NCBI RefSeq assembly: GCF_000233955.1
Contig: NZ_JH376581.1
Span: 1 to 64,000 of the forward strand
Reading direction: 5' to 3'
From: Paraprevotella clara YIT 11840
GTDB lineage: Bacteria; Bacteroidota; Bacteroidia; Bacteroidales; Bacteroidaceae
DNA length: 64,000 bases
Below the pieces are notes generated by a model, which saw only the letters and a list, made by a program, of their open reading frames with translations, was not told where the DNA came from and searched no databases. The stretch's first letter is position 1. The number at the start of each line of letters is the position of its first letter. A program made the translations under genes and the position numbers. This document shows, piece after piece, positions 1 to 64,000 of the stretch.

Positions 1-219
1 CACTTCCTATACAACTATATATACAATCAGTGGACTCCACTGTCTTTAAAACAAGAATGGTATCTATTCCTGTTCTATTTCATCGTTTATTCATTAATGA
101 TATTCATCAGCGCATCGTCAGTAGAACTTCTTAGAGGATGGATATTTTCACCTATCATCAACTGCATGGCAGACACTAATATCGTACATAAAATAGATAG
201 ATTTACAAATAATATTTAA
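1..219 (+). CDS. C-terminal end of a polytopic membrane protein, possibly an acyltransferase-3 family O-acyltransferase (partial)
   Basis: This is the last 72 codons of a gene that starts before the window. The frame is open from base 1 and stops with TAA two bases before the next ATG. Residues 21-39 form one clear membrane segment rich in Phe, Leu, Tyr and Ile. It is followed by a short soluble tail ending in HKIDRFTNNI. A final helix with a short tail, at the head of a glycan-synthesis cluster, is what the OafA/acyltransferase-3 family shows, and such enzymes O-acetylate capsule or O-antigen sugars. No catalytic residue is in view, so a flippase or another polytopic protein is also possible. 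The reading frame is certain; the family is only suggested. Confidence 0.5.
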   Translation, partial: HFLYNYIYNQWTPLSLKQEWYLFLFYFIVYSLMIFISASSVELLRGWIFSPIINCMADTNIVHKIDRFTNNI

Positions 220-221
220 TT

Positions 222-1376
222 ATGCCACTAAAACATCTCGACTATTATGGCAAGTGGTTACTTACCAATCTTATTAAGGTTTTATTCATAATCCCCATCA
301 AAAAGAGGACGATTCTGTTCATAAGCTTCAATGGGAAACAATATTCTTGTAATCCCAAGTATATTTCAGAACACATAGAATCTTCTCCATCTTTTAACGG
401 AACCACGATTGTCTGGGCGTTTCAGAATCCACAACAATTTGAGTTCTTGACGGAAAGAGGCATAAAGACCATCAAGAACAGATCCTTACAGTATATTTAC
501 TATCGATTAGTTTGTTCTGCCTACATCACCAATATGGGCGAAATGCCTACTTTGCCTACACGTAAATCACAGTTATATATCAATACCTGGCATGGAGGTG
601 GTTGCTATAAAAGATGCGGTTTACAGAATGCGTCCAAAGAGCATGATAAATTTTATGTAATGAAAATGAAAAACAGTTTTGCAAGAGCGACTCATTTCCT
701 TTCATCGTGTAATGCCTTTTCAAAAAAAGTTATAAAAGAAAGTTTCCTTTTTCAGAAAGACATCATTGAAGCAGGACTGCCACGCAATGATATTTTTTTC
801 AAAGACCAAAGTGGCATTAAAGAAAAAGTATACAAGCATTTCCAACTTGATGCAGATGTAAGACTTTGCCTGTATGCCCCCACTTACAGGGAAATAGGTA
901 AATTATATGACAGCAAGTTGGCTTTTGAGCAGTTGACCCAGTGTTTGTCGAAGAGGTTTGGCGGCTTATGGAAAGTCTTATACAGAAGCCACCAGTTTTT
1001 GGATGAAAAAGAAGTAAAGCACCATGTAATTTCCGCTTCAAACTATCCTGACATGCAGGAATTGATTTCTGCGAGCAGCATATTAATAACAGACTACTCA
1101 TCTTGTTTGTGGGATGCCATGTTGGCAAAAGACAAAATATTCCTTTATGTCCCTGATTTGGATGATTACAAAAATAAACGCGATTTTTATGTTCCTATAA
1201 AAGAGTGGGGATTGAGTATATCAAAGAACAATAAGGAGTTGGCAGAGAACATAGAGAATTTTAATCAAAAAGCTTACGATTTATCAATAAAGAAGCATTT
1301 GGAAACGCTTGGTTCTTTTGAGAACGGCCATGCCACAGAAGAAGTTTGCAAGATAATCGTAGAACATTTCAAGTAA
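222..1376 (+). CDS. CDP-glycerol glycerophosphotransferase-like (TagB/TagF family) enzyme
   Basis: 384 residues. The family moves a polyol phosphate from a CDP-polyol to a growing glycan, as in teichoic acid or phosphodiester-linked capsule synthesis, working at the inner face of the membrane. The sequence shows the family signatures in order: an N-terminal amphipathic, membrane-associated stretch (about 10-35), NTWHGGG at 121-127, APTYRE near 217, a YRSHQF segment, and near the C-terminus SSILITDYSS followed by a hydrophobic YVPDLDDY, the CDP-binding half of the GT-B fold. It begins two bases after the previous stop, and the next gene follows after one base, so it sits inside an operon. A TarI-like cytidylyltransferase three genes downstream could supply the donor. 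The transferred polyol is not known. Confidence 0.85.
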   Translation: MPLKHLDYYGKWLLTNLIKVLFIIPIKKRTILFISFNGKQYSCNPKYISEHIESSPSFNGTTIVWAFQNPQQFEFLTERGIKTIKNRSLQYIYYRLVCSAYITNMGEMPTLPTRKSQLYINTWHGGGCYKRCGLQNASKEHDKFYVMKMKNSFARATHFLSSCNAFSKKVIKESFLFQKDIIEAGLPRNDIFFKDQSGIKEKVYKHFQLDADVRLCLYAPTYREIGKLYDSKLAFEQLTQCLSKRFGGLWKVLYRSHQFLDEKEVKHHVISASNYPDMQELISASSILITDYSSCLWDAMLAKDKIFLYVPDLDDYKNKRDFYVPIKEWGLSISKNNKELAENIENFNQKAYDLSIKKHLETLGSFENGHATEEVCKIIVEHFK

Positions 1377-1377
1377 G

Positions 1378-2436
1378 ATGCTTATCTATATCATAATCGC
1401 CGTCATATTATCCATTGCCCCTAAAAGTGGTAAAAAAGCGAATTTATGGAACAGGATCATCATCCTTGCCTTGGCATCAATGGGACTGTTACGAGGAGAA
1501 CCAGTAGGAGTTGATGTCAGGAAATACATCATTAACATACAACATACCACATTCGATCCTTCTTCTTGGAATTTTTATACAGTATTTGAACCCGGTTACA
1601 ATTTACTCATTGCAGCATTTAATTCTGTATTTGATTATCCAATGCTTTTTATTGGATTGACGAACGTACTGTATGTTATCAGCTTTAACAAGTTTGCCAA
1701 ATCAAAATCACGTGATTTCAATCTTTTCATACTACTCTTATTCTTGTTAGGGTATTATACGCAGAGTTACAACATAATGAGGCAATATTTTGCCATCAGC
1801 ATCTTTTTGCTGTATGCCACGCACGTGGATATAGGACATCTCACAAAGAAACAATTTATAATGACGTTTTTACTGATTTTGTTCTTAGGAATGTTCTTCC
1901 ACAATTCCACATACATCATGTTTTTTCTGCTATTGTACAATATACCTATCATACGAACGAACGTTAAAAAGGCACATCTTTGCATACTGCTTATTTTCAC
2001 ATACTTTATGACCTACCTACAGGTAGTTCGTCAACTTTTGCAACCTTTAACCACATTTTTCTTGTTAAACGACAAGACAAACACATATTTCAACTCGGCA
2101 ATGAATGCGGACAATATCACTGAAGAATATTCCATTATACGTCTTACTTTTGATACGTTGTTCGCCTTGTTCATACTATATAAAGCTAGCAAAGTTGATG
2201 TTTATGTGTTCTGTTACATAATAGGACAGATATACTTAAATTTCTCATCGTCATTGAACCCTTTATTCACTAGATTATCATCGTGGATGTTTATCATAGG
2301 AATTGTCGCATTATGTAATTTGTATAACCAATCAAAACTTGACAGAAAAGTAATCATACTATACTGTACTATTATCTTCATAAACAATTTATTAAAAAAT
2401 TATGGAGATACAATACCCTATGTCCTAAATATATAA
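1378..2436 (+). CDS. EpsG/Wzy-like polysaccharide polymerase
   Basis: 352 residues with about ten hydrophobic segments, starting directly with a membrane helix and starting one base after the previous stop. The N-terminal third has the EpsG-type pattern: LLRGEPVGVDVRKY (about 38-51), where EpsG proteins usually have a short GxDxxxY loop, then a hydrophobic block with YNLLI, and later YNIMRQYFAI, the conserved RQ-containing segment of this family. EpsG and Wzy proteins polymerise lipid-linked repeat units on the outer face of the inner membrane. Each capsule locus normally has one such polymerase, and this is the only candidate in view. Polymerases diverge fast, so the assignment rests on topology and the short motifs. 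Confidence 0.75.
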   Translation: MLIYIIIAVILSIAPKSGKKANLWNRIIILALASMGLLRGEPVGVDVRKYIINIQHTTFDPSSWNFYTVFEPGYNLLIAAFNSVFDYPMLFIGLTNVLYVISFNKFAKSKSRDFNLFILLLFLLGYYTQSYNIMRQYFAISIFLLYATHVDIGHLTKKQFIMTFLLILFLGMFFHNSTYIMFFLLLYNIPIIRTNVKKAHLCILLIFTYFMTYLQVVRQLLQPLTTFFLLNDKTNTYFNSAMNADNITEEYSIIRLTFDTLFALFILYKASKVDVYVFCYIIGQIYLNFSSSLNPLFTRLSSWMFIIGIVALCNLYNQSKLDRKVIILYCTIIFINNLLKNYGDTIPYVLNI

Positions 2437-2448
2437 AAGTAAATACAG

Positions 2449-3504
2449 ATGCCACAACCGACCATATCTGTCATTCTTCCTGCTTATAATGCAGAACGTT
2501 TTTTGCGAGAGGCTATAGACAGCATTTTAAGGCAAACTTATAAAGACTTTGAACTGATAATCCTTAACGACGGCAGTACAGATAAAACTGAAGAAATAGC
2601 ATTGTCTTACACCGACGCACGTATCCGTTATGTAAAAAACAGACAGAACCTGAAACTTATCAAGACTCTCAATAAAGGAATAGAACTTGCGCGGGGAAAA
2701 TACATAGCACGCATGGATGCAGATGACATTTCATTACCTAATCGTTTTGAAGAAGAAGTGAAATTTCTGGAAATGCATCCGGATTTATCAGTAGTAAGTT
2801 GCTATCCTTACAATATAAATATGGACGGGAAGTTCCTTGGCAGATCTAGTTATTTTTGTGTGACCCTTCCTAAAGCCTGTAAATTTGTATCCATGTTCGA
2901 ACCTTCCATTTGCCATCCTGCATGCATGTTTCGGGCAGATGCCATCAGAAAATATAAATATAGGAATTGCAATGAGTTTTTTCACATCGAAGCCTACGAA
3001 CTATGGAACAGAATGTTTCATACAGGCGCAAAAGGAGCTATGATACCGAACTTTATGCTCTATTATCGAGATAATGAGTCAAGTGTATGCCATACCCACG
3101 GCAATGAAGCATCACAAAATCATTTAACGCTCCTTATCAATTCATTAAAAAAATATGTTGGACTTGTTGCCGAGAAAGAAACAGCAATGTGCATCATGCA
3201 TAAAAGATGCATCGGAGACTTATCTAATATTGATTTGGCATTTAACCTACTTGATGAAAGCAAAAAGGCATTTTGCCACATGGAAAATACAGTTGAGATA
3301 GATTGTTTACACGAAATTGAGGCATGGATTAACCAAAGGAAACTGGCAATTCTTATGACCTCAGGGCTTGTCTTAAAAGGCAATCTGAGAATAAAAATCA
3401 TTCTAAAATCACTAAAAAACATTTCGCTTTTGATGAACAAGCACAATATCATATATATAAAAGATAGAATAATAAGAATGTGGAATGAAAAGAAGTCCAA
3501 ATAA
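2449..3504 (+). CDS. Glycosyltransferase family 2 protein
   Basis: 351 residues, of which the first 230 or so form a GT-A fold. ISVILPAYNAERFL begins at residue 6, followed by NDGSTDKT (40-47), which binds the nucleotide sugar, and RMDADD (88-93), the DxD metal site. The C-terminal 120 residues are more variable and end in a basic segment without a clear membrane helix. GT2 enzymes of this kind add one sugar to the lipid-linked repeat unit on the cytoplasmic side of the membrane. Thirteen bases separate it from the polymerase gene and fifteen from the cytidylyltransferase gene, so it is part of the same transcript. Donor and acceptor sugars cannot be read from sequence. Confidence 0.9.
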   Translation: MPQPTISVILPAYNAERFLREAIDSILRQTYKDFELIILNDGSTDKTEEIALSYTDARIRYVKNRQNLKLIKTLNKGIELARGKYIARMDADDISLPNRFEEEVKFLEMHPDLSVVSCYPYNINMDGKFLGRSSYFCVTLPKACKFVSMFEPSICHPACMFRADAIRKYKYRNCNEFFHIEAYELWNRMFHTGAKGAMIPNFMLYYRDNESSVCHTHGNEASQNHLTLLINSLKKYVGLVAEKETAMCIMHKRCIGDLSNIDLAFNLLDESKKAFCHMENTVEIDCLHEIEAWINQRKLAILMTSGLVLKGNLRIKIILKSLKNISLLMNKHNIIYIKDRIIRMWNEKKSK

Positions 3505-3519
3505 ACTTAATCAAAAAAA

Positions 3520-4248
3520 ATGAATATTGCTATTATTTTCGCAGGAGGTATTGGTTCACGCATGAATACCGTATCCCGTCCTAAACAGTTCCTTGAATTA
3601 AATGGAAAACCTATTATTATTTATACTTTAGAATTATTTGATAACCATGCTGATATAGACGGAATTATCGTAGCATGTGTGGAAGAATGGATTCCATTCT
3701 TAAAGAAAATGATAAAGAAGTTCGAAATAAATAAGGTTATCAATATAGTATCAGGAGGCAAATCAGGACAAGAGTCTATTTATAAAGGTCTGATGGAAGC
3801 CGAAACATTTGTCCATGGAAAGGAGGATGAAAATCCTATTGTATTAATACACGATGGCGTTCGTCCATTGATTACAGAACAAACCATCACGGATAATATC
3901 ACTAAAGTAAAGGAATGCGGTAGTTGTATTACGTGCATACCTACTATTGAAACTTTTATCATCAATAAGGGAGATGGAGATTTATTAATACCAAAACGTT
4001 CGGATTGCCTAATAGCTCGTGCACCACAATCATTCTATTTAAAAGATATCATAAAAGCACATCGCAAATCGCTAAATGAGAATCATACAAATTTCATTGA
4101 TAGTTGTTCAATGATGAATTACTACGGTTATAAACTTGGATTGATAATAGGTCCAATAGAAAATATAAAGATTACAACGCCAACTGATTATTTCATTTTT
4201 CGAGCAATGATACAAGTACACGAAAACCAACAGATATTTGGTTTTTAA
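3520..4248 (+). CDS. IspD/TarI family cytidylyltransferase (likely CDP-polyol synthesis)
   Basis: 242 residues, the normal length for IspD/TarI. These enzymes use CTP and a polyol phosphate (methylerythritol 4-phosphate for IspD, ribitol 5-phosphate for TarI) to make the CDP derivative. Visible motifs are FAGGIGSRM at 7-15, RPKQF at 20-24, HDGVRP at 111-116 and an ARAPQSF segment near 162-168. The start of the protein and the KPIIIYTLELF segment look more like TarI-type capsule enzymes than like housekeeping IspD. The position between a glycosyltransferase and an SDR, in an operon that begins with a CDP-glycerol-transferase-like gene, supports a role in making an activated polyol phosphate. 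Substrate identity (ribitol, glycerol, another polyol) is an inference. Confidence 0.8.
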   Translation: MNIAIIFAGGIGSRMNTVSRPKQFLELNGKPIIIYTLELFDNHADIDGIIVACVEEWIPFLKKMIKKFEINKVINIVSGGKSGQESIYKGLMEAETFVHGKEDENPIVLIHDGVRPLITEQTITDNITKVKECGSCITCIPTIETFIINKGDGDLLIPKRSDCLIARAPQSFYLKDIIKAHRKSLNENHTNFIDSCSMMNYYGYKLGLIIGPIENIKITTPTDYFIFRAMIQVHENQQIFGF

Positions 4249-4271
4249 CAAGATGGAAACGGAGAAAAAGA

Positions 4272-5282
4272 ATGCAAAAAATATTAGAAGAAGATATTAA
4301 GAATTTTGCTTTAACATTCAAGTTAGCAGAAAGACTGATTGGAAAGAAATTTTTGGTAACAGGAGCTACCGGTTTGATTGGTTCTATACTTGTAAGATGC
4401 TTACTATCACTTAACAAAAACATTGAAATAACCTGTCCTGTACGAAATAAGACTAAAGCAAAAAATATATTAAGAGAAGAAACTGAAAAAATAAATCTTA
4501 TAGAATGTGAATTAGGAGAGTTCTTTATAAACATTCCGAAAGGTTTCGACTATATTATTCATTGTGCAAGTCCGACATCAGGAAGTTATATGATGAAACA
4601 TCCTGTAGAAACCTACGAATTTGCCTTTGATAGCACAAAAAAAATATTGAATTATATAAAAGAAAATAGCGTAAAAGGAATGGTGTATGTCTCATCATTG
4701 GAATACTATGGACAAATATTAGATGATCACATTATAATGGAGAATACTCAAGGCTACATAGACATGATGAACCCACGCAATTCCTATCCAATGGGAAAAC
4801 GTGCTACGGAGTATCTCTGTACAATATACGCACAAGAGTATGGAGTAAATGTGAAAATTGCCCGATTGACTCAGACTTTCGGAGCAGGAATATCTAAAGA
4901 TGACAATCGTGTTTTTGCCCAGTTTGCAAAAAGTGTGATTGGAGGGAATGACATAATATTGCATACCACAGGAGAATCAGCTAAACCATATTGTTATACA
5001 ACAGACTGTATATCAGCCATCTTATATATCTTACTAAAAGGAAAAAATGGAGAAGCATATAACGTGGCCAACCCTGATACTTATATTTCTATTCGGGATA
5101 TGGCAAATTTATGTTTACAGTTTTCCCCAAAGAATAAAATACGAATAGAATTACATCCGGAAATGGGGTATGCCCCCACGACAAAACTCCATCTTTCAAC
5201 AGATAAATTAATGAATTTAGGTTGGTCTCCAAACTATAATTTGACGCAAATGTTCGAAAGGCTTATCGCATGGCTAAAATAA
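4272..5282 (+). CDS. NAD-dependent epimerase/dehydratase (extended SDR)
   Basis: 336 residues with an N-terminal Rossmann fold. VTGATGLIGS (29-38) is the dinucleotide-binding loop, SS at 141-142 supplies the catalytic serine, and Y172-P-M-G-K176 is the YxxxK catalytic pair. About 20 extra residues come before the glycine-rich loop, as in some nucleotide-sugar decarboxylase and dehydratase subfamilies. The gene lies 23 bases after the cytidylyltransferase, and the two are probably co-expressed. It may act on a nucleotide sugar or on the CDP-linked product of its neighbour. An upstream ATG at 4253 is in another frame, so the ATG at 4272 is used. Confidence 0.8.
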   Translation: MQKILEEDIKNFALTFKLAERLIGKKFLVTGATGLIGSILVRCLLSLNKNIEITCPVRNKTKAKNILREETEKINLIECELGEFFINIPKGFDYIIHCASPTSGSYMMKHPVETYEFAFDSTKKILNYIKENSVKGMVYVSSLEYYGQILDDHIIMENTQGYIDMMNPRNSYPMGKRATEYLCTIYAQEYGVNVKIARLTQTFGAGISKDDNRVFAQFAKSVIGGNDIILHTTGESAKPYCYTTDCISAILYILLKGKNGEAYNVANPDTYISIRDMANLCLQFSPKNKIRIELHPEMGYAPTTKLHLSTDKLMNLGWSPNYNLTQMFERLIAWLK

Positions 5283-5361
5283 ACATAACAAGCACCCAAG
5301 TTTGAGGTTTGCCCTCAGCTATAATGCTAAAACAAAAAACGCGTACCATAAATATTCTCGT

Positions 5362-6507
5362 ATGAAAAAAATAGGAATAGTCACCGTTACAAACCATAAC
5401 TTCGGCAGCATACTTCAAACATTTGCACTGCAGATTGTGGTTAGGAAGATGGGATATGACACGGAGATAATAAAGTACCACGAACCAAAATCAAAAAAAA
5501 TATTTAGGCTGCGAAACAAAGAATATGCGGTTAGTCGTCTAAAAATGCTTTTCAAGTATTTCATAATGACATTAAGGTTTCGCAAGGGAAGAAACAAGTT
5601 AAAATTGCGTTTCACCACATTTAAAAAGTTTGTAGATAAAGAACTCTTCTTCTCGAAAGCATGTACCAATAAGAAAGAACTCACAAATATTTCTAAAAGC
5701 TACGGGACGATACTTTTGGGAAGTGACCAAGTATGGCATCCAATGAACCTGTATATGGATTTCTTCACTTTGAGTTTTGTTCCTACAGAAGTAAACAAAG
5801 TAGCATATGCTCCAAGTTTCGGTGTTTCATCCCTGCCTAAATCACACAGAAAATCTTACAAGAAATTCATTTCACGATTTAACTATCTTTCATGCAGGGA
5901 AGAATCCGGTGTAAAACTAATAAAACGCCTTACAGGCAAGAATGCACAATGGGTATGCGATCCCACAATTTTATTATCAAGCACGGATTGGCTGCCATAT
6001 TTGAGCGATAAAGTCAAATTTGAAAGCAAATATGTATTCTGTTATTTTATTGGCGACAACCCAAGCCAACGTCTTATCGTAAAACAATTCGCAAGTGAAC
6101 GGGGATTAAAGGTAATAGGTTTACTACACATAGACGAATACATTCCTAACGATGAATCGTATACTGATTATGCACCATACGATATTGGCCCTTCCGAATT
6201 CCTTTATCTTATCAAAAATGCAGAATACGTAATGACAGACTCTTTCCATGCCACAGTATTTTCATTGCTATTCCATAATAATTTTTACACGTTTAACCGC
6301 TTTGAGAATAGAAGAGGTAAGCCTACGACGTCACGCATAGATTCATTACTCACCATCGTAAACCTTTCCGATCGTAAAGTTCCAAACCAACCATCAATGG
6401 ACTATTTCAATCAAGTGCAAAAAATTAATTTTGACGATATTGATTCCAAACTGGCGGCATTCCGTCAATCGTCAATAGAATATCTGAAAAACGCATTAAA
6501 AGTATGA
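5362..6507 (+). CDS. Polysaccharide pyruvyl transferase family protein
   Basis: 381 residues from the chosen start, MKKIGIVTVTNHNFGSIL. The frame stays open for 20 more codons upstream, but that extension lacks family similarity, and the strand-turn-helix beginning of the family starts exactly here. Family features are NFGSILQTFAL near the N-terminus, a central GSDQVWHP (about 128-135) and, near the C-terminus, MTDSFHATVF, the conserved D-S-F-H segment. Members put a pyruvate ketal on a sugar of an exopolysaccharide, or are annotated by similarity only. The gene overlaps the next one by four bases (ATGA). Pairing with an F420-hydrogenase-beta-like Fe-S protein is common in bacterial glycan loci, though the chemistry of the pair is not settled. 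Confidence 0.82.
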   Translation: MKKIGIVTVTNHNFGSILQTFALQIVVRKMGYDTEIIKYHEPKSKKIFRLRNKEYAVSRLKMLFKYFIMTLRFRKGRNKLKLRFTTFKKFVDKELFFSKACTNKKELTNISKSYGTILLGSDQVWHPMNLYMDFFTLSFVPTEVNKVAYAPSFGVSSLPKSHRKSYKKFISRFNYLSCREESGVKLIKRLTGKNAQWVCDPTILLSSTDWLPYLSDKVKFESKYVFCYFIGDNPSQRLIVKQFASERGLKVIGLLHIDEYIPNDESYTDYAPYDIGPSEFLYLIKNAEYVMTDSFHATVFSLLFHNNFYTFNRFENRRGKPTTSRIDSLLTIVNLSDRKVPNQPSMDYFNQVQKINFDDIDSKLAAFRQSSIEYLKNALKV

Positions 6508-7763
6508 AAAAGAATGTAAGTTGGGTTGTACATAACGGCCTATGTACGAGTTGCGGAATTTGTATAGGTGCTTGCGCAAAAAAAGCAATCTCATTCATTT
6601 ACGGTAAAGAACGCAACATTCCCACTGTAAACGTTAAATTGTGCGTTAACTGCGGAGTTTGCTATAAAATTTGTCCAGGAAAAGGATGTAATATAAACAG
6701 TTTATCAAAAAAACTTTTTAATAAAGAAAACGGCATTAATAAGAACTTATATATTGGACATTACCTAAAAACATACGTTGGACATAGCACTAATGAAGAT
6801 TTACGTTATCATGCTGCCACAGGTGGAATGGTAACACAATTCCTGACATATCTGCTTGAGAAAAAGCTGATAGATGGTGCGGTCGTAGTTGGATATAGCG
6901 AAGAGAATCCTTTCGAAGCGAAACCGTTTATAGCTAAAAACGCAGAAGAAATCCATGATAGCAAAAGCTCAAAGTATGTAGTAACTTCAATGGACAAGGT
7001 CGTTACCGAAATACTCAATACTGATTTAAAAAGATTAGCAATGGTAGGTCTGCCATGCCACATACAAGGAATGAGGAAACTGGCTGAAAAAAACAGGCTG
7101 ATACATGACAAAATAGCTGTTTTTGCCGCCATATATTGCTCTGTAAACAAAACAAGGCATTCATTGGACTATTATTTATACAGATACAAGGTCAACAAAA
7201 ACGATGTTGGAAAATTCTCTTTTCGCGACGATGGCTGCATGGGATTTATGAAATTTACAGATAAAAATGGCAATACCATTAAAAAAGTCCCGTATATGAG
7301 CTATTGGTTCGGTACCCATAGTTTTTTCGCAAATAGCAGATGTTCATTATGCATCGACCAATTAGGAGAATTGGCAGACATAAGCTTTGGAGATATTCAT
7401 ATAAAACCGTATAGTAACGATCAAATAGGTACAAACTCTATAATAACACGTTCATCATATTGGGATAAGCTTTTGCAGGAATGCCATAAAGAAGGTTACA
7501 TAATGCTCGATGAGATATCAGCCCAAACCCTTGTCTCATCACAAACTTATACCATATCCTTTAAAAAAGGAGGTGGAGTAAAGACTAATTTCATGTTACG
7601 CAAGCTTGTAGGAAAAAGAAATCCCATCTATGACTCCACCCCGACTGCACGTATTTCCCTGAAAAACCTCGTAACAGAATTATCCAAATGTATTATGAGA
7701 AAAATCGGTAGCCAAAGGATATTATGGTTCATCGTAAGAGCCTTAGACAAAAACAAAGATTGA
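6504..7763 (+). CDS. 4Fe-4S / coenzyme F420 hydrogenase beta-subunit-like protein
   Basis: 419 residues. The N-terminus carries two ferredoxin-type clusters, with cysteines at 14, 17, 20 and 24 and at 47, 50, 53 and 57. The F420 hydrogenase/dehydrogenase beta N- and C-terminal domains follow: AATGGMVTQFL near 108-118, GLPCHIQGMRKL near 180-191, CSLCIDQLGELADISFGD near 285-302. Proteins of this type are frequent in Bacteroidetes capsule loci next to pyruvyltransferase-family genes, and the four-base overlap here suggests translational coupling. The protein is probably a cytoplasmic redox partner for sugar modification. Bacteroidetes are not known to make F420, so a flavin cofactor is more likely than F420 itself. 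The fold is sure; the reaction is not. Confidence 0.85.
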   Translation: MKKNVSWVVHNGLCTSCGICIGACAKKAISFIYGKERNIPTVNVKLCVNCGVCYKICPGKGCNINSLSKKLFNKENGINKNLYIGHYLKTYVGHSTNEDLRYHAATGGMVTQFLTYLLEKKLIDGAVVVGYSEENPFEAKPFIAKNAEEIHDSKSSKYVVTSMDKVVTEILNTDLKRLAMVGLPCHIQGMRKLAEKNRLIHDKIAVFAAIYCSVNKTRHSLDYYLYRYKVNKNDVGKFSFRDDGCMGFMKFTDKNGNTIKKVPYMSYWFGTHSFFANSRCSLCIDQLGELADISFGDIHIKPYSNDQIGTNSIITRSSYWDKLLQECHKEGYIMLDEISAQTLVSSQTYTISFKKGGGVKTNFMLRKLVGKRNPIYDSTPTARISLKNLVTELSKCIMRKIGSQRILWFIVRALDKNKD

Positions 7764-7764
7764 A

Positions 7765-8868
7765 ATGAAGAAAAAGATACTTGTAGTAGGCCAAACACCT
7801 CCACCATACGGAGGCCAAGCTATGATGATAAAGTACATGCTTGATGGAACCTATTCCAACATGGAATTGTTTCATGTCAGAATGTGCTTCTCGCGCGAAT
7901 TCAATGACCGAGGAAAAATCAACTTGTATAAGCTAACACATTTATGCACTATTATATACAATGTATGGCGATTACGATTCAAACACAACATTCACTCCCT
8001 ATATTACCCTATTAGCAGCAGCCCAAAAGTTGCCTTATTACGAGATGTGATAATTCTTGGCTGCACACGGTTTCTATTTAAAAAAACCATCTACCACTTC
8101 CACGCTGCCGGCATTTCCGAAGAACTACCCAAATACAACACTTTAATAAAAAATATGTGCTACGAAATATTAAAACGCCCCACATTAGGCATAACCAGTA
8201 GTGAACACAATCCAAAGGATTCGGAATACTTACGAAGCCTGCAAACCAAGATTATCCCATTAGGGATACCAGACTTAAACAAAGGGGAAGCACGTTTAAA
8301 ATATGGCGCAACTCCATACCTGACCGTAATGTTCTTGGGGCTTCTGAATTCGACTAAAGGTGAAGGATACATACTTGATGCTGTAAATGCCATCAATAAG
8401 ACCAACCGGGATGTAAGATTCATCTTTGCAGGCAGGTTTGAAACGGCTGAATACGAAAAGTATTTTTGGGCAAAAGTAAAAGAATACAAACTGGAAGACA
8501 AGGTAGATTACAGGGGCATAGTAACAGGAGATGCCAAAAGTCAGATGTTCCTTGAAGCCGATGTATTCTGCTTTCCCAGTTTCTTTTCATCTGAATCATT
8601 CGGCATTGTCCTGTTAGAAGGCATGATGTACCAAATGCCATTGATTGCTTCGCGTTGGAGAGGAATTCAAAGTGTAATCGAAAACAGAAAGAACGGGTAC
8701 ATCGTAGACATAAAAAACCACAGCCAAATCACAGAAGCATTGATGGAACTATATGATGACAGGAAAAAGCTTGCTTCAATGGCCAAGGAAAGCCGACGAA
8801 TGTTCACAGAAAAATACGAAGTTTCCAAATACTTACATAACATGGAACTTGCAATGACAAATATTTAA
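7765..8868 (+). CDS. Glycosyltransferase family 4 protein
   Basis: 367 residues with a GT-B fold. The N-terminal domain opens with KKILVVGQTPPPYGGQAMM, the acceptor-side glycine loop. The C-terminal domain carries FLGLLNSTKGEGY (about 190-202), AGRFE near 215-219, and the donor-binding SESFGIVLLEGM (the E-x7-E motif of GT4 enzymes) near 273-284. It starts one base after the previous stop codon, so it is in the same operon. Enzymes like this add a sugar with retention of configuration from a nucleotide sugar to the lipid-linked repeat unit. The actual sugar cannot be told from sequence. Confidence 0.9.
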   Translation: MKKKILVVGQTPPPYGGQAMMIKYMLDGTYSNMELFHVRMCFSREFNDRGKINLYKLTHLCTIIYNVWRLRFKHNIHSLYYPISSSPKVALLRDVIILGCTRFLFKKTIYHFHAAGISEELPKYNTLIKNMCYEILKRPTLGITSSEHNPKDSEYLRSLQTKIIPLGIPDLNKGEARLKYGATPYLTVMFLGLLNSTKGEGYILDAVNAINKTNRDVRFIFAGRFETAEYEKYFWAKVKEYKLEDKVDYRGIVTGDAKSQMFLEADVFCFPSFFSSESFGIVLLEGMMYQMPLIASRWRGIQSVIENRKNGYIVDIKNHSQITEALMELYDDRKKLASMAKESRRMFTEKYEVSKYLHNMELAMTNI

Positions 8869-8883
8869 AACAGATATAAGGCA

Positions 8884-9897
8884 ATGGTAACAAAAGATGA
8901 TTTCATATTGATTACGGGAGCATCAGGTTTCATTGGAACAAACTTGATAGAATTATTTGAGTCCAAAGGATATCGTTTTGTAAATTACGATAAAGCCCCC
9001 GCGACCAAGAAAAGCCAACAACAATACTGGCATGAAGGCAACATAATGAGCAAGAAACAGCTTGCAGACGCTTTTGACAAATACAAACCCACCATTGTTA
9101 TCCACCTCGCGGCGCGAACCGACACATTAAGCGACAAGTTGGAAGACTACATAGAAAACACTGAAGGAACAGAAAACGTAGTAAACGAGATAAAGAAACA
9201 TGATTATGTAAAACATGCCCTTTTTGCCTCAACACAGTATGTATATAAAGACAAGACTGTTCCTTTTGGCATGAAAGATGACGACTATGCACCACACACC
9301 GTATATGGTATCAGCAAGAAAATGGACGAAGAGTATATCCGTAAATCCGGTATGAAATGTAAGTGGACTATATTTCGCCCATGCAATGTCTGGGGACCGT
9401 GGCACATGCGTTACCCCAATGAATTGTGGAAGATGATAGCCAAAGGACTCTACGTACACCCTGGACGTAAGCCGGTAATAAGAACATATTCATACGTCGG
9501 CAACTTAGTAAAACAGCTTGACGCAATCATAAATGCACCTGACGAATTGTCCAATCGCAAAACATACTATTTAGGAGACATGCCTATAGATTCATACGTT
9601 TGGCTTAATACTCTTTCAAAAGAAATAACAGGTAAATCGCTGAAACGTATGCCTAAATGTTTCTTTTACATAGGTGCCCTCATCGGCAATATCATCAGGC
9701 TCTTTGGCATAAACTTCCCGTTATACTCCATGCGCTATCGAAACATGATAGAAGATTTCTATGCCCCAAGCAACGTAACAATCTCTACTTTCGGTGCCTT
9801 TGAACAAAGTTATGAGAAAAATGTAAAAGAAACTATAGACTGGCTTAGAAGCGAAGGTGCACAGTATTTTGAATATTGGAAAAATAAGAGCATATAA
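8884..9897 (+). CDS. NAD(P)-dependent nucleotide-sugar epimerase/dehydratase
   Basis: 337 residues, an extended short-chain dehydrogenase. ITGASGFIGTN (10-20) binds NAD(P), the serine of FASTQYVY lies near 116, and Y141-G-I-S-K145 is the catalytic tyrosine-lysine pair. The C-terminal half has the VWGPWHMRYP and TYSYVGNLV stretches typical of UDP- or GDP-sugar epimerases and 4,6-dehydratases. It is the last gene of the AT-rich part of the polysaccharide cluster, 15 bases after the GT4 gene. A gap of 167 bases without a clear gene follows, and base composition changes there. The substrate is unknown; epimerase, dehydratase and reductase activities are all possible. Confidence 0.85.
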   Translation: MVTKDDFILITGASGFIGTNLIELFESKGYRFVNYDKAPATKKSQQQYWHEGNIMSKKQLADAFDKYKPTIVIHLAARTDTLSDKLEDYIENTEGTENVVNEIKKHDYVKHALFASTQYVYKDKTVPFGMKDDDYAPHTVYGISKKMDEEYIRKSGMKCKWTIFRPCNVWGPWHMRYPNELWKMIAKGLYVHPGRKPVIRTYSYVGNLVKQLDAIINAPDELSNRKTYYLGDMPIDSYVWLNTLSKEITGKSLKRMPKCFFYIGALIGNIIRLFGINFPLYSMRYRNMIEDFYAPSNVTISTFGAFEQSYEKNVKETIDWLRSEGAQYFEYWKNKSI

Positions 9898-10064
9898 GCT
9901 TCTGGGTACTCTAAAAATCAGATTTGAATTGCAATTTGTACTATAAGGGAATTGCTCCAAGATCAATTTCCTTATATAATACCCTCAGTTTAGACATCAA
10001 ACTTCTTTCCATTGCGGCATTAATATTTCGCTTTTAGTCACAAAGACAATCATTTTACTTATTT

Positions 10065-10787
10065 ATGTTAAAACTGAAAACATTAAGCATCCTTGAAAGC
10101 AAGGAGGCTCTTTCAGTGTTGCCTGAAGGCAAACTTCTAATAAACACCATCAACGCGCATTCTTACAACACAGCCTTGAAAGACAAGGCATTTGCCGAGG
10201 CACTGATGAAAGGCGACGTGCTGATTCCCGATGGGGCAAGCATCGTAAAGGCATGCAAATGGCTCAAGGCAAAATCGCGGCCGGAAGAAAGGATTACCGG
10301 ATGGGATTTGTTCGTATTCGAAATGAACAAACTGAACAGTAAGGGCGGGAAATGTTTCTTCATGGGAAGCAGCCCGAAAGTGCTGAACCTGATAAAAGAA
10401 AGGGCCGCTGTAGATTATCCCAACATCGCGGTGGAAACGTATTCACCTCCCTACAAGCCGGAGTTCAGCAAGGAGGATAACCGCGCTATTATCGAGGCCA
10501 TCAACCGTGCGAACCCTGATTTGCTTTGGATAGGGATGACGGCTCCCAAGCAAGAAAAATGGACTTATACTCATTGGCATGAACTGGACATTCATTGCCA
10601 TGTGGGAACTATCGGTGCCGTATTCGACTTCTTTGCCGGCACTTACCAACGTGCCCCCGAATGGTGGCAGGAGCATTCGTTGGAATGGCTTTACCGCCTG
10701 ATAAAAGAACCACACCGCATGTGGCGCAGATATATTATAGGTAATCCTCTTTTCCTTTGGAACATAGGAAAAGAGAAAATGGCATAA
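10065..10787 (+). CDS. WecG/TagA/CpsF family glycosyltransferase (GT26)
   Basis: 240 residues, the usual family length. Key features are INTINAHSYN (26-35), IPDGASIVKAC (54-64, with the conserved Asp of the active site), ERITGWDLF (75-83) and GMTAPKQEKW near 161-170. GT26 enzymes transfer a HexNAc-type sugar (ManNAcA in WecG, ManNAc in TagA) to a lipid-linked acceptor at the inner face of the membrane. In Bacteroidetes capsule loci a gene of this family often closes the cluster. Codon use here is like the core genome downstream and unlike the AT-rich genes before it, so it may belong to the fixed flank of the locus rather than to the exchanged part. Confidence 0.88.
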   Translation: MLKLKTLSILESKEALSVLPEGKLLINTINAHSYNTALKDKAFAEALMKGDVLIPDGASIVKACKWLKAKSRPEERITGWDLFVFEMNKLNSKGGKCFFMGSSPKVLNLIKERAAVDYPNIAVETYSPPYKPEFSKEDNRAIIEAINRANPDLLWIGMTAPKQEKWTYTHWHELDIHCHVGTIGAVFDFFAGTYQRAPEWWQEHSLEWLYRLIKEPHRMWRRYIIGNPLFLWNIGKEKMA

Positions 10788-10802
10788 AAAACACAAAACA
10801 TA

Positions 10803-10832
10803 TTGCTTTGCCGCAAAGATTTTCTACCTTTG
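10803..10832 (+). promoter_or_regulatory. Bacteroidetes-type promoter for the Rpn-like nuclease gene
   Basis: TACCTTTG at 10825-10832 fits the TAnnTTTG -7 box of Bacteroidetes sigma-ABfr. A TTG at 10803-10805 lies 19 bases before it and can serve as the -33 element. The ATG at 10868 follows after 35 bases. Confidence 0.55.
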
Positions 10833-10867
10833 CAAAAACAGGTTGCAATATTTAAAATCGATGAGTC

Positions 10868-11743
10868 ATGGCTAACTATATCCGTTTTGACTGGGCTATG
10901 AAACGCTTATTGCGCAACAAGGCCAATTTCAGCGTGCTTGAGGGATTACTCACCACTCTGTTAGGTGAGAATATCACCATCCGCGACCTCTTGGAAAGCG
11001 AAAGTAATCAGGAAGAGGAGTTCGACAAATACAACCGGGTGGACATGCTTGCGGTGAACTCCCGTGGCGAACTGATTCTCATCGAAGTGCAAAACAACAA
11101 TGAATATGCCTATTTCCAACGCATGTTGTTCGGAACTTCCAAATTGGTAACACAGTATATCAACCGTGGAGAAAGTTACGAAAAGGTACGCAAGGTGTAC
11201 AGCGTGAATATCGTTTATTTCTCTTTGGGGCATGGCAAGGACTTTGTCTATCACGGAAAAACTGAATTCCGTGGCATCCACGAAAATGACTTACTGGAGT
11301 TGACTCCGTTTCAACGCCAGACCTTTAATGTGGACGAGGTAAGCCAACTCTACCCCGAATATTATATCTTGAAAGTGAACGATTTCAACAAAGTGGCCAA
11401 AACGCCGTTGGAAGAATGGATATATTATTTGAATACGGGAAATATCTCGGATACGGCGCATGCACCGGGATTGGCAGAGGTTCGCGAGCGATTGAAAGTG
11501 GACAACATGACACAAGGTGAACGGAATGCTTACTACCGGCATCTGGACAACATCGTGATTCTGCGCGACAACATTTACACAGAGCGAGCGGAAGGACGTG
11601 CAGAAGGCAGAGCAGAAGGCATAAACATCGGCGAACAAAACAAAGCTTCTGAAATTGCGCGCAAATTGAAACAGAAAGGTTATACAATAGTTGAAATTAC
11701 CGAGTTAACCGGATTGTCGCCTGACGATATAGCTTCTGTCTAA
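10868..11743 (+). CDS. Rpn family / PD-(D/E)XK nuclease-transposase-like protein
   Basis: 291 residues. The N-terminal two thirds match the PDDEXK_2/Rpn family: IRFDWAMKRLL (5-15), then RVDMLAVNSRGELILIEVQN (57-76), where D59 and E73-x-Q75 take the place of the D...ExK nuclease core. Gln instead of Lys at the last position is common in this family. The C-terminal part contains a short Arg-Ala-Glu-Gly tandem (three copies, near 239-250) and then a small helix-turn-helix-like tail ending in LSPDDIASV. Family members are linked to RecA-independent recombination and are often present in many copies per Bacteroidetes genome. It stands alone, between the polysaccharide locus and a helicase gene, with its own promoter. 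Confidence 0.85.
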   Translation: MANYIRFDWAMKRLLRNKANFSVLEGLLTTLLGENITIRDLLESESNQEEEFDKYNRVDMLAVNSRGELILIEVQNNNEYAYFQRMLFGTSKLVTQYINRGESYEKVRKVYSVNIVYFSLGHGKDFVYHGKTEFRGIHENDLLELTPFQRQTFNVDEVSQLYPEYYILKVNDFNKVAKTPLEEWIYYLNTGNISDTAHAPGLAEVRERLKVDNMTQGERNAYYRHLDNIVILRDNIYTERAEGRAEGRAEGINIGEQNKASEIARKLKQKGYTIVEITELTGLSPDDIASV

Positions 11744-11836
11744 CGGCAATACTTTCGGCCTGTTTTCCAACTAATAATCATCTACTCATTAAATACTTTA
11801 AAAACCGGAACTGATTTTTAAAGTATTTCCCTAAAA

Positions 11837-11864
11837 AGAAACCGCCAGCCAGGCGGCTTCTTTA
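11837..11864 (+). terminator. Possible intrinsic terminator after the Rpn-like gene
   Basis: CCGCC at 11842-11846 pairs with GGCGG at 11852-11856. The stem extends outward by a further A/T-rich pairing with one mismatch and is followed by TTCTTTATAA. The stem is short, so termination may be partial. Confidence 0.45.
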
Positions 11865-11901
11865 TAATTCCATTATTCTTTTTATTTCGCTTTCATTTCC
11901 C

Positions 11902-14211
11902 ATGTTCAAGAACAAATTGGGAAAAGAACTTTCGTTAAGAGACTATCAAAAAAACATCAAGCGACGTGTCTTCGATGCGTGGCGCAACCATGCCTGTGTC
12001 ATGGTACAGATGCCGACAGGTACGGGGAAAACCCATCTGTTGGCATCCGTCATTTATGATCTCTTGAGCGCGGAACCGGAACAGTGCGTCTGGATTATCG
12101 CCCACCGGCGTGAATTGGTAGAGCAAATAGAAAACACCGTCGCACGATATGGTATCCGTAAGGAGAACGGCCAGGTAAGGGCGATGTCTATCCAATGGTT
12201 GTCACGCCACTGGAATGACATCCACAATGCACCGGCACTGATTGTCATCGACGAAGCCCATCATGCCTTGGCTGAAAGCTATAAGGAACTTTGGGCGCGA
12301 TACCCCCATGCCAAGAAATTGGGCATGACAGCCACACCGTGCCGACTGAACCGCAAAGGATTCACGGACTTGTTCGATACGCTGGTCACTTCAGACAGTA
12401 TTGCCGACTTCATCAGCGAGGGGTGGCTTTCAGTTTTCGACTATGCTTCCATCAAACCGGACAGCGACGACCAAAAGCTGATTGACAGCCTGAGTAAGCG
12501 AAGTTGGGACGGCGACTTCCAAATCAAGGAGATGAATGCCGTACTCAACAAAAGGCCGACTATCGAAAGGTTGTACGAGAGTGTCAGGCATTATGCCGAC
12601 GGAAAGAAAGGCATCGTCTATGCCATCAGCATCGGACATGCCCGAAACATCGCTTCTTACTACAGCAAGCATGGAATGAATGCCGTGGCGATAGACAGCA
12701 AGACACCTGCTTCGCGAAGAAAACAATTCGTGGAGGATTTCAAACAGGGGCGGATACAGATTCTGGTCAATGTGGATGTATTCAGCGAAGGGTTCGATTG
12801 TCCGGACATTGAGTTCGTACAAATGGCACGCCCCACCCTTTCGTTGGCCAAATACCTACAGCAGGTGGGACGCGGTTTGAGGAAGAGCAAGGGTAAAGAA
12901 TATTGTATGCTGATAGACAATGTGGGACTCTACCGCATGTTCGGTCTGCCCATTGCAAACCGTGACTGGCAGGCCATGTTCGAAGGACGATTAGCAGGCA
13001 AGGGTCATACCCATTGCATCGAAACAGGATACTATTGTGCTGCCGGAAACTTAACGGCAAATGATACCATACGTCCCAATGATACCCTTGAACTGGTAAT
13101 GACCCACGACCGGCTTCCGAATTATTTGACCTGTGTAAAAGACTGCTTGGAGAATCGCCCTAATCATGAGACTCTGAATGTTTTTAAAGACAGGACAAGC
13201 GGTTTGTACGGGCTGAAACACGGAAATAAAATAACAGCTCTCCCACAGTATGTCTCGGTATTCGACACAGATGACGGTTTTGCTGCCGTACGTTTCAAAA
13301 ACTGGTCTGTGGGTATCGTAAACGAAACCGGCGAAATAAAGATGCAGTTGGGACGTTTCAAGAAACTGAAGTTTCTGAAGGACAAGCTCCTTGCTGTTAC
13401 AGACAACAGAGGCAAAATGTCCTATATCGATCTGAGGAGCGGAAAGTCATACAAGCAAAGACCTAAGGTGCAAATTTTCGGAAAAGTGCAGATGCTGGAG
13501 GTTGACGGTATCTGCTACAGCCGGACGAAGATTTTGTACAAGAAAGAATCAAATATGAGCCTGCAACAGGTGTGCCAACACGGTTTCTGCCTGAGATTTT
13601 ATGATTTTCTTACTATACCCCAATGCAGGCAAGTAGACAAGGAAGATGACACATCGGGGTATGACAGTGTATGCCTGCTCGCTGACGATTACGAAACCTA
13701 TTATCATTTTTGCGGAATGTTGCCAGACGGTAGTATAATCGTTGAGGACCATGAAGGTAAATATTATCTCGTCAAAGAAGGAGAAGGCAAGCAATACATC
13801 GCACGCGAAAAGCCCCAAACGGAAGAAGAAAACTTTGATGTAGTTATACCTCGCCTGAAAGTCGAGGCTGCCCAACGCGCCTCTCAACGGAAAAACATAG
13901 AAAAACGGGAAAAAATCCAACGACGTAAAGAACGATTAAACAGGATTCAACATGCAGAACCTTTCAAATCAGGACTGAAATGGGGATTGAAACAAGGAGA
14001 CAAGGTAATTGTCCCACCGGTTTATCGTAACCTTCAAACGCCGGTAGGCAACTACTGTGCCTTTGAAGGTAATCCTCGCCAATGGGGCGTCATCATGCTG
14101 GATGGCAAGGTCGTAGTTGAAGCACGATATATAAACGTGGAGATAAAAGAAAACGGTACGGCCCGCCTGACCATCATACCGGGAAAAACGAAAACAGTGA
14201 AATTACAATAA
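11902..14211 (+). CDS. DEAD/DEAH-box superfamily 2 helicase with a WG-repeat-like C-terminal region
   Basis: 769 residues. Residues 1-370 are an SSL2/RecG-like SF2 helicase: Walker A MPTGTGKT (37-44), DEAH (117-120), GMTATP (141-146, motif III) and QVGRGLR (321-327, motif VI). After a linker, residues from about 435 to 560 and again from 690 to the end contain repeats of the type GLYGLKHG...ITALPQYVSV and KWGLKQGDKVIVPPVYRNL. These resemble WG beta repeats (a tryptophan or tyrosine, a glycine, then KVI.P..Y). A charged Lys/Arg/Glu-rich stretch at about 655-685 separates the two blocks. The protein is cytoplasmic and ATP-dependent; its target is unknown. It is not next to a methylase or nuclease subunit that would make it part of a restriction system, although an Rpn-like nuclease gene is the upstream neighbour. 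Confidence 0.85.
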   Translation: MFKNKLGKELSLRDYQKNIKRRVFDAWRNHACVMVQMPTGTGKTHLLASVIYDLLSAEPEQCVWIIAHRRELVEQIENTVARYGIRKENGQVRAMSIQWLSRHWNDIHNAPALIVIDEAHHALAESYKELWARYPHAKKLGMTATPCRLNRKGFTDLFDTLVTSDSIADFISEGWLSVFDYASIKPDSDDQKLIDSLSKRSWDGDFQIKEMNAVLNKRPTIERLYESVRHYADGKKGIVYAISIGHARNIASYYSKHGMNAVAIDSKTPASRRKQFVEDFKQGRIQILVNVDVFSEGFDCPDIEFVQMARPTLSLAKYLQQVGRGLRKSKGKEYCMLIDNVGLYRMFGLPIANRDWQAMFEGRLAGKGHTHCIETGYYCAAGNLTANDTIRPNDTLELVMTHDRLPNYLTCVKDCLENRPNHETLNVFKDRTSGLYGLKHGNKITALPQYVSVFDTDDGFAAVRFKNWSVGIVNETGEIKMQLGRFKKLKFLKDKLLAVTDNRGKMSYIDLRSGKSYKQRPKVQIFGKVQMLEVDGICYSRTKILYKKESNMSLQQVCQHGFCLRFYDFLTIPQCRQVDKEDDTSGYDSVCLLADDYETYYHFCGMLPDGSIIVEDHEGKYYLVKEGEGKQYIAREKPQTEEENFDVVIPRLKVEAAQRASQRKNIEKREKIQRRKERLNRIQHAEPFKSGLKWGLKQGDKVIVPPVYRNLQTPVGNYCAFEGNPRQWGVIMLDGKVVVEARYINVEIKENGTARLTIIPGKTKTVKLQ

Positions 14212-14285
14212 AATGGTTAAGGAACAGCAGGAAACAGATTGCGGTTCAGGCATTCTCCCCTACACAAGATTCTTACAGAAAGAGC

Positions 14286-14564
14286 CTTCATCTTTCAGGG
14301 TGCACAACAAGCGACTGTCATACGGCGTATTATAAACTAAAGGATAAAAAGCCCATCTTTCAGCGCCCTTTCATGGCGGAAAGTGGTAAAAAGTTCTCAG
14401 CCAAGCGTTTTTTCAATCTCAAGCGAACGATTTTTCAATCTCAGCCAAACGTTTTTCCATTCTCAGCCGAACGAAATGAAGCCAAGCTGAAAGATGCCCG
14501 AAACATCCTTCAGGACGTAACATATACGTAATGAAAGACTTACCATAGCACCTGAAAGATGAAG
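14286..14564. repeat. Intergenic inverted-repeat element, copy A
   Basis: CTTCATCTTTCAGG at 14286-14299 is repeated in inverted orientation as CCTGAAAGATGAAG at 14551-14564. A second, inner pair is CATCTTTCAGC at 14354-14364 and its inverse GCTGAAAGATG at 14486-14496. Between the inner arms lies a tandem array of 22-bp units. Beyond the right outer arm the sequence runs on as an AT-rich stretch ending in CTTGGAG, and copy B (46890-47209) runs on in a similar way (ending CCTTGGTG), so the arms may be about 35 bases long and imperfect. No open reading frame of note is inside. The element fills the space between the helicase gene and the broken antitoxin gene. It could be a MITE-like non-autonomous element or a structured RNA or DNA site. 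Confidence 0.7.
14395..14480. repeat. Four tandem 22-bp units inside copy A
   Basis: Units start at 14395, 14417, 14439 and 14461; the first three are exactly 22 bases long and the last is cut at 20. The shared core is TCTCAGCC(A/G)A(A/G)CG followed by a T-run and CAA or CAT. The units differ at several positions, so they are not an array of identical repeats with spacers. Confidence 0.75.
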
Positions 14565-14647
14565 ACTATTTTTAAAACTCTTGGAGAAACGTAAGGAGGG
14601 AGGAGAAGGAGAATCTATGCAAATAGTTATTTTAAGGCTATTCCATT

Positions 14648-15003
14648 CTATTTCCCAAGCACTATATTCGTATTGATATTGAGTTTTCTGCTAATATCAC
14701 GAGACACTTTCAAAGTAGGCTCGCAATGGCCTGTCAAGTAGTCGCTGACACGTGAAAGACTTACTCCGAGAATTTAACTTAATTAATACCCATTTCATAC
14801 ATACGAAGTTTCATCACATTTACCAATGAAGGAGTCTTTATCGGATAATGTTCATCTTCATATTCCGATACAAGTTTAGACAATAAATCTAATTCTATCA
14901 GGTTCTTGTCTGTCAATGGTACATTGCCGTCAGTCAATGGCAGAAGTTCTTCAATTCTTTCCATTGCTGCCTTATAAGTTGTTTCGTTCTGAATCCTTAC
15001 CAT
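14648..15003 (-). pseudogene. HigA-type (XRE) antitoxin, frameshifted
   Basis: Reading on the minus strand from ATG at 15003, the frame gives MVRIQNETTYKAAMERIEEL and goes on to YEDEHYPIKTPSLVNVMKLR and MYEMGIN, then stops at TAA (14779-14781). This is the N-terminal half of a HigA2-type antitoxin. The DNA-binding half continues in another frame from 14770 (LGVSLSRVSDYLTG, then EPTLKVSRDI and KLNINTNIVLGK) and ends at TAG (14648-14650), exactly where a full-length protein would end. Only 11 bases lie between the two parts, where intact relatives, from memory, have about 21, so a small deletion probably broke the gene inside the helix-turn-helix. No HigB-like toxin is seen beside it. An earlier ATG at 15057 is also in frame. 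Confidence 0.75.
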
Positions 15004-15065
15004 ACGCCCATACGTTTTTGCATCTATCAAATTATATTTCGTGCAAAATCTGTGCAAATGCCCGT

Positions 15066-15091
15066 AAAAATAAAAAAGACACTCAAGAGTG
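15066..15091 (-). terminator. Possible terminator downstream of the tRNA gene
   Basis: On the minus strand, CACTC-TT-GAGTG (15080-15091) forms a small hairpin followed by TCTTTTTTATTTTT. It lies about 40 bases after the 3' end of the tRNA. The stem is only five pairs, so confidence is limited. Confidence 0.45.
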
Positions 15092-15132
15092 GAAGCCTCT
15101 CAAATGCCTTATATCTAAGCTTTTACGCTTTG

Positions 15133-15206
15133 TAGCGGGACCCGGGATTGAACCGGGGACCTCATGATTATGAATCATGCGCTCTAACCAGCTGAGCTAT
15201 CCCGCC
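15133..15206 (-). tRNA. tRNA-Met (anticodon CAT)
   Basis: A 74-base cloverleaf on the minus strand. The acceptor stem GGCGGGA pairs with TCCCGCT (one G-U at the end), the D arm contains AGCTCAGCTGGTTAGAGC, the anticodon stem CATGA/TCATG encloses TTCATAA with CAT as anticodon, and the T arm is CCCGG-TTCAATC-CCGGG. The discriminator is A and no CCA is encoded. The acceptor begins with a G-U pair and the anticodon stem lacks three G-C pairs, so it is not the initiator. Elongator Met is most likely; a lysidine-modified Ile tRNA with the same CAT anticodon cannot be fully excluded from sequence alone. Confidence 0.93.
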
Positions 15207-15448
15207 ATCCTTTCGTTTGCGGTTGCAAAGGTACGCATTATTTTCATTCCACCAAAAGAAAACTCCACTTTTTTTCATTTTATCCTCAAACAGTCTTTTT
15301 AAAAAGTACCTTGCACATCGGATTCTATCCTGTTTTCTCTCATTATGGCAAAGTCTAACCAACTTATAGAAGCCACCGAAAAGGCTCTTTTATAGGACAC
15401 TGTTCCATAAAAACATCTAAAATATAAGGCTACAATATTTTTTTATAC

Positions 15449-15456
15449 TAACTTTG
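15449..15456 (+). promoter_or_regulatory. Promoter -7 box upstream of the LptF/LptG-like gene
   Basis: TAACTTTG matches the Bacteroidetes TAnnTTTG -7 box, and the transcript would start near 15463. That places the ATG at 15485, not an earlier in-frame ATG at 15461, inside the message, and it supports the chosen start. No clear TTTG -33 box is seen. Confidence 0.6.
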
Positions 15457-15484
15457 TCCGTTGATTCGTACGAACAACAATGGG

Positions 15485-17386
15485 ATGAAGTTCATTAAGA
15501 AAATAGACATATTCGTATTCAAAGCCTATTCTTTACTCTTTGTCGGCACGTTTTTCATCTGCCTTTTCATTTTCATGATGCAATTCATGTGGCGTTATGT
15601 AGACGAACTGATTGGTAAAGGTTTGACTTTGGATGTTTTAGCCCATTTCTTCTACTATGCGGGATTGACTTTGATTCCCATGTCCTTGCCTCTGGCTATT
15701 CTATTAGCCTCACTCATTACTTTCGGTAACCTCGGTGAGCGTTTCGAACTGCTTTCCATGAAAGCTGCAGGCATTCCGCTCATCCGTATACTGCAACCCA
15801 TTATCATTTTCAACATCCTGCTTTGTATCGGTTCATTTTATTTTCAAAACGTAACCGGACCTGAGGCGCAAAAGAAGTTCTATACACTCATTTACTCCAT
15901 GAAGCAGAAGTCGCCTGAGTTGGAAATCCCAGAAGGTATTTTCTACAGTGAGATTCCTGGATACAACATTTTCGTGGAGAAGAAAGGAAAGGAAAACGGT
16001 ATGCTCTACGGAGTCATGATTTATAGTACGACCGACGGGTATGAAGATGCGCAAATCGTATTGGCCGACTCTGCTGAACTCAAAACGACAGCAGACGAAA
16101 AGCATCTGATGCTGACTATGTACGCCGGAGAACGTTTTCGCAACATGCAAGCCCAAGGCAACATGATGGCTCGTGCCAACGTTCCTTATATGCGGGAGAC
16201 ATTCATCCAAGAGACCGATCTGATTCCGTTCGATAACAATTTCAACATGATGGATGCCAACGTATTCAGCGGAAGCGCACAAACCAAGAATTTGCGGGAA
16301 ATTGAAACCGGACTCGATTCTTTGGCACATAAAAGCGACAGTATCGGCCGCTCGCTTTTTGCCTACTTGCAGAACACGACTTATCGGAGAAAAGTAAACA
16401 TTGCTTCACAAGACTCGACCAAGATTGCCCGACAGACGTTGAACTTCGACACTCTGTACAGCCAACTGACCGTCAGCCAACAACAGAGTATTTTACGGAA
16501 TGCCATGCAAAAAAGCACGGTGGCTACTAATGAATATGAGTTTCGCGGTTTGATTTCGAAAGATATAGACCAGTCCACCCGGACACACTGGGTGGAATGG
16601 CACAAGAAATTCACACTCTCATTAGCCTGCCTGTTCTTCTTCTTTATCGGCGCCCCTCTTGGAGCCATCATCCGCAAAGGAGGTTTGGGTGTACCGGTTG
16701 TCATATCCGTCACCATTTTCATCTTCTATTATATCATCAACGTGTCAGGAGAAAAAATGGCAAAAAGCGGAGAATGGGTTCCCTGGTTCGGCGAATGGCT
16801 TAGCTCTATGGTGCTCTGCCCTATCGGCATTTTCCTGACTTACAAAGCCAATAAAGATTCAGCCGTATTCAATATCGAAGCATATATCAATGTGATACGC
16901 AAGATTCTGGGACTCCGCATATCCCGTCATATCGCCCGTAAAGAAGTCATCATACACGACCCTGATTATCCCGTTGTAAAAACGGAACTCATGGCCTTGT
17001 CGCAAGAATGGCAAGCATATGCACAAAAGAGCCGGTTACGTCTGCCGCCCAACTACCTGCACATTTTCTTCCATAATATAGACGACCATGAGGTTATCAG
17101 CCTGAGCCGAAAAATGGAAAACCTCATCACCATACTGTCCAACAGTCGGGACGCGGCAATCTTGGATGCTTTGAACAAACTTCCTATCGTGTCTACACAT
17201 GCACATACGCGCCCGTTCCATAATTATAAGTGGAATATGGTATTAGGCATCATATTCCCTGTGGGCATATTCTTTTATTTCCGGATTTGGCGATACAGGT
17301 TGCGTCTTTACAAGGATATACAACAAATAAAAAAATACAGCGCGTTTATCGCCGAACGAATCGAGAAGATATCTGAAATCGAATAA
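15485..17386 (+). CDS. LptF/LptG (YjgP/YjgQ) family permease
   Basis: 633 residues, starting [19 protein letters not shown]. The family forms the membrane part of the LptB2FG transporter that pulls lipopolysaccharide from the inner membrane towards the outer membrane. The layout fits: about three membrane helices in the first 110 residues, a large periplasmic beta-jellyroll-like region (about 120-370), three more helices (about 385-460), then a C-terminal extension ending in another hydrophobic stretch (near 590-612). The extension makes it longer than the E. coli protein (about 360 residues), and longer forms of this kind are usual in Bacteroidetes. The ribBA gene follows after 14 bases and is probably co-transcribed. 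Confidence 0.88.
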
Positions 17387-17400
17387 AACATCATAAAGTC

Positions 17401-18615
17401 ATGGATACATTCAAACTGAATACAATAGAAGAAGCCGTTGCCGACTTCAAAGAAGGCAAGTTCGTAATAGTAGTGGACGACGAAGACCGTGAGAATGAAG
17501 GTGACTTCATCACGGCTGCGGAAATGATTACGCCTGAAAAAGTAAATTTCATGCTTCAGGAAGGAAGAGGCGTGCTCTGTGCACCGATTACCATTTCACG
17601 TAGTGAAGAACTGGACTTACCTCATCAGGTCAGCACCAATACTTCTATCTTAGGAACCCCTTTCACCATAACCATAGACAAACTGGAAGGCTGTACCACC
17701 GGAGTTTCCGCGCATGACAGGGCTGCCACCATCCGCGCATTGGCCGACCCGTCTTCCCGTCCGGAAACTTTTGGCCGCCCAGGGCATATCAACCCGCTGT
17801 ATGCGCAAGACAAAGGCGTACTGCGCCGTGCCGGACATACAGAAGCTGCTGTCGATCTGGCACGTCTGGCCGGCTTGCAACCGGCTGCTGCCCTCATCGA
17901 AATCCTGAATCCGGACGGTACCATGGCCCGCATGCCTGAATTACAAAAGGTGTCCGCACGCTTCGGAATCAAAATCATAGCCATACGCGACTTAATTGCC
18001 TATCGGCTCAAACAAGAGTCCATGGTGGAACGCGGCCCGGAAGTAGACATGCCTACCGACTACGGGCACTTCCGCGACATTACTTTCCGCCAGACCAGCA
18101 ACGGGCTGGAACACGTGGCACTTATCAAAGGAGAATGGGAACCGGACGAACCGATTTTAGTGCGTGTACATTCCTCGTGCGTCACCGGAGACATATTCGG
18201 CAGCCAGCGTTGCGATTGCGGAGCACAACTCCATAAATCCATGCGCATGATAGAAGAGGCTGGAAAGGGCGTTATCCTCTACATGAACCAAGAAGGGCGT
18301 GGCATAGGCCTTTTCAACAAGATGAAAGCCTATAAACTGCAAGAAGAAGGTATGGATACCGTAGATGCCAACGTACATCTCGGTTTCTTGCCTGATGAAC
18401 GCGAATACGGTGTCGGAGCTCAAATCCTGCATGAATTGGGCGTACATAAAATGCGCCTGTTGACGAACAATCCGGTCAAACGTGTAGGTTTGGAGGCCTA
18501 CGGACTCGAAATCGTGGAAAATGTGCCCATCGAAGTTCCGGTCACCCCCTACGACGAAAAATATATGCGAACCAAAAAAGAACGTATGGGACACACATTG
18601 CATTTCAATAAATAA
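17401..18615 (+). CDS. ribBA: Bifunctional 3,4-dihydroxy-2-butanone-4-phosphate synthase / GTP cyclohydrolase II
   Basis: 404 residues, the standard length of fused RibBA, which makes both precursors of riboflavin. The N-terminal half converts ribulose 5-phosphate: [11 protein letters not shown] (26-36) holds the acidic magnesium-binding cluster, and [17 protein letters not shown] (about 142-158) completes the site. The C-terminal half opens the GTP ring: zinc ligands C260, C271 and C273 in [16 protein letters not shown], then NQEGRGIGL and [10 protein letters not shown]. It sits between the LptF/G-like permease and a BI-1 family gene with short gaps. No FMN riboswitch-like leader is visible in front of it, so it probably depends on the upstream promoter. 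Confidence 0.97.
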
Positions 18616-18640
18616 CCCAACTCTCAAAAACAACAACATA

Positions 18641-19354
18641 ATGGAAACTAAAAACATATATGCTTATAACCCGAAAGAGACGGAACAGGCTTCCGTGTTT
18701 TCCAAACTCATGCGTAATGTCTATCGGTGGATGACATTCGCTTTGGCCATTACCGGACTGACAGCCGCATGCGTGGCAGGCAATGCCACACTGATGCAAT
18801 TCATATTGGGGAATCAGGCCGTGTTCCTCGGACTTATCATTGCCGAACTCGTCGTAGCCTTTACCCTGATAGGCCGTGTCAGCAAATTGTCATTCACCAA
18901 TGCCTCTCTATTGTTTATTCTGTATTCCATCCTTACCGGAGCTACGCTATCTACCATTTTTCTGGTATACGAAATAGGTTCCATCGCTTCTACTTTCTTC
19001 GTCACTGCCGGTACATTCGGAGCTATGTCCTTAGTAGGATATTTCACTCATAAAGACTTAAGCAAAATGGGAACATATCTCATCATGGCACTCATCGGAC
19101 TTATCATCGCAACCATAGCGAACTGGTTTATAGCCAGCACTACGCTCGACTGGGGTATCACGTATGCCCTTGTGCTCGTTTTTGTCGGACTGACGGCATA
19201 CGATACCCAAAAAATCAAGGTCATGTTGCGTGAGCATGGAATGGGACTGGACGAAAGCACACAAAAGTTGGCTTTAATGGGTAGTTTCACTTTGTATCTG
19301 GATTTCCTGAATTTGTTTCTCCAACTACTGAAAATCCTTGGAAAAAGAAAATAA
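18641..19354 (+). CDS. Bax inhibitor-1/YccA family membrane protein
   Basis: 237 residues starting METKNIYAYN. An open frame reaches further upstream into ribBA, but that part is the shadow of another frame, and the ATG at 18641, 25 bases after the ribBA stop, gives the normal family length. Seven hydrophobic helices are evident. The conserved family signature lies at the end: GLTAYDTQKIKVM (about 182-194) and GSFTLYLDFLNLFLQLL. Bacterial BI-1 proteins are inner membrane proteins, some of which leak calcium in a pH-dependent way or associate with FtsH. Function in this organism is unknown. Probably the last gene of the operon that starts with the LptF/G-like permease. Confidence 0.93.
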   Translation: METKNIYAYNPKETEQASVFSKLMRNVYRWMTFALAITGLTAACVAGNATLMQFILGNQAVFLGLIIAELVVAFTLIGRVSKLSFTNASLLFILYSILTGATLSTIFLVYEIGSIASTFFVTAGTFGAMSLVGYFTHKDLSKMGTYLIMALIGLIIATIANWFIASTTLDWGITYALVLVFVGLTAYDTQKIKVMLREHGMGLDESTQKLALMGSFTLYLDFLNLFLQLLKILGKRK

Positions 19355-19443
19355 CAGCAGGGAATAAGATTGATTTTTCACCAAAAAGACACCTTTTTCA
19401 TCGAAAAGGAGTTAAAAGTGTAGCACATATCCGCAGAATTGCC

Positions 19444-19451
19444 TAACTTTG
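19444..19451 (+). promoter_or_regulatory. Promoter -7 box upstream of the aminotransferase
   Basis: TAACTTTG, the Bacteroidetes -7 box, lies 40 bases before the ATG at 19492. A good -33 TTTG is not seen at the usual distance. Confidence 0.55.
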
Positions 19452-19491
19452 CAACATCAAGCCACGAGAATCAATAAATTAAGAAACATAT

Positions 19492-20685
19492 ATGAATCAA
19501 CTATCAGACCGTTTGAACAGACTTTCTCCCTCTGCAACTTTAGCTATGTCTCAAAAAAGCAGCGAGCTGAAAGCACAAGGTGTAGATGTAATCAATTTAA
19601 GTGTCGGCGAACCGGATTTCAACACTCCGGATCATATCAAAGCGGCTGCCATCAAAGCCGTAGAAGAGAATTATTCACGCTATTCTCCCGTACCGGGCTA
19701 TCCTGCACTGCGCGAAGCCATCTCTGCCAAACTGAAAAACGAAAACGGCTTGGACTATGCACCGGCGCAGATTCTTTGTTCCAACGGAGCCAAACAATCT
19801 GTATGTAATGCCATCATGGCATTAGTCAATGCCGGTGATGAAGTGATCATTCCGGCTCCTTATTGGGTCAGCTATCCCCAAATGGTCAAATTGGCCGAAG
19901 GAGAACCCGTCATTGTAGAAGCAGGCATAGAACAAGATTTCAAGATTACGCCCGAACAGTTGGAAGCAGCTATCACGCCGAAAACACGTGCGCTGATTCT
20001 CTGTTCCCCCAGCAATCCTACGGGTTCGGTATATTCCAAAGAAGAGTTGGCCGGTCTGGCTCGCATCCTCGCACAACATGAGCGCGTGATAGTCATTGCC
20101 GACGAAATTTATGAGCACATCAATTATATCGGCAAACATGAAAGCATTGCCCAATTCGCAGAAATAAAAGACCGCGTAGTCATCGTCAACGGAGTATCGA
20201 AGGCATACGCCATGACGGGATGGAGAATCGGTTTCATTGCCGCTCCCGAATGGATCGTAAAAGGCTGTAACAAGCTACAAGGCCAATACACCAGTGGCCC
20301 TTGCTCCGTTTCGCAAAAGGCTGCCGAAGCCGCTTATACGGGTTCACAGCAATGCGTAGAAGACATGCGCCAGGCTTTTGAACGCCGTAAAAACCTGATT
20401 GTCAAATTGGCTAAAGAAATTCCCGGATTGGAAGTGAACAACCCGGAAGGCGCATTCTATCTGTTCCCCAAGTGCAGTTCGTATTTCGGTAAGAAAGACG
20501 GTGAACGTGTAATCAACAACTCCACCGACTTTGCCATGTACCTGCTTGAAGTGGGACATGTAGCTACAGTGGGTGGCGACGCTTTCGGATCCCCCGAATG
20601 CTTCCGTATGAGCTATGCCACCAGTGACGAAAACATTGTCGAGGCCATGAAACGGATTAAAGAAACCCTGGCCCGACTGAGATAA
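19492..20685 (+). CDS. Pyridoxal phosphate-dependent class I aminotransferase (aspartate aminotransferase type)
   Basis: 397 residues, the length of the I-gamma aspartate/prephenate aminotransferases. Motifs are LSVGEPDFNTPDHI (35-48), YSRYSPVPGYPALREA (about 63-78, phosphate and substrate region), CSPSNPTGSVYS near 164-175, ADEIYEHINY near 203-212 with the PLP-binding Asp and Tyr, and SKAYAMTGWRIGF with the Schiff-base lysine at K237. The conserved Arg of FRMSYA near the C-terminus binds the substrate carboxylate. It moves an amino group between aspartate (or another amino acid) and 2-oxoglutarate in the cytoplasm. It has its own promoter and a terminator. Confidence 0.93.
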   Translation: MNQLSDRLNRLSPSATLAMSQKSSELKAQGVDVINLSVGEPDFNTPDHIKAAAIKAVEENYSRYSPVPGYPALREAISAKLKNENGLDYAPAQILCSNGAKQSVCNAIMALVNAGDEVIIPAPYWVSYPQMVKLAEGEPVIVEAGIEQDFKITPEQLEAAITPKTRALILCSPSNPTGSVYSKEELAGLARILAQHERVIVIADEIYEHINYIGKHESIAQFAEIKDRVVIVNGVSKAYAMTGWRIGFIAAPEWIVKGCNKLQGQYTSGPCSVSQKAAEAAYTGSQQCVEDMRQAFERRKNLIVKLAKEIPGLEVNNPEGAFYLFPKCSSYFGKKDGERVINNSTDFAMYLLEVGHVATVGGDAFGSPECFRMSYATSDENIVEAMKRIKETLARLR

Positions 20686-20715
20686 AAAGAAGTACGTCTT
20701 TAAATAATCTAATGC

Positions 20716-20759
20716 AAAGTATCTCGTCGGAAAACACTGTCGGGGTACTTTTCTTTTTA
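20716..20759 (+). terminator. Intrinsic terminator after the aminotransferase
   Basis: AAAGTA (20716-20721) pairs with TACTTT (20746-20751). Inner CG-rich pairs extend the stem, and the run CTTTTT follows. It lies 30 bases after the stop codon. Confidence 0.65.
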
Positions 20760-20822
20760 CATAAAAAACGAATAGTATTTTGGATTAAGACATAATTATA
20801 AGTATTATATAGAACACAAGGA

Positions 20823-23429
20823 ATGAGAAAAAACATAATATGGATAAGCCTGTTTTCTTTCGCTATGACAACGATAGCGGAATCCTCTATCGCATCTGTA
20901 AATACAGGCATTTTTCCCCTCCTGGCAAAAAACAGAAAGAAAGCAGAGCCCAAAGACTCGGTTGCATCTGATTATAAAAAGCTGACGGGAAGAGACTCGG
21001 TTGCCCTCAAAGGAATTGCCAATATCATAAAGAAAAACGGCAGTTTCTATCTGGAGTTCCCGACCCGACTGTTAGGACGTGAATTTCTGGTTACCAACCG
21101 CTTGCAGAAAGTGCCTTTGGAATTGAATGAGGCCGGAGTGAACAAGGGTATCAATTATGAGAACCAAGTCGTCACTTTCGAATGGCAACGCGAAGGAAAA
21201 AAATTATGTATCCGCCAGCAACGTCTCACTCCTGAAGTTCCTGTCACGGATGCTTTAGCCTCGTCTGTAGCAGACAACTATATCAATCCGCTTATCGCCA
21301 GTTTGAAAATAGAGGCCGTAGCACCGGACTCCAGTACCGTAGTGGTTAAAATCGACGAATTGTTCAACGGGAAGCAAACCGGGCTCAACGACGTATTCAA
21401 CAACATCAATCTCGGAACGTCTGCCAATGCCGACCTCTCCCGCATCCTGGACATCAAGGCATTTGAAAGCAATATCACGGCCACTTCGGAACTGACTACC
21501 ATCGTAAGGGAAGGCATGAGCAAAGTAAACGTGACCGTAGTGGTCAGTTCATCGCTCAGCCTCTTGCCCGAAACTCCGATGAGAGGACGCAAAGAGAGCA
21601 GAAAGGTCGGATATTTCACGACCCACCGCCTCAGCTACTCAGACCGTCAACAAGAACTTGAAACCCGCCGCTACATCACACGTTGGCGTTTGGAACCATC
21701 AGACGAAGCCGCTTATTTACGCGGCGAACTGACCTCTCCGAAAAAACCGATTACATTCTATATCGACCCGGCTACACCGAAGCAACTGCGCCCCTACATC
21801 CGCAAAGGTATTCTGGATTGGAACACGGCTTTTGAACAAGCCGGTTTCAAGGATGCCGTGCGTGTGGAAGAATATACCGACAGTATGGCTGCAGAAGGAG
21901 ACGATTTGAAATATTCCTTATTCACCTATGCAGCTTCGGACAAGTCCAATGCCATGGGGCCGTCGGTCATCGACCCGCGTACAGGCGAAATCATCGAAGC
22001 CGACATCATCTGGTGGCACAACGTCGTATCTTTATTGCGCGAATGGATTGTTGTACAGACCGGGGCTGTCAATTCAGCCGTACGGAATCCGGAACTGCCC
22101 GACAGCCTGATGGGAGATGCCGCCCGTTTCGTAGCTTGCCATGAAGTAGGGCATTCTTTGGGTCTCAAGCATAACATGATTGCATCCTGGGCCTACCCGA
22201 CCGATTCCTTGCGTTCTCCCGAATTCATGTCGCGAGTAGGCGGCACAGCATCTTCCATCATGGACTATGCCCGCTTCAACTACGTGGCCCAACCGGAAGA
22301 CCACGTACCTTACGTCTCCCCACACATCGGTCCCTACGACCGCTTTGCCATCGAATGGGGATATCGTTGGTATCCGGACGAGGAAACGGAAAAAAGACAG
22401 CTCCGTGCGCTGTTGGACAGCCATACGGAGAAAATATACAAATACGGGGAAGAGCAATCTCCACGCGAAGCTGTAGACCCACGTTCCCTCAGCGAAGACT
22501 TAGGCGACAACGCCATGAAATCGGCTGGCTACGGTATAGAGAACCTGAAACGTATCGTACCGGAAATCGTTGAATGGACTACCACCGGCGAAGAAGGGCA
22601 GACCTATAAAAATGCGGCCAAGCTCTACGCCGGAGCCGTCTTCCAATGGGGACTCTATCCTTATCATGTCATGGCCAATGTGGGTGGAATCTATTTGGAA
22701 AGCACAGAGGTCGGCGACGGCCAAAAGACTTATACTTTTGTGGAAAAGGAAAAACAGAAAGAAGCCGTACAGTTCCTGCTCGATCAGTATATCACCTATC
22801 CGGCCTGGTTGTTCGACACCTCTGTTTCCGACTACACTTACATACTGAAAGAAACTCCGCTCGGCACGTTGGAACAAAGCCCTAACGCCATGTACAAGAA
22901 CACGCTGAACTACTTGTTGTGGGACTTGCTGGACAACAAACGTATGGTTCGCATGTTTGAAAATGAATTTCAGAACGGCGAGAAAGCCTTTACCCCCGTG
23001 GAAATGGTAGACATGTTGCACAAACACATATTCAAGCCCACCATGGCAGGCAAGAAGCTCGACGTAATGACCCGAAACCTGCAAAAGTCGTTCGTCGATG
23101 CACTTATCACGGCGGCCGCCGAAGAGGAAGGTGTGAAAATCAACAAACGCCTCCACGCCCCCCTGCCGGCTTTGAATACCACGGCCTTGCCGTGCAACGC
23201 CCACGGATGCTCTTCTGCCATGAACGGCGATAATCGCAATGCCCGCCTCATCGACATGTATAGTACGCAAATCAACCGTGTCAGCGACGCCATCAGTGTC
23301 AAACGCGGAGAGTTGATGAGCATCTTACAATTGCTGAAAAACAAACGAAACATTTCCGACCCTGCCACCCGTTTCCATTACGAGGACATGATCCTGCGTA
23401 TCCAAACGGCACTCGGGTTGACTAAATAA
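20823..23429 (+). CDS. Secreted zinc-dependent metalloprotease (DUF5117/DUF5118 family)
   Basis: 868 residues. A hydrophobic N-terminus (about 1-24) serves as signal peptide, so the protein is periplasmic or surface-exposed. The Bacteroidetes family with DUF5118, DUF5117 and DUF4953 regions is recognised by its opening (SDYKKLTGRDSVALKGIANI), by FYIDPATPKQLRPYIRKGI (about 318-336), and by the active site HEVGHSLGLKH at 440-450, a metzincin-type HExxHxxGxxH motif. An SSIMDYARFNY segment about 38 residues later could provide the Met-turn. It is followed after 15 bases by a SusC gene, so peptidase and importer are probably made together. Peptide or glycopeptide substrates are likely; the target is unknown. 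Confidence 0.88.
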   Translation: MRKNIIWISLFSFAMTTIAESSIASVNTGIFPLLAKNRKKAEPKDSVASDYKKLTGRDSVALKGIANIIKKNGSFYLEFPTRLLGREFLVTNRLQKVPLELNEAGVNKGINYENQVVTFEWQREGKKLCIRQQRLTPEVPVTDALASSVADNYINPLIASLKIEAVAPDSSTVVVKIDELFNGKQTGLNDVFNNINLGTSANADLSRILDIKAFESNITATSELTTIVREGMSKVNVTVVVSSSLSLLPETPMRGRKESRKVGYFTTHRLSYSDRQQELETRRYITRWRLEPSDEAAYLRGELTSPKKPITFYIDPATPKQLRPYIRKGILDWNTAFEQAGFKDAVRVEEYTDSMAAEGDDLKYSLFTYAASDKSNAMGPSVIDPRTGEIIEADIIWWHNVVSLLREWIVVQTGAVNSAVRNPELPDSLMGDAARFVACHEVGHSLGLKHNMIASWAYPTDSLRSPEFMSRVGGTASSIMDYARFNYVAQPEDHVPYVSPHIGPYDRFAIEWGYRWYPDEETEKRQLRALLDSHTEKIYKYGEEQSPREAVDPRSLSEDLGDNAMKSAGYGIENLKRIVPEIVEWTTTGEEGQTYKNAAKLYAGAVFQWGLYPYHVMANVGGIYLESTEVGDGQKTYTFVEKEKQKEAVQFLLDQYITYPAWLFDTSVSDYTYILKETPLGTLEQSPNAMYKNTLNYLLWDLLDNKRMVRMFENEFQNGEKAFTPVEMVDMLHKHIFKPTMAGKKLDVMTRNLQKSFVDALITAAAEEEGVKINKRLHAPLPALNTTALPCNAHGCSSAMNGDNRNARLIDMYSTQINRVSDAISVKRGELMSILQLLKNKRNISDPATRFHYEDMILRIQTALGLTK

Positions 23430-23444
23430 AAAACAACGAAAGGA

Positions 23445-26400
23445 ATGAATATGAGAAGAATTGAATGTATCCTCTTGTGTCTGTTCATCGGGATTCTGTC
23501 CATGGCGGCACAGACCCGTACCGTCACCGGCTCTGTCTTCGACAAGGCAGACAACCAACCGGTTATCGGTGCCACCATAGCGGTCATGAGCGCACAAGGT
23601 ACCGTGGCGCATGGCACGACAACCGACTTGGACGGTAAGTTCAAACTGGAAGTACCCTCAGGAACCCAAAACCTGACTTGCCGTTTTATGGGTTATACAA
23701 CGACCACGATTCATCTTCAAACAGGAAAAGACAACTATACAGTCTATATGGAAAATGATTCCAAACAGTTGAATGAACTGGTCGTCACGGGTTATCAGGC
23801 AATCGACCGCCGCAAGTTAACCTCAGCCGTCACAACGATAAAGATGTCCGATGAGATTATCGGTGGAGTCAACAACATAGACCAGGCTCTGGCCGGACAG
23901 ATTGCCGGATTGTCCAGCGTGACCTCTTCCGGCTCACCCGGTGCGCCGGTCAAGTTACGCATCCGCGGAACGGCCTCCCTCAGCGGAACGCAAGACCCGC
24001 TCTGGGTGCTCGACGGCATTCCATTGGAGGGTACAGACATCCCGTCTATGGAAGATTTACAAGACATAGATAACATCTATCAGACTTCAATCGCAGGTAT
24101 TAATCCGCAGGACATTGAAAGCATCACGGTACTGAAGGACGCAGCAGCCACGGCCATTTATGGTGCCCGGGCTGCAAACGGTGTAATCGTTATCACCACC
24201 AAAAAAGGAAAAGCAGGCAAGCCGCAAATCAACTTCTCCATGAAGTTGACGTACAACCCCAAGACAGACATCGACCGCCTCAACCTTTTGAACTCTGATG
24301 AAAAGGTTGACCTTGAACTTGGTCTATTGCAGTCCGATTATACCTACCGCGAAAATAAAGGTGATGTATCCCGCATCATTGCAGGCTACGGGCTGACCGA
24401 TGCCTACAAGGCAGGAGGTTGGAACGCCCTCTCGCCCGAGGCACAGGCTGACATCAATTCCCTGCGGGCTGTCAATACGGATTGGAACGACATCCTTTTC
24501 CGGGGCGTGTTCAACCAAGAATACAATGTAAGCCTTTCCGGAGGTTCTGAAAAAGCTACCTACTACTCCGCCTTAGGCTACTATGTGGAACAAGGCAATG
24601 TGGAAAGCGTAAAAAACGACCGCTTCAACCTGACGCTGAAAACCGACTACCGTATCAATAGCAAACTGAAAGTAGGAGCCTCCGTATTCGCTAACCGTCG
24701 CAAACAAAGGTCTTATCTGACCTACAACGAAGGCTTCACAAACCCTGTTTACTACTCACGGATAGCCAATCCCTACATGCGCCCGTTCGATGACGAGGGG
24801 AACTATATCTACGACACCAATGTACAACACCGCCAAGGCGATGACATCGTACCGGATTTCAACATCTTTGAAGAACGTGCCAATACATCTAATGAGAATA
24901 CCTTTACTTCTTTGATGTCCATCTTCGATGCCGAATTCAAATGGAACGAACATTTTAAAGTGACTTCACAATTCGGTCTGCAATGGGATGAAAACATGAT
25001 TGAAAAATATGCCGGACAAGACAGTTATGCCATGCGGCGTGAAAAAGAACAGCACCAATACAACGGAACGACTGTGCTTCCGGAAGGCGGTTCCAATAAA
25101 ATCACAGAGAACCACAGTTCCCAATGGACATGGAAAGCTATGGCAGAATATCAAAACCGTTTCAAAGACATACACGAACTGGAATTGATGGCTGGAACGG
25201 AAATCCGCCACAATGAAGATAAATCGCTCTATTCTGCCGTATATGGTTACGATGCACGCACATTAACATCCAAACCCATCATCTTTCCCAACGAAGAGAA
25301 AGCCGAAAGCGTCCCACTACATACGGAAACGTATCTCGAAAATGCCTTCGTTTCGTGGTTCGCCACCGGATCTTATACCCTACTCCACCGTTACACATTA
25401 GGGGGAAGTATCCGATTCGATGGTTCGGATATTTTTGGTGTGGCCAAAAAGTATCGCTACCTACCGCTTTACTCCGTCAGCGGTTTGTGGCGCATCAGTG
25501 ATGAACCGTTTATGAAAAATGTGACAGTCATCAACAATTTGGGACTTCGTGCTTCTTACGGTCTTCAAGGTAATATCGACAAGAATACTTCACCTTATTT
25601 GATAGGAATCTACGACCAAACCACTATCCTTCCTGGAAACTCTGAAGACGCCATTCGTCCGAGCAGTGCCCCCAATCCCGATCTGCGTTGGGAAAAGACC
25701 CAATCCGCAAACATCGGAATGGATTTGTCGCTTTGGGACAACATCATCTCTTTGAGTGTGGATTATTATTATCGTAAAGGTACTGACCTTATCGGCTTAC
25801 GTATGCTACCTTTAGAAACCGGCTATACTTCTACGACTGTCAATTGGGCACAAATGGAAAACGAAGGCGTGGAAGTAGCGCTGACCACACGCAACATACA
25901 CACCAAAGACTTCACGTGGTTCACGAACCTGAACTTCGGTTACAACGATAATACCGTATTACGGGAAACTGTAGCCGAAAATGCCATCAGACCCAGTCGT
26001 GAGGGATATTCCGTAGGAGCCATCTTTGCCTATAAAACAGCCGGACTGGATGACGAGGGTTATCCCTTGTTCCTCACACAAGATGGCCGAAAAGTAACCG
26101 CCACTGAATTTTTCAAGTTGAATAATGCCGGTGCCAGTACATTAAGTGCAGAAGAACAGCGCAACTTGTATAGTTATATCGGCAGCACGGAACCGAAAGT
26201 CTCCGGCGGTTTTATGAATACGTTCAAGTACAAGCGTGTTACATTAGGCATCAACTGTATTTTCAATTTCGGCATGTACGTACAAACCACTCCTACATAC
26301 GACCCGACCAACTATGACCGGGGCCTGAACAGTAACCGAGACATCCTGAACCGTTGGACTCCAGACCATACCAATACCACGTTGCCTAAATTAATGACCG

Positions 26401-26702
26401 AAAATGACGGGCGGACAGGAGAATACCTACGTTACAAAGAACAAAACCTGTTCCGTGAATTGGACATCTGGGTCAAGAAGCAAAACTATTTCCGCTTCGA
26501 GAGTATCCGCTTGGGATACGAGCTCCCGGAAAAATGGCTGAAACCCGTAGGCATCAAGAGTGCTTCCGTATCTTTGGAAGGACGTAATCTTTGGGTTATA
26601 GCCAGCAACTACCATAACTATCTCGACCCGGAGACAATGGGTAACCCGTACGCCGCACCCATTCCCAAAAGCTTTATCTTCGGACTTAACGTAAATTTCT
26701 AA
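23445..26702 (+). CDS. SusC/RagA family TonB-linked outer membrane transporter
   Basis: 1085 residues. Signal peptide about 1-22, then a carboxypeptidase-regulatory-like domain (TVTGSVFDKADNQPVIGATI, 25-44), the plug (SGSPGAPVKLRIRGTASL near 164-181, LWVLDGIPLEG, VLKDAAATAIYGARAANGVI) and a long beta-barrel ending in aromatic Phe (FIFGLNVNF). SusC proteins form the barrel of a SusCD pair that takes up large glycans or peptides with energy from TonB-ExbBD. The gene lies 15 bases after the metalloprotease and 16 bases before the SusD gene. The neighbours are a protease and a beta-propeller protein rather than glycoside hydrolases, which favours a RagA-like peptide role; this is inferred from context only. 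Confidence 0.95.
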   Translation: MNMRRIECILLCLFIGILSMAAQTRTVTGSVFDKADNQPVIGATIAVMSAQGTVAHGTTTDLDGKFKLEVPSGTQNLTCRFMGYTTTTIHLQTGKDNYTVYMENDSKQLNELVVTGYQAIDRRKLTSAVTTIKMSDEIIGGVNNIDQALAGQIAGLSSVTSSGSPGAPVKLRIRGTASLSGTQDPLWVLDGIPLEGTDIPSMEDLQDIDNIYQTSIAGINPQDIESITVLKDAAATAIYGARAANGVIVITTKKGKAGKPQINFSMKLTYNPKTDIDRLNLLNSDEKVDLELGLLQSDYTYRENKGDVSRIIAGYGLTDAYKAGGWNALSPEAQADINSLRAVNTDWNDILFRGVFNQEYNVSLSGGSEKATYYSALGYYVEQGNVESVKNDRFNLTLKTDYRINSKLKVGASVFANRRKQRSYLTYNEGFTNPVYYSRIANPYMRPFDDEGNYIYDTNVQHRQGDDIVPDFNIFEERANTSNENTFTSLMSIFDAEFKWNEHFKVTSQFGLQWDENMIEKYAGQDSYAMRREKEQHQYNGTTVLPEGGSNKITENHSSQWTWKAMAEYQNRFKDIHELELMAGTEIRHNEDKSLYSAVYGYDARTLTSKPIIFPNEEKAESVPLHTETYLENAFVSWFATGSYTLLHRYTLGGSIRFDGSDIFGVAKKYRYLPLYSVSGLWRISDEPFMKNVTVINNLGLRASYGLQGNIDKNTSPYLIGIYDQTTILPGNSEDAIRPSSAPNPDLRWEKTQSANIGMDLSLWDNIISLSVDYYYRKGTDLIGLRMLPLETGYTSTTVNWAQMENEGVEVALTTRNIHTKDFTWFTNLNFGYNDNTVLRETVAENAIRPSREGYSVGAIFAYKTAGLDDEGYPLFLTQDGRKVTATEFFKLNNAGASTLSAEEQRNLYSYIGSTEPKVSGGFMNTFKYKRVTLGINCIFNFGMYVQTTPTYDPTNYDRGLNSNRDILNRWTPDHTNTTLPKLMTENDGRTGEYLRYKEQNLFRELDIWVKKQNYFRFESIRLGYELPEKWLKPVGIKSASVSLEGRNLWVIASNYHNYLDPETMGNPYAAPIPKSFIFGLNVNF

Positions 26703-26718
26703 AAGAGGAGGACTCATA

Positions 26719-28068
26719 ATGAAAAAAAGACGTCTTAATATACTATGGATCATGGCAGCCCTTTTTGCTTTCACAGGTTGCAATGACTTCCTTGACATCC
26801 AGCCTGTAGGCAAAGTCATGCCCAAAACAGCCAAGGAATACCGTGCCCTACTCACTGATGCCTATTCCCGTATCCCTGCCGAACGAGGAAAGACTACATT
26901 CCGCAGCGATGAATTGACAATGGAGGGTGAAACCAATACGACCAATTTAGACTCTTATCTGGATATTTGGAGATGGAACGACACTAGTCCCGATGAGACC
27001 ACCCTTCCTTTCGAATGGCTACAGTTTTACTATGTAAGCTATATTGCCAATTCTGTTATTGAACAACAATACAACATCACGGAAGCGACAGATGCCGAAC
27101 GTAACCAGTTGGCCGGAGAGGCTTACATGCTTCGGGCATACATGCATTTCATCTTAGTAAACCTGTATGCCGAACCTTACACACATTGCGACCCGAAAAA
27201 TACCAAGGGAATCCCTTTAAAATTAGATAACGACATCAACAAGGTGTTATCACGTAATACGATAGCAGAGGTCTATACTTCCATCTTATCGGATATCAAA
27301 GAAGCTGAAAGGCTGTTGAATGTAGAGGAATGGCCCGAAGGCGAAACTTACCGATTCAACACCCTTTCCGTTCCGGCATTCCGCGCACGCGTCTACCTTT
27401 ATATGGGAGATTGGCAACAAGCCTACACCAACGCAACGGATGTCGTGGGCAAACACGGTGAGTTGGAAGACCTCACGGCTTCTTCCACGTTGCCCAACCA
27501 CTACCAATCCGTAGAAGCCATACTCTCCATGGAGAATATCTTTAATTCGTCTTCTCTTGGTGCCGGATACGTGGCGTCTGGTTTGTTATCTCTCTACCGT
27601 AGCGGCGACTTGCGCAAAAGCAAATTCTACAAGCAATTATCCGCCAGTGCGACAGAAGTGTTGAAAGCTGGGGTTAACACTTACCGGTGTACATTCCGCT
27701 CAGCCGAGTTCTACCTGACCGCCGCAGAAGCCGCCTTGGAACTGAACGACATGGACAATGCCCGCCATTACCTGACGGAACTGATGAAGAAACGTTACCT
27801 TTCAGCAATCTATCCCACATACGAGGCAGAAATCCTGTCTATGACGCAAGATGAATTACGGGAAGAAATCTACAATGAACGCTTTCGTGAGCTGGCTTTC
27901 GAGGGACATCGTTGGTTTGACCTGCGCCGTACGACCCGTCAGGAACTGACCAAGACGTATAAGGGGGAAACTTACGTATTGCAAAAAGACGACTCACGCT
28001 ATACGTTGCGTATCCCTGCCGATGCCATTGAAGCTAATCCGGGACTGGAGGAAGAAAATCGCGAGTAA
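26719..28068 (+). CDS. RagB/SusD family lipoprotein
   Basis: 449 residues. The N-terminus is a lipoprotein signal with the lipobox cysteine at residue 21 (AFTGC), followed by NDFLDIQPVGKVMP, the typical SusD opening. The middle has the tetratricopeptide-like helices, with EAYMLRAYMHFILVNLYAEPY near 133-153. The C-terminus shows YNERFRELAFEGHRWFDLRR, the SusD signature that ends in a WFDLRR-like block. It forms the lid over the SusC barrel on the cell surface and binds the nutrient first. An AGAGGAGGA-type Shine-Dalgarno precedes the ATG, unusually strong for this organism. At 449 residues it is on the short side for the family. Confidence 0.93.
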   Translation: MKKRRLNILWIMAALFAFTGCNDFLDIQPVGKVMPKTAKEYRALLTDAYSRIPAERGKTTFRSDELTMEGETNTTNLDSYLDIWRWNDTSPDETTLPFEWLQFYYVSYIANSVIEQQYNITEATDAERNQLAGEAYMLRAYMHFILVNLYAEPYTHCDPKNTKGIPLKLDNDINKVLSRNTIAEVYTSILSDIKEAERLLNVEEWPEGETYRFNTLSVPAFRARVYLYMGDWQQAYTNATDVVGKHGELEDLTASSTLPNHYQSVEAILSMENIFNSSSLGAGYVASGLLSLYRSGDLRKSKFYKQLSASATEVLKAGVNTYRCTFRSAEFYLTAAEAALELNDMDNARHYLTELMKKRYLSAIYPTYEAEILSMTQDELREEIYNERFRELAFEGHRWFDLRRTTRQELTKTYKGETYVLQKDDSRYTLRIPADAIEANPGLEEENRE

Positions 28069-28179
28069 GTGAGAGCAGACCGAGTTTGCTCGAAGTCTGC
28101 CGAACGGGAGCGATTTATCCAATAACCTCTCCCGACCCAATATGACAATACTTAATATTCATTTTTAAAATTATCCATT

Positions 28180-29868
28180 ATGAGAAGAACATTACTTATC
28201 GCAGCTTGCAGCCTGTTCTTAGCGGGTACGCAAGCATTTGCAGCCGACCAACAGAAGTGGTCCAAGTCGGTAGAAAATACCGTATCGAAATGGGAAGAAC
28301 TCAACCTCCAAGCTCCCACGGCTGTGGACAATGCAGGCAACACCTACGCCACAGGAGCATTCACGCAACCGATTGTCATCGGAAGCGCCGTGCTTGACCC
28401 GATTGCCAACAGTGCCTATTTGGCCAAATACGATGCCGAAGGTAACGTAGCCTGGGCTGTCGGTTTACGCGGTGCAGCCACCATTACGGCCATTACCACC
28501 GATGAACAAAATAACGTCTACGTGGCCGGCACATTGGCCGATGCCGTAGAAGTGGGAAGCACGGATGGCAAGACGCAAACCATCAACGGCAAGGCCGGAG
28601 AAGTGGCAAACCAGGTGTCCAGTTTCATTGCGGCATACAGTGCCGAAGGTGCATTGAAAGCTACAAAAGTCATTTGGTCGGAAGCCAATGCAGAAATAGC
28701 TTCCAGCGGGCTTTACTTCCCCCAAGCAGGATTTCCATATATAAAAATCAACCACATAGAAGTAAGCAACGGAAAGTTGTACGCTTCAGCCATGCATACC
28801 GGCGACGTAACCATAGGCAATGTACAATGGAAGGGCATATACATGAATATATTTGATTTCATGTACGATGATCTCATCAGTGCTGGAATATTCTCATTGG
28901 ATGTATCTGCATTAGACAATGCAGAGTCCGTAGCGCAAATCGGTGTTAAAACCCAATTGGGAGGTGATCAAATGGGAGTAGAAGGTATCAACTTCACTAC
29001 AGAGGGTAATTCCATATATTTGTGTTTTGCCGCCAAAGGTACACTTACATTCACTTACCAGAATGGCAGTGAGGACATTACTTTGGCATTCGATAACACT
29101 AATGGAATGGTGGAGCATGCTTTCGTCACAACTGCCATCCAAGACGGAAAGGCCACAACAAAGATATTCCATGCAGACTCCCACGACAATGGAGCGTCTT
29201 ATAACAGCATCGGTAAAATGCAAATAGAAGGCAATACCCTCTACATTGGCGGAACGTTCCACCAGATGATGCCTTTCGACAACAAGCTCACCCATGTAGG
29301 CGGATGCGACCTGTTTGTTACGGCATTGGACAAGAACTCATTGGAAGCACAATGGACAGCCCAAAGCGGCCTTGACGAAGGTAACGGAGACACCCAACAT
29401 TTCAACGAGAACTTCACAAGCATGGCAGTAAACAACGGGGAGGTTTCCTTGTATGGCTATGTCCTTCAAGACGAAAACGAGAAGACCTTTACCAAATCAT
29501 TGGCTTACACTTGCTCAAACGGTACGGCCACAAGCCATGATGCCCCCCTGTTGGTAACCGGAGCAGCCACGAAAGGCACAACCAAAGCACTTCTCTCTGC
29601 CAACATCACAGATTTCTCTACAACCCTTGCCGCATACACTGTTAGCGGAGGTGACGGTATCAACGGTGTGAAGGCTTTGTCCGCCCAACGTGTAGGCAAT
29701 ACGTTCTACTTTGCAGAACCGAACGACATCACTGTCTACGATCTGCAAGGCCGCATGTTGAAACAGGCCAACCATGCTACTTCCGTCAGCATCGGCGACC
29801 TGAACCAAGGCATTTATATCCTTTCAAATGGAAAGAGTACGCTGAAAGCTCAAAAAACGAATTTCTAA
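28180..29868 (+). CDS. Secreted SBBP-like beta-propeller protein with a type IX-like C-terminal domain
   Basis: 562 residues. Signal peptide about 1-21 (cleavage after AFA). The body has propeller-like repeats such as VDNAGNTYATGAF (48-60) and TDEQNNVYVAGTL (106-118), with an Asp/Gly-x-Asn turn followed by Y-x-x-G, as in SBBP repeats. The last 65 residues have the layout of a T9SS type A sorting domain: NDITVYDLQGRMLKQ, then a short strand, then LNQGIYILSNG and a basic end. It is 111 bases behind the SusD gene; hairpins in that gap (GCAGAC/GTCTGC at 28075-28100) may tune expression. It probably binds the nutrient at the cell surface. Whether it is really exported by a type IX system depends on genes outside the window. 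Confidence 0.75.
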   Translation: MRRTLLIAACSLFLAGTQAFAADQQKWSKSVENTVSKWEELNLQAPTAVDNAGNTYATGAFTQPIVIGSAVLDPIANSAYLAKYDAEGNVAWAVGLRGAATITAITTDEQNNVYVAGTLADAVEVGSTDGKTQTINGKAGEVANQVSSFIAAYSAEGALKATKVIWSEANAEIASSGLYFPQAGFPYIKINHIEVSNGKLYASAMHTGDVTIGNVQWKGIYMNIFDFMYDDLISAGIFSLDVSALDNAESVAQIGVKTQLGGDQMGVEGINFTTEGNSIYLCFAAKGTLTFTYQNGSEDITLAFDNTNGMVEHAFVTTAIQDGKATTKIFHADSHDNGASYNSIGKMQIEGNTLYIGGTFHQMMPFDNKLTHVGGCDLFVTALDKNSLEAQWTAQSGLDEGNGDTQHFNENFTSMAVNNGEVSLYGYVLQDENEKTFTKSLAYTCSNGTATSHDAPLLVTGAATKGTTKALLSANITDFSTTLAAYTVSGGDGINGVKALSAQRVGNTFYFAEPNDITVYDLQGRMLKQANHATSVSIGDLNQGIYILSNGKSTLKAQKTNF

Positions 29869-29893
29869 AAACGAATACCTTTCCATACTATCA

Positions 29894-29939
29894 AAACCCG
29901 CCATTCCCGGCACATTCCGGAATGGCGGGTTTGTTTTTA
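29894..29939 (+). terminator. Strong intrinsic terminator closing the protease-SusCD operon
   Basis: A perfect 14-bp stem, AAACCCGCCATTCC (29894-29907) with GGAATGGCGGGTTT (29919-29932), followed by GTTTTTA. It lies 25 bases after the stop codon of the beta-propeller gene. Confidence 0.9.
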
Positions 29940-29987
29940 CCAAGCCGCACGAATACAATCACGACAGCAACCAAAGGGAATTACACT

Positions 29988-30086
29988 TTATCTTTTTGAA
30001 GCATCTTTCCGCAATTCACCTATTCCCCAAATAATGCCTACCAACATCAATATTCCAAAAGCTGAAATAAAATAAATCAACCCCAT
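29988..30086 (-). CDS. Tiny membrane protein (32 aa), coupled to the DUF6722-like gene
   Basis: The minus-strand frame from ATG at 30086 to TAA at 29988 encodes 32 residues: a hydrophobic helix (GLIYFISAFGILMLVGIIW, about 2-20) followed by a charged tail, GELRKDASKR. Its ATG overlaps the last codons of the 67-residue gene upstream by ten bases, an arrangement that suggests translational coupling. A positively charged end after one helix predicts that the C-terminus faces the cytoplasm. No function is known. Confidence rests on the overlap and the clean helix-plus-tail design, not on a recognised family. Confidence 0.5.
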   Translation of the reverse strand: MGLIYFISAFGILMLVGIIWGIGELRKDASKR

Positions 30087-30280
30087 AAGTAATTTGTTTT
30101 TTTATTAGACAACACGAATAAGATACAACCAAAAACGACAGCCAACAAAACGAAAACAAATCCAATGGTAAAAAGCCACGCCGTATTGATTTCAAGTTGC
30201 ATTATAGCTGCAAGAATAACACCTCCAAAGATTAGTTTAGCGAAGTCGAAGCATAAATCCCCGAGTTTCTCCAAGACCAA
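30077..30280 (-). CDS. Small membrane protein, DUF6722-like
   Basis: 67 residues as read from a TTG at 30280. The order is a short amphipathic start (EKLGDLCFDFAKLIFGG), a helix (VILAAIMQLEI), a second helix (WLFTIGFVFVLLAVVFGCILFVL) and a polar tail, SNKKTNYLWG. The LGDLCFDFAKLIFGG opening resembles the DUF6722 proteins of Bacteroidetes. The start is unsure: no ATG or GTG lies in frame between the upstream stop and residue 1, so TTG at 30280 or 30274 is the likely start. The ten-base overlap with the next mini-gene points to a two-gene unit. Its role is unknown. Confidence 0.5.
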   Translation of the reverse strand: MVLEKLGDLCFDFAKLIFGGVILAAIMQLEINTAWLFTIGFVFVLLAVVFGCILFVLSNKKTNYLWG

Positions 30281-31027
30281 ATTCGTTTTAAAATCACTCT
30301 ATCCTTTCATAAAGGCAAAGATATACGTTTTCCCCGAACCCATCGACAAAACAAAGGAATTTGTTTCCCAGAGTATTCCCAACCGTTTTTCAGGTCGCAT
30401 TCCGACAAACTGTCAAAACGACAGTTCCACCCTCACGAGAATGCTTTATTCCGAACTGGAACGAGGCTTCGATAAAAAGAAACGATTCTCGCGCATCGAA
30501 CGAAAGTCCTTCTGTCAGTCATTCCATGCCTCCCGCTAACTTTTTGCACACCGGAAAGGCTGGCCGTACGTAGGCCGGAGAGACATGAGAAAGCCAAAGG
30601 CTACACTTGCCTCTTATCGTGTCATTCGGGATTTGACAACAACTGTCCCCCATTTAGAGAAAAAAGGGCGGGAAACGCTGGTTTTCCCGCCTCTTTCAGC
30701 CAACTTTTCCACCCAAATACGGACTTTTCCGTCAGAATATGAGGAGAAAAAAATGTTTTTCTGCGCCGAACGAAAAATCATTCTCATGCAATTGATTCTT
30801 AAAATCCATCAACAAAACCCGTAAATAAGGGCGTAATGTGAAAATATGTGTTTGAACGCCCAGCAAAACCCATACACATCGCATTTTTCAAAGGTCTTTT
30901 TCCATCCACAAAAACGGCTGTGACTTTACATTTTATCTCCCGAACAGGAATTTTCGCATCAAAAAGACAGGAATGACTCCCTGCTAATAAACAGACGAAC
31001 GCAAAACTCAATGCGTTTCAAAACCGC
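30281..31027. other. 747-bp gap without a convincing gene; hairpin and one repeat unit
   Basis: No frame here has homology-like features; the open frames are short and rich in improbable residues. Two features stand out. GGCGGGAAA (30667-30675) pairs perfectly with TTTCCCGCC (30683-30691), a strong hairpin that could terminate transcription in either direction. TCTGCGCCGAACGA at 30760-30773 matches the core of the 22-bp units of the intergenic element (copies A and B), here as a single unit followed by AAAAATCATTCTC. The rest looks like degraded intergenic DNA. Confidence 0.5.
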
Positions 31028-31876
31028 CTATCCCCTGCACAAGGCGCGCCGCATTCCTAACACTATCCAAACGGATACGACGAACGGGGCCGTCAGCGTA
31101 GTCATTCCCAGACTCATCCCCCAAACCTGCAAAAGGACTGAGATCACGACGGACAATGTAGCCCACGCTGCCCCCGCCCAGGAACGGTCGCCCAAAGCAA
31201 TGGCGCAAAGCACTGCATTATACCCAAACAAACCGGCATTGAAAGCCGCATAATCGGAACCGACCATCCAGACCATGCCCAAAGGCAACAAGGCTCCCCA
31301 CACCGTATACAAGGCATGGACACGGGAGTTGAGCAATATGCCGGCCAAAAAGAAAAGTCCGGAAAGCACCGTGCCACCTTGGAACATGACCTGACCGATA
31401 TTCAGACTGAAAGCCTGAAACAAGTCGGACGTCGTTTCTTCCGACATCACAGAAGGCAACAACAATGAGGGAAACCACCAACGGCAAAGGGCCAACAACA
31501 ACCATACGGTAAGAATGAAAGGAGCCGTGAAACCGGGCAAAAGTTTCTGATAACCAAACACGCGGGCTATCCATGTGGAAAGCACGGAACCCGCCACCAA
31601 CAAAAGGAGGGAAGCTATCCCTGTTTCCATAAATATACCTACGGCAATGCCTACCAACGTACCGTTGAAACCATACAAACCGTCTTCTATATCTTCTTTT
31701 GAATATCCGGAAAAGAATGCCGTCAGCGTACCGACAAAATTACCCAACAGGGCAAAAAGCACCAATAGCCACGAGTTGCAAGCTATCCCCACTAACATCA
31801 ACAAACCCGAAACCGCATTGTTCTGGAACATGACTTGCCCCACTCCTCTTCCGATTATAAATAATCCCTCTCGCAT
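31028..31876 (-). CDS. Urea transporter family (UT) protein
   Basis: 282 residues, about ten membrane helices in two homologous halves. Each half has the UT signature loop: LYGFNGTLVGIAVG (about 67-80) and LFGYNAVLCAIALGD (about 215-229), where the conserved Asn and Gly shape the selectivity filter. GxGQVMFQ repeats (RGVGQVMFQNN near the start, NIGQVMFQGG near 158-167) occur in both halves, as in other bacterial UTs. It lets urea diffuse across the inner membrane. No urease genes are in view. The ATG at 31876 follows only about 20 bases after a terminator-like hairpin, so expression may depend on read-through from the ferredoxin gene. Confidence 0.9.
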   Translation of the reverse strand: MREGLFIIGRGVGQVMFQNNAVSGLLMLVGIACNSWLLVLFALLGNFVGTLTAFFSGYSKEDIEDGLYGFNGTLVGIAVGIFMETGIASLLLLVAGSVLSTWIARVFGYQKLLPGFTAPFILTVWLLLALCRWWFPSLLLPSVMSEETTSDLFQAFSLNIGQVMFQGGTVLSGLFFLAGILLNSRVHALYTVWGALLPLGMVWMVGSDYAAFNAGLFGYNAVLCAIALGDRSWAGAAWATLSVVISVLLQVWGMSLGMTTLTAPFVVSVWIVLGMRRALCRG

Positions 31877-31895
31877 ACTTCTTGTCTTTATAAAC

Positions 31896-31928
31896 GAAAA
31901 ACCTTCTCCTCCTTTCGGAAGAGAAGGC
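31896..31928 (-). terminator. Intrinsic terminator between the ferredoxin and urea transporter genes
   Basis: On the minus strand CCTTCTC (31921-31927) pairs with GAGAAGG (31902-31908), and the run TTTTT follows. It comes about 45 bases after the ferredoxin stop and 20 bases before the transporter ATG, leaving little room for a separate promoter. Confidence 0.75.
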
Positions 31929-31971
31929 CTTTCTTGTCTAACTTTTAAAGATTATGTGATCTCCCTTATAT

Positions 31972-32136
31972 TTAGAGAGAAATTGCACCCGAAGGACATA
32001 CATCGGCGCAAGTACCGCACTCAGTGCAAGCGTCAGCGTCGATTACATACTTTTCACCTTCAGAAATTGCGCCTACCGGACACTCGTCGATGCAAGTACC
32101 GCAAGCTACACAATCATCACCAATTACGTAAGCCAT
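31972..32136 (-). CDS. Two-cluster [4Fe-4S] ferredoxin
   Basis: 54 residues, read on the minus strand from ATG at 32136 to TAA at 31972. It has two CxxCxxCxxxCP motifs: CVACGTCIDECP (9-20) and CTECGTCADVCP (37-48), each followed by a small hydrophobic loop (VGAISEG, SGAISL). This is the classical clostridial/bacteroidal 2[4Fe-4S] ferredoxin, a small low-potential electron carrier that serves pyruvate:ferredoxin oxidoreductase, Rnf and related enzymes in anaerobes. It has its own promoter (32187-32218) and a strong terminator behind it. The start is secure because only this ATG gives the standard MAYVIGDDC opening. Confidence 0.97.
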   Translation of the reverse strand: MAYVIGDDCVACGTCIDECPVGAISEGEKYVIDADACTECGTCADVCPSGAISL

Positions 32137-32186
32137 ATCAATTAGAATTTAAATTATTAATGCCTTGTTTTATTCAAACGATACCG

Positions 32187-32218
32187 CAAAGTTAGTATTA
32201 AAATAGAATCCCCCCAAA
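32187..32218 (-). promoter_or_regulatory. Complete Bacteroidetes promoter for the ferredoxin gene
   Basis: On the minus strand TTTG (32218-32215) is followed by a 20-base spacer and TAACTTTG (32194-32187), an exact match to the TTTG/TAnnTTTG pattern. The start codon is 51 bases further on. It is one of the best promoters in the window. Confidence 0.85.
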
Positions 32219-32281
32219 TATTTTCTCACTATTTTTAGTGATTTTCATCCGAAAAGCCACGGTCAAATGCAATAAGCTACG

Positions 32282-32289
32282 TATCTTTG
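32282..32289 (+). promoter_or_regulatory. Promoter -7 box for the PorT-like gene
   Basis: TATCTTTG fits the TAnnTTTG box and lies 30 bases before the ATG at 32319. The promoter is divergent from that of the ferredoxin gene. Confidence 0.6.
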
Positions 32290-32318
32290 CGTTGTTTTCT
32301 AATAAATATCAATGATTC

Positions 32319-33023
32319 ATGAAAAGAATTCTGGCCGTCCTCCTTTGCCTGCTGTCCGCATACGGCATGATGGCACAGGAGCGCAAACTCCAGCATCGTC
32401 CGTACATCGACCAAAGAAGATTCCACTACGGATTCCTCTTCGGCGTGCACATGCAGGACCTGGAACTGAAAAACAACGGCTATGTAGACCCGGAAACCGG
32501 CGAGCAATGGTATGCCGATGTGGACAACTACAGTCCGGGATTCAGTGTGGGCGTATTAGGTGAAATGCGCCTGAACACCTATTTGTCCCTACGCCTCGTC
32601 CCTACCCTGCATTTCGGACAGAAGCACGTGTCTTTCCATGAACAAAGAACGGGGCAGGACAGTACGCAAAACATCAAATCGACTTATATTTCCGTCCCGC
32701 TGGACTTGAAGTTCGCCGCCCCGCGCTATAACAACTTCCGCCCTTACTTCATCGCAGGAGTGAACCCCATGGTGGACCTGACCACCAAGAAACAAAAAGC
32801 CCTGCTCATGAAACCTTTCGACTGTTATATCGAGGTGGGCATGGGCTGCGACATCTACCTGCCGTTTTTCAAGCTCATCCCCGAACTGAAGTTCTGTTTC
32901 GGTTTGGCAGATATCTTACAAAAAAACCGCAACGATTTGATAGACAATTCGCTGCGGAAATTCACCAATTCTTTGGACGGGGCATCGTCGAAAATGATCG
33001 TATTGACGCTCTATTTCGAATAA
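32319..33023 (+). CDS. PorT-family outer membrane beta-barrel protein
   Basis: 234 residues. Signal peptide about 1-20 (AYGMMAQ). The mature protein begins with a short basic stretch, then FHYGFLFGVHMQDLELKNNG (about 35-54), the amphipathic strand and turn that opens PorT/SprT-type barrels. Alternating aromatic strands follow (LSLRLVPTLHFG, YISVPLDLKFAAPR, FRPYFIAGVNP) and a final strand MIVLTLYFE. PorT is an accessory part of the type IX secretion system in Porphyromonas, but PorT-family barrels also occur in species without a full system. With the type IX-like C-terminal domain at 28180-29868 this is worth noting. Its stop is three bases from the end of a convergent gene. Confidence 0.8.
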   Translation: MKRILAVLLCLLSAYGMMAQERKLQHRPYIDQRRFHYGFLFGVHMQDLELKNNGYVDPETGEQWYADVDNYSPGFSVGVLGEMRLNTYLSLRLVPTLHFGQKHVSFHEQRTGQDSTQNIKSTYISVPLDLKFAAPRYNNFRPYFIAGVNPMVDLTTKKQKALLMKPFDCYIEVGMGCDIYLPFFKLIPELKFCFGLADILQKNRNDLIDNSLRKFTNSLDGASSKMIVLTLYFE

Positions 33024-33026
33024 GGG

Positions 33027-33902
33027 TCAGTCCCCTGTCGGCGACATCTCCAACAGCAGCATGCCGACATAACGTCCGTGCTTGCCCATCTGGTTGCAAT
33101 ACACATCCTTCCCGTCGGCATTTTTCAACACTTCGGGATGCTCGAAATAAGTATGTGAATGGCCGCCCAGCACAATGTCGATATGGCGCGTGGCCGGCAC
33201 CAGTTCCGTGTCGTCCAGACCGTCGATATCCCACCCCAGATGGGAAAGGCATACCACAAGGTCGCAATGCTCCTTGTTTTTCAATTCATCGGCCACCCGG
33301 TTGGCAGCCGTAACCGGGTCTTCATACGTCACCCCCTTGTAATTCTCTGAGGCAACCATCCCCTCCAACTGCGTGCCCAGTCCGAACACTCCGACCTTCA
33401 CGCCCTTACGTTCCAATATGACATACGGGCGTACCAATCCTTCCAACACCGTACCTTCGAAATGATAATTCGCACAAACGATGGGAAAAGTCGCCTCACG
33501 GAATATGCGCGCCATGTTGTCCAATCCAAAATCAAATTCATGATTCCCGATGGTGGCCGCATCGTAACGCATTTCGTTCATCAACTTCACTTCCACATCC
33601 CCTTTATATAAGTTGTAGTAAGCAGAACCTTGCGAAAAGTCACCGCTGTCAAAAAGCAACAAGTCCGGGTCTTCCGCACGCAAATCGCGCACCAGTGCCG
33701 CACGGCGCACGAAACCGCCTTTATCCGCCAATGCCGTATCGGATGAATTCGGATTGACCGGCATCACACAACTGTGCGTATCATTGGTGTGCACGATACG
33801 TAATTCCACTTCACCGTCTTGCGCCGCAAACACGGTGCTTGCCAGTCCGCACAAGACCGACCACATCATAATCCTTACCTTTTTCATTGTCCGGTTTCTC
33901 AT
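33027..33902 (-). CDS. Secreted metallophosphatase, N-terminal half of a split 5'-nucleotidase
   Basis: 291 residues with signal peptide about 1-27 (VFA-AQ). The calcineurin-like dinuclear metal site is complete: HTNDTHS (D41, H43), FDSGDFSQGS (D85, with D88), IGNHEFDFG (N120, H121, E122), an SHLGWD segment near 218 and GGHSHT near 249-254. In most bacteria this domain is fused to a C-terminal nucleotide-binding domain; here that domain is the upstream gene (33899-34651), which overlaps by four bases. The two secreted proteins probably act together in the periplasm to take phosphate off nucleotides. An alternative start at 33887 (MKKVRIMMW) would keep the signal peptide. Confidence 0.9.
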   Translation of the reverse strand: MRNRTMKKVRIMMWSVLCGLASTVFAAQDGEVELRIVHTNDTHSCVMPVNPNSSDTALADKGGFVRRAALVRDLRAEDPDLLLFDSGDFSQGSAYYNLYKGDVEVKLMNEMRYDAATIGNHEFDFGLDNMARIFREATFPIVCANYHFEGTVLEGLVRPYVILERKGVKVGVFGLGTQLEGMVASENYKGVTYEDPVTAANRVADELKNKEHCDLVVCLSHLGWDIDGLDDTELVPATRHIDIVLGGHSHTYFEHPEVLKNADGKDVYCNQMGKHGRYVGMLLLEMSPTGD

Positions 33903-34651
33903 TGTTTAACGATTCTACCCTCCATACGGGCCGTGATTTTATCCCCCTGCGCAGCCGTCCGGCGAATGGACTCCATGATCAAATCGCGTACGGCTATATT
34001 CGTGACTTTCTTCGACAAATTATCTTTCAGGGCATACATCTTGTCATTTCCCTCGGCCAGATAGTCCAACGTGGAAATCACATATATACCATTGGGGTCA
34101 ATCGGTTTTCCCCTGACCTCGGCACGCAGAAGACGCCCGTCTCCCGTAATGACCAGATGAGCCCCGCTGATGCCCTCACCCCCCACGGCAGCTATCTGTT
34201 CCATCAGCTCCGTCAGTTTACGCCCGTCCAAAGAGAGAATGCACAGGCGGTTCTCGAACGGGGCTATTTCCAACACATCTCCATACGTCACCTTACCCTT
34301 AGGCATTGTACTCCTCAGCCCGCCGATATTACACAGACCGATATCGGCCATCTTGCCCACCCGGAGCGACCCCTCACGCAACACGTCGGCCACAAAATTA
34401 GACAAAAGGCTCTCGGGACGGTCTGCCCGCATAGCCACTTCGCTCTCTCCCAACACCGGCGACATCATACTGTCCACGGCATGACGGTAGGGAGCCACCA
34501 CGCGCACCGCACCGCTATCGGGCCTGGCGTCCAAACGGTTCGTCACCTCATAGCGTCCGGCTTTCACCTCTTCCAGTTCGTAACGCTGGGCAAACGTAAC
34601 CACCGACCACCCGCAACATGCGGATAAAAGCAAAAATCTGAATGTTCTCAT
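33899..34651 (-). CDS. 5'-nucleotidase C-terminal domain protein
   Basis: 250 residues from ATG at 34651, chosen because it starts a clean signal peptide (MRTFRFLLLSACCGWSVVTFA) and because sequence further upstream is not coding-like. The domain is recognised by ESLLSNFVADVLREG near 96-110, GGLRSTMPKGKVTYGDVLEIAPFENRL in two parts near 125-150, and YVISTLDYLAEGNDKM near 206-220, the substrate-specificity loop region. It lacks the metal site, which is encoded by the next gene (four-base overlap, ATGA). In fused enzymes this half binds the nucleotide base. The gene order is reversed relative to the fused protein, as the C-terminal half is transcribed first. Confidence 0.88.
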   Translation of the reverse strand: MRTFRFLLLSACCGWSVVTFAQRYELEEVKAGRYEVTNRLDARPDSGAVRVVAPYRHAVDSMMSPVLGESEVAMRADRPESLLSNFVADVLREGSLRVGKMADIGLCNIGGLRSTMPKGKVTYGDVLEIAPFENRLCILSLDGRKLTELMEQIAAVGGEGISGAHLVITGDGRLLRAEVRGKPIDPNGIYVISTLDYLAEGNDKMYALKDNLSKKVTNIAVRDLIMESIRRTAAQGDKITARMEGRIVKQ

Positions 34652-34735
34652 CACATCGAAATTATATTCCACTCCAAAATTACAGAAAAAAGCCACATAA
34701 TCTGTCATTTCATCCGAAAAAAGAAACGGGAGCGG

Positions 34736-34766
34736 TTGGTTAATTCGCAAAATAGCCGTACCTTTG
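34736..34766 (+). promoter_or_regulatory. Promoter for rplS
   Basis: TTG at 34736-34738, a 20-base spacer and TACCTTTG at 34759-34766 form a good Bacteroidetes promoter. It leaves a leader of about 80 bases before the rplS ATG at 34856. No known leader motif is recognised in it. Confidence 0.75.
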
Positions 34767-34855
34767 CACCGCTTTCCGTACAATCGCTGGCAGGATGCAG
34801 AGTTCCCTGTTATGTTGTATTGGGACGACAAACAATTTAATGATTAAAACAAACA

Positions 34856-35218
34856 ATGGCAGATTTAATTAAAATTGCAGAAGAAGCGTTTGCTACCGGT
34901 AAGGAACACCCCAAATTCAAAGCAGGCGACACCGTTACCGTAGCATATAAAATCGTCGAAGGTAACAAAGAGCGTATCCAGCAGTACCGTGGCGTGGTCA
35001 TCAAGATTTCAGGCCACCAGAACAAAAAACGTTTCACGGTTCGCAAAATGTCCGGAACGGTGGGAGTAGAACGTATATTCCCGATTGAAAGTCCGAACAT
35101 CGACAGCATCGTAGTGAACAAGATCGGTAAAGTACGCCGTGCTAAATTGTACTACCTGCGCAAACTTACCGGCAAGAAAGCCCGTATCGCAGAAAAACGT
35201 ACGATTGCCAGCAAATAA
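34856..35218 (+). CDS. rplS: 50S ribosomal protein L19
   Basis: 120 residues. L19 sits at the interface between the ribosomal subunits and helps form bridges to 16S rRNA. The sequence has the family pattern: [20 protein letters not shown] (20-39), QQYRGVVI (41-48), [20 protein letters not shown] (about 59-78, the most conserved block) and [18 protein letters not shown] near the end. It has its own promoter and a strong terminator and is a single-gene unit here, away from trmD and rpsP, which go with it in many other bacteria. Confidence 0.98.
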
Positions 35219-35241
35219 GTCTCATACGTTTCAAAATCACA

Positions 35242-35293
35242 CAGCGTCGGAAAGTATCTCCCATGAAAGGAACTTTCCGACGCTGATTTTTTC
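35242..35293. terminator. Strong terminator between rplS and the convergent cvfB-like gene
   Basis: CAGCGTCGGAAAGT (35242-35255) pairs perfectly with ACTTTCCGACGCTG (35272-35285), followed by ATTTTTTC. It ends rplS and may also stop transcripts coming from the minus strand. Confidence 0.92.
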
Positions 35294-35319
35294 TCCCTAT
35301 CCTCCCGAAAGGCGAGAGG

Positions 35320-36153
35320 TCAGACCAAACGCAAACCCTCGTCTGTAATCTCGATAAGCCTTTTCTTATAAAGGTCGCCCACGGCCTTCTTGAAAACTTT
35401 CTTGCTGACGCCGAACATCGCGTAAATTTCTTCCGCCGGACTCTTATCACACAAAGGGGTACGACCTGCATTATGCTGCAAATGTTCCAAAAGCACTTGC
35501 GAAAAATCGTCCACTGCTTCCCGCCCCTGTTTCTGCAAGGTAATATCCAGCTTACCGTCCGGACGGACTTGCTTTATATAGGCCTGCACACGGTCTCCCG
35601 TATGTAAAGGCCGGAACAGGTCATTCTCATAGACCAGACCGGAAAAACGGTTGTCCACAATGACCTTAAAGCCCAAATCCGTTTTTTGCCAGACTAAAAT
35701 CTGCACCTCATCGCCTTCACGGTAAGGAGGCATCTCGTCCGACAAATAACGTTCCACTTTGGCCGAAGCCATCAGCCGGTAGCTTTCTTCATCGATATGC
35801 AAATGCACGATATAACTCCGCCCCTTCTGCATCTTGAGCTTCTGCTCACGGAATGGCACGAACAAGTCTTTCATCAGCCCCCAATCGAGAAACGCCCCGT
35901 AATTGTTTACCCACGCGACCTGCAAATAAGCAAAATCTCCGACTTGAGCCAAAGGTGTCTGCGTGGTAGCGACCAAACGTTCTTCGCTATCCAAATACAA
36001 AAAGACATCCAACTCGTCTCCCACGCTGCAACCTTCCGGCACATAACGCGCAGGCAGAAGAATCTCTCCCGCATCGCCTCCATCCAAATACATGCCGAAA
36101 TCCACGGCCTTAACCACCCTGAGGCGATTCATCTTTCCTAATTCTATGTTCAT
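35320..36153 (-). CDS. CvfB-like S1 RNA-binding protein
   Basis: 277 residues. The layout is that of CvfB/YitL: an N-terminal S1-like OB fold ([20 protein letters not shown], 14-33), a second S1 repeat ([20 protein letters not shown], about 80-99), a third OB-type repeat near 140-215 ([20 protein letters not shown]) and a C-terminal winged helix ([20 protein letters not shown], near 248-267). Family members bind RNA in the cytoplasm and affect expression of virulence genes in Staphylococcus; the role in Bacteroidetes is not known. Its start overlaps the stop of the ABC transporter gene by four bases, so it is the last gene of a four-gene operon. Confidence 0.88.
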
Positions 36154-36821
36154 AAGGTTATATTTTTATCATCGGTTATCAAACCGTCTTTCATGTGAAT
36201 GGTACGGTCTGTCAAACGTGCCAACTCATCATCGTGGGTCACAATGACGAACGTTTGCCCGAACCGGTCCCGTAAATCGAAGAACAACTGATGCAGTTCT
36301 CCCTTGTTTTTCGTATCCAGACTCCCCGAAGGCTCGTCGGCAAACACTACGGAGGGATGGTTGACCAAAGCGCGTGCCACAGCCACCCGCTGCTTTTCTC
36401 CTCCCGAAAGTTCGTTAGGCTTATGCGAAGCCCTGTCGGACAGTCCCATGAAATCCAGCAACTCTTGTGCCCGCGCCTTGGCCTCACTTGTGGAAGCATG
36501 CCCGATGTACGCCGGAATCATCACATTTTCGAGTGCCGTGAACTCGGGCAATAACTGATGGAACTGAAACACGAACCCGATGCGCCGGTTACGGAAATCC
36601 GCCATCTCCTTGCGGCTCAGGCTTTCCATGGCAACCCCGTCAACCCGGACGCTTCCGCTGTCCGGCTTCTCCAACGTCCCCATAATCTGCAACAGCGTGG
36701 TCTTTCCGGCACCGCTCGGCCCCACGATGCTCACCACCTCGCCCTTACGGATATCGAGGTCGATTCCTTTGAGCACTTCAAGCGAACCGAAACTTTTCCT
36801 TATATTCCTGACTTCTATCAT
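36150..36821 (-). CDS. ABC transporter ATP-binding protein, LolD/MacB type
   Basis: 223 residues, a single nucleotide-binding domain. Walker A GPSGAGKT (34-41), the Q-loop in [12 protein letters not shown] (near 89-100), the signature [15 protein letters not shown] (about 138-152), Walker [10 protein letters not shown] and the switch His in IVTHD. The subfamily ([14 protein letters not shown] with [20 protein letters not shown]) is that of LolD and MacB, which move lipoproteins from the inner membrane or drive periplasmic transport. No permease is adjacent, so its partner must be encoded elsewhere. Seven bases separate it from tcdA, and it overlaps cvfB by four. Confidence 0.92.
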
Positions 36822-36828
36822 AATCCTT

Positions 36829-37545
36829 CTATAATCTGCTTATCACGTATTGTGCCAAATAACAACCGAACACTGCAGGCATATAACTCACCGTGCCCGT
36901 TGTGGTCTTCTTATTCCGTTCTCCCTCTACTTGGACCAAAGCGGCCGGGTCGGCCTGCTGGGCGCAAAACACCACCGGCAACGGACGGCGCATACCGTCT
37001 CTTTTCAGCCGTGTCCGCACAGCTTTGCTCAGCCCGCAATGAAACGTTTCCCACAAGTCGGCAAAACGGATTTGGGTGATATCCGTTTTCGCCCCGGCTC
37101 CCATGCTGCTCACGATCCTAATGCGTCTTTTCATCGCTTCTTCAATCAGAGCACACTTGGGCGCTATCGTGTCGATAGCATCAACGATAAAATCAAACTT
37201 CGCGCTGTCCAGTAAAGCACCGGCCGAGTGCTCCTCCAGAAATTCAGCCCGCACGGTCAAGTCGAGTTCCGGATTAATATCCTTAAAACGCAGCCCCAAC
37301 ACGCGGACTTTTTCCTCTCCGACCGTCGAATGCAGGGCACACAACTGACGGTTGATATTGCTCGGTTGCACCCGGTCGGCATCCAACAACGTCAACCGTC
37401 CGATTCCGGCACGTACCAACATCTCGGCGGCATACGCTCCTACGCCACCCGTACCGACCACCAAGACATGTGCCCGGCGGAAACGTTCCATCTTGTCCGG
37501 CCCCATCAGAAGCGACGTACGCTCCAACCAATCCGGTGTGGTCAT
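36829..37545 (-). CDS. tcdA: tRNA threonylcarbamoyladenosine dehydratase (TcdA/CsdL family)
   Basis: 238 residues from ATG at 37545, which overlaps the stop of the antiporter gene by four bases (ATGA). A further in-frame ATG lies 36 bases upstream but would overlap the antiporter more deeply. E1-like fold with [13 protein letters not shown] (31-43) binding [19 protein letters not shown] (about 56-71), the adenylation segment [14 protein letters not shown], and [19 protein letters not shown] near 147-165. TcdA makes the cyclic form of t6A at position 37 of tRNAs that read ANN codons. MoeB/ThiF relatives are excluded by the lack of a zinc CxxC pair and by the RFADL and [10 protein letters not shown] segments. 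Confidence 0.9.
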
Positions 37546-39680
37546 TGGCTTTCCTCCTTTCCGTTGCTTCGCGACAACCAATTCTTATACCACTCCTTGG
37601 CCGCCTCGTAACGCAAATCGGTCGTCAACGGTTCATTCACGCTCACATCCTTCGTGGCAGCCTCGGCATACACATCCGGGAAGATCAACATCAGCCCCGT
37701 ATTCATATAATACTTTTTGATTTGGCGGGGAATGTGGTCGAACGACGGGCGGAAGGAAATAGACCCTCTACGCGCTAACACGACCACCAGCATGTGGTCT
37801 TCCCTGACCTCCCGCGAAATGCGCTTCAACTCATTTCCGCCATCGGTTTGTACATATTCCGCACGGATAGATGCATGGTAAGTCTCCAAATAACGTTGTA
37901 AAATCCGAATAGTATCGGGATGGGCATGGTAAATAATCCTACAGCCCAGTCCTACAGCCAAACGAGCCACGCGCTCTACCCAATGATAAAAACCGGCCTC
38001 AAACTGGGCCTTGGCCGGCACGGCTACATGAATACGGCGAATCGTATTGACCGGCACCGTACAACGTATCATCGTAATCTGGCGGTTCAGGCGGTTCAGC
38101 AAACTAATCAGCACCGGCCCGAAAAACGACTCGGAAGGAGAATTCTGCATGTGTAAGCCTACCACCAGTTCGGAATAATCGTTTTCTTTCATGGAATGGA
38201 TGATACCGTTTGCCAGATTGGTAGCCAAACGCACTTTGGTCTGCATCTGCACGTTGGCAGCGGAAGCCACAGCCGAAGCCGCTTCCAGCAGTTTCATCCC
38301 TTTCTCCCGGGCTTTGTCATCATTATCCAACACGACGTTGATGGCACTCATCGGCGCATCCGACTTGTCTTTCCGCATCAATAAAGCCATGTTGACCAAA
38401 TCGTCCACCGTATCGGGATAAGCCAAGGCAATCAAGGCCGACTCCTCGTCAAGCGGACGGCTCTCGTTGATATTACCGTCCTGCAAAGCCAACCTACGTG
38501 CCGCCACGTCCGTAATCAACGAACTGACCACACACGTCACCAATATCAGTAATATCGTACCGTTCAGCACATCTTCATTCAACAACCGCTCGCCGGAAGG
38601 CAAAATGATATTATAGCCGACCAATACCGCAGCAAGCGTAGCCGCAGCCTGGGCATTGCTCAGACCGAACATCAGTTCCCGCTCCAATACCGACATCTTA
38701 AAAGCTTTCTGCGTCACCCATGAAGCGATCCATTTTCCCGCCAACGCCATGGTAATCATCACTGCCGCCACTTTCAGAGCCTCTCCCGAACCGAACAGCA
38801 CGCGCAGGTCGATAATCATACCGACCCCGATAAGGAAATAAGGAATAAACAAAGCGTTGCCCACAAATTCCAAATGATGCATCAGCGGCGCGCTATGCGG
38901 AATAAGCCGATTCAATACCAGTCCGGCCAGGAAAGCGCCTAATATCCCTTCCATTCCGATAAGCTCCATCAGGCCAGCACTTAAAAAGACCATGGCCAGC
39001 ACAAAGATGAACTGAATGACCGGATCGTTGTACCGACGGAAAAACCACCGGGCGATACGGGGAAAAGAATATACGATAAAAAGGGAAAGCAGGATGACTT
39101 TCAACAAAAGCACAACGCCGAACCAACCTCCGTGCACCTCCTCACGGAACATGCCCGAGATGAAAGCCAATACCAACAAGGTCAGCGTATCGGTCACAAT
39201 AGTTCCCCCCACCGCAATACTCACGCTGCGGTTACGCGACACCCCGTATCGAATCACGATAGGATAGGCTATCAAGGTGTGCGAGGCATACATACTGGCC
39301 AGCAGAACGGAAGTCACCAGACTGTATTTCAAGAGGAACACATTGCTGACGACGCCCATCGTCAGGGGAAAAACAAATGCCGCCAACCCCAACGTCAACG
39401 CCTGCCAACGAATCCGCTTCATGTGCTGCATATCCATCTCCAGACTGGCCAAAAACATGATGTAATACAAGCCCACGTTCCCGAACAGTTCAAAGCTGCT
39501 GTCCTTGTCTAATACATGCAAGCCGTATGGCCCGATAAGCACACCGGCCAAGATCATACCGACAATGTGGGGTATCTTCAGTTTACCCAATAAAATAGGT
39601 GCAAACAGAATGATGCTCAACACTAAAAAGAATATCCACGTGGGATCCGTGACGGGAAAATATGTAGACAAGTCGGGCAT
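37542..39680 (-). CDS. Kef-type (CPA2) cation:proton antiporter with tandem UspA-like domains
   Basis: 712 residues from the chosen ATG at 39680 (MPDLSTYFPVTDPTWIFFL); an ATG six bases earlier and a longer upstream frame exist, but a TTACTTTG -7-like box lies just upstream near 39712, which would put the earlier codons outside the message. Residues about 10-400 form twelve membrane helices of the NhaP/Kef type (ILAGVLIGPYGL, LASLEMDMQHM, then GILGAFLAGLVLNRL). The C-terminal 300 residues hold two universal-stress-protein-like folds (ALIALAYPDTVDDLVNMAL and RRIHVAVPAKAQFEAGFYHW). The family exchanges Na+ or K+ for protons across the inner membrane, and UspA-like domains may sense nucleotides. 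It is the first gene of the antiporter-tcdA-ABC-cvfB operon. Confidence 0.88.
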   Translation of the reverse strand: MPDLSTYFPVTDPTWIFFLVLSIILFAPILLGKLKIPHIVGMILAGVLIGPYGLHVLDKDSSFELFGNVGLYYIMFLASLEMDMQHMKRIRWQALTLGLAAFVFPLTMGVVSNVFLLKYSLVTSVLLASMYASHTLIAYPIVIRYGVSRNRSVSIAVGGTIVTDTLTLLVLAFISGMFREEVHGGWFGVVLLLKVILLSLFIVYSFPRIARWFFRRYNDPVIQFIFVLAMVFLSAGLMELIGMEGILGAFLAGLVLNRLIPHSAPLMHHLEFVGNALFIPYFLIGVGMIIDLRVLFGSGEALKVAAVMITMALAGKWIASWVTQKAFKMSVLERELMFGLSNAQAAATLAAVLVGYNIILPSGERLLNEDVLNGTILLILVTCVVSSLITDVAARRLALQDGNINESRPLDEESALIALAYPDTVDDLVNMALLMRKDKSDAPMSAINVVLDNDDKAREKGMKLLEAASAVASAANVQMQTKVRLATNLANGIIHSMKENDYSELVVGLHMQNSPSESFFGPVLISLLNRLNRQITMIRCTVPVNTIRRIHVAVPAKAQFEAGFYHWVERVARLAVGLGCRIIYHAHPDTIRILQRYLETYHASIRAEYVQTDGGNELKRISREVREDHMLVVVLARRGSISFRPSFDHIPRQIKKYYMNTGLMLIFPDVYAEAATKDVSVNEPLTTDLRYEAAKEWYKNWLSRSNGKEESQ

Positions 39681-39761
39681 CTGCATGAGTATCTGTATTA
39701 AATTAATATGCAAAGTAACGAAAAAGTTTCCATTTTGTATGTCCAATCGTAATAAATTATC

Positions 39762-39769
39762 TATTTTTG
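39762..39769 (+). promoter_or_regulatory. Promoter -7 box for asd
   Basis: TATTTTTG fits TAnnTTTG and lies 38 bases before the asd ATG. A TTTG at 39734-39737 could be the -33 box, but the 24-base spacer is longer than usual. The promoter diverges from that of the antiporter operon. Confidence 0.55.
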
Positions 39770-39807
39770 CAACCGGAATCATCACAACTTCTTAAAAATT
39801 ATATGAA

Positions 39808-40818
39808 ATGAAAGTAGCAATTGTAGGTGCGAGCGGCGCGGTGGGTCAGGAATTCCTGCGTGTGCTTGAAGAGAGAAACTTCCCATTGGACGAATTGGTA
39901 TTATTTGGTTCAACCCGCAGTGCAGGTTCCAAATACAAATTCCGTGGCAAAGAAATCGAAGTGAAGCTTCTTCAGCACAACGATGATTTTAAAGACATCG
40001 ACATCGCCTTTACCTCGGCCGGTGCCGGCACATCCAAAGAATTTGCCGAAGACATCACCCGTTACGGGGCAGTCATGATAGATAACTCCAGCGCTTTCCG
40101 CATGGACAAGGACGTGCCTCTCGTCGTACCCGAATGCAACGCAGCCGATGCCTTGGAGCGTCCGCGCGGCATCATCGCCAATCCGAACTGTACGACCATC
40201 ATGATGGTGACGGCTTTGCAACCCATCGAAAACCTGAGCCATATCAAACGTATCCACGTGGCCAGTTATCAGGCTGCCAGCGGTGCGGGTGCCGCCGCCA
40301 TGGCCGAACTGGAACAGCAATATCGTGAAGTATTGGAAGGCAAACCCGTCACCGTGAAGAAGTTTGCCTATCAGTTGGCTTATAACGTCATCCCCCAAAT
40401 CGACGTATTCCAGGATAACGGATATACCAAAGAAGAAATGAAGATGTTCAACGAGACACAGAAGATCATGCACAGCGACGTGCAATGTTCGGCCATGTGT
40501 GTACGCGTACCGGCCCTGCGTTCTCATTCGGAAGCCATCTGGTTGGAAACGGAACGTCCGCTTACGGTAGAGGAAGTGCGTGAAGCCATCGCCCACGGCG
40601 AAGGCGTGCAACTGATGGACGACCCGTCCACACAAACTTACCCCATGCCGCTCTTCCTGGCCGGAAAAGACGATGTATACGTAGGCCGTATCCGTAAGGA
40701 CCTGGCTAACGAAAACGGCATGACGCTTTGGCTCGTAGGCGACCAGATCAAGAAAGGTGCCGCACTGAATGCAGTGCAGATTGCCGAATATTTGATTAAG
40801 GTCGGGAATGTGAAGTAA
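39808..40818 (+). CDS. asd: Aspartate-semialdehyde dehydrogenase
   Basis: 336 residues. It reduces aspartyl phosphate to aspartate semialdehyde with NADPH, the branch point to lysine/diaminopimelate, threonine and methionine. The Rossmann loop [10 protein letters not shown] is at 6-15, STRSAGS at 35-41 contacts the cofactor phosphate, and the active-site cysteine is C128 in ANPNCTT. The substrate-binding [12 protein letters not shown] block follows near 154-165, and [14 protein letters not shown] carries the catalytic His. The order is that of the enzymes of Gram-positive type (about 330-345 residues), usual in Bacteroidetes. Single-gene unit with its own promoter and a hairpin behind. Confidence 0.97.
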
Positions 40819-40874
40819 ACGCCATCTTCGGCCTCCTATCACGAATAACTTAAATATTTTCATAAAATCCAAAG

Positions 40875-40909
40875 ACGGGCAAAACTAACGAATGAGTGGT
40901 TTTGCCCGT
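40875..40909 (+). terminator. Possible terminator after asd
   Basis: ACGGGCAAAAC (40875-40885) pairs with GTTTTGCCCGT (40899-40909), an eleven-base perfect stem. No good T-run follows, so it may be a processing or attenuating hairpin instead. Confidence 0.55.
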
Positions 40910-40935
40910 TACACATTAACCTCAATTTCATATTC

Positions 40936-42708
40936 ATGTATTCCAAAAGACTCCATCCGAAAAAAGGTTTATGCCTTGCAGCCCTATTGTGTTTCAACAC
41001 TCATGCCATGCCTGCCCATTCCTTGCCCGGGCAAGAAACCATCGGCCATTCCACAGTCGATACGACTTTCACCGCCCCGAACGATTGGGCCGTCACTGCC
41101 ATCCCGTTCAAACTCTACGGAGAACGACAAGTCAACCACGTAAAAATCAACTGGCAACCGCCGAAAGGCATCCAATCCTATAAGGTATATAGAAACGGGC
41201 AACTCATCGGAGAAACCCAAGGGAATACTTATGATGATTATGACCTGAAAACGGACCAAACTTACACTTACCGGGTGGATGCTTATCGAGAACATCAAAA
41301 AGCAGCCAGTTCCGCAACACAAGAAACCCGCACCTTTACTTATTCCGGCGAGACGGCTTTGTACGACAACCGAAACGGCCGGCACCTCCGAACCACACCG
41401 GACAAACCGTCGGGATTTAAAATCGGCAAGACTTACTTCTCCTACCGTCTGCACCGAACCCACAAGAACTTGAATGGCAAGGAGGAAAACGGTTGGCTGC
41501 TTTCCGAATCAGAGTCGAAAACCGGACTAAAAGACAGTTGGAGCAAACCGCGGGAAATAGCATTCTATCCGGGCGTGAACTTCGAGGGCATCGGATTCCA
41601 CTATAATAAAAAGACACGCAAGGTCGTACTGTCCGCCCATTATGAAGACCAAGGCGGATATACCGCAGCTAAAATCTTTCTGGCACAAATCACGCCAAAA
41701 GGCGGAATCGAAATCGGCACCATGGAGCGCCCCTTGGGGCATGATTCCAGAGACCAGTCCCTGTTTGTCGATGAAGACGGGACGGCTTATCTCCTGTCCG
41801 CCACTAATATGAACAGCGACATCAACATCTACCGGTTGGATGAAACATGGACCAAACCCGTGGCACTGGCCAACACGATATGTAAAGGCCAACACCGTGA
41901 AACCCCTTCCATCCTTAAAAAGGACGGAACCTATTATTTTTTCAGTTCCAAAGCATCGGGCTGGTACCCCAGCCAGACGATGTATGCCTCAGCCGACCGT
42001 ATAGACGGCAAATGGTCTCCGCTGAAGGAAATAGGAAACAACTCAACTTACGGCGTACAATTCAACTACGTACAACAAACCGCCGGAACACGTGAGACGT
42101 TAGGGCTGTGGGGCTTCCACTGGGGCGCCCAATACCATCACCGGGACCCGGACGGAACTTTTACCCGTATCTCTCCGGCTACGTTCAACCGCGGATATGC
42201 TTCGATGAACTACTTCCGGTTCGTGGAGTTCCATGACCAATATGGTATCATCCCGGTACAGAACGGCAGGAATCTTACGTTGGGAGCCACGGTTGTGCCT
42301 TCACACGCACCGGGCGATGGTTCCGCCGCCCCGGATTGCATCACAGACGGTTCGGACATGGCCTCCTCTCCTTATTTCAAAAGCAGCCATTACCCTTACT
42401 CCTTGACCATAGAACTGCCCCAACCCTCCCGTATCTCTGAAATCAATCTGGCCACCCGGTTGGTCAACGGTTCCGAAACAGCTTATAAATACACCATAGA
42501 AGGCAGTATGGACGGACAGGAGTACCAAACACTCGTCGACGGAAGAAACAGTTGGACCGTAGGATTCCACATCCTCCCCGTCGAAGACCGTTCCGCGTAC
42601 AAGTTCCTCCGCCTCAATGTATTCCAAATCATAAATGTACACAACAACCATCCGGCCACATGGGCGGACGGAATATACGAGTTCACGGCATTCGGCTTTC
42701 CTTTGTAA
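40936..42708 (+). CDS. Secreted GH43-like five-bladed propeller protein with FN3 and F5/8-C domains
   Basis: 590 residues. Signal peptide about 1-28. An FN3-like domain follows (VKINWQPPKGIQSYKVYRNG, about 72-91), then a propeller with GH43-type blades: FEGIGFHYN, SRDQSLFVDEDGTAYLLSA (near 270-288), RETPSILKKDGTYYFFSS (about 317-334) and GWYPSQTMYASA. The E in RETPS lies where GH43 enzymes have the catalytic acid, and GWxPS-type segments are seen in the galactanase-like subfamilies. The C-terminal 140 residues form an F5/8 type C (CBM32-like) fold: YSLTIELPQPSRISEINLA, then FLRLNVFQ. It probably binds and perhaps cleaves an arabinan- or galactan-like side chain. The first catalytic Asp of GH43 is not obvious, so activity is not sure. 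Confidence 0.7.
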   Translation: MYSKRLHPKKGLCLAALLCFNTHAMPAHSLPGQETIGHSTVDTTFTAPNDWAVTAIPFKLYGERQVNHVKINWQPPKGIQSYKVYRNGQLIGETQGNTYDDYDLKTDQTYTYRVDAYREHQKAASSATQETRTFTYSGETALYDNRNGRHLRTTPDKPSGFKIGKTYFSYRLHRTHKNLNGKEENGWLLSESESKTGLKDSWSKPREIAFYPGVNFEGIGFHYNKKTRKVVLSAHYEDQGGYTAAKIFLAQITPKGGIEIGTMERPLGHDSRDQSLFVDEDGTAYLLSATNMNSDINIYRLDETWTKPVALANTICKGQHRETPSILKKDGTYYFFSSKASGWYPSQTMYASADRIDGKWSPLKEIGNNSTYGVQFNYVQQTAGTRETLGLWGFHWGAQYHHRDPDGTFTRISPATFNRGYASMNYFRFVEFHDQYGIIPVQNGRNLTLGATVVPSHAPGDGSAAPDCITDGSDMASSPYFKSSHYPYSLTIELPQPSRISEINLATRLVNGSETAYKYTIEGSMDGQEYQTLVDGRNSWTVGFHILPVEDRSAYKFLRLNVFQIINVHNNHPATWADGIYEFTAFGFPL

Positions 42709-42762
42709 CGGGAAGCCCCCTCTTTCCTATATTCCCTCCCCTCATAAACAAGGAAATGCACA

Positions 42763-42806
42763 ACAGAACGGGCAAAAACGGCGTACACCGCTTTTACCCG
42801 TTCTGT
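42763..42806. terminator. Large bidirectional hairpin between convergent genes
   Basis: ACAGAACGGG (42763-42772) pairs with CCCGTTCTGT (42797-42806). The stem extends inward with AAAA/TTTT and CGG/CCG pairs past two mismatches. It lies between the GH43-like gene (plus) and the end of the ExbBD operon (minus) and can end both. Confidence 0.75.
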
Positions 42807-42860
42807 CAAAGACCAACACTTACGATTTTAATGCCGTGGCCGGGAAGTTTCCTCCTCATG

Positions 42861-44462
42861 TCAGTCCGTTGTTACGGCATGATCCTGAGGAATGATCAGA
42901 AAACTGAATCCGGCAGCCCCGCCCCCTCCATTCTCCAAACGAAGAAGGACACGATTCCAGCCTTGCTGGAAAGTAAAGGGTTCGATATGCTCGTCGATAT
43001 GATACCAACTGGTGCCTTTATCCTGCCAAACATCTTTCCCGTTAATCCATATACGGCCGCTGTCGTCCGTACCGATGGCCACCAACATGGTTGTCGCCTC
43101 ATCGAAGTACAGCTCCGTATAAGCATAATAAGTAGAATGTCCGGTCGTGACAGGCACCGTATTGTGCATGGACTCGCTCTGCATGAATTTCCAACGCAGG
43201 GTCCCATCCAGCTTCACCTCCTTCCCAATCATCTTAATCGGGTCGGACTCTGTCTCTTCGATACCCACGCCTACCTGACCATCCGTGTACACGGCGTCGA
43301 AATCGACTGAAATTTCAGGCTGATGGATTATGGCAAAATCATCCCGTCCGTAATTCTCCCACGGACCAATCATATACCATGTATTCACGTAAAGCCACCC
43401 TTTGCGCTCGGCATCTTTAGAGAAACGTCTTCCGGGTAACGCCTGAGCCTTAACCATACTTTCGTTCAAACGAGGGCCACGGTACTCACTATAGGGAGTC
43501 ATCACCTCATCATTTTCATAATTTACGCCGCCAAGGCCTCCATCTCCGCCTCCGCCACCGTCTCCGGTTCCTCCTCCGGCACCGCCGCCATTTCCGTTAC
43601 CTTTCCCATTACCGGCTGCATTTCCGGGTTTGCCGACATTACGGACCAAACCAAAAAGACTCTCCAAGCGTGAACCGGCCAAACCGGCCTGACGGGATGC
43701 CTGACTCAATAATCCCCGGTAATTATTCAAGTCGGCTGTCGATCTGACGGAAAGCCCGGCACTGGCATTGCTACGTCCCGAACGCTCCCAGTCTGCCCCT
43801 CCGGTTTGCATCGCTATCAACTCCTCAAAATCCGGCATACGGGTGGAACTTTGTTGCAGCGACTTATAAACCTCCGGGAAAGACAAACCTTTCTGCAACG
43901 TCTGCTTTGCCGCATTCACCGCCAAGTGGTTCTGTTGAATCTCACGTTCGTACTGACGTAACATCTCATAAATGTCCTGTACAGACGGGTCACTCCCCAA
44001 CGGAGGATTCCCCGCCTTCGGTATCTTACGGGCGGCAGAAACATCATTGGCATCCTTGGGCGCAGAGCGCGGCAACTTGCGGGCCTCAACCTGCGACAGA
44101 AGGCTTTCCTTGCGGTTACGCATCTTCTCAGCCATTTTTTGAAATTGCAAAAGCTGTCTCTTTAAACTTTTCTTCACCGACATTTCCGACTGCTCCACCA
44201 ATTGCTCGGCATAGCGGGACGGTAAAGTACGCTGCGCCTGTTCCGCTTTCATCTTCTCACTCAACTTGGCTACTTTCACGGCACGCGGTTTCAACGCACC
44301 CCGATGCTCTACCGGTTGTTTACCTTCCGGTAATTTCAAGGTACCGGCCGGAACTGGAACCGGAGCATAATAAATAGCCCATGCAAAAACCGCGCATGCC
44401 ACAATGGCCACAATCCAAGACAAGACAATGACTTTCCGGTTAGTTTTCGTTGTAGTGTTCAT
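42861..44462 (-). CDS. TonB-shaped inner membrane protein with PA14/lectin-like C-terminal domain
   Basis: 533 residues, last gene of an ExbB-ExbD-ExbD operon, overlapping the second ExbD gene by 23 bases. A basic N-terminus and one membrane helix (about 10-31) are followed by a long Lys/Arg/Glu/Gln-rich region with predicted coiled coil (about 55-210), a Gly-rich linker (about 270-305) and a globular C-terminal domain (about 340-525). That domain has WYMIGPWENYG, then TTMLVAIGTDDSGRIWINGK, then GWNRVLLRLEN, a pattern of PA14-like and related carbohydrate-binding jellyroll domains (G-x-D-D, then a W-x-N-G-K turn). Helix, stalk and periplasmic head is the TonB design, but no TonB C-terminal domain is present. 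It may be the force-transducing partner of the ExbB/ExbD motor with a sugar-binding head. This is a structural inference, not a known family role. Confidence 0.65.
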   Translation of the reverse strand: MNTTTKTNRKVIVLSWIVAIVACAVFAWAIYYAPVPVPAGTLKLPEGKQPVEHRGALKPRAVKVAKLSEKMKAEQAQRTLPSRYAEQLVEQSEMSVKKSLKRQLLQFQKMAEKMRNRKESLLSQVEARKLPRSAPKDANDVSAARKIPKAGNPPLGSDPSVQDIYEMLRQYEREIQQNHLAVNAAKQTLQKGLSFPEVYKSLQQSSTRMPDFEELIAMQTGGADWERSGRSNASAGLSVRSTADLNNYRGLLSQASRQAGLAGSRLESLFGLVRNVGKPGNAAGNGKGNGNGGGAGGGTGDGGGGGDGGLGGVNYENDEVMTPYSEYRGPRLNESMVKAQALPGRRFSKDAERKGWLYVNTWYMIGPWENYGRDDFAIIHQPEISVDFDAVYTDGQVGVGIEETESDPIKMIGKEVKLDGTLRWKFMQSESMHNTVPVTTGHSTYYAYTELYFDEATTMLVAIGTDDSGRIWINGKDVWQDKGTSWYHIDEHIEPFTFQQGWNRVLLRLENGGGGAAGFSFLIIPQDHAVTTD

Positions 44463-44865
44463 CGTACGTACGTATTCCTATATTATTCAAATTATAAAAC
44501 TGACAGGCATCCATCACTTCCACAAAACGTCCGAAAGGTGTATCCCTATCCATATCTATTCGTATGCGTCGGTCCGGAGTGGCTATACAGACCTCTCGTA
44601 ACTGTTCGTGAAGGAAGTTGGCCGTACAAGGCTGCCCGTCCCAATAAAAGTTCCCTTCGCTGTCCAGTCCCACAATGGCTTGTTTGTCGTCCGGCTTGAG
44701 TTTGACAGCCGCCTCCGAGGTCGGCAAATTCACCGGAATATCCCTGCTTTTCACTTTTGTCATGGTAGAAACCAAGAAAAAGATCAGCAACAGGAACACG
44801 CAGTCAATCAACGGAGACATAGAGACTTCAGGTTCCTCTTCGTTATTTCCTAAAGGTAGTTTCAT
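44440..44865 (-). CDS. ExbD/TolR family protein (second copy)
   Basis: 141 residues. One membrane helix near the N-terminus carries MSPLIDCVFLLLIFFLV (16-32), with the conserved Asp (D21) that takes up protons in ExbD/TolR. The rest is a periplasmic domain with the family fold: RDIPVNLPTSEAA, then IVGLDSEGNFYWDGQP and IRIDMDRDTPFGRFVEVMDAC. It overlaps the ExbD gene before it by 23 bases and the lectin-headed gene after it by 23, so all three are translated in tight coupling. Two different ExbD-type subunits next to one ExbB often form a mixed complex, known for TolQ/TolR- and ExbB/ExbD-like motors. Confidence 0.9.
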   Translation of the reverse strand: MKLPLGNNEEEPEVSMSPLIDCVFLLLIFFLVSTMTKVKSRDIPVNLPTSEAAVKLKPDDKQAIVGLDSEGNFYWDGQPCTANFLHEQLREVCIATPDRRIRIDMDRDTPFGRFVEVMDACQFYNLNNIGIRTYDEHYNEN

Positions 44866-45307
44866 AAGGCTTTCCTCCTAAACGGACACGCGTATGCGTA
44901 AATCCTTCCAATTGACATTTATCAAATATTTCTATCACGGTACTGACCGGCACCGAACGGTATGCAGCCACATCTATGGATATCTCCGTACCCACCTTTT
45001 CCCGCAATCCGTTCAGATAAGTATCCAAGTCTCCGATAGGCAGGTAATCATTCTCGCCGGTATAAGCGTCGTGATGCACCACCTCATAGACCTGCTTGTC
45101 TTCATCCACGGCAATAATGACCGTATTTTCCCCCGAACGGGTTGTCGACAAGCTGGAAGTCATCTCCGGAAGCGACAAGGGAATCTGCATTTCCCACTTC
45201 TTCATCATCGTTGTGACCAGAAAGAATATGAGCAACAGAAACACACAGTCTATCAAAGGCGACATCTGAATGTCTACTTTCTCTTCTTCGTCAAGAGGCA
45301 ATCTCAT
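44843..45307 (-). CDS. ExbD/TolR family protein (first copy)
   Basis: 154 residues. Membrane helix with MSPLIDCVFLLLIFFLVTTM at about 15-34 and the proton-carrying Asp at residue 20. The periplasmic part (IPLSLPEMTSS, IIAVDEDKQVYEVVHHD, SIDVAAYRSVPVSTVIEIFD) has the ExbD fold with a longer loop than its neighbour. It starts two bases after the ExbB stop. The two ExbD proteins are related but distinct (the membrane parts are almost the same, the periplasmic parts differ), so they probably have separate contacts with the C-terminal partner. Confidence 0.9.
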   Translation of the reverse strand: MRLPLDEEEKVDIQMSPLIDCVFLLLIFFLVTTMMKKWEMQIPLSLPEMTSSLSTTRSGENTVIIAVDEDKQVYEVVHHDAYTGENDYLPIGDLDTYLNGLREKVGTEISIDVAAYRSVPVSTVIEIFDKCQLEGFTHTRVRLGGKPYETTFRK

Positions 45308-45309
45308 GG

Positions 45310-46638
45310 CTATTCGGTTTTCTTGTTCAAATAAATGGCATTCACCACACTTTCTATTCCCATCTCTATTTGCGAACCCAAATTGGAAATCCGGCTTTTA
45401 AGAATGAAATACACAGCAATGGAAGGCATGGCCACCACCAGACCGGCTGCCGTAGTAATCAGAGCCTTCGAGATGGAGTCGGACAATATGGAAGCGCCAC
45501 CCTCATCTCCAAACAAGGCCACAAGCCCGAAAGCCTCGATCATTCCCACTATCGTTCCGAACAATCCTAACAAGGGGGACAAAGATGAAATGACAGTCAG
45601 CGGATAAATACGCGAAAGATGGCTCCGAATGTCCCGCGCCGCCATGTCACCGGCAGTCTGACATACCGTTTCCCAATCGGCATCCCGATGCTCCACGATA
45701 AAGCCGAGCGAATTGCCTAAAGTAGAAGAACTCTTTTTACATAAATCGACAGCACCATCATAATCCTTACGTGCAATGCATGCATTGACCTTTTCTGCCA
45801 GGTTCTTAGGTGCCAAACGTCCACGAGTGGAAGTAAAGAAACGTTGGATCGTAATGACCAAAGCCAAAATTCCCAGCAAATAAAGAGGATACATGATGAA
45901 ACCGCCGGCCTTGATCTGTGCGGCCCAGTCTATCTGCACCTGCTGTTCCGCCTCTTCTTCCTCTACAGGAGTGTCCAACGAAATGGAATCTGCCGCAGCA
46001 TCGTTCACCGTTTCTGCCGCAGCCACCTTACCCGGCAATATCTTTGGTGCCACATCGGCAAAAGCATCCTGAGTCGCCCCTAAGATGATATTATCGAAAC
46101 CGGCATCCCGACGGGTCGGACAAAGGAAAGACACGTCCGTCAACGTAAACTCGCCAAAGTCTTTCCACAAATCCCGGGTAACCACCATCCAACCGCCGGT
46201 CACCTTCTTGTCTACTTTCAGTCCGGAAAGTTCCTTCCCCGGACCGGCCATATATGTATAATTGTATTTTTTCCCGGGCGCATTACCCTTCACATTTTTC
46301 ACACCCAATTGCATACCGATTTCCTCTCCGCCCCATTTGATCCAAGCAAATGTAATATAACGGTATTGCCCCGGGCCGGGATTTTCACGGATAGGAATAG
46401 ACAATCCGGAAATACGGGTAGGTGTTTCCGAAGGTTGCACATAGATGTAATGCGTGCTCTTCTCCGAACTGCCTCCTTCCCGGACGGCATCGGGGACTGA
46501 AATCCGGGTGCCAGCCGGCACCTTGTCTTTAAACACTTCATAACGGTCCTTGGCCATTGCCTGGGATGTCCCCACCAGACAAGCCAATAACAAAGCCCAC
46601 ACCAACGAATACGTTCTCTTCTTCAATAAAATTCTCAT
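45310..46638 (-). CDS. ExbB/TolQ/MotA family proton channel with an N-terminal periplasmic domain
   Basis: 442 residues, about twice the length of ordinary ExbB. Residues 1-29 are a signal peptide. About 30-190 form a soluble jellyroll-like domain (YRYITFAWIKWGGEEIGMQL, then GGWMVVTRDLWKDFGEFTLT), followed by an acidic linker. The ExbB core starts near 235 with helix FIMYPLYLLGILALVITI, then VNACIARKDYDGAVDLCK, then two helices around SSLSPLLGLFGTIVGMIEAF and KALITTAAGLVVAMPSIAVY with the conserved TxxGL-type glycines. The domain order places the jellyroll in the periplasm, beside the channel. From memory, similar jellyroll domains occur in planctomycete proteins with WTVVTRDLFKDFG-like motifs. 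The gene is the first of a four-gene operon with its own promoter. Confidence 0.82.
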   Translation of the reverse strand: MRILLKKRTYSLVWALLLACLVGTSQAMAKDRYEVFKDKVPAGTRISVPDAVREGGSSEKSTHYIYVQPSETPTRISGLSIPIRENPGPGQYRYITFAWIKWGGEEIGMQLGVKNVKGNAPGKKYNYTYMAGPGKELSGLKVDKKVTGGWMVVTRDLWKDFGEFTLTDVSFLCPTRRDAGFDNIILGATQDAFADVAPKILPGKVAAAETVNDAAADSISLDTPVEEEEAEQQVQIDWAAQIKAGGFIMYPLYLLGILALVITIQRFFTSTRGRLAPKNLAEKVNACIARKDYDGAVDLCKKSSSTLGNSLGFIVEHRDADWETVCQTAGDMAARDIRSHLSRIYPLTVISSLSPLLGLFGTIVGMIEAFGLVALFGDEGGASILSDSISKALITTAAGLVVAMPSIAVYFILKSRISNLGSQIEMGIESVVNAIYLNKKTE

Positions 46639-46677
46639 GATAATGACATTTATATAATTTGATAGTTTTTATATCGG

Positions 46678-46685
46678 CAAAGATA
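46678..46685 (-). promoter_or_regulatory. Promoter -7 box for the ExbBD operon
   Basis: On the minus strand TATCTTTG (46685-46678) fits TAnnTTTG and lies 39 bases before the ATG at 46638. A -33 TTTG at the normal distance is not clear. Confidence 0.55.
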
Positions 46686-46889
46686 CCGAACAGCTCCCAT
46701 TTTGCCTTCCTATTTTCATTCAATTCCATGACACAAAAATGGAAAAAGCAACTTTTTCCCAAAATAATTCATCCCTACCGATTTTTATTCAGGCAAGCAT
46801 ACCTAAAAGCTGCCGCAACGCCCCTTCTCAATGCCGACCGTCAGGATTCCCATCGGCTCCACACCTCCAGAAAGTTTTCCAAAACATGT

Positions 46890-47209
46890 TTCATCTTTCA
46901 GGAGTCCCAATAACACGTTTATAGTTAACCGTTTAAGGGCTGAAAGATAAATAGGCAATGTTTCAGGCAGAAACACCCCACCCCTACAGGACGATTGGAA
47001 AAGTCCTGCCTCAGGACGTGTTTTTTTCTGCGCCAAACGATTTTTCATTTGCCTGAGACTGATTTTCCGTTCTGCGCCAAACGATTTCACCACTTACGGC
47101 AAGACGGACACATGCAGCGGCCTGACCAGAAGCTGAAAGACGGACTTGTATCCTTCAGCCGATAAATGCACTGGAATACAACCACTTGACGCCCATCCTG
47201 AAAGATGAA
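46890..47209. repeat. Intergenic inverted-repeat element, copy B
   Basis: TTCATCTTTCAGGA at 46890-46903 is repeated inverted as TCCTGAAAGATGAA at 47196-47209, a perfect 14-base match. Further CTGAAAGA blocks lie at 46940-46947 and 47133-47140, and a three-unit 22-bp array sits between them. Outside the arms the sequence is again alike on both sides (CATTTTTCTGAAAAATCCTTGG on the right, a related stretch inverted on the left). The element takes up most of the 623-base gap between the end of the SusC/SusD operon (47262) and the start of the ExbBD operon (46638). No gene is inside. It is related to copy A (14286-14564). Confidence 0.72.
47027..47092. repeat. Three tandem 22-bp units inside copy B
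   Basis: Units start at 47027, 47049 and 47071, each exactly 22 bases. The first and third read TCTGCGCCAAACGATTT and then vary; the middle one has diverged. The same period and core occur in copy A at 14395-14480. Confidence 0.75.
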
Positions 47210-47261
47210 CCCATTTTTCTGAAAAATCCTTGGTGTATAAGTGTGGCATAACGGAGGATAC

Positions 47262-47963
47262 TCATTCAAACAAGACTTGGCTGCCCCAATTGAAATCCTT
47301 GTTCCAAATGATATAAGGGTAAGGTGCCCATTTTTCACCTGAATTTTCCTGCAAATAAATAGGAACGATATTCCCAGTACTCATACTTCCACCGTAGAAA
47401 TCTCCTATTATCGGCATAGCCAGATAAAAGCCTTCGGCATTTTCCGCAAAGATTGCCACATGGACCAACGGCATTTTAAATTTTAAACTTAACGGGCTTC
47501 CGTTTGACTCTTTCGTACGATCGTAATAGTAAGCCAACAAATAGTAAGGCTCTCCTTTCGTGCCCGCAGTATAGCGGTGAATCTCAGGCCTCGCATACGT
47601 CCTATAATAATCCGGCTGAAATTGGAGAATGAGTTGTACGGCCTTCGCCCGAAGATAAGCCTCACAATCCTCCTTTGGCCATGTGTCGAGATTACGGTCG
47701 GGGTATTTCCCCAAACAAGTCCGGCAAACCCGCGACACGCTATCCAAAAGGGAATCCTTTTCACCCTTCGATAACGGGAAAGGATTCTCCGCCACAATTT
47801 TGTATTCCGGCAAGGTTACAGGCCGATAACCGTCCATGGCAAAAGTACGTTGCCTTAATGGATCGCCGGAATACAGATTGGCAGCAAAGCAAAGCATCGA
47901 CAAAGCCACCAAAATCCGGTAAAAGGAAAATCTTGCCGTGTCCATATCCATGAATTTTTCCAT
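47262..47963 (-). CDS. Secreted hypothetical protein, paralogue of the next gene upstream
   Basis: 233 residues; no known family is recognised. A hydrophobic segment (FSFYRILVALSMLCFAANLYS, residues 12-32) acts as signal peptide, with ATGs at 47951 and 47945 as other possible starts. It closely parallels the 222-residue protein at 47975-48643: ENPFPLSKGEKDSLLDS against ENPFPLSEYEKETLLDS, LDTWPKEDCEAYLRAKAV against LDTWPKDDCEAYLRAKAI, and FQPDYYRTYA against FQPDYYRAYA. The two clearly arose by tandem duplication and have diverged at both ends. It lies 11 bases behind that gene and is the last gene of the SusC/SusD operon, followed by repeat copy B. Confidence 0.65.
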   Translation of the reverse strand: MEKFMDMDTARFSFYRILVALSMLCFAANLYSGDPLRQRTFAMDGYRPVTLPEYKIVAENPFPLSKGEKDSLLDSVSRVCRTCLGKYPDRNLDTWPKEDCEAYLRAKAVQLILQFQPDYYRTYARPEIHRYTAGTKGEPYYLLAYYYDRTKESNGSPLSLKFKMPLVHVAIFAENAEGFYLAMPIIGDFYGGSMSTGNIVPIYLQENSGEKWAPYPYIIWNKDFNWGSQVLFE

Positions 47964-47974
47964 TATCCGACAAA

Positions 47975-48643
47975 TTAAAACAATATCATATTATTCTTCC
48001 AATCATAATCCCTGTTCCGTATCATATAAGGATAGGGCACCCAATCCTTCAGGAGGCTGTTTTCATAATCCGGGGCTCTGAAAGAAATCCCCATGCCATT
48101 CCGTATCGGCAAGGAAAACCCGGAGGCTTGGGCATTCCAGACGTTTACGTCAACCGTAATAAGCCCCTCTTTCGAGTTGGAATACGGGCTTTCCGTGTCT
48201 TCTTTAGAGAAGTCATAATAATAATCCAATCTATAATATGGGCCTCCGAACTGTGTCATACGCCTCCGGATTTCGGGTATGGCATACGCCCGATAGTAAT
48301 CGGGTTGGAATTGGAGAATGATTTGTATGGCCTTCGCCCGGAGATAAGCCTCACAATCGTCCTTTGGCCACGTATCGAGATTGTGGTCGGGATACTTCGT
48401 CATATAGGCTTGGCAAACTTGCACCGCACTGTCCAACAGTGTTTCCTTCTCATACTCCGACAACGGGAATGGATTCTCCGCCACCACGTTATTTTCCCAC
48501 AAAGCTACAGGACGATACTCTTGCATGTCATAATAATGCTTTTTGAGCGGCGAACTTGAATCGGCACTTTTACAACTATACATGGCAATAATACCTGCAA
48601 GCAAGCCGTAAACCGATAGTCCTATATTTCTGAAACTCCTCAT
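47975..48643 (-). CDS. Putative lipoprotein, paralogue of the 47262-47963 gene
   Basis: 222 residues with a lipoprotein signal, the lipobox cysteine at residue 24 (AMYSC). It shares with its neighbour the helical core (PFPLSEYEKETLLDSAVQVC, WPKDDCEAYLRAKAIQIILQ, PDYYRAYAIPEIRR) and the closing APYPYxIxNxDxxW-type strand (PYPYMIRNRDYDWKN). The middle differs, so the two probably contact different partners or ligands. It starts four bases after the previous stop. Function unknown; surface or periplasmic location is likely from the lipobox. Confidence 0.65.
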   Translation of the reverse strand: MRSFRNIGLSVYGLLAGIIAMYSCKSADSSSPLKKHYYDMQEYRPVALWENNVVAENPFPLSEYEKETLLDSAVQVCQAYMTKYPDHNLDTWPKDDCEAYLRAKAIQIILQFQPDYYRAYAIPEIRRRMTQFGGPYYRLDYYYDFSKEDTESPYSNSKEGLITVDVNVWNAQASGFSLPIRNGMGISFRAPDYENSLLKDWVPYPYMIRNRDYDWKNNMILF

Positions 48644-48647
48644 AGTT

Positions 48648-49643
48648 TTAATAAACTTTCTCTAATTCTCCCCAGGTTGTGGGTAGTTTACGCATATAAC
48701 AATCATAAGAAACATATAAATCCGCAGATTCATGAATATCATGTCCACTTGTAATCCTTGAAGTATAATCATACACTAATATAGGGGTTTCATTGCCATC
48801 CTGCCAAGCCTCATCTGCTGTAGAAAATCCCGTCTCCCTCTCCACATCAGAAGTACAATAGGTCAAAGGAGTATGGGTGTGAAAATAACCAATAGGATAT
48901 TTTGCATATCCCCAACTTTCAATAGGGATTTTTATATCAGGTCTACCCGGATTCACTCTATCCCAATTATCACAAGGTGAATAATACTCACTTTCTGTTG
49001 GGCCATACTCTATTTTTAAATTTTCAGTTTGAATTACGGCATAAATCCAAAATCCTTTCTGTACAGAATATTTTTCATTTGTTTGGGCTATTGCCTCCTC
49101 CCAAACACTCTTCATGTGATCCTTTAATTCATCCCTCATTTGATATACATCTGGGAATTTCACTAATATTTCCTTTACCTCCGACTCATAAGCCACGTAA
49201 CAAACACGATTATTTTCTTTTTTTTCATGTATAGCAACCACTTGAAAAGACCATTTCCCAGGAATAGTATAATATAAATTATGGGAGTCCGAACCTAATC
49301 CCCCCTCAAAATAATTTATAGTAGGATATGGCACCGATAGTTTTCCACTGTTCTCATCAAACTCATACTCCGGTTCACCTCCTAAACTCCCTATGATATA
49401 AAAACGGTCACCTTTCAAATCTGCATCATAATCCACTTTAGGAGTTGCTCCTGTTCCCATCAAATATTGTTCTCCAAGGTTCGTACGCAAAGTGACTTTA
49501 TACTGCTTTGCTTTTTTTGCGATGAAGCCATTTTCATCCTGTGCCACTTGACCGAATTGCGGTTCAATGTCTTCTGTACATGAAATAAACATTATCATGC
49601 ACCACGAAAGTAAAAAATAGAATTTTGTTTTCATTGTATTCAT
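48648..49643 (-). CDS. Lipoprotein with a JAMM/MPN-like motif
   Basis: 331 residues from ATG at 49643. A further ATG at 49673 lies in the loop of a perfect hairpin and is unlikely to be used. Lipobox cysteine at about residue 22 (MFISC). The N-terminal 120 residues look like a beta-sandwich. The C-terminal part has YFHTHTPL with H255 and H257, then GFSTADEAW with S274 and D277, followed by TPILVYDYTSR. An HxH...SxxD arrangement before a hydrophobic strand is the pattern of JAMM/MPN metalloproteases and deubiquitinase-like folds, although the spacing is longer than in the canonical H-x-H-x7-S-x2-D. The catalytic Glu expected upstream is not placed. A surface JAMM-like hydrolase or a binding relative is possible. 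Confidence 0.5.
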   Translation of the reverse strand: MNTMKTKFYFLLSWCMIMFISCTEDIEPQFGQVAQDENGFIAKKAKQYKVTLRTNLGEQYLMGTGATPKVDYDADLKGDRFYIIGSLGGEPEYEFDENSGKLSVPYPTINYFEGGLGSDSHNLYYTIPGKWSFQVVAIHEKKENNRVCYVAYESEVKEILVKFPDVYQMRDELKDHMKSVWEEAIAQTNEKYSVQKGFWIYAVIQTENLKIEYGPTESEYYSPCDNWDRVNPGRPDIKIPIESWGYAKYPIGYFHTHTPLTYCTSDVERETGFSTADEAWQDGNETPILVYDYTSRITSGHDIHESADLYVSYDCYMRKLPTTWGELEKVY

Positions 49644-49660
49644 ATTGTTTCTTAGGTTAA

Positions 49661-49685
49661 CAGGGAGGCCCATCCGGCCTCCCTG
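49661..49685. promoter_or_regulatory. Intercistronic perfect hairpin
   Basis: CAGGGAGGCC and GGCCTCCCTG form a ten-base perfect stem with a five-base loop. It lies 13 bases after the stop of the 49699-51411 gene, without a T-run on either strand. It may slow ribosomes or protect mRNA ends, and it masks an ATG of the next gene at 49673. Confidence 0.75.
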
Positions 49686-49698
49686 ATAATGATACTAA

Positions 49699-51411
49699 TT
49701 ACTGGTCACGCCATTGCTCTTCCGTCCTATAAGCGGAAAGGAAATTATAACCGTCCAATTTGGAATCTATGGCATCCGCACCACAGAGCCAATAAATAAT
49801 CTGGGGAACAACTAACGTATTTTCCATCACCAAATTACCTGAAGCCAATTTGTCCGGCAAATTATTAGCCAACTTTACAAAAGAAGGTTCAGACTTGAAT
49901 ATGAAATCCGGTCCTCCTTCAACTCGATTGGGAATAATTGAATCATTTTTCAACTCGTCGGGAGAAAAACGCCACTCTGCCAATAAATGCTCCCGTTGAG
50001 AATAGTTCTCCGGAAGGGTCCATAAACTTAAACACTCGTTGATATACTCATCTCCTAAGAGCGTACTCCATAATCGTACTGTTGCAGTATAAAAATTGAG
50101 TGAGGAATGTCCTATCGTCAAAGCCGATGAGTCATTCTCTACCCCCATAGCCTGAGTCTCGCTATATGACAATCTTTTCCCGTCATCAGACATTATATAC
50201 ATTCTACCATTGTCAGTCAAAGGCCCCAAACCTACATAAAAAGAATGCCACCGTGCGTCATTAAACGTATTCATACCAACCTCCAGAACCTTATTCCCAG
50301 ATATATATATTTTTACATCATTACGTTGACGGTGAAGCCCCCAATTATCTTTTCCCATATACCGAACCCAATTTTCACCCGTATAAGATTGATTATCCCC
50401 TACGATATTACACATCTTTATCTCCATTGTTAACTGTCGTTGAGATCCTATCCCGTATAACGCAGTGGAATCTTCGGCCACAGCCCATACATCATTTGAG
50501 AAACGTGCCCCCCATACAGTTTCTCCTTTCATTTCAAACGGTGTATAATGGGAATAATAAAAGATGCCGAAAATATCCCTTTCTTCGTCCGTAGCCCCTC
50601 CATACCGTCCGTCTTCCGTACCACCATGGTTGGAGGTCACACAAATCAGCCAGTCTTCATTGGCGATATCTTCCCGCGCATCAATGGCAGCCAACAATCG
50701 TCCCAACCCCGTATCCACTTGTTTAAGCCCATTCACATACTGTGCATTAGAAGCTGTAAAACCTCCAACCTTTCCCGCATCTAACACGCTCCTGAAACCG
50801 GCCAATGTAAAACGGTAGTCATCATGAGACAATTGACCGACCAAGGTCTCTACGGTCTCATCATCGGATGCCGTAGTCACCACAGACTGCATCAGTCCCA
50901 CAAAATGGTTCAGGTTTTCCCAGGGTGTCACACAGGACATTCGCAACATGGGATCATTATTGGACAGATACTGCACCACAGTATTGGGAACCACCGGTGA
51001 AGCTCCCATCACATAGTCCGGTGTATATGAATAATCCTTAATGCGATGCATTCGAGAATGAACCCCGGTAAGCATGGATGCCCAAGTCACAGGATCTTCC
51101 TCTGAAAAATCCCCCCGGTTATCGGACAACAAGGCATGGTCGTCCGCCAAACCCATCCAAGCATATTTACTATGTGCCAACATTTGTTTCAAAACGGGCA
51201 AATTACCCTTCTCGATTTCCTCTTTCACCACCGTTCCTCTTGCACCGTCGATATTGACCCAAAGCACGTAACGTACCACTCCGTCGTCTTTTTTGGATAC
51301 CTCGCTTGAGCCTCCGGCTATATCGGCTGGCGTATCATAGACCGTACAAGCCGTACACAATCCGCACATGAACCATACCAGCCACCTGAATTTATTTGCT
51401 ATCTTATTCAT
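49699..51411 (-). CDS. Lipoprotein with alkaline-phosphatase-superfamily fold and a LamG-like C-terminus (DUF4983 type)
   Basis: 570 residues, lipobox cysteine near residue 22. Residues about 45-320 look like the type I phosphodiesterase/sulfatase fold: VLWVNIDGARGT (49-60, with metal-binding D55), PVTWASMLTGVHSRMHRI (T109 where the nucleophile is expected), then LDAGKVGGF near 210-218, where active enzymes have D..GH, and TSNHGG (259-264), where they have SDHG. So D and H of these metal sites are replaced by K and N. The C-terminal part has a concanavalin-like fold (ARWHSFYVGLGP, ATVRLWSTLLGDEYIN) as in DUF4983 proteins. It shares its layout with the 608-residue protein at 53633-55459. It may have lost activity and bind a ligand. 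Confidence 0.7.
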   Translation of the reverse strand: MNKIANKFRWLVWFMCGLCTACTVYDTPADIAGGSSEVSKKDDGVVRYVLWVNIDGARGTVVKEEIEKGNLPVLKQMLAHSKYAWMGLADDHALLSDNRGDFSEEDPVTWASMLTGVHSRMHRIKDYSYTPDYVMGASPVVPNTVVQYLSNNDPMLRMSCVTPWENLNHFVGLMQSVVTTASDDETVETLVGQLSHDDYRFTLAGFRSVLDAGKVGGFTASNAQYVNGLKQVDTGLGRLLAAIDAREDIANEDWLICVTSNHGGTEDGRYGGATDEERDIFGIFYYSHYTPFEMKGETVWGARFSNDVWAVAEDSTALYGIGSQRQLTMEIKMCNIVGDNQSYTGENWVRYMGKDNWGLHRQRNDVKIYISGNKVLEVGMNTFNDARWHSFYVGLGPLTDNGRMYIMSDDGKRLSYSETQAMGVENDSSALTIGHSSLNFYTATVRLWSTLLGDEYINECLSLWTLPENYSQREHLLAEWRFSPDELKNDSIIPNRVEGGPDFIFKSEPSFVKLANNLPDKLASGNLVMENTLVVPQIIYWLCGADAIDSKLDGYNFLSAYRTEEQWRDQ

Positions 51412-51422
51412 ATTTCCACCTT

Positions 51423-53618
51423 TTAGTTTCCTTTCTTATAATATGTACCGAACTCCGACAATTTTTGTTGGCGATACTGATGATATTTCTCAAAAAGCCC
51501 CAAAGAATCGGTTTCCGCCTGCCGGTAAAGATTGCGTTCCTCGAACACCAAACGCAGGTAACGGGCTGAGACCTTCCCTTTGTCGAATCCGACAAAGCGC
51601 TCATTTTTAAGCGCGGAAGCCAATGTTTGACTGGCTTGGCCTATATCATGCCATGTTTGTTGTGCATGTTCCTGCAAAGCGAAACCAGAAGCGTCCGTAG
51701 TCTGTACCTTGAAAGATGACACACAGCGTACATCGCCATTGGCATAATAGAATCCATCGATGGTTTGGGACTTGCCCATGTCTATAATCACGTAATAAGG
51801 CAAGCTTCTGGGAGAATCCTGATAATTATTTTCCCAGGGAGACAAATAAGAACTCCAGTACGTGTAAGGATCACCGTCTATCAGTTTCCCTACATACAAC
51901 TTATCCGTCTCGTTGTTATACTCCGTATCCTCATTGGTGTTACCGGCACTGTCCAATGCCAGAATTTCCCACTCATTCCGGTCCACACGCACCGGATGGT
52001 TTGCTACGTCATAATCCGTCACATTCCGGTAAGGGTCATCCGCAGAAGGATCGATTTTCCAGATTTCCTTGTCCAACAGGGGGTATTTTGCCATTTCACT
52101 CCGCCTCGCATCTTCTATCGTATAGCCCCAATGTTCGAGGAATGGGGTCAAATCTACACCGAAATACTCGCATAAATCCGAATAAAAAGACAAGTCCGAA
52201 CTGCCAAAGACATTTCCTTCGCGGAATTTCGTCCACAACTTACGGTAGGCTGTCCATTCTTCCTCCTGCCTGTAACGGCTCTCGTATTTAGCAATCTGCA
52301 CCAATGGCAAAAGCCCGAGGATTCTATTATTGCATTTGGCGTTTTTATCCCACCAAGTGGTTAAATCCTTACTCCGATATTTCACCGTATCCGAAGCCGC
52401 AAAGGCCAAAGCCCATGATTTCGCTTGATTGAAACCGATTCCCATGTCCCCTAATCCGGAACTGATACCCTGCTTCCACGTGTGTTCGGCCAACCGATAG
52501 ATCGGCACAAAGGTCGTTTCCTTATACGAATCGGAAAGAAGAGAATATGTCGGGTGATAGCGCTCGACGAACTTGTCATACACATTAAAGACCTGTTGGT
52601 GGGCAATGGAATCCAATACGACCATCGCATCATACAGCCCCGATGTTTTGACGAACATAATCCCTTGGAGATTATCTATACTTCGCGTATCATTGACCGA
52701 CAATTGCGTGTCGAAGATAAAACGGTCCGTAAATTGGGGCATCATCTCGGACAGACGGCTATTCCCCTCGCTCATTCCTAAAGAATGGTAATAATAATAC
52801 ACAAGCTCATCCCACAACATCACAGCCTGTTCCATCTTTCCCGCAAAAGCAGGGTCGGCAGTAAGATACATTTCCATGCGGCTACGCTCCACGGAGAACG
52901 TCACATGTTTCCCCCGGATATCCAACCAAGGCACCGTAGTCGTCCGGATTTTCTTTTCCCATTCGGCTTTATCCGTTTCCCCTACAACAAAGTCCGGAGC
53001 GGCATACACGCCACAGAACTTGATTTCTGTCTCGGACAGCTCCTGCGTATTGCGGTCACGCAAAATCCAAATATACCCTCCCAATGATGAACGGACGGTA
53101 TTCTTACCCGGATACAAGGCCTTCTGAATATACACGATCGGTTCGCGTAACCCGGCATTGTTATTGGTCAAATCTTCCGTCTGCATGCCGATTTGTACCG
53201 TCAACCCCCACACGCCTTCCGGGACATAAATCGTGACCAGTTCTCCCGTACCGGCATACAAACCGGTGCTATAAATGGGTTGCGGAGCTTCTTCCTTATC
53301 AGCAAACGAAAGTCGCTTCAAGCATAAATCCTCCATACCGGCATACGTCCGGCTCAAATCCAATGCCACAAGGGTATCGGCAATACGGTGCTCGGTCAAC
53401 GTATCCACTAATCCGGGAAACAGACGTGCTTTCTCGTACATACTGACATCGATGCCCTGTATGGTGTCTACGGTCACGGCGGAAGAATCTGCCCGATTAA
53501 CATCCCACCCATCGTCAAAATCGAAATCACTGGCTTCGCATCCGGCCAGTACCCAAGAGGCCGACATGACTGTCCCCCACAAAAAAGAGGCTGCTATCTT
53601 ATTCATAAAATATTTCAT
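51423..53618 (-). CDS. M60-like lipoprotein lacking the HExxH motif, with an F5/8-C domain
   Basis: 731 residues, lipobox cysteine near residue 27. After an N-terminal region, STGLYAGTGELVTIYVPEGV (about 117-136) and LTVQIGMQTEDLTN begin the part that resembles M60 (enhancin/mucinase) domains, continuing with the GGYIWIL strand. In M60 peptidases a HExGHxxQ zinc site lies some 200 residues further on. Here the aligned stretch, near residues 389-399 (LGDMGIGFNQ), has no HExxH, and none is found elsewhere in the protein. The C-terminal 180 residues have an F5/8 type C fold (LIDGDPYTYWSSY, YYVIIDMGKSQTIDGFYY, YLRLVFEE). A glycoprotein-binding surface protein is more likely than a peptidase. The similarity to M60 is moderate. 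Confidence 0.65.
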   Translation of the reverse strand: MKYFMNKIAASFLWGTVMSASWVLAGCEASDFDFDDGWDVNRADSSAVTVDTIQGIDVSMYEKARLFPGLVDTLTEHRIADTLVALDLSRTYAGMEDLCLKRLSFADKEEAPQPIYSTGLYAGTGELVTIYVPEGVWGLTVQIGMQTEDLTNNNAGLREPIVYIQKALYPGKNTVRSSLGGYIWILRDRNTQELSETEIKFCGVYAAPDFVVGETDKAEWEKKIRTTTVPWLDIRGKHVTFSVERSRMEMYLTADPAFAGKMEQAVMLWDELVYYYYHSLGMSEGNSRLSEMMPQFTDRFIFDTQLSVNDTRSIDNLQGIMFVKTSGLYDAMVVLDSIAHQQVFNVYDKFVERYHPTYSLLSDSYKETTFVPIYRLAEHTWKQGISSGLGDMGIGFNQAKSWALAFAASDTVKYRSKDLTTWWDKNAKCNNRILGLLPLVQIAKYESRYRQEEEWTAYRKLWTKFREGNVFGSSDLSFYSDLCEYFGVDLTPFLEHWGYTIEDARRSEMAKYPLLDKEIWKIDPSADDPYRNVTDYDVANHPVRVDRNEWEILALDSAGNTNEDTEYNNETDKLYVGKLIDGDPYTYWSSYLSPWENNYQDSPRSLPYYVIIDMGKSQTIDGFYYANGDVRCVSSFKVQTTDASGFALQEHAQQTWHDIGQASQTLASALKNERFVGFDKGKVSARYLRLVFEERNLYRQAETDSLGLFEKYHQYRQQKLSEFGTYYKKGN

Positions 53619-53632
53619 AATCTTCTGTTCCG

Positions 53633-55459
53633 TTAATCGTTCGTTTCTAAATCCTCATAAGGAAGAGTGCGGGCTATACCGGTCCATCCCCAAGCATCGG
53701 GCACAGTAAAACCCAGCCACTGGAATGTCTGATAAGGGATATCTACCAGATTGATGGAAGTCTGGTAATAAGAGTTGGCAAACGGCGGCTTGATATTATC
53801 ATCCACCACAGTCCCGGATTCCCATACGGCATTATCAGACAGTTTCATGTCAGACCGTCCGGCATTGATGCCTCCGAATACCGAACCATATTTAGAGTAA
53901 TCGGGAATAACCTTACTCTTAAAATCCTCTTCACGGTCGCTCGGCCAATACCCAATCAGGTTGTCCCAATAGGGATAGTCTTCGCCCAACTCATCCAACC
54001 CGGTAAGCTTATAATTCTTGGCAATGAATTCAGGCGGCAAGGCCACATTGTAGACCTGCACATTGGTGATATAGTTTGTTGTGCCCGAAGTACTCGAATT
54101 AAATATTTTTTGGCCGACAGTAAAAGGAGCCCGGTCTCCGGTAGCCAAGTTCTTAGAAAGATCCTTATAAGGTGCATCACTGTGAAGATCACTCCGGCCA
54201 TCCTTATACTGTATGAACTTTTTGTTCTTGAAATCAAAAACAGCCGTCAATGTATGCCATGCCCAATCATTCAACGTAGACCAGGAGTTTTGAGACCATA
54301 TCACCTCTCCCGCAGCATAGCTCTTGACACGCCAACCGTCGCAACCCACCTGCCATCCTTGTCCTTCTCCTGGATTAGCCGTCAATGCTTTGGAAACAAA
54401 AGGATTCCAATGGTTGTTATTCGGTCCCTTAGGACAATAAACCATGAATTGCACCGTATACGAAACCGTGTCATAAGGCACGCTGCCATCTCCCGGGTCA
54501 AACTCGAAATCAAACAAAGTCGGGTCTATTACCTTGGCATATTCCGTGGCATTCTCAGTGCCATACAACGGGGTCCAATATTTATATTCCAAATCGTTTT
54601 CGGAAGAAGGTGCCAACAACAACTGTTTCCCCAACCTGTAATTATGATACATCGCAAACATATTACGGTCTTTCATTTCATATACATTCTCTCCACTATT
54701 GTCTGCCACCCCACCGGAAGGAGAGGTAACAACGACCAACCAATTCTCAATCGAATAATCAGGACGAGCCTGCAAAGCCGACACAATTTGTCCCACATGG
54801 CGATCCACCACAGACACGGCATCAAGCACTTCTTCCGTAGGATACCCTGCATTATCCTGGCCTTCCGGTATCACAAAACCATACTGTTCACCTGCCAATT
54901 GTACTCCATTGTATTCCACAGCCATAAAAGTAGGAGCTGTTTCCCCGGCAGACAATTCATCCACAACGCGGGCCGTGATTTGTTCATCCGTCCCCCAAAA
55001 AGAATCATCGGCCTTACGGGCATACGAATCATAAAAATCCGTAGTTGAAGCCAGAATCTCCGTACGGCAGCCGGCATCCAGATTCTTCAGCAGGGAGAGG
55101 ATATCCGGTGTGTCCGAAGTACGGTTCAGCAAACCGGTGAACAAATTATCCCTTCCCATACGGTTACTCACCACGGTATCCGACCGCGTATCTGCCAAAC
55201 CGTTAAAGGTATACAAGGCATGGGACATCATGGATGACATATTCTCGACCCTGCGGTCGTTATTGGCCTCCCGCACAGCCGATCCGCTTGCGCCATTCAA
55301 CACAATCCAAAGCACGTGCCCCTCACGGTCATCATATCCGGGTGAAGGATAATCCTTCCTAAGCCCATCTTCCAAATCGTCATTACAAGAAACCAACGGT
55401 GTACACAAGGTACAAATACCCGCCACACATAGGGCAATATAATTCCTATATCTTTTCAT
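53633..55459 (-). CDS. Lipoprotein with degenerate alkaline-phosphatase-like fold and LamG-like domain (DUF4983 type)
   Basis: 608 residues, lipobox cysteine at 25 (PLVSC). It has the same layout as the 570-residue protein, but every catalytic residue seems lost. VLWIVLNGASGS (49-60) has N55 where the neighbour has D55. The nucleophile segment is SNRMGRDNLFTGL, with no Thr or Ser at the position. VQLAGEQYGF has E where active enzymes have H, and VTSPSGG (244-250) has SPS in place of SDH. The C-terminal half is a concanavalin-like domain (WHTLTAVFDFKNKKFIQYKDG, ITNVQVYNVAL) that binds glycans in other proteins. It lies 15 bases after the IPT/delta-60 gene. The best reading is a catalytically dead relative that now binds a ligand at the surface. 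Confidence 0.7.
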   Translation of the reverse strand: MKRYRNYIALCVAGICTLCTPLVSCNDDLEDGLRKDYPSPGYDDREGHVLWIVLNGASGSAVREANNDRRVENMSSMMSHALYTFNGLADTRSDTVVSNRMGRDNLFTGLLNRTSDTPDILSLLKNLDAGCRTEILASTTDFYDSYARKADDSFWGTDEQITARVVDELSAGETAPTFMAVEYNGVQLAGEQYGFVIPEGQDNAGYPTEEVLDAVSVVDRHVGQIVSALQARPDYSIENWLVVVTSPSGGVADNSGENVYEMKDRNMFAMYHNYRLGKQLLLAPSSENDLEYKYWTPLYGTENATEYAKVIDPTLFDFEFDPGDGSVPYDTVSYTVQFMVYCPKGPNNNHWNPFVSKALTANPGEGQGWQVGCDGWRVKSYAAGEVIWSQNSWSTLNDWAWHTLTAVFDFKNKKFIQYKDGRSDLHSDAPYKDLSKNLATGDRAPFTVGQKIFNSSTSGTTNYITNVQVYNVALPPEFIAKNYKLTGLDELGEDYPYWDNLIGYWPSDREEDFKSKVIPDYSKYGSVFGGINAGRSDMKLSDNAVWESGTVVDDNIKPPFANSYYQTSINLVDIPYQTFQWLGFTVPDAWGWTGIARTLPYEDLETND

Positions 55460-55474
55460 ATTTTATTTCTTTTT

Positions 55475-57196
55475 TTAATGATCCAAATCCAATTCCAACA
55501 TCAACATGTTATGCACCACTTTACTATTGAAACGGGTAAACTTGCCCATCAACAGCAAACCGTAAGACCCCACGGTTGTTTGGCTTTCCTGTACTTGATA
55601 AAGCTGGCCGCTGAATACCCCCGGGACATTGAACTTCTGCTGAGCCGTACCGTCCATATCCAATATCAAAAAACCGTTCCGGGGAACACCGGCGTAAGTG
55701 GTGAAAGTACCGGACACAACCACCTTGCCACGATCTATCAACTGGGCGAAATTGGGGGAACCTCCGGTCATTTCTTTCAGTTTAAAATCCGAATCCAATG
55801 TTCCGTCCGAGTTCAACATGACCACTTGTTTCCGTTCCTGTCCGTCGTATTCTGTAAAGCTTCCCACAAGCATCATCTTTCCCAACGACTTGTTGTAGCG
55901 AACCATGGACACACTCCCATTCGGGCCGGCTCCGACATGAGCCAGAAAATCCTTGTCGACCTCACCGTCCCTATCCAAACGGATGATTCCCGGTGCGTCC
56001 ACGCCATCAAATGACGTGAAACTCCCCACAAGGATTACCCCGTCGTCTCCGTCCATACAGGCATCCGACACTTTTCCTCCCTCGGCACCCGTATAACGAT
56101 TGCCAGGTACCACCAACCTATAAAGGGAGTCCAATTTACCGTGTTCATCCATCCGGAATACAGAGGCTACATCCGTCTTACGCTGTGCATTGTCCTCGAA
56201 AACATAGGCATATTCCGTGCAGACATACTGCGTGAAATTACCTACAGCCACGATTTTCTGATCAGATGTGACAAAAGAACGTATGATTTCCTGAGTCGCA
56301 CCTCCGTTCAAGGCCGACTGTCCGACATATTTTTGTTCTGCCCAATTATTCTCAGTCTCCCAATATATGCGACAAATGGTATCCGCGCTCGCATTTGAAT
56401 TCAGAATCATGATATTGTCACCATATACCCGGTCCTTTTTAGAAGCCGGAGAATGCCCGTTCCATGAATAATAAGCTGAAAAAGCACCGGAAACCAACAT
56501 TCTCCCATCGCTGAAAGAGGATATGGATTTAATATACGACGACGTAAACAGATCCTCGGCATCTATCATCAATCCATTCTCGGCCGCGAAATTAGAAGAG
56601 TTAGCCTTAGCCACATTACCCTGATAATCCACGAAACCGATTCCATTAAGCTTAACATCCCCGATGGTCGTAAAATCCCCGACGACATAATAATTCGGTG
56701 CCGTAGTGTATTTCTCCAAACAGCCGTAAACAGCACCGTCAGTCCCCTTGGCATACAATGCCCAATTGTTATCTATGGAAACGTTACCCAAAACCGGGAA
56801 AAACGGTCCGTAGAAAACCTGATTATCTATTACCAGATACGTAACGCCTGACGAAACCTCATAGGGGACTTCTACAGCTAAAGTCGTGTCTGTCACTGCC
56901 AATATCTTGCTTTCCTGCTCTCCGAGATAGAATTTAAACCGGTATTCCCCTTCCTGAGAACCACAGTACTTCAGAAGCCCTTCGGCTTTGAATACCACCG
57001 TATCCCCGGGATACCCTTCCGACGGCACGGGATCCTCGGCAGACAAAGCAATGTCGAAAGGTTCCTTTCCACCAGCATAAGGGTCGGAAGTTATCGTGTC
57101 GTCCAACTCCTCGCATCCTATCCCAACCGACACCCAAGCTGTCATACAGGCAAAACGCAAAATACGACTCACTCTTTTTAAAACCTCTTTTCTCAT
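55475..57196 (-). CDS. Lipoprotein with IPT-like (DUF5008-type) and delta-60 propeller repeats
   Basis: 573 residues, lipobox cysteine at about 28 (VGIGC). Residues about 55-135 form an IPT/TIG-like sandwich (GYPGDTVVFKAEGLLKY, YRFKFYLG, TTLAVEVPYEVSSG). The remaining 430 residues are propeller repeats of the delta-60 type: PNYYVVGDFTTIGDVKLNGI, DGRMLVSGAFSAYYSWNG, DGVILVGSFTSFDGVDAPGI, KMMLVGSFTEYDGQERKQVV, KVVVSGTFTTYAGVPRNGFL. Each has a G-x-F-T-x-Y/F core, as in DUF5008-type proteins beside SusC/SusD. It probably sits on the outer face as a surface glycan- or peptide-binding protein. It overlaps the fasciclin gene by four bases. Confidence 0.75.
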   Translation of the reverse strand: MRKEVLKRVSRILRFACMTAWVSVGIGCEELDDTITSDPYAGGKEPFDIALSAEDPVPSEGYPGDTVVFKAEGLLKYCGSQEGEYRFKFYLGEQESKILAVTDTTLAVEVPYEVSSGVTYLVIDNQVFYGPFFPVLGNVSIDNNWALYAKGTDGAVYGCLEKYTTAPNYYVVGDFTTIGDVKLNGIGFVDYQGNVAKANSSNFAAENGLMIDAEDLFTSSYIKSISSFSDGRMLVSGAFSAYYSWNGHSPASKKDRVYGDNIMILNSNASADTICRIYWETENNWAEQKYVGQSALNGGATQEIIRSFVTSDQKIVAVGNFTQYVCTEYAYVFEDNAQRKTDVASVFRMDEHGKLDSLYRLVVPGNRYTGAEGGKVSDACMDGDDGVILVGSFTSFDGVDAPGIIRLDRDGEVDKDFLAHVGAGPNGSVSMVRYNKSLGKMMLVGSFTEYDGQERKQVVMLNSDGTLDSDFKLKEMTGGSPNFAQLIDRGKVVVSGTFTTYAGVPRNGFLILDMDGTAQQKFNVPGVFSGQLYQVQESQTTVGSYGLLLMGKFTRFNSKVVHNMLMLELDLDH

Positions 57197-57960
57197 AATC
57201 CACCCTCCTTCTTTCTTTGAATTGCTTCATCAGAAACTCGCCGAACCTGCTCCAGAGGCAAGACACCGGCATTGACCACACTCTCCAAAAAACGGTCGCG
57301 ATCGAACCCGAAATAATGATCCGTGAAACGGATGACGTGCACCACACCGTTATAAGGTTGTATATCGCATGAAGAAACATAAGCATTCACCATATCCATC
57401 GTGGTAAAATCATAGACATAGGAATAAAGAATCTGACGGGCACCCGCATATTTCACGTTAGCTGCATCATAATACACCACACCCATGTTCATCGGCACCT
57501 TGGCCATAGAGTAATAAGCTCCGCCCGGATAAGCGGATACGGCTGCGGTATCCAACTGAGGAATGTCTTTCAGGCAGTATTTGCCTGGAATGATATACAT
57601 CGACAAATATTCTTTCCAAACCTCCGGCTGAATCTGGTGCAAGTCCTTGATACTGTCTTCCCCACGCCTCCAATACAGTTGCTCGTTCAGATAATCCATG
57701 GATTTTTCAATCGAAAAGTCCGTCGGGGCAAAAAATGTGATTTCTTCATTTTGCAACACAGAGTCCAAACCAGCATAATGTATCAAGTCGGTCAGTTCCG
57801 AAAAATAATGCTTATCGGGATGCTGGTTCAAATATTCCAGTACTGTTCCGTTGTAATAAGGATTATGCTTGCCACCATCCTGGAGATAATCCTCATTCTG
57901 GCAGTTGACAATGCAAACCGTCAAGACTACTGCCATAATTCCTTTCCACAAATATTTCAT
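57193..57960 (-). CDS. Fasciclin-domain lipoprotein
   Basis: 255 residues, lipobox cysteine at about 20 (CIVNC). Residues about 38-215 form one fasciclin (FAS1) fold: VLEYLNQHPDKHYFSELTDL (41-60), then ITFFAPTDFSIEKSMDYLN (about 74-92), and a closing strand NGVVHVIRFTDHYF near 204-217, the H2-type sequence of FAS1. Such proteins stick to other proteins or glycans at the surface and are often found in Bacteroidetes SusC/SusD operons of this kind. It lies 18 bases after the SusD gene and overlaps the IPT/delta-60 gene by four bases. Confidence 0.88.
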   Translation of the reverse strand: MKYLWKGIMAVVLTVCIVNCQNEDYLQDGGKHNPYYNGTVLEYLNQHPDKHYFSELTDLIHYAGLDSVLQNEEITFFAPTDFSIEKSMDYLNEQLYWRRGEDSIKDLHQIQPEVWKEYLSMYIIPGKYCLKDIPQLDTAAVSAYPGGAYYSMAKVPMNMGVVYYDAANVKYAGARQILYSYVYDFTTMDMVNAYVSSCDIQPYNGVVHVIRFTDHYFGFDRDRFLESVVNAGVLPLEQVRRVSDEAIQRKKEGGL

Positions 57961-57978
57961 AATGATTCATTCTTTAAA

Positions 57979-59529
57979 TTATTCCCAATAGTTATTCAAT
58001 GTGATGAGCGTGTTGTTCTCCTGTGCCGTTTTGCTGATAGGCCAGGTCCAGGCGCCTTCTCGGAATTCACTACGCGTTACGGGATGATAACAATAATTAT
58101 TATCGCAAACCTTCCCCGTACGTACCAAATCATAGAAATAATGCCCTTCTCCCATCAATTCACGTACACGCTCCCAATAAATGGCATCTTTCAGGTCTTC
58201 GCCGGAAAGCGACAAGGTAGAAGCACCGGCACGCGTCCGTATACGGTTCAACAACTCGCACGCTTTCCCGTCATTCGTTCCCAAATCCGCCAAAGCCTCA
58301 GCATACAACAATATGGCATCAGCCAGACGGAACACGACCTGGTTGCCCGCATTGGCCGTAAGTGATCCACCATCATTGTAAATATCCGGATTCTCAAACT
58401 TCAGGATTTCCTTAGGGGCTCCATCCAATGTGGAATAAATATTTTCATCGAACCAGGCATCAACCCTATCATCAGTCTCCGACGGAGGATATATTTTAGT
58501 AAGGAAATCGTAAGTGTAACACAAATTAGGAGTAGACTTAGCAGGACTGTACACGGAACACATGACTTCATTGGCAAAAACCGCCTTAAATTCAAAGACC
58601 TCGTTCCCGGAAATATAACTCGGGTTCTGTGCAATCTCAAAAATGCCTTCGCTCGAACCTCCACGGAAAATCGTGTTGGTCTGGCTCAGAGGGAGCAGAG
58701 TATATGTTCCGCCGTTCTGGTTCACCAATTGCTCTCCATAATTCACTACGGCCTCATAATAGGACGTTTTATGGCTCTCATCAAACCCTGCCAACCACAT
58801 ATTCACATGCATCAGCAAAGCCAAGACGGCACCTCGGGATCCTCTTATCGCTTTCTTATCCAGACTAACTTGTGCCCAAGGTAAATAAGCGGCATCCGGG
58901 TCGTCAACCAAAATCTGGTTCAAATCCGAAGCAATGGCCTGCAATACCGTCACCATATTGGTACGTGGCAAAGGTTCCTGATGGTAGGCATCAGTATAAT
59001 ACGGCACATCCCCGAAATTACGGACCAAGAAGAAATAAGCCAGGCTACGCATGAACACGGCTTCGGCCTTAAAGGCTTCAGCCTCGGTTTTAGGTACGGA
59101 AGTACGCCCGATTTCTGCAATCAGGATATTGGCCGACTGAATGACTTTATAAAATTCCCGCCACGACATGATACCATCTGCCTGCACATTCCCGTCCCCG
59201 GAATAATGTTCACGTAAGCCGTTCAAGTCATTATTCGCCAAATCGGTTATGTAGTTCTCGCCGCTACTATAGGATTCTATCGGAGCACAGCGCAAGTCGC
59301 CTGAATAAAGGATGTAGCAAGCCTTCTGCATAGCAGCAGCCCTGAATTCCGTGTACATACTGTTCACAAAACCGTTGACGCGTTCCGTCGTAGCACCGTC
59401 CCACATTTCATCCCCCGACAGTTTCTCATCGCTCGTGGTATCCATCAAGCCGCAACTGCTGAAAAATACGGCAGAACACAGCGCGGCCACCATTGTTGAT
59501 TTTATCTTGAATTGTATTTTCATATCCAT
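57979..59529 (-). CDS. RagB/SusD family lipoprotein
   Basis: 516 residues with a lipobox cysteine at about residue 26 (FFSSC). The sequence shows the SusD pattern: LSGDEMWDGATTERVNGFVN (37-56), EAEAFKAEAVFMRSLAYFFL near 146-165, VFRLADAILLYAEALADLGT (about 403-422) and the C-terminal VRELMGEGHYFYDLVRTG, the usual WFDLRR-like block. The protein covers the SusC barrel of the previous gene at the surface and catches the nutrient. It lies 20 bases after the SusC gene. An ATG six bases later (residue 3) is the other possible start. Confidence 0.95.
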   Translation of the reverse strand: MDMKIQFKIKSTMVAALCSAVFFSSCGLMDTTSDEKLSGDEMWDGATTERVNGFVNSMYTEFRAAAMQKACYILYSGDLRCAPIESYSSGENYITDLANNDLNGLREHYSGDGNVQADGIMSWREFYKVIQSANILIAEIGRTSVPKTEAEAFKAEAVFMRSLAYFFLVRNFGDVPYYTDAYHQEPLPRTNMVTVLQAIASDLNQILVDDPDAAYLPWAQVSLDKKAIRGSRGAVLALLMHVNMWLAGFDESHKTSYYEAVVNYGEQLVNQNGGTYTLLPLSQTNTIFRGGSSEGIFEIAQNPSYISGNEVFEFKAVFANEVMCSVYSPAKSTPNLCYTYDFLTKIYPPSETDDRVDAWFDENIYSTLDGAPKEILKFENPDIYNDGGSLTANAGNQVVFRLADAILLYAEALADLGTNDGKACELLNRIRTRAGASTLSLSGEDLKDAIYWERVRELMGEGHYFYDLVRTGKVCDNNYCYHPVTRSEFREGAWTWPISKTAQENNTLITLNNYWE

Positions 59530-59549
59530 TTATATTTATATGTACATGC

Positions 59550-62500
59550 TTACAAACCTATACTCAGTCCTATGGAGAACGTACGCGCATTGGGATAACC
59601 GCCCGATATATCCCAACCGAGACTGTTCACATTCTCCGGATTGATACCGGAATACTTCGAGAACGTATATATATTCGACAAATTCATACGGATACTTGCA
59701 TAGCGAATACGAATGTAATCCGTCCATTTTTTAGGCAAGGAATACGAAAGGGTAATCCCATTGATCTTAAAATACGATCCATCTTCCATAAATAAGGTCT
59801 GGTCTGCCCGGAAGGGGTCGATCACACTGGAATGCTGGTAATCATAAGGGTTAGGATAGTCCGCATGGACATTGGTGGGTGTCCAGAAATTATAAGCCCC
59901 GATGGGAGCCAATGCAGCACTTCCTTGCAACCCATCTCTAGACACATTGGGATTATTAAACGATTTAAAATTGTCTGCCAACACCTTATTGATGATATCA
60001 CGACGCAACAAAAACGAGACACTCGTAAACAAAGACAAGTTTTTGTAGCGTAAATTGATAGACATACCTCCGTTGACACGCGGCTGCGAATTTCCCACAA
60101 TCGCCTTATCCTTTTCATCGATAATATAATCTCCGTTCAAATCCACCCATATCGGATCGCCAGCCTTGAAATAAGCATTAGGGTTGTCTGCGGATATATT
60201 GTTTCCTCCAACTCTCAACCTACGCCCCGTAGCCGGGTCGACCGGAACATCCTCGTCCGTAGCGTACACTCCTTTATAAATATACAGATAATTGGACATC
60301 GTGTTGATTCCCAGTTTATTCACGACTTGAGCATTGGAATTGATAATTTGCCGTGCTTCATCCGGCAATTTGGTCATAATATCCTTATTGATCGCAAAAT
60401 TGACCATCCAGTCCATGCTCCAATTGCTTTTGGGACGGAAAGGACGAACCACAAAGCACAATTCGAGACCATGGTTGACCAAACTGACTTCGGTTGTCGG
60501 CACTTTATCAAAAGCATTATGATCCGGTTCCTCGATAGAACTCAACTGATTGTCGACCTGCTTATAATACCAGTCCCCTTGAAAAGTCAAACGGTTGTTC
60601 CATAGACCGAAATCAAAACCCACATTCCATTGGGTTGTAGTAATCGGGTCAATATTATTGTTCGGCATATTGGCAAAGTCTATGGGAATCACCGTGGCAC
60701 CGTTATAGGTGTCCTCCCCTAATAAATAGGTTCCCCATACATCATATTTCGAAGCGGCATATTTTACGACCCGTCCCCAAGACGCACGGATTGCCCCATA
60801 ATCCACCCAATACCAATTTAGTTTTTTAAAGAATTTTTCTTCATCAAAATTCCAACGCAAGCTTACTCCGGGGTTCACTTGCCATTTCACCCCTCGACCG
60901 TATGCTGAATTGGCTTCCGGACGGATAGTCGGCGTAATGACATATTTGTCTTTTCCCCCCGACAGGTTCTTAAATCCTATACTGGGCGCAATATTGAAAG
61001 ACACGGTATTGTCTTCTGAAGAAGTATAAGCCGAACCGGTCGAAGAATATGAGCCTATAGGCCCCCACAAATGGTCATTGGGTAAACCCGTCTGGGTGAC
61101 TTCATTTCCATTGCTTCGATTCGAACTGATTTCTCCCGTTACTGTCAAACCGTATTTCAATATGCCATATTCCCCGTAGTAGCTCAAACTGGTCCGCCCA
61201 TACAACCTGTCGCTGTATTTACTCAATCCATACAACTGAGCCATATTGTTATTCAATATCCCCGGAGTGAATTTCTCATTCTCCGTATTGTTATAAGTAT
61301 AACCCGCTACCAAGTTCCAACTGATATTCCAAGGCAGACGATATGTCATACTCATGCTTGCATCATAAGATACGCTCGTCGTATTCTGTTTCACCATCAT
61401 CGCGCCTAAAGCCGCATTGGAAGCCGAGTACATGGAAGGAGGCGGAAGCAATGAGGATGCAGAAGCACCACTGGCCACACCTTTCTGTTGGAGCGCATTT
61501 CCGCTACCGGAACCCGTGATACCCAAAGTTGCATTCACACTGACATACATATTGAATTTGTCCGTCGGAGAATAACCCATATTGGTACGGAGGCCATAAC
61601 GGTTGAAATCCGTGTTTTGGATGATACCATTCTCCGAATAATAGTTTCCGTTTATCTTATAATTGAACTTCGAATCTCCACCTCGTACAGCCAAATTATA
61701 CGTCTGGTTCACCGTTCTACGGTAAAAATTTCCCTGCCAGTCCATATTATTGTTATAATACGGGTTCAAGCTGTCGGTCAAAGCCTGGTTTTCATTCACA
61801 TCGTAATAACCGTTCCAACGGGAGGTATCATTCTGAAGAATTTGGTCGATACGGGACAGGCGTTCCCATCGTCCCACCAACACATCCCTCAAACGGGGAG
61901 GAATATTCACCTTCATGTCCATGGAAAAGTCTATTTCCGGTTTGGAAGCATGCCCCCTCTTAGTCGTAATCACAATCACACCGTATGCACCACGCGAACC
62001 ATACTGTGCCGTAGCTGCCGCATCTTTCAATACCGTAATATCCTCAATATCCTCGAAAGGCAAACTGGACAAAGGGCTGACTCCGGAACCGGCCAGCAAC
62101 CCATTGGCATCATAATCTCCGACATCTTCCTGCGGAATCCCGTCAATCACAAACAAAGGAGCCGAAGACCCCAGAATATAATCCCCACCCGATTCTTCTA
62201 CCGAAATATTGGATATACCCCGAATCGTGTAGGTTCCGATAGAACCAGGTGCGCCGTTATTCTGCTGCACATTCAAACCCGCGACACGCCCTTGCAACAA
62301 CTCCATCACATTCGCAACAGGAGCCGGCGGCAGGTCCTTTGCCTTAACCACCGTAACAGCGGCACCGACATCAGCCCGTGTTTGAGCCTGATAGGCCACG
62401 ACAACAGTTTCGTCCATGGCATTCACACTCTCTTCCATAAAGACATTCATATTCTTGGAAGCCTTATCCACTTTCATTTCTACGGTACGAAACCCCATAT

Positions 62501-62744
62501 AAGAAAACACCAGTGTGGATTTTTTATCTGCATTCACTTTAAACGCCCCATCCATTCCGGTCAAAGCACCGCGCCCTTTCTTGCCCGAACCATCTCGTAC
62601 GACTACGGTTACACCGGGAATCGGCTCTTTCCCATTCCCGATTCTTTCATATACATGTCCTGTGATTTCCACAACCTGCGCGTAACCCACGGCAGCAAAT
62701 AATGGGAACATGCATATCAAGACTACGATATATATTTTCTTCAT
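59550..62744 (-). CDS. SusC/RagA family TonB-linked outer membrane transporter
   Basis: 1064 residues. Signal peptide about 1-22, carboxypeptidase-regulatory-like domain (ITGHVYERIGNGKEPIPGVTV, in two parts near 27-47), then the TonB-dependent plug with LQGRVAGLNVQQNNGAPGSI (near 148-167), PLFVIDGIPQED, and TVLKDAAATAQYGSRGAYGV, and a long barrel ending in RTFSIGLSIGL with an aromatic strand pattern. The SusD gene follows after 20 bases. The protein takes up a large nutrient with energy from TonB. No glycoside hydrolase is found in this operon, so the nutrient is not obvious; the neighbours (FAS1, IPT/delta-60, LamG, M60-like) suggest a protein-linked or complex glycan. Confidence 0.95.
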   Translation of the reverse strand: MKKIYIVVLICMFPLFAAVGYAQVVEITGHVYERIGNGKEPIPGVTVVVRDGSGKKGRGALTGMDGAFKVNADKKSTLVFSYMGFRTVEMKVDKASKNMNVFMEESVNAMDETVVVAYQAQTRADVGAAVTVVKAKDLPPAPVANVMELLQGRVAGLNVQQNNGAPGSIGTYTIRGISNISVEESGGDYILGSSAPLFVIDGIPQEDVGDYDANGLLAGSGVSPLSSLPFEDIEDITVLKDAAATAQYGSRGAYGVIVITTKRGHASKPEIDFSMDMKVNIPPRLRDVLVGRWERLSRIDQILQNDTSRWNGYYDVNENQALTDSLNPYYNNNMDWQGNFYRRTVNQTYNLAVRGGDSKFNYKINGNYYSENGIIQNTDFNRYGLRTNMGYSPTDKFNMYVSVNATLGITGSGSGNALQQKGVASGASASSLLPPPSMYSASNAALGAMMVKQNTTSVSYDASMSMTYRLPWNISWNLVAGYTYNNTENEKFTPGILNNNMAQLYGLSKYSDRLYGRTSLSYYGEYGILKYGLTVTGEISSNRSNGNEVTQTGLPNDHLWGPIGSYSSTGSAYTSSEDNTVSFNIAPSIGFKNLSGGKDKYVITPTIRPEANSAYGRGVKWQVNPGVSLRWNFDEEKFFKKLNWYWVDYGAIRASWGRVVKYAASKYDVWGTYLLGEDTYNGATVIPIDFANMPNNNIDPITTTQWNVGFDFGLWNNRLTFQGDWYYKQVDNQLSSIEEPDHNAFDKVPTTEVSLVNHGLELCFVVRPFRPKSNWSMDWMVNFAINKDIMTKLPDEARQIINSNAQVVNKLGINTMSNYLYIYKGVYATDEDVPVDPATGRRLRVGGNNISADNPNAYFKAGDPIWVDLNGDYIIDEKDKAIVGNSQPRVNGGMSINLRYKNLSLFTSVSFLLRRDIINKVLADNFKSFNNPNVSRDGLQGSAALAPIGAYNFWTPTNVHADYPNPYDYQHSSVIDPFRADQTLFMEDGSYFKINGITLSYSLPKKWTDYIRIRYASIRMNLSNIYTFSKYSGINPENVNSLGWDISGGYPNARTFSIGLSIGL

Positions 62745-62765
62745 TTTTCGAACTTTGTTATATCA

Positions 62766-63824
62766 TTAATAATTGTCTCTGAACTCCGGATCTCCACCGG
62801 AAAAGACGAAAATAATCTCCCAATGCCCTTCTTTATATATGGAAAAATCAAATGACATCGATGAAGCGACGCGTTGCGTACCATTCATAAGACGGTCGTA
62901 ACGGAATACGACGTGAGCCTTGTCTCCATCCTTATTGGTATATTCGGTCGGTATATCATTCAAAGGAATGGGATAGGCAACCTTATACCGGACATATTCA
63001 TCTGTCATCTCCATGTCGAAGCCATGCACCAAATGTCCCCAATCCGTTCCGGAAAACTTACGGGGAGAAATCGGCTGATAATCTTTTGTCATAAACCGGA
63101 AAGTCAGCGTATATTCCTTTGACCCGTTCTCTACGTCACGTCGAAAAAAAACATTGATATCTTCTGGATCCATTAACCCGAACAAGGAACTTTCCCCCAC
63201 CTTATACATCCGGCTCACGCTCGTGGGGTGCACGTAATCTTCAGTCACGATACCAGTCGTTTCATCCATATTAGTAGGTTCATAATCCCGTTCACGATAC
63301 GGAATCAACCGCAATCCGGTATAATCCTTCCAACCACCGGAATTCGTCACTCGTATATCAAAGACATAACCACTGTCCGGTGCACATTTTACGAAAGAAG
63401 ACAAAGCATTTGCCCACAAAATCAATTCGCCGGAATGTTCGCGCACCTGCAACAGGCTTCTGTTCTCATAACCTCTTTTGGCTTCAATCTCTTCCAATGA
63501 AGTTTCCGTTCCCAGATAAGGTGTATGCCAGACTCTGACCGGAAACTCTTCCGTCAACTCCGGTGCTTCGCTTCCATCCTTACGCACCACACGGGTTATC
63601 GAAAAAGTCAGGGGTTGCGTAGAATTGCCGGGACTAAAGTTTTCAGAAATCAAATTATTCCGTCCCAACACCGGGCGATAAAGCGTGGTCGTAAAGCCGG
63701 CATCTTTATCGAATGCATCCAAACTCTCCGGAACAAACTTATCTACACAGGACTGTTGCAACACCCCCACCACAACAACTCCCATATACCAACAAACTTT
63801 ATTCTTCAACTTTTTTCTTTTCAT
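62766..63824 (-). CDS. Putative surface lipoprotein, DUF5007-like
   Basis: 352 residues from ATG at 63824 (MKRKKLKNKV); an ATG six bases earlier is also possible. The lipobox is VLQQSC with cysteine at about 25. The mature protein reads as beta-rich, with NSTQPLTFSITRVVRKDG (near 68-85), a central FVKCAPDSGYVFDIRV and a closing WEIIFVFSGGDPEFRDNY. It is like DUF5007 proteins that stand before SusC genes in some Bacteroidetes operons. The start overlaps the upstream gene by about 26 bases. It lies 21 bases before the SusC gene. Function unknown, probably surface ligand binding; the DUF assignment is from memory and only moderately sure. Confidence 0.6.
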   Translation of the reverse strand: MKRKKLKNKVCWYMGVVVVGVLQQSCVDKFVPESLDAFDKDAGFTTTLYRPVLGRNNLISENFSPGNSTQPLTFSITRVVRKDGSEAPELTEEFPVRVWHTPYLGTETSLEEIEAKRGYENRSLLQVREHSGELILWANALSSFVKCAPDSGYVFDIRVTNSGGWKDYTGLRLIPYRERDYEPTNMDETTGIVTEDYVHPTSVSRMYKVGESSLFGLMDPEDINVFFRRDVENGSKEYTLTFRFMTKDYQPISPRKFSGTDWGHLVHGFDMEMTDEYVRYKVAYPIPLNDIPTEYTNKDGDKAHVVFRYDRLMNGTQRVASSMSFDFSIYKEGHWEIIFVFSGGDPEFRDNY

Positions 63825-64000
63825 TTCCATAATTATAAAACAACTGTTCAAAATTATTAAAACCGAACTCATGCTCCTTCGATAAAATATGCACCCAAGC
63901 GTTGGAAGTGGCCAGATTGAATGTCTCAACCTCCGCATTAACCCATTGCGTAGTAACCTTTGAACCGGAAGTCTCCACCAAACGCATGTAGCGCGACCCC
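63799..64000 (-). CDS. C-terminal end of an unknown protein (partial)
   Basis: The minus-strand frame is open from the window edge to TAA at 63799-63801, giving 66 residues that start GSRYMRLVETSGSKV and end NYGNEKKKVEE. An ATG at 63987 is in frame, but the open frame before it shows that the gene runs on beyond the window. The FGFNNFEQLFYNY segment is aromatic and the tail is charged, without a membrane helix. A RYMRLVE strand is typical of F5/8-C-type or similar sandwich domains, but this is thin evidence. Its stop overlaps the start of the DUF5007-like gene, so it is the same operon. Confidence 0.6.
   Translation of the reverse strand, partial: GSRYMRLVETSGSKVTTQWVNAEVETFNLATSNAWVHILSKEHEFGFNNFEQLFYNYGNEKKKVEE

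Follow-up and report, generated by a model that had tools for sequence, protein, structure and literature searches.

A putative Ton/Tol-type motor cassette with a candidate PA14-related head beside a dual SusC/SusD locus in Paraprevotella clara

TonB and TolA are the textbook carriers of energy from the inner membrane to the outer membrane. In 2025, motor-linked transducers with a vWA head in place of the TonB tip were described from PVC bacteria and Bacteroidetes and proposed without a function; they are encoded with motor genes and a pair of different TolR/ExbD genes, and an S-x3-H (SHLS-type) motif in the membrane helix is reported there for TonB, TolA and the vWA transducers (PMC12204202). 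A host-glycan uptake locus of the Verrucomicrobiota, the mucin utilisation locus MUL1 of Akkermansia muciniphila, is said to be Sus-like (PMC13174399), and Amuc_0546 is listed among transporter genes, apparently as the biopolymer one (PMC11480725).

The four-gene cassette analyzed here shares with the Ton system the ExbB and ExbD families, the transmembrane Asp, a transducer whose single N-terminal membrane helix leads into a long stretch in the periplasm, and SusC-type receptors nearby, but its head is not TonB_C, it has two distinct ExbDs, its ExbB carries an extra periplasmic domain, and the Glu176 position of ExbB is occupied by Lys in 24 of 25 cassette members. The helical stalk and the motor type are common to the cassette and the Tol system (TolQ-TolR-TolA), whereas a TolA-type head is absent from the cassette and no Tol-Pal family occurs among its annotated neighbours. 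The vWA transducers, the nearest precedent, are similar in having two different ExbD/TolR genes, a TonB-shaped protein with a foreign head and an SHLS-type motif, which is present in divergent members of the cassette family; they differ in the head, vWA there and PA14-related here, and no TPR gene is a constant neighbour of the cassette (PMC12204202). The original prediction had regarded a motor moving such a head as an undescribed function. This stands for the PA14-related head family, of which no description was found in literature searches, but not for heads other than that of TonB in general, given the vWA transducers (PMC12204202).

Cassette layout and head protein

The window, i.e. the whole stretch of 64,000 nucleotides that was analyzed, contains the cassette at positions 42861-46638. 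According to the list of open reading frames (ORFs), all four genes lie on the minus strand:

45310..46638, minus strand: ExbB-type channel subunit, 442 aa (PF01618, E 1.7e-20; Foldseek to E. coli ExbB 5sv0, E 3.2e-6)
44843..45307, minus strand: ExbD1, 154 aa, transmembrane Asp retained (PF02472, E 7.4e-19; motif SPLIDCVFLLLIFFLV)
44440..44865, minus strand: ExbD2, 141 aa, transmembrane Asp retained, 33% identity to ExbD1 (PF02472, E 1.4e-34)
42861..44462, minus strand: head protein, 533 aa, TonB-shaped (ORF and structure model; no Pfam family)

The predicted set of an ExbB, two ExbDs and a 533-residue protein of TonB-like layout was borne out by the ORFs, the Pfam matches and the model. The four genes had been described as overlapping, which is correct for two of the three junctions (ExbD1/ExbD2 and ExbD2/head, 23 bases each) but not for ExbB and ExbD1, which are spaced by 2 bases. 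An ExbD2-head overlap of 23-29 bases is kept in 11 of 13 close loci, the remaining junctions being less conserved; the claim that coupled translation controls stoichiometry was worded too strongly, and such control is a possibility. Immediately before ExbB lies a 623-base gap. The Bacteroidota-type promoter pattern had no exact match before ExbB (window-wide, 6 matches versus 2.84 expected), and a terminator-like site is present there at 46759-46741, the counts of such sites being near chance (7 found versus 5.3 expected).

The ExbB protein starts with a signal-like N-terminus followed by an extra periplasmic domain, both of which had been overlooked previously:

46063..46548, minus strand: periplasmic beta-sandwich domain of ExbB, residues about 31-192 (model pLDDT about 70-90; Foldseek)

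In Foldseek this domain matched CBM11 (6r31, 1v0a) and CBM29 (1gwm) with E-values of 1.9e-4 to 8.7e-4 and a LAST-MAM chain with an E-value of 1.4e-4. Since distant family members in the Verrucomicrobiota (L077-L092) have ExbBs without it, their profile match beginning at position 201-237, the domain appears to be dispensable to the design. Matches of the ExbB profile in the PDB were TolQ and ExbB proteins (3.4e-10 to 8.8e-9), the best being E. coli-type TolQ.

The 533-residue protein is composed of a membrane helix, a helical stalk, a Gly-rich linker and a beta-only head:

44370..44438, minus strand: N-terminal membrane helix, residues 9-31, without S-x3-H motif (model; hydropathy)
43650..44282, minus strand: helical stalk, residues 61-271, with helices 61-76, 82-127, 161-191, 195-202 and 242-269 (model)
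43473..43649, minus strand: Gly-rich linker, residues 272-330, plain from the sequence (model pLDDT under 50)
42864..43472, minus strand: candidate PA14-related head, residues 331-533 (model strands; HHalign 81-85% to PA14; alignment A3)

In the predicted model, which is of low confidence (pLDDT of the head mostly under 60), residues 334-529 form strands and two short helices only. The weakness of the head model probably results from the alignment input, which comprised only 12 rather close rows. The head protein matched no Pfam family at E<=1, no NCBIfam family at E<=0.1 and likewise no PHROGs family. TonB_C was not detected on it (Pfam, E<=1), although the same model recovers TonBs from other parts of the genome. 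Compared by HHalign with five TonB_C domains from this genome, the head scored 0.3%. These results uphold the prediction that the head is not a TonB C-terminal fold, and the model of the 533-residue protein alone, at its low confidence, agrees in containing no plain fold of this kind. No Pfam match to the vWA family was obtained for the window head protein or for two distant members.

The head had further been called PA14/jellyroll-like. Comparison with PA14 by HHalign gave 80.7% and 82.9% over 65 and 64 columns with 19 PA14 rows (30 PA14 loci, of which 26 were used and 19 passed the DD filter), and 81.6% and 84.9% over 45 and 47 columns with all 30 rows without this filter, versus 0.1-2.6% in seven control runs; the match is limited to 45-65 columns in the C-terminal half of the head. 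Two Asp residues (DD) are invariant in all 28 heads of alignment A3, and the DD-G region lies within the similarity to the PA14 profile. The Pfam gathering score for PA14, on the other hand, was reached by no head, and 3 of the 28 matched at all (best E 0.038). Judged by profile comparison, the head is thus probably related to PA14 at a level below the Pfam cut-off, and carbohydrate binding by it is putative. The best Foldseek row for the low-pLDDT head model was the Kluyveromyces marxianus beta-glucosidase 3ac0 (E 1.0e-3), an enzyme with a PA14 domain. Lectin-labelled rows in a PDB profile search with the head alignment were weak (E 0.013-0.015) and were not counted as evidence; the same search returned repeat-driven propeller rows, and phmmer of the head protein against the PDB gave weak rows located almost entirely within the Gly-rich region. 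In other Bacteroidota, the head domain is fused to DUF2961, DUF4838 and Melibiase_2 proteins, which lends indirect support to the putative sugar binding. Outside the cassette, the domain occurs in proteins of glycoside-hydrolase, DUF362 and TPR type, as seen in a scan that covered eight of 17 of them.

Motor residues, distribution and conservation

Residues were counted in 25 loci, a set that omits the eight most divergent loci and L116-L118. The transmembrane Asp is present in 25/25 ExbD1 and 25/25 ExbD2 proteins, and the GT motif of TM2 in all 25 cassette ExbBs. At the position aligned with Glu176 of E. coli ExbB, Lys is found in 24 of the 25 and Leu in one; the standard ExbB of the genome has Val there, as read by eye. 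The Lys residue could reflect an altered proton path. The S-x3-H motif occurs inside the membrane helix in 5 of 44 members of the head-protein family, all of them among the eight most divergent; L120, also in this group, carries a His within the helix without the complete motif, and an automatic match in L116 was not counted, as it sits after the helix. Because the genome's standard TonB lacks the motif as well, its absence from the window protein is not decisive, and it was dropped as a case against motor coupling.

Among 48 examined loci of Bacteroidota, Verrucomicrobiota and genomes from the Planctomycetes side, 44 have ExbB beside the head gene, a count that includes near-duplicates and loci sharing one genome. 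Across genomes, the fourth gene is therefore kept together with the ExbB/ExbD genes, as the original prediction implied. Three exceptions lie at contig edges (L004, L074, L119), and the fourth, L016, is a broken copy with ExbB and head fused in one ORF. In L085-L090 and L127 the order is ExbD-head-ExbB-ExbD with the genes still together, and in L080 the head gene is split across two ORFs; besides L016 and L080, reading frames are intact in nearly all loci examined. In G457, ExbD1 and ExbD2 were masked in one listing by a longer ORF on the opposite strand and are present in L011. Comparison with Paraprevotella xylaniphila gave dN/dS values of 0.02-0.08 per gene, with dS near saturation (1.1-2.4). 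The recurrence of the genes together across genera and phyla and the low dN/dS indicate a co-occurrence beyond chance, and the four-gene unit is an old module. Distance correlations among the four genes were 0.925-0.954 (25 loci), values raised by related species.

Identity to the window copy was 68-93% for the head (11 relatives) versus 56-89% for the ExbB core (10 relatives); in the same ten relatives it was 72-94% for ExbD2, 65-93% for the C-terminal 215 residues of the head protein and 59-91% for ExbD1. Within its own protein, the head is the most conserved part; for the unit as a whole this does not hold, ExbD2 being equally conserved. Since head conservation exceeds that of the ExbB core and resembles that of ExbD2, it suggests a fixed partner or a common glycan rather than a substrate-specific lectin.

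The cassette is present in 3 of 18 same-genus genomes, including that of the window. In the genus of B. faecis, 6 of 149 genomes carry it, a figure that includes three already known to do so. In the order sample it was found in one of 295 genomes (the centre genome itself), and in the phylum sample a full-length match was obtained in one of 395, which is the window's own genome. Weaker head matches of the same-genus and phylum samples fall in other proteins and were excluded from the cassette loci, as were L053 and L054. Of one set of 19 places, ten fetched regions covered 13, the others being L052, which is the L016 place, and five places with short frames on other contigs of G1334; a Verrucomicrobiota-genus set of 19 places was used without six, one each in G1184, G1185, G1186, G1188, G1189 and G1190.

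The neighbouring dual SusC/SusD locus

The genes around the cassette are as follows, FAM numbers denoting members of the conserved block:

40936..42708, plus strand: GH43-like protein with F5/8C domain, convergent with the cassette; relatives adjoin the cassette in G454 and G457 (53% identity)
49699..51411, minus strand: phosphodiesterase-like lipoprotein, FAM2, DHGG-type motif altered (PF01663, E 3.4e-4, below cut-off)
51423..53618, minus strand: M60-like protein with F5/8C domain, FAM3, HExxH absent in 6/6 genomes
53633..55459, minus strand: second phosphodiesterase-like protein, FAM4, no His in the motif in 6/6 (PF01663, E 5.3e-4, below cut-off)
55475..57196, minus strand: DUF5008/DUF5124/DUF5122 propeller-type protein, FAM5
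57193..57960, minus strand: Fasciclin-domain protein, FAM6
57979..59529, minus strand: SusD-b, FAM7
59550..62744, minus strand: SusC-b (TonB-dependent receptor), FAM8
62766..63938, minus strand: DUF5007 protein, FAM11

Beyond the window, the DUF5007 gene is followed by SusD-a, SusC-a and a hybrid two-component regulator (L097), so that the contig carries two SusC/SusD pairs, the SusC proteins having plug domains. The cassette had been said to follow a SusC/SusD operon directly. This wording is too loose: eight ORFs and 11.3 kb lie between SusD (57979-59529) and ExbB. The link itself proved stronger than could be seen from the window: in all five Bacteroidota cassette loci with extended flanks (L003, L004, L005, L007, L010, L012 and L014 are not among them), the dual SusC/SusD locus lies within about 3-11 kb of the cassette in three arrangements, and at minimum the b pair adjoins it. 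This overturned a view based on 8-kb flanks that neighbours vary without a fixed partner. The locus is also partly visible at L003 and L012. In the Verrucomicrobiota loci L015, L075 and L076, the cassette is present without a dual SusC/SusD match in 5-9 kb flanks, and the receptor link is therefore demonstrated only in Bacteroidota. Cassette and receptor locus may have been inherited or received as one block by the six genomes.

Judged from their motifs, several lipoproteins of the locus look non-catalytic. The nearest downstream gene of the cassette encodes a glycoside hydrolase in six of eight annotated loci (the window, L003, L009, L011, L012 and L013) but not in L005 and L008; this is a raw count that leaves out L006, L007, L010, L014 and L015.

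Proposed mechanism and alternative explanations

The position of the cassette beside the dual SusC/SusD locus suggests a dedicated machine that imports or handles one kind of surface-bound material. We consider it somewhat more likely than not that the cassette is a force transducer of the Ton/Tol type, powered by the proton-motive force and bearing a new head, which in Bacteroidota is dedicated to this receptor locus. The four genes would then encode an ExbBD/TolQR-type inner-membrane motor with its own transducer. An ExbB pentamer would enclose the ExbD1/ExbD2 pair, which would move as protons pass the transmembrane Asp residues, and the 533-residue protein would dock on ExbB through its membrane helix. 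Motion would pass via stalk and linker to the head near the outer membrane. Rather than gripping a TonB box, the head would engage a conserved element, either a partner on the periplasmic side or a glycan, of one particular surface receptor locus, formed by the two SusC/SusD pairs and the M60-like, phosphodiesterase-like, fasciclin and propeller lipoproteins. Pull or release by the motor would aid the receptor in importing or freeing a bulky substrate, which may be a glycoprotein.

The cassette could instead be an additional Ton energiser of the ordinary kind that serves the neighbouring SusC proteins, its head standing in for the TonB C-terminus and making direct contact with the plug or N-terminal domain of SusC. 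This would fit the two plug-bearing SusC proteins of the conserved locus, the linkage in five of five extended loci and the high head conservation that a fixed protein partner demands. We consider it unlikely, as the genome encodes a separate ExbB-ExbD-ExbD set on a different contig and TonB_C is matched by six of its ORFs, the flanks fetched for Verrucomicrobiota cassette loci contain nothing that matches these SusC proteins, and the head domain otherwise occurs in the glycoside-hydrolase-type, DUF362 and TPR proteins described above. Less likely again is a glycan sensor or tether, in which the beta domains of ExbB and head would recognise sugar or peptidoglycan and would either gate the proton channel or serve as an anchor for the outer membrane. 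This idea agrees with the presence of two beta-rich domains in what is presumed to be one complex, with the hybrid two-component regulator of the receptor locus and with the carbohydrate-active proteins that carry the head domain elsewhere; the ExbB domain, however, is missing from distant family members, the cassette is rare (6/149; 1/295), unlike a housekeeping tether, and the long stalk and linker suit force transmission. Patchy spread (3/18 and 1/395 genomes), the broken copy L016 and the split head gene of L080 would be expected of a chance neighbourhood or relic, i.e. an ExbBD operon spread by horizontal transfer whose fourth gene is decaying, but the low dN/dS, the frames intact in nearly all other loci, the conservation of the head within its own protein and the linkage repeated in three phylum-level groups make this very improbable.

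Returning to the force transducer dedicated to the receptor locus, a bolder form of it is possible but doubtful: a second, TonB-independent route of powering outer-membrane uptake, in which the lectin-like head would work mechanically on a non-catalytic dual SusC/SusD receptor, pulling in or releasing an intact glycoprotein or other bulky glycan, with the S-x3-H docking motif lost on gain of the second ExbD and a related Verrucomicrobiota form perhaps serving mucin-type import.

A putative proton-driven motor whose arm tip is related to sugar-binding domains is present in some gut and environmental bacteria. The cassette family adds, beyond vWA, a further type of transducer head, related to domains of sugar-handling proteins, and its place beside a single conserved receptor locus in Bacteroidota gives its function an address. 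This opens the way to testing whether motors of this kind power uptake, adhesion or release, and whether a special motor is required for large glycoproteins. Should the Verrucomicrobiota form prove to act in mucin import, one principle would be common to two phyla of gut glycan feeders. A possible link to MUL1 lies in host-glycan uptake in Verrucomicrobiota and in the occurrence of the head in a genus of this phylum (2.3-3.2 Mb genomes), where it is found in a frame of 944-986 aa in 13/13 cases.

The motor genes and the TonB-shaped protein

The four genes of the cassette form a conserved motor module whose transducer has a new head. In those Bacteroidota loci that we examined, the module is tied to one receptor locus, the dual SusC/SusD locus of the window (SusC-a/SusD-a and SusC-b/SusD-b with M60-like, phosphodiesterase-like, Fasciclin and propeller proteins). 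The mechanism that we infer for the motor, by homology, is putative. The features of this region are as follows.

42861-46638, minus strand: genes for ExbB, ExbD1, ExbD2 and a 533-residue protein (the cassette)
46741-46759, minus strand: hairpin resembling a terminator, located between ExbB and the receptor locus
47262-48643: tandem pair of related lipoprotein-like genes (222 and 233 amino acids), located between the cassette and the receptor locus

The four cassette genes lie where the original prediction had placed them, and family membership is clear for ExbB and for both ExbDs. It had also described all four genes as overlapping, which holds for ExbD1/ExbD2 and for ExbD2 and the 533-residue protein (23 bases each) but not for ExbB/ExbD1, where no overlap exists. 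Of 13 close loci, 11 have an overlap of 23 to 29 bases between ExbD2 and the head gene, and in the remaining two it hinges on the start chosen. The hairpin may divide two transcription units, with such sites occurring at a frequency near chance. For the 222- and 233-residue tandem genes a Pfam scan returned no family; both match a single gene of Paraprevotella xylaniphila (57% and 62%).

No Pfam model matched the 533-residue protein at an E value of ≤1 and no NCBIfam model at ≤0.1. The TonB-shaped layout claimed for it was reproduced in a structure prediction. The model has an N-terminal membrane helix (residues 9-31) and several long helices as far as residue 269, then a Gly-rich stretch that is disordered, and a C-terminal region made up mainly of beta strands. 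Its confidence is fair for the helices and poor for the C-terminal head (residues 331-533). ExbB has a signal-like start and a predicted periplasmic beta-sandwich domain, whose structural matches include CBM11 and CBM29 chains (E values of 1.9e-4 to 8.7e-4).

In the P. clara assembly (4.23 Mb), ExbB is found at two places and ExbD at four, and six ORFs match TonB_C. The other ExbB-ExbD-ExbD set is encoded on contig 16, close to an ordinary TonB, and the cassette ExbB shares 25% identity with this standard ExbB.

The transmembrane Asp of both ExbDs, the GT motif in TM2 of ExbB and a Glu in the same helix (GM-I/V-E-A/S-F) were present in 25 of 25 loci, a count that leaves out the divergent loci L091, L092 and L116-L125. 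At the position of E. coli ExbB Glu176, 24 of these loci have Lys and L013 has Leu. With the TM2 Glu in 25/25 and Lys replacing the usual TM3 Glu in 24/25, charges in the proton path may have been swapped. A helix motif S-x3-H has been given for TonB, TolA and vWA transducers (PMC12204202). This motif is absent from the window's 533-residue protein and also from the genome's standard TonB, and was found within the helix of 5 of 44 head proteins (L091, L092, L121, L124 and L125), while L120 has a His in the transducer helix. All six belong to a divergent group of eight in a midpoint-rooted tree, and a single ExbD is visible in seven of these eight loci; the window's clade has two ExbDs and a transducer helix without such a His. 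This pattern suggests that the His may have been lost along with the gain of a second ExbD.

Relationship of the head to PA14 domains

The head had been called lectin-like. An alignment of 28 heads (29-93% identity to the window) contains 23 invariant positions, among them an Asp-Asp pair that is followed, after five to seven residues, by Trp-x-Asn. HHalign comparison of the head alignment with 19 PA14 domains from relatives, picked for holding the Asp-Asp pair, gave 80.7% over 65 columns, and a wider head set gave 82.9% over 64 columns. Against all 30 fetched PA14 domains, with no Asp-Asp filter, the values were 81.6% and 84.9% (45 and 47 columns), compared to 0.1-2.6% in seven control runs, one of which used the TonB_C domains of the P. 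clara genome (0.3%). HHalign backs a relation to PA14; the Pfam PA14 model matched just 3 of the 28 heads, and weakly. A Foldseek search with the head model listed first a beta-glucosidase of K. marxianus (E value of 1.0e-3), an enzyme that holds a PA14 domain; the low confidence of the model limits the weight of this match. The head domain also occurs in 17 further proteins of other Bacteroidota; among the eight scanned, DUF2961 is present in three, and DUF4838, Melibiase_2, DUF362 or TPR in one or two each. The relation to PA14 and these partner domains make a carbohydrate-related origin of the head plausible.

Within the 533-residue protein, conservation is highest in the head, with 68-93% identity to the window in 11 relatives and 41-81% in the helical stalk. 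ExbB core identity was 56-89% (10 relatives), ExbD2 is conserved about equally to the head, and ExbD1 less. A lectin that tracks shifting substrates should be more variable than the head is, so we prefer a head that engages a fixed partner or a common glycan over one that follows varying substrates.

Our search of the literature on ExbB/ExbD systems, in the sections available, found no description of a family with a PA14-related head, although one may exist elsewhere; the accessible parts of PMC13274419, PMC12505986, PMC12418764 and PMC11790493 contain nothing on it. Related reports describe transducers with a vWA head, accompanied by paired TolR-like genes, in PVC bacteria and Bacteroidetes, with no function assigned (PMC12204202), say that A. 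muciniphila MUL1 resembles Sus (PMC13174399), and name Amuc_0546 among transporter genes (PMC11480725).

Linkage and distribution of the cassette

One scan of genome contigs gave 14 loci, and further genome surveys added others. We examined 48 head-bearing loci, in two sets of 33 and 14 plus the window; this is not the number of independent events, because a few loci are nearly identical copies (L005-L007) or come from one genome. The fourth gene is kept together with the motor genes, ExbB lying alongside it in 44 of the 48 loci. In three exceptions (L004, L074 and L119) a contig edge adjoins the head gene. The remaining one, L016 from a Pirellulales MAG, has one ORF (7728-8246) that fuses the final third of the head onto the first membrane helix of ExbB, which looks like an internal deletion of a former cassette or an assembly collapse. 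The order ExbD-head-ExbB-ExbD in L085-L090 and L127 indicates a rearrangement that left the genes together. The head gene of L080 is divided between two ORFs, and in L078 (Verrucomicrobiota) an additional ORF of 276 amino acids (9748-10578) separates ExbD2 from the head gene. Gene-to-gene distance correlations among the cassette genes were 0.925-0.954 (25 loci), values to which shared ancestry adds.

The closest named relative of the head protein is that of P. xylaniphila. Head proteins of Paraprevotella share 80-81% identity with the window copy, and those of other genera and phyla 49-68%. The surveys are summarized below.

Occurrence of the head protein in genome surveys
Window's genus: 3/18 genomes, own genome counted
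Phylum-wide sample: full-length match in 1/395, the window's own genome; weak matches in other proteins of 13 other genomes
Genus of B. faecis: 6/149, three known beforehand
Order sample: 1/295, the centre genome itself
Phylum of an Akkermansiaceae MAG: 14/288 at E ≤1e-20, four being close relatives
Phylum of the Pirellulales MAG: 8/199 at E ≤1e-15, one being the L016 remnant

In one Verrucomicrobiota genus (that of genome G581), possibly of gut origin, 13 of 13 genomes have the head in a frame of 944-986 amino acids. Gene order was inspected in eight of them and was ExbD-head-ExbB-ExbD in seven and head-ExbB-ExbD followed by a contig edge in the eighth; a second, Bacteroidota-like form is also present in 5 of the 13. 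The patchy distribution of the cassette suggests horizontal spread.

The receptor locus beside the cassette

A first reading, that the neighbours of the cassette vary, was overturned by wider flanks, of 38-60 kb for each locus, from Sphingobacterium sp., Sunxiuqinia indica and three Bacteroides genomes (B. faecis, B. finegoldii and Bacteroides sp.). The window's receptor locus is conserved beside the cassette in all five. SusC-b, SusD-b, Fasciclin, the DUF5008-type propeller, two phosphodiesterase-like proteins and the M60-like protein were found in 5/5, reciprocal matches to DUF5007, a small protein and SusD-a in 4/5, and SusC-a and a hybrid two-component regulator in 3/5 each, with some pieces falling at slice or contig ends. 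Parts of the locus are present in L003 and L012; in the smaller flanks of the Verrucomicrobiota loci L015, L075 and L076 no match to it was found. About 3-11 kb separate the cassette from the nearest block gene. In the window, in Sphingobacterium and in both B. faecis and B. finegoldii the cassette is found downstream of the locus and on its strand; in Bacteroides sp. it is inverted, and in Sunxiuqinia it lies upstream.

The window's M60-like protein scores above the Pfam cut-offs for M60, and HExxH is absent from all six orthologues. One phosphodiesterase-like family has the S-x-x-G-G motif without His in 6/6, and the other has the His in 5/6, preceded by Asn or Gly. HExxH and the phosphodiesterase-like S-x-x-G-G motifs are the metal sites. 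Judged from these motifs, the receptor locus is apparently built of pseudoenzymes. Its best-conserved members look like binding proteins, which would fit a receptor that handles a bulky ligand. Since O-glycoproteins are what relatives of M60 act on, our guess is that the ligand would be a glycoprotein. Across window positions 49699-55459 and the orthologues L160-L173, catalytic motifs are lost or altered in all or most of the six genomes. Three of the six share a GH43-F5/8C gene, and three share a GH35 gene.
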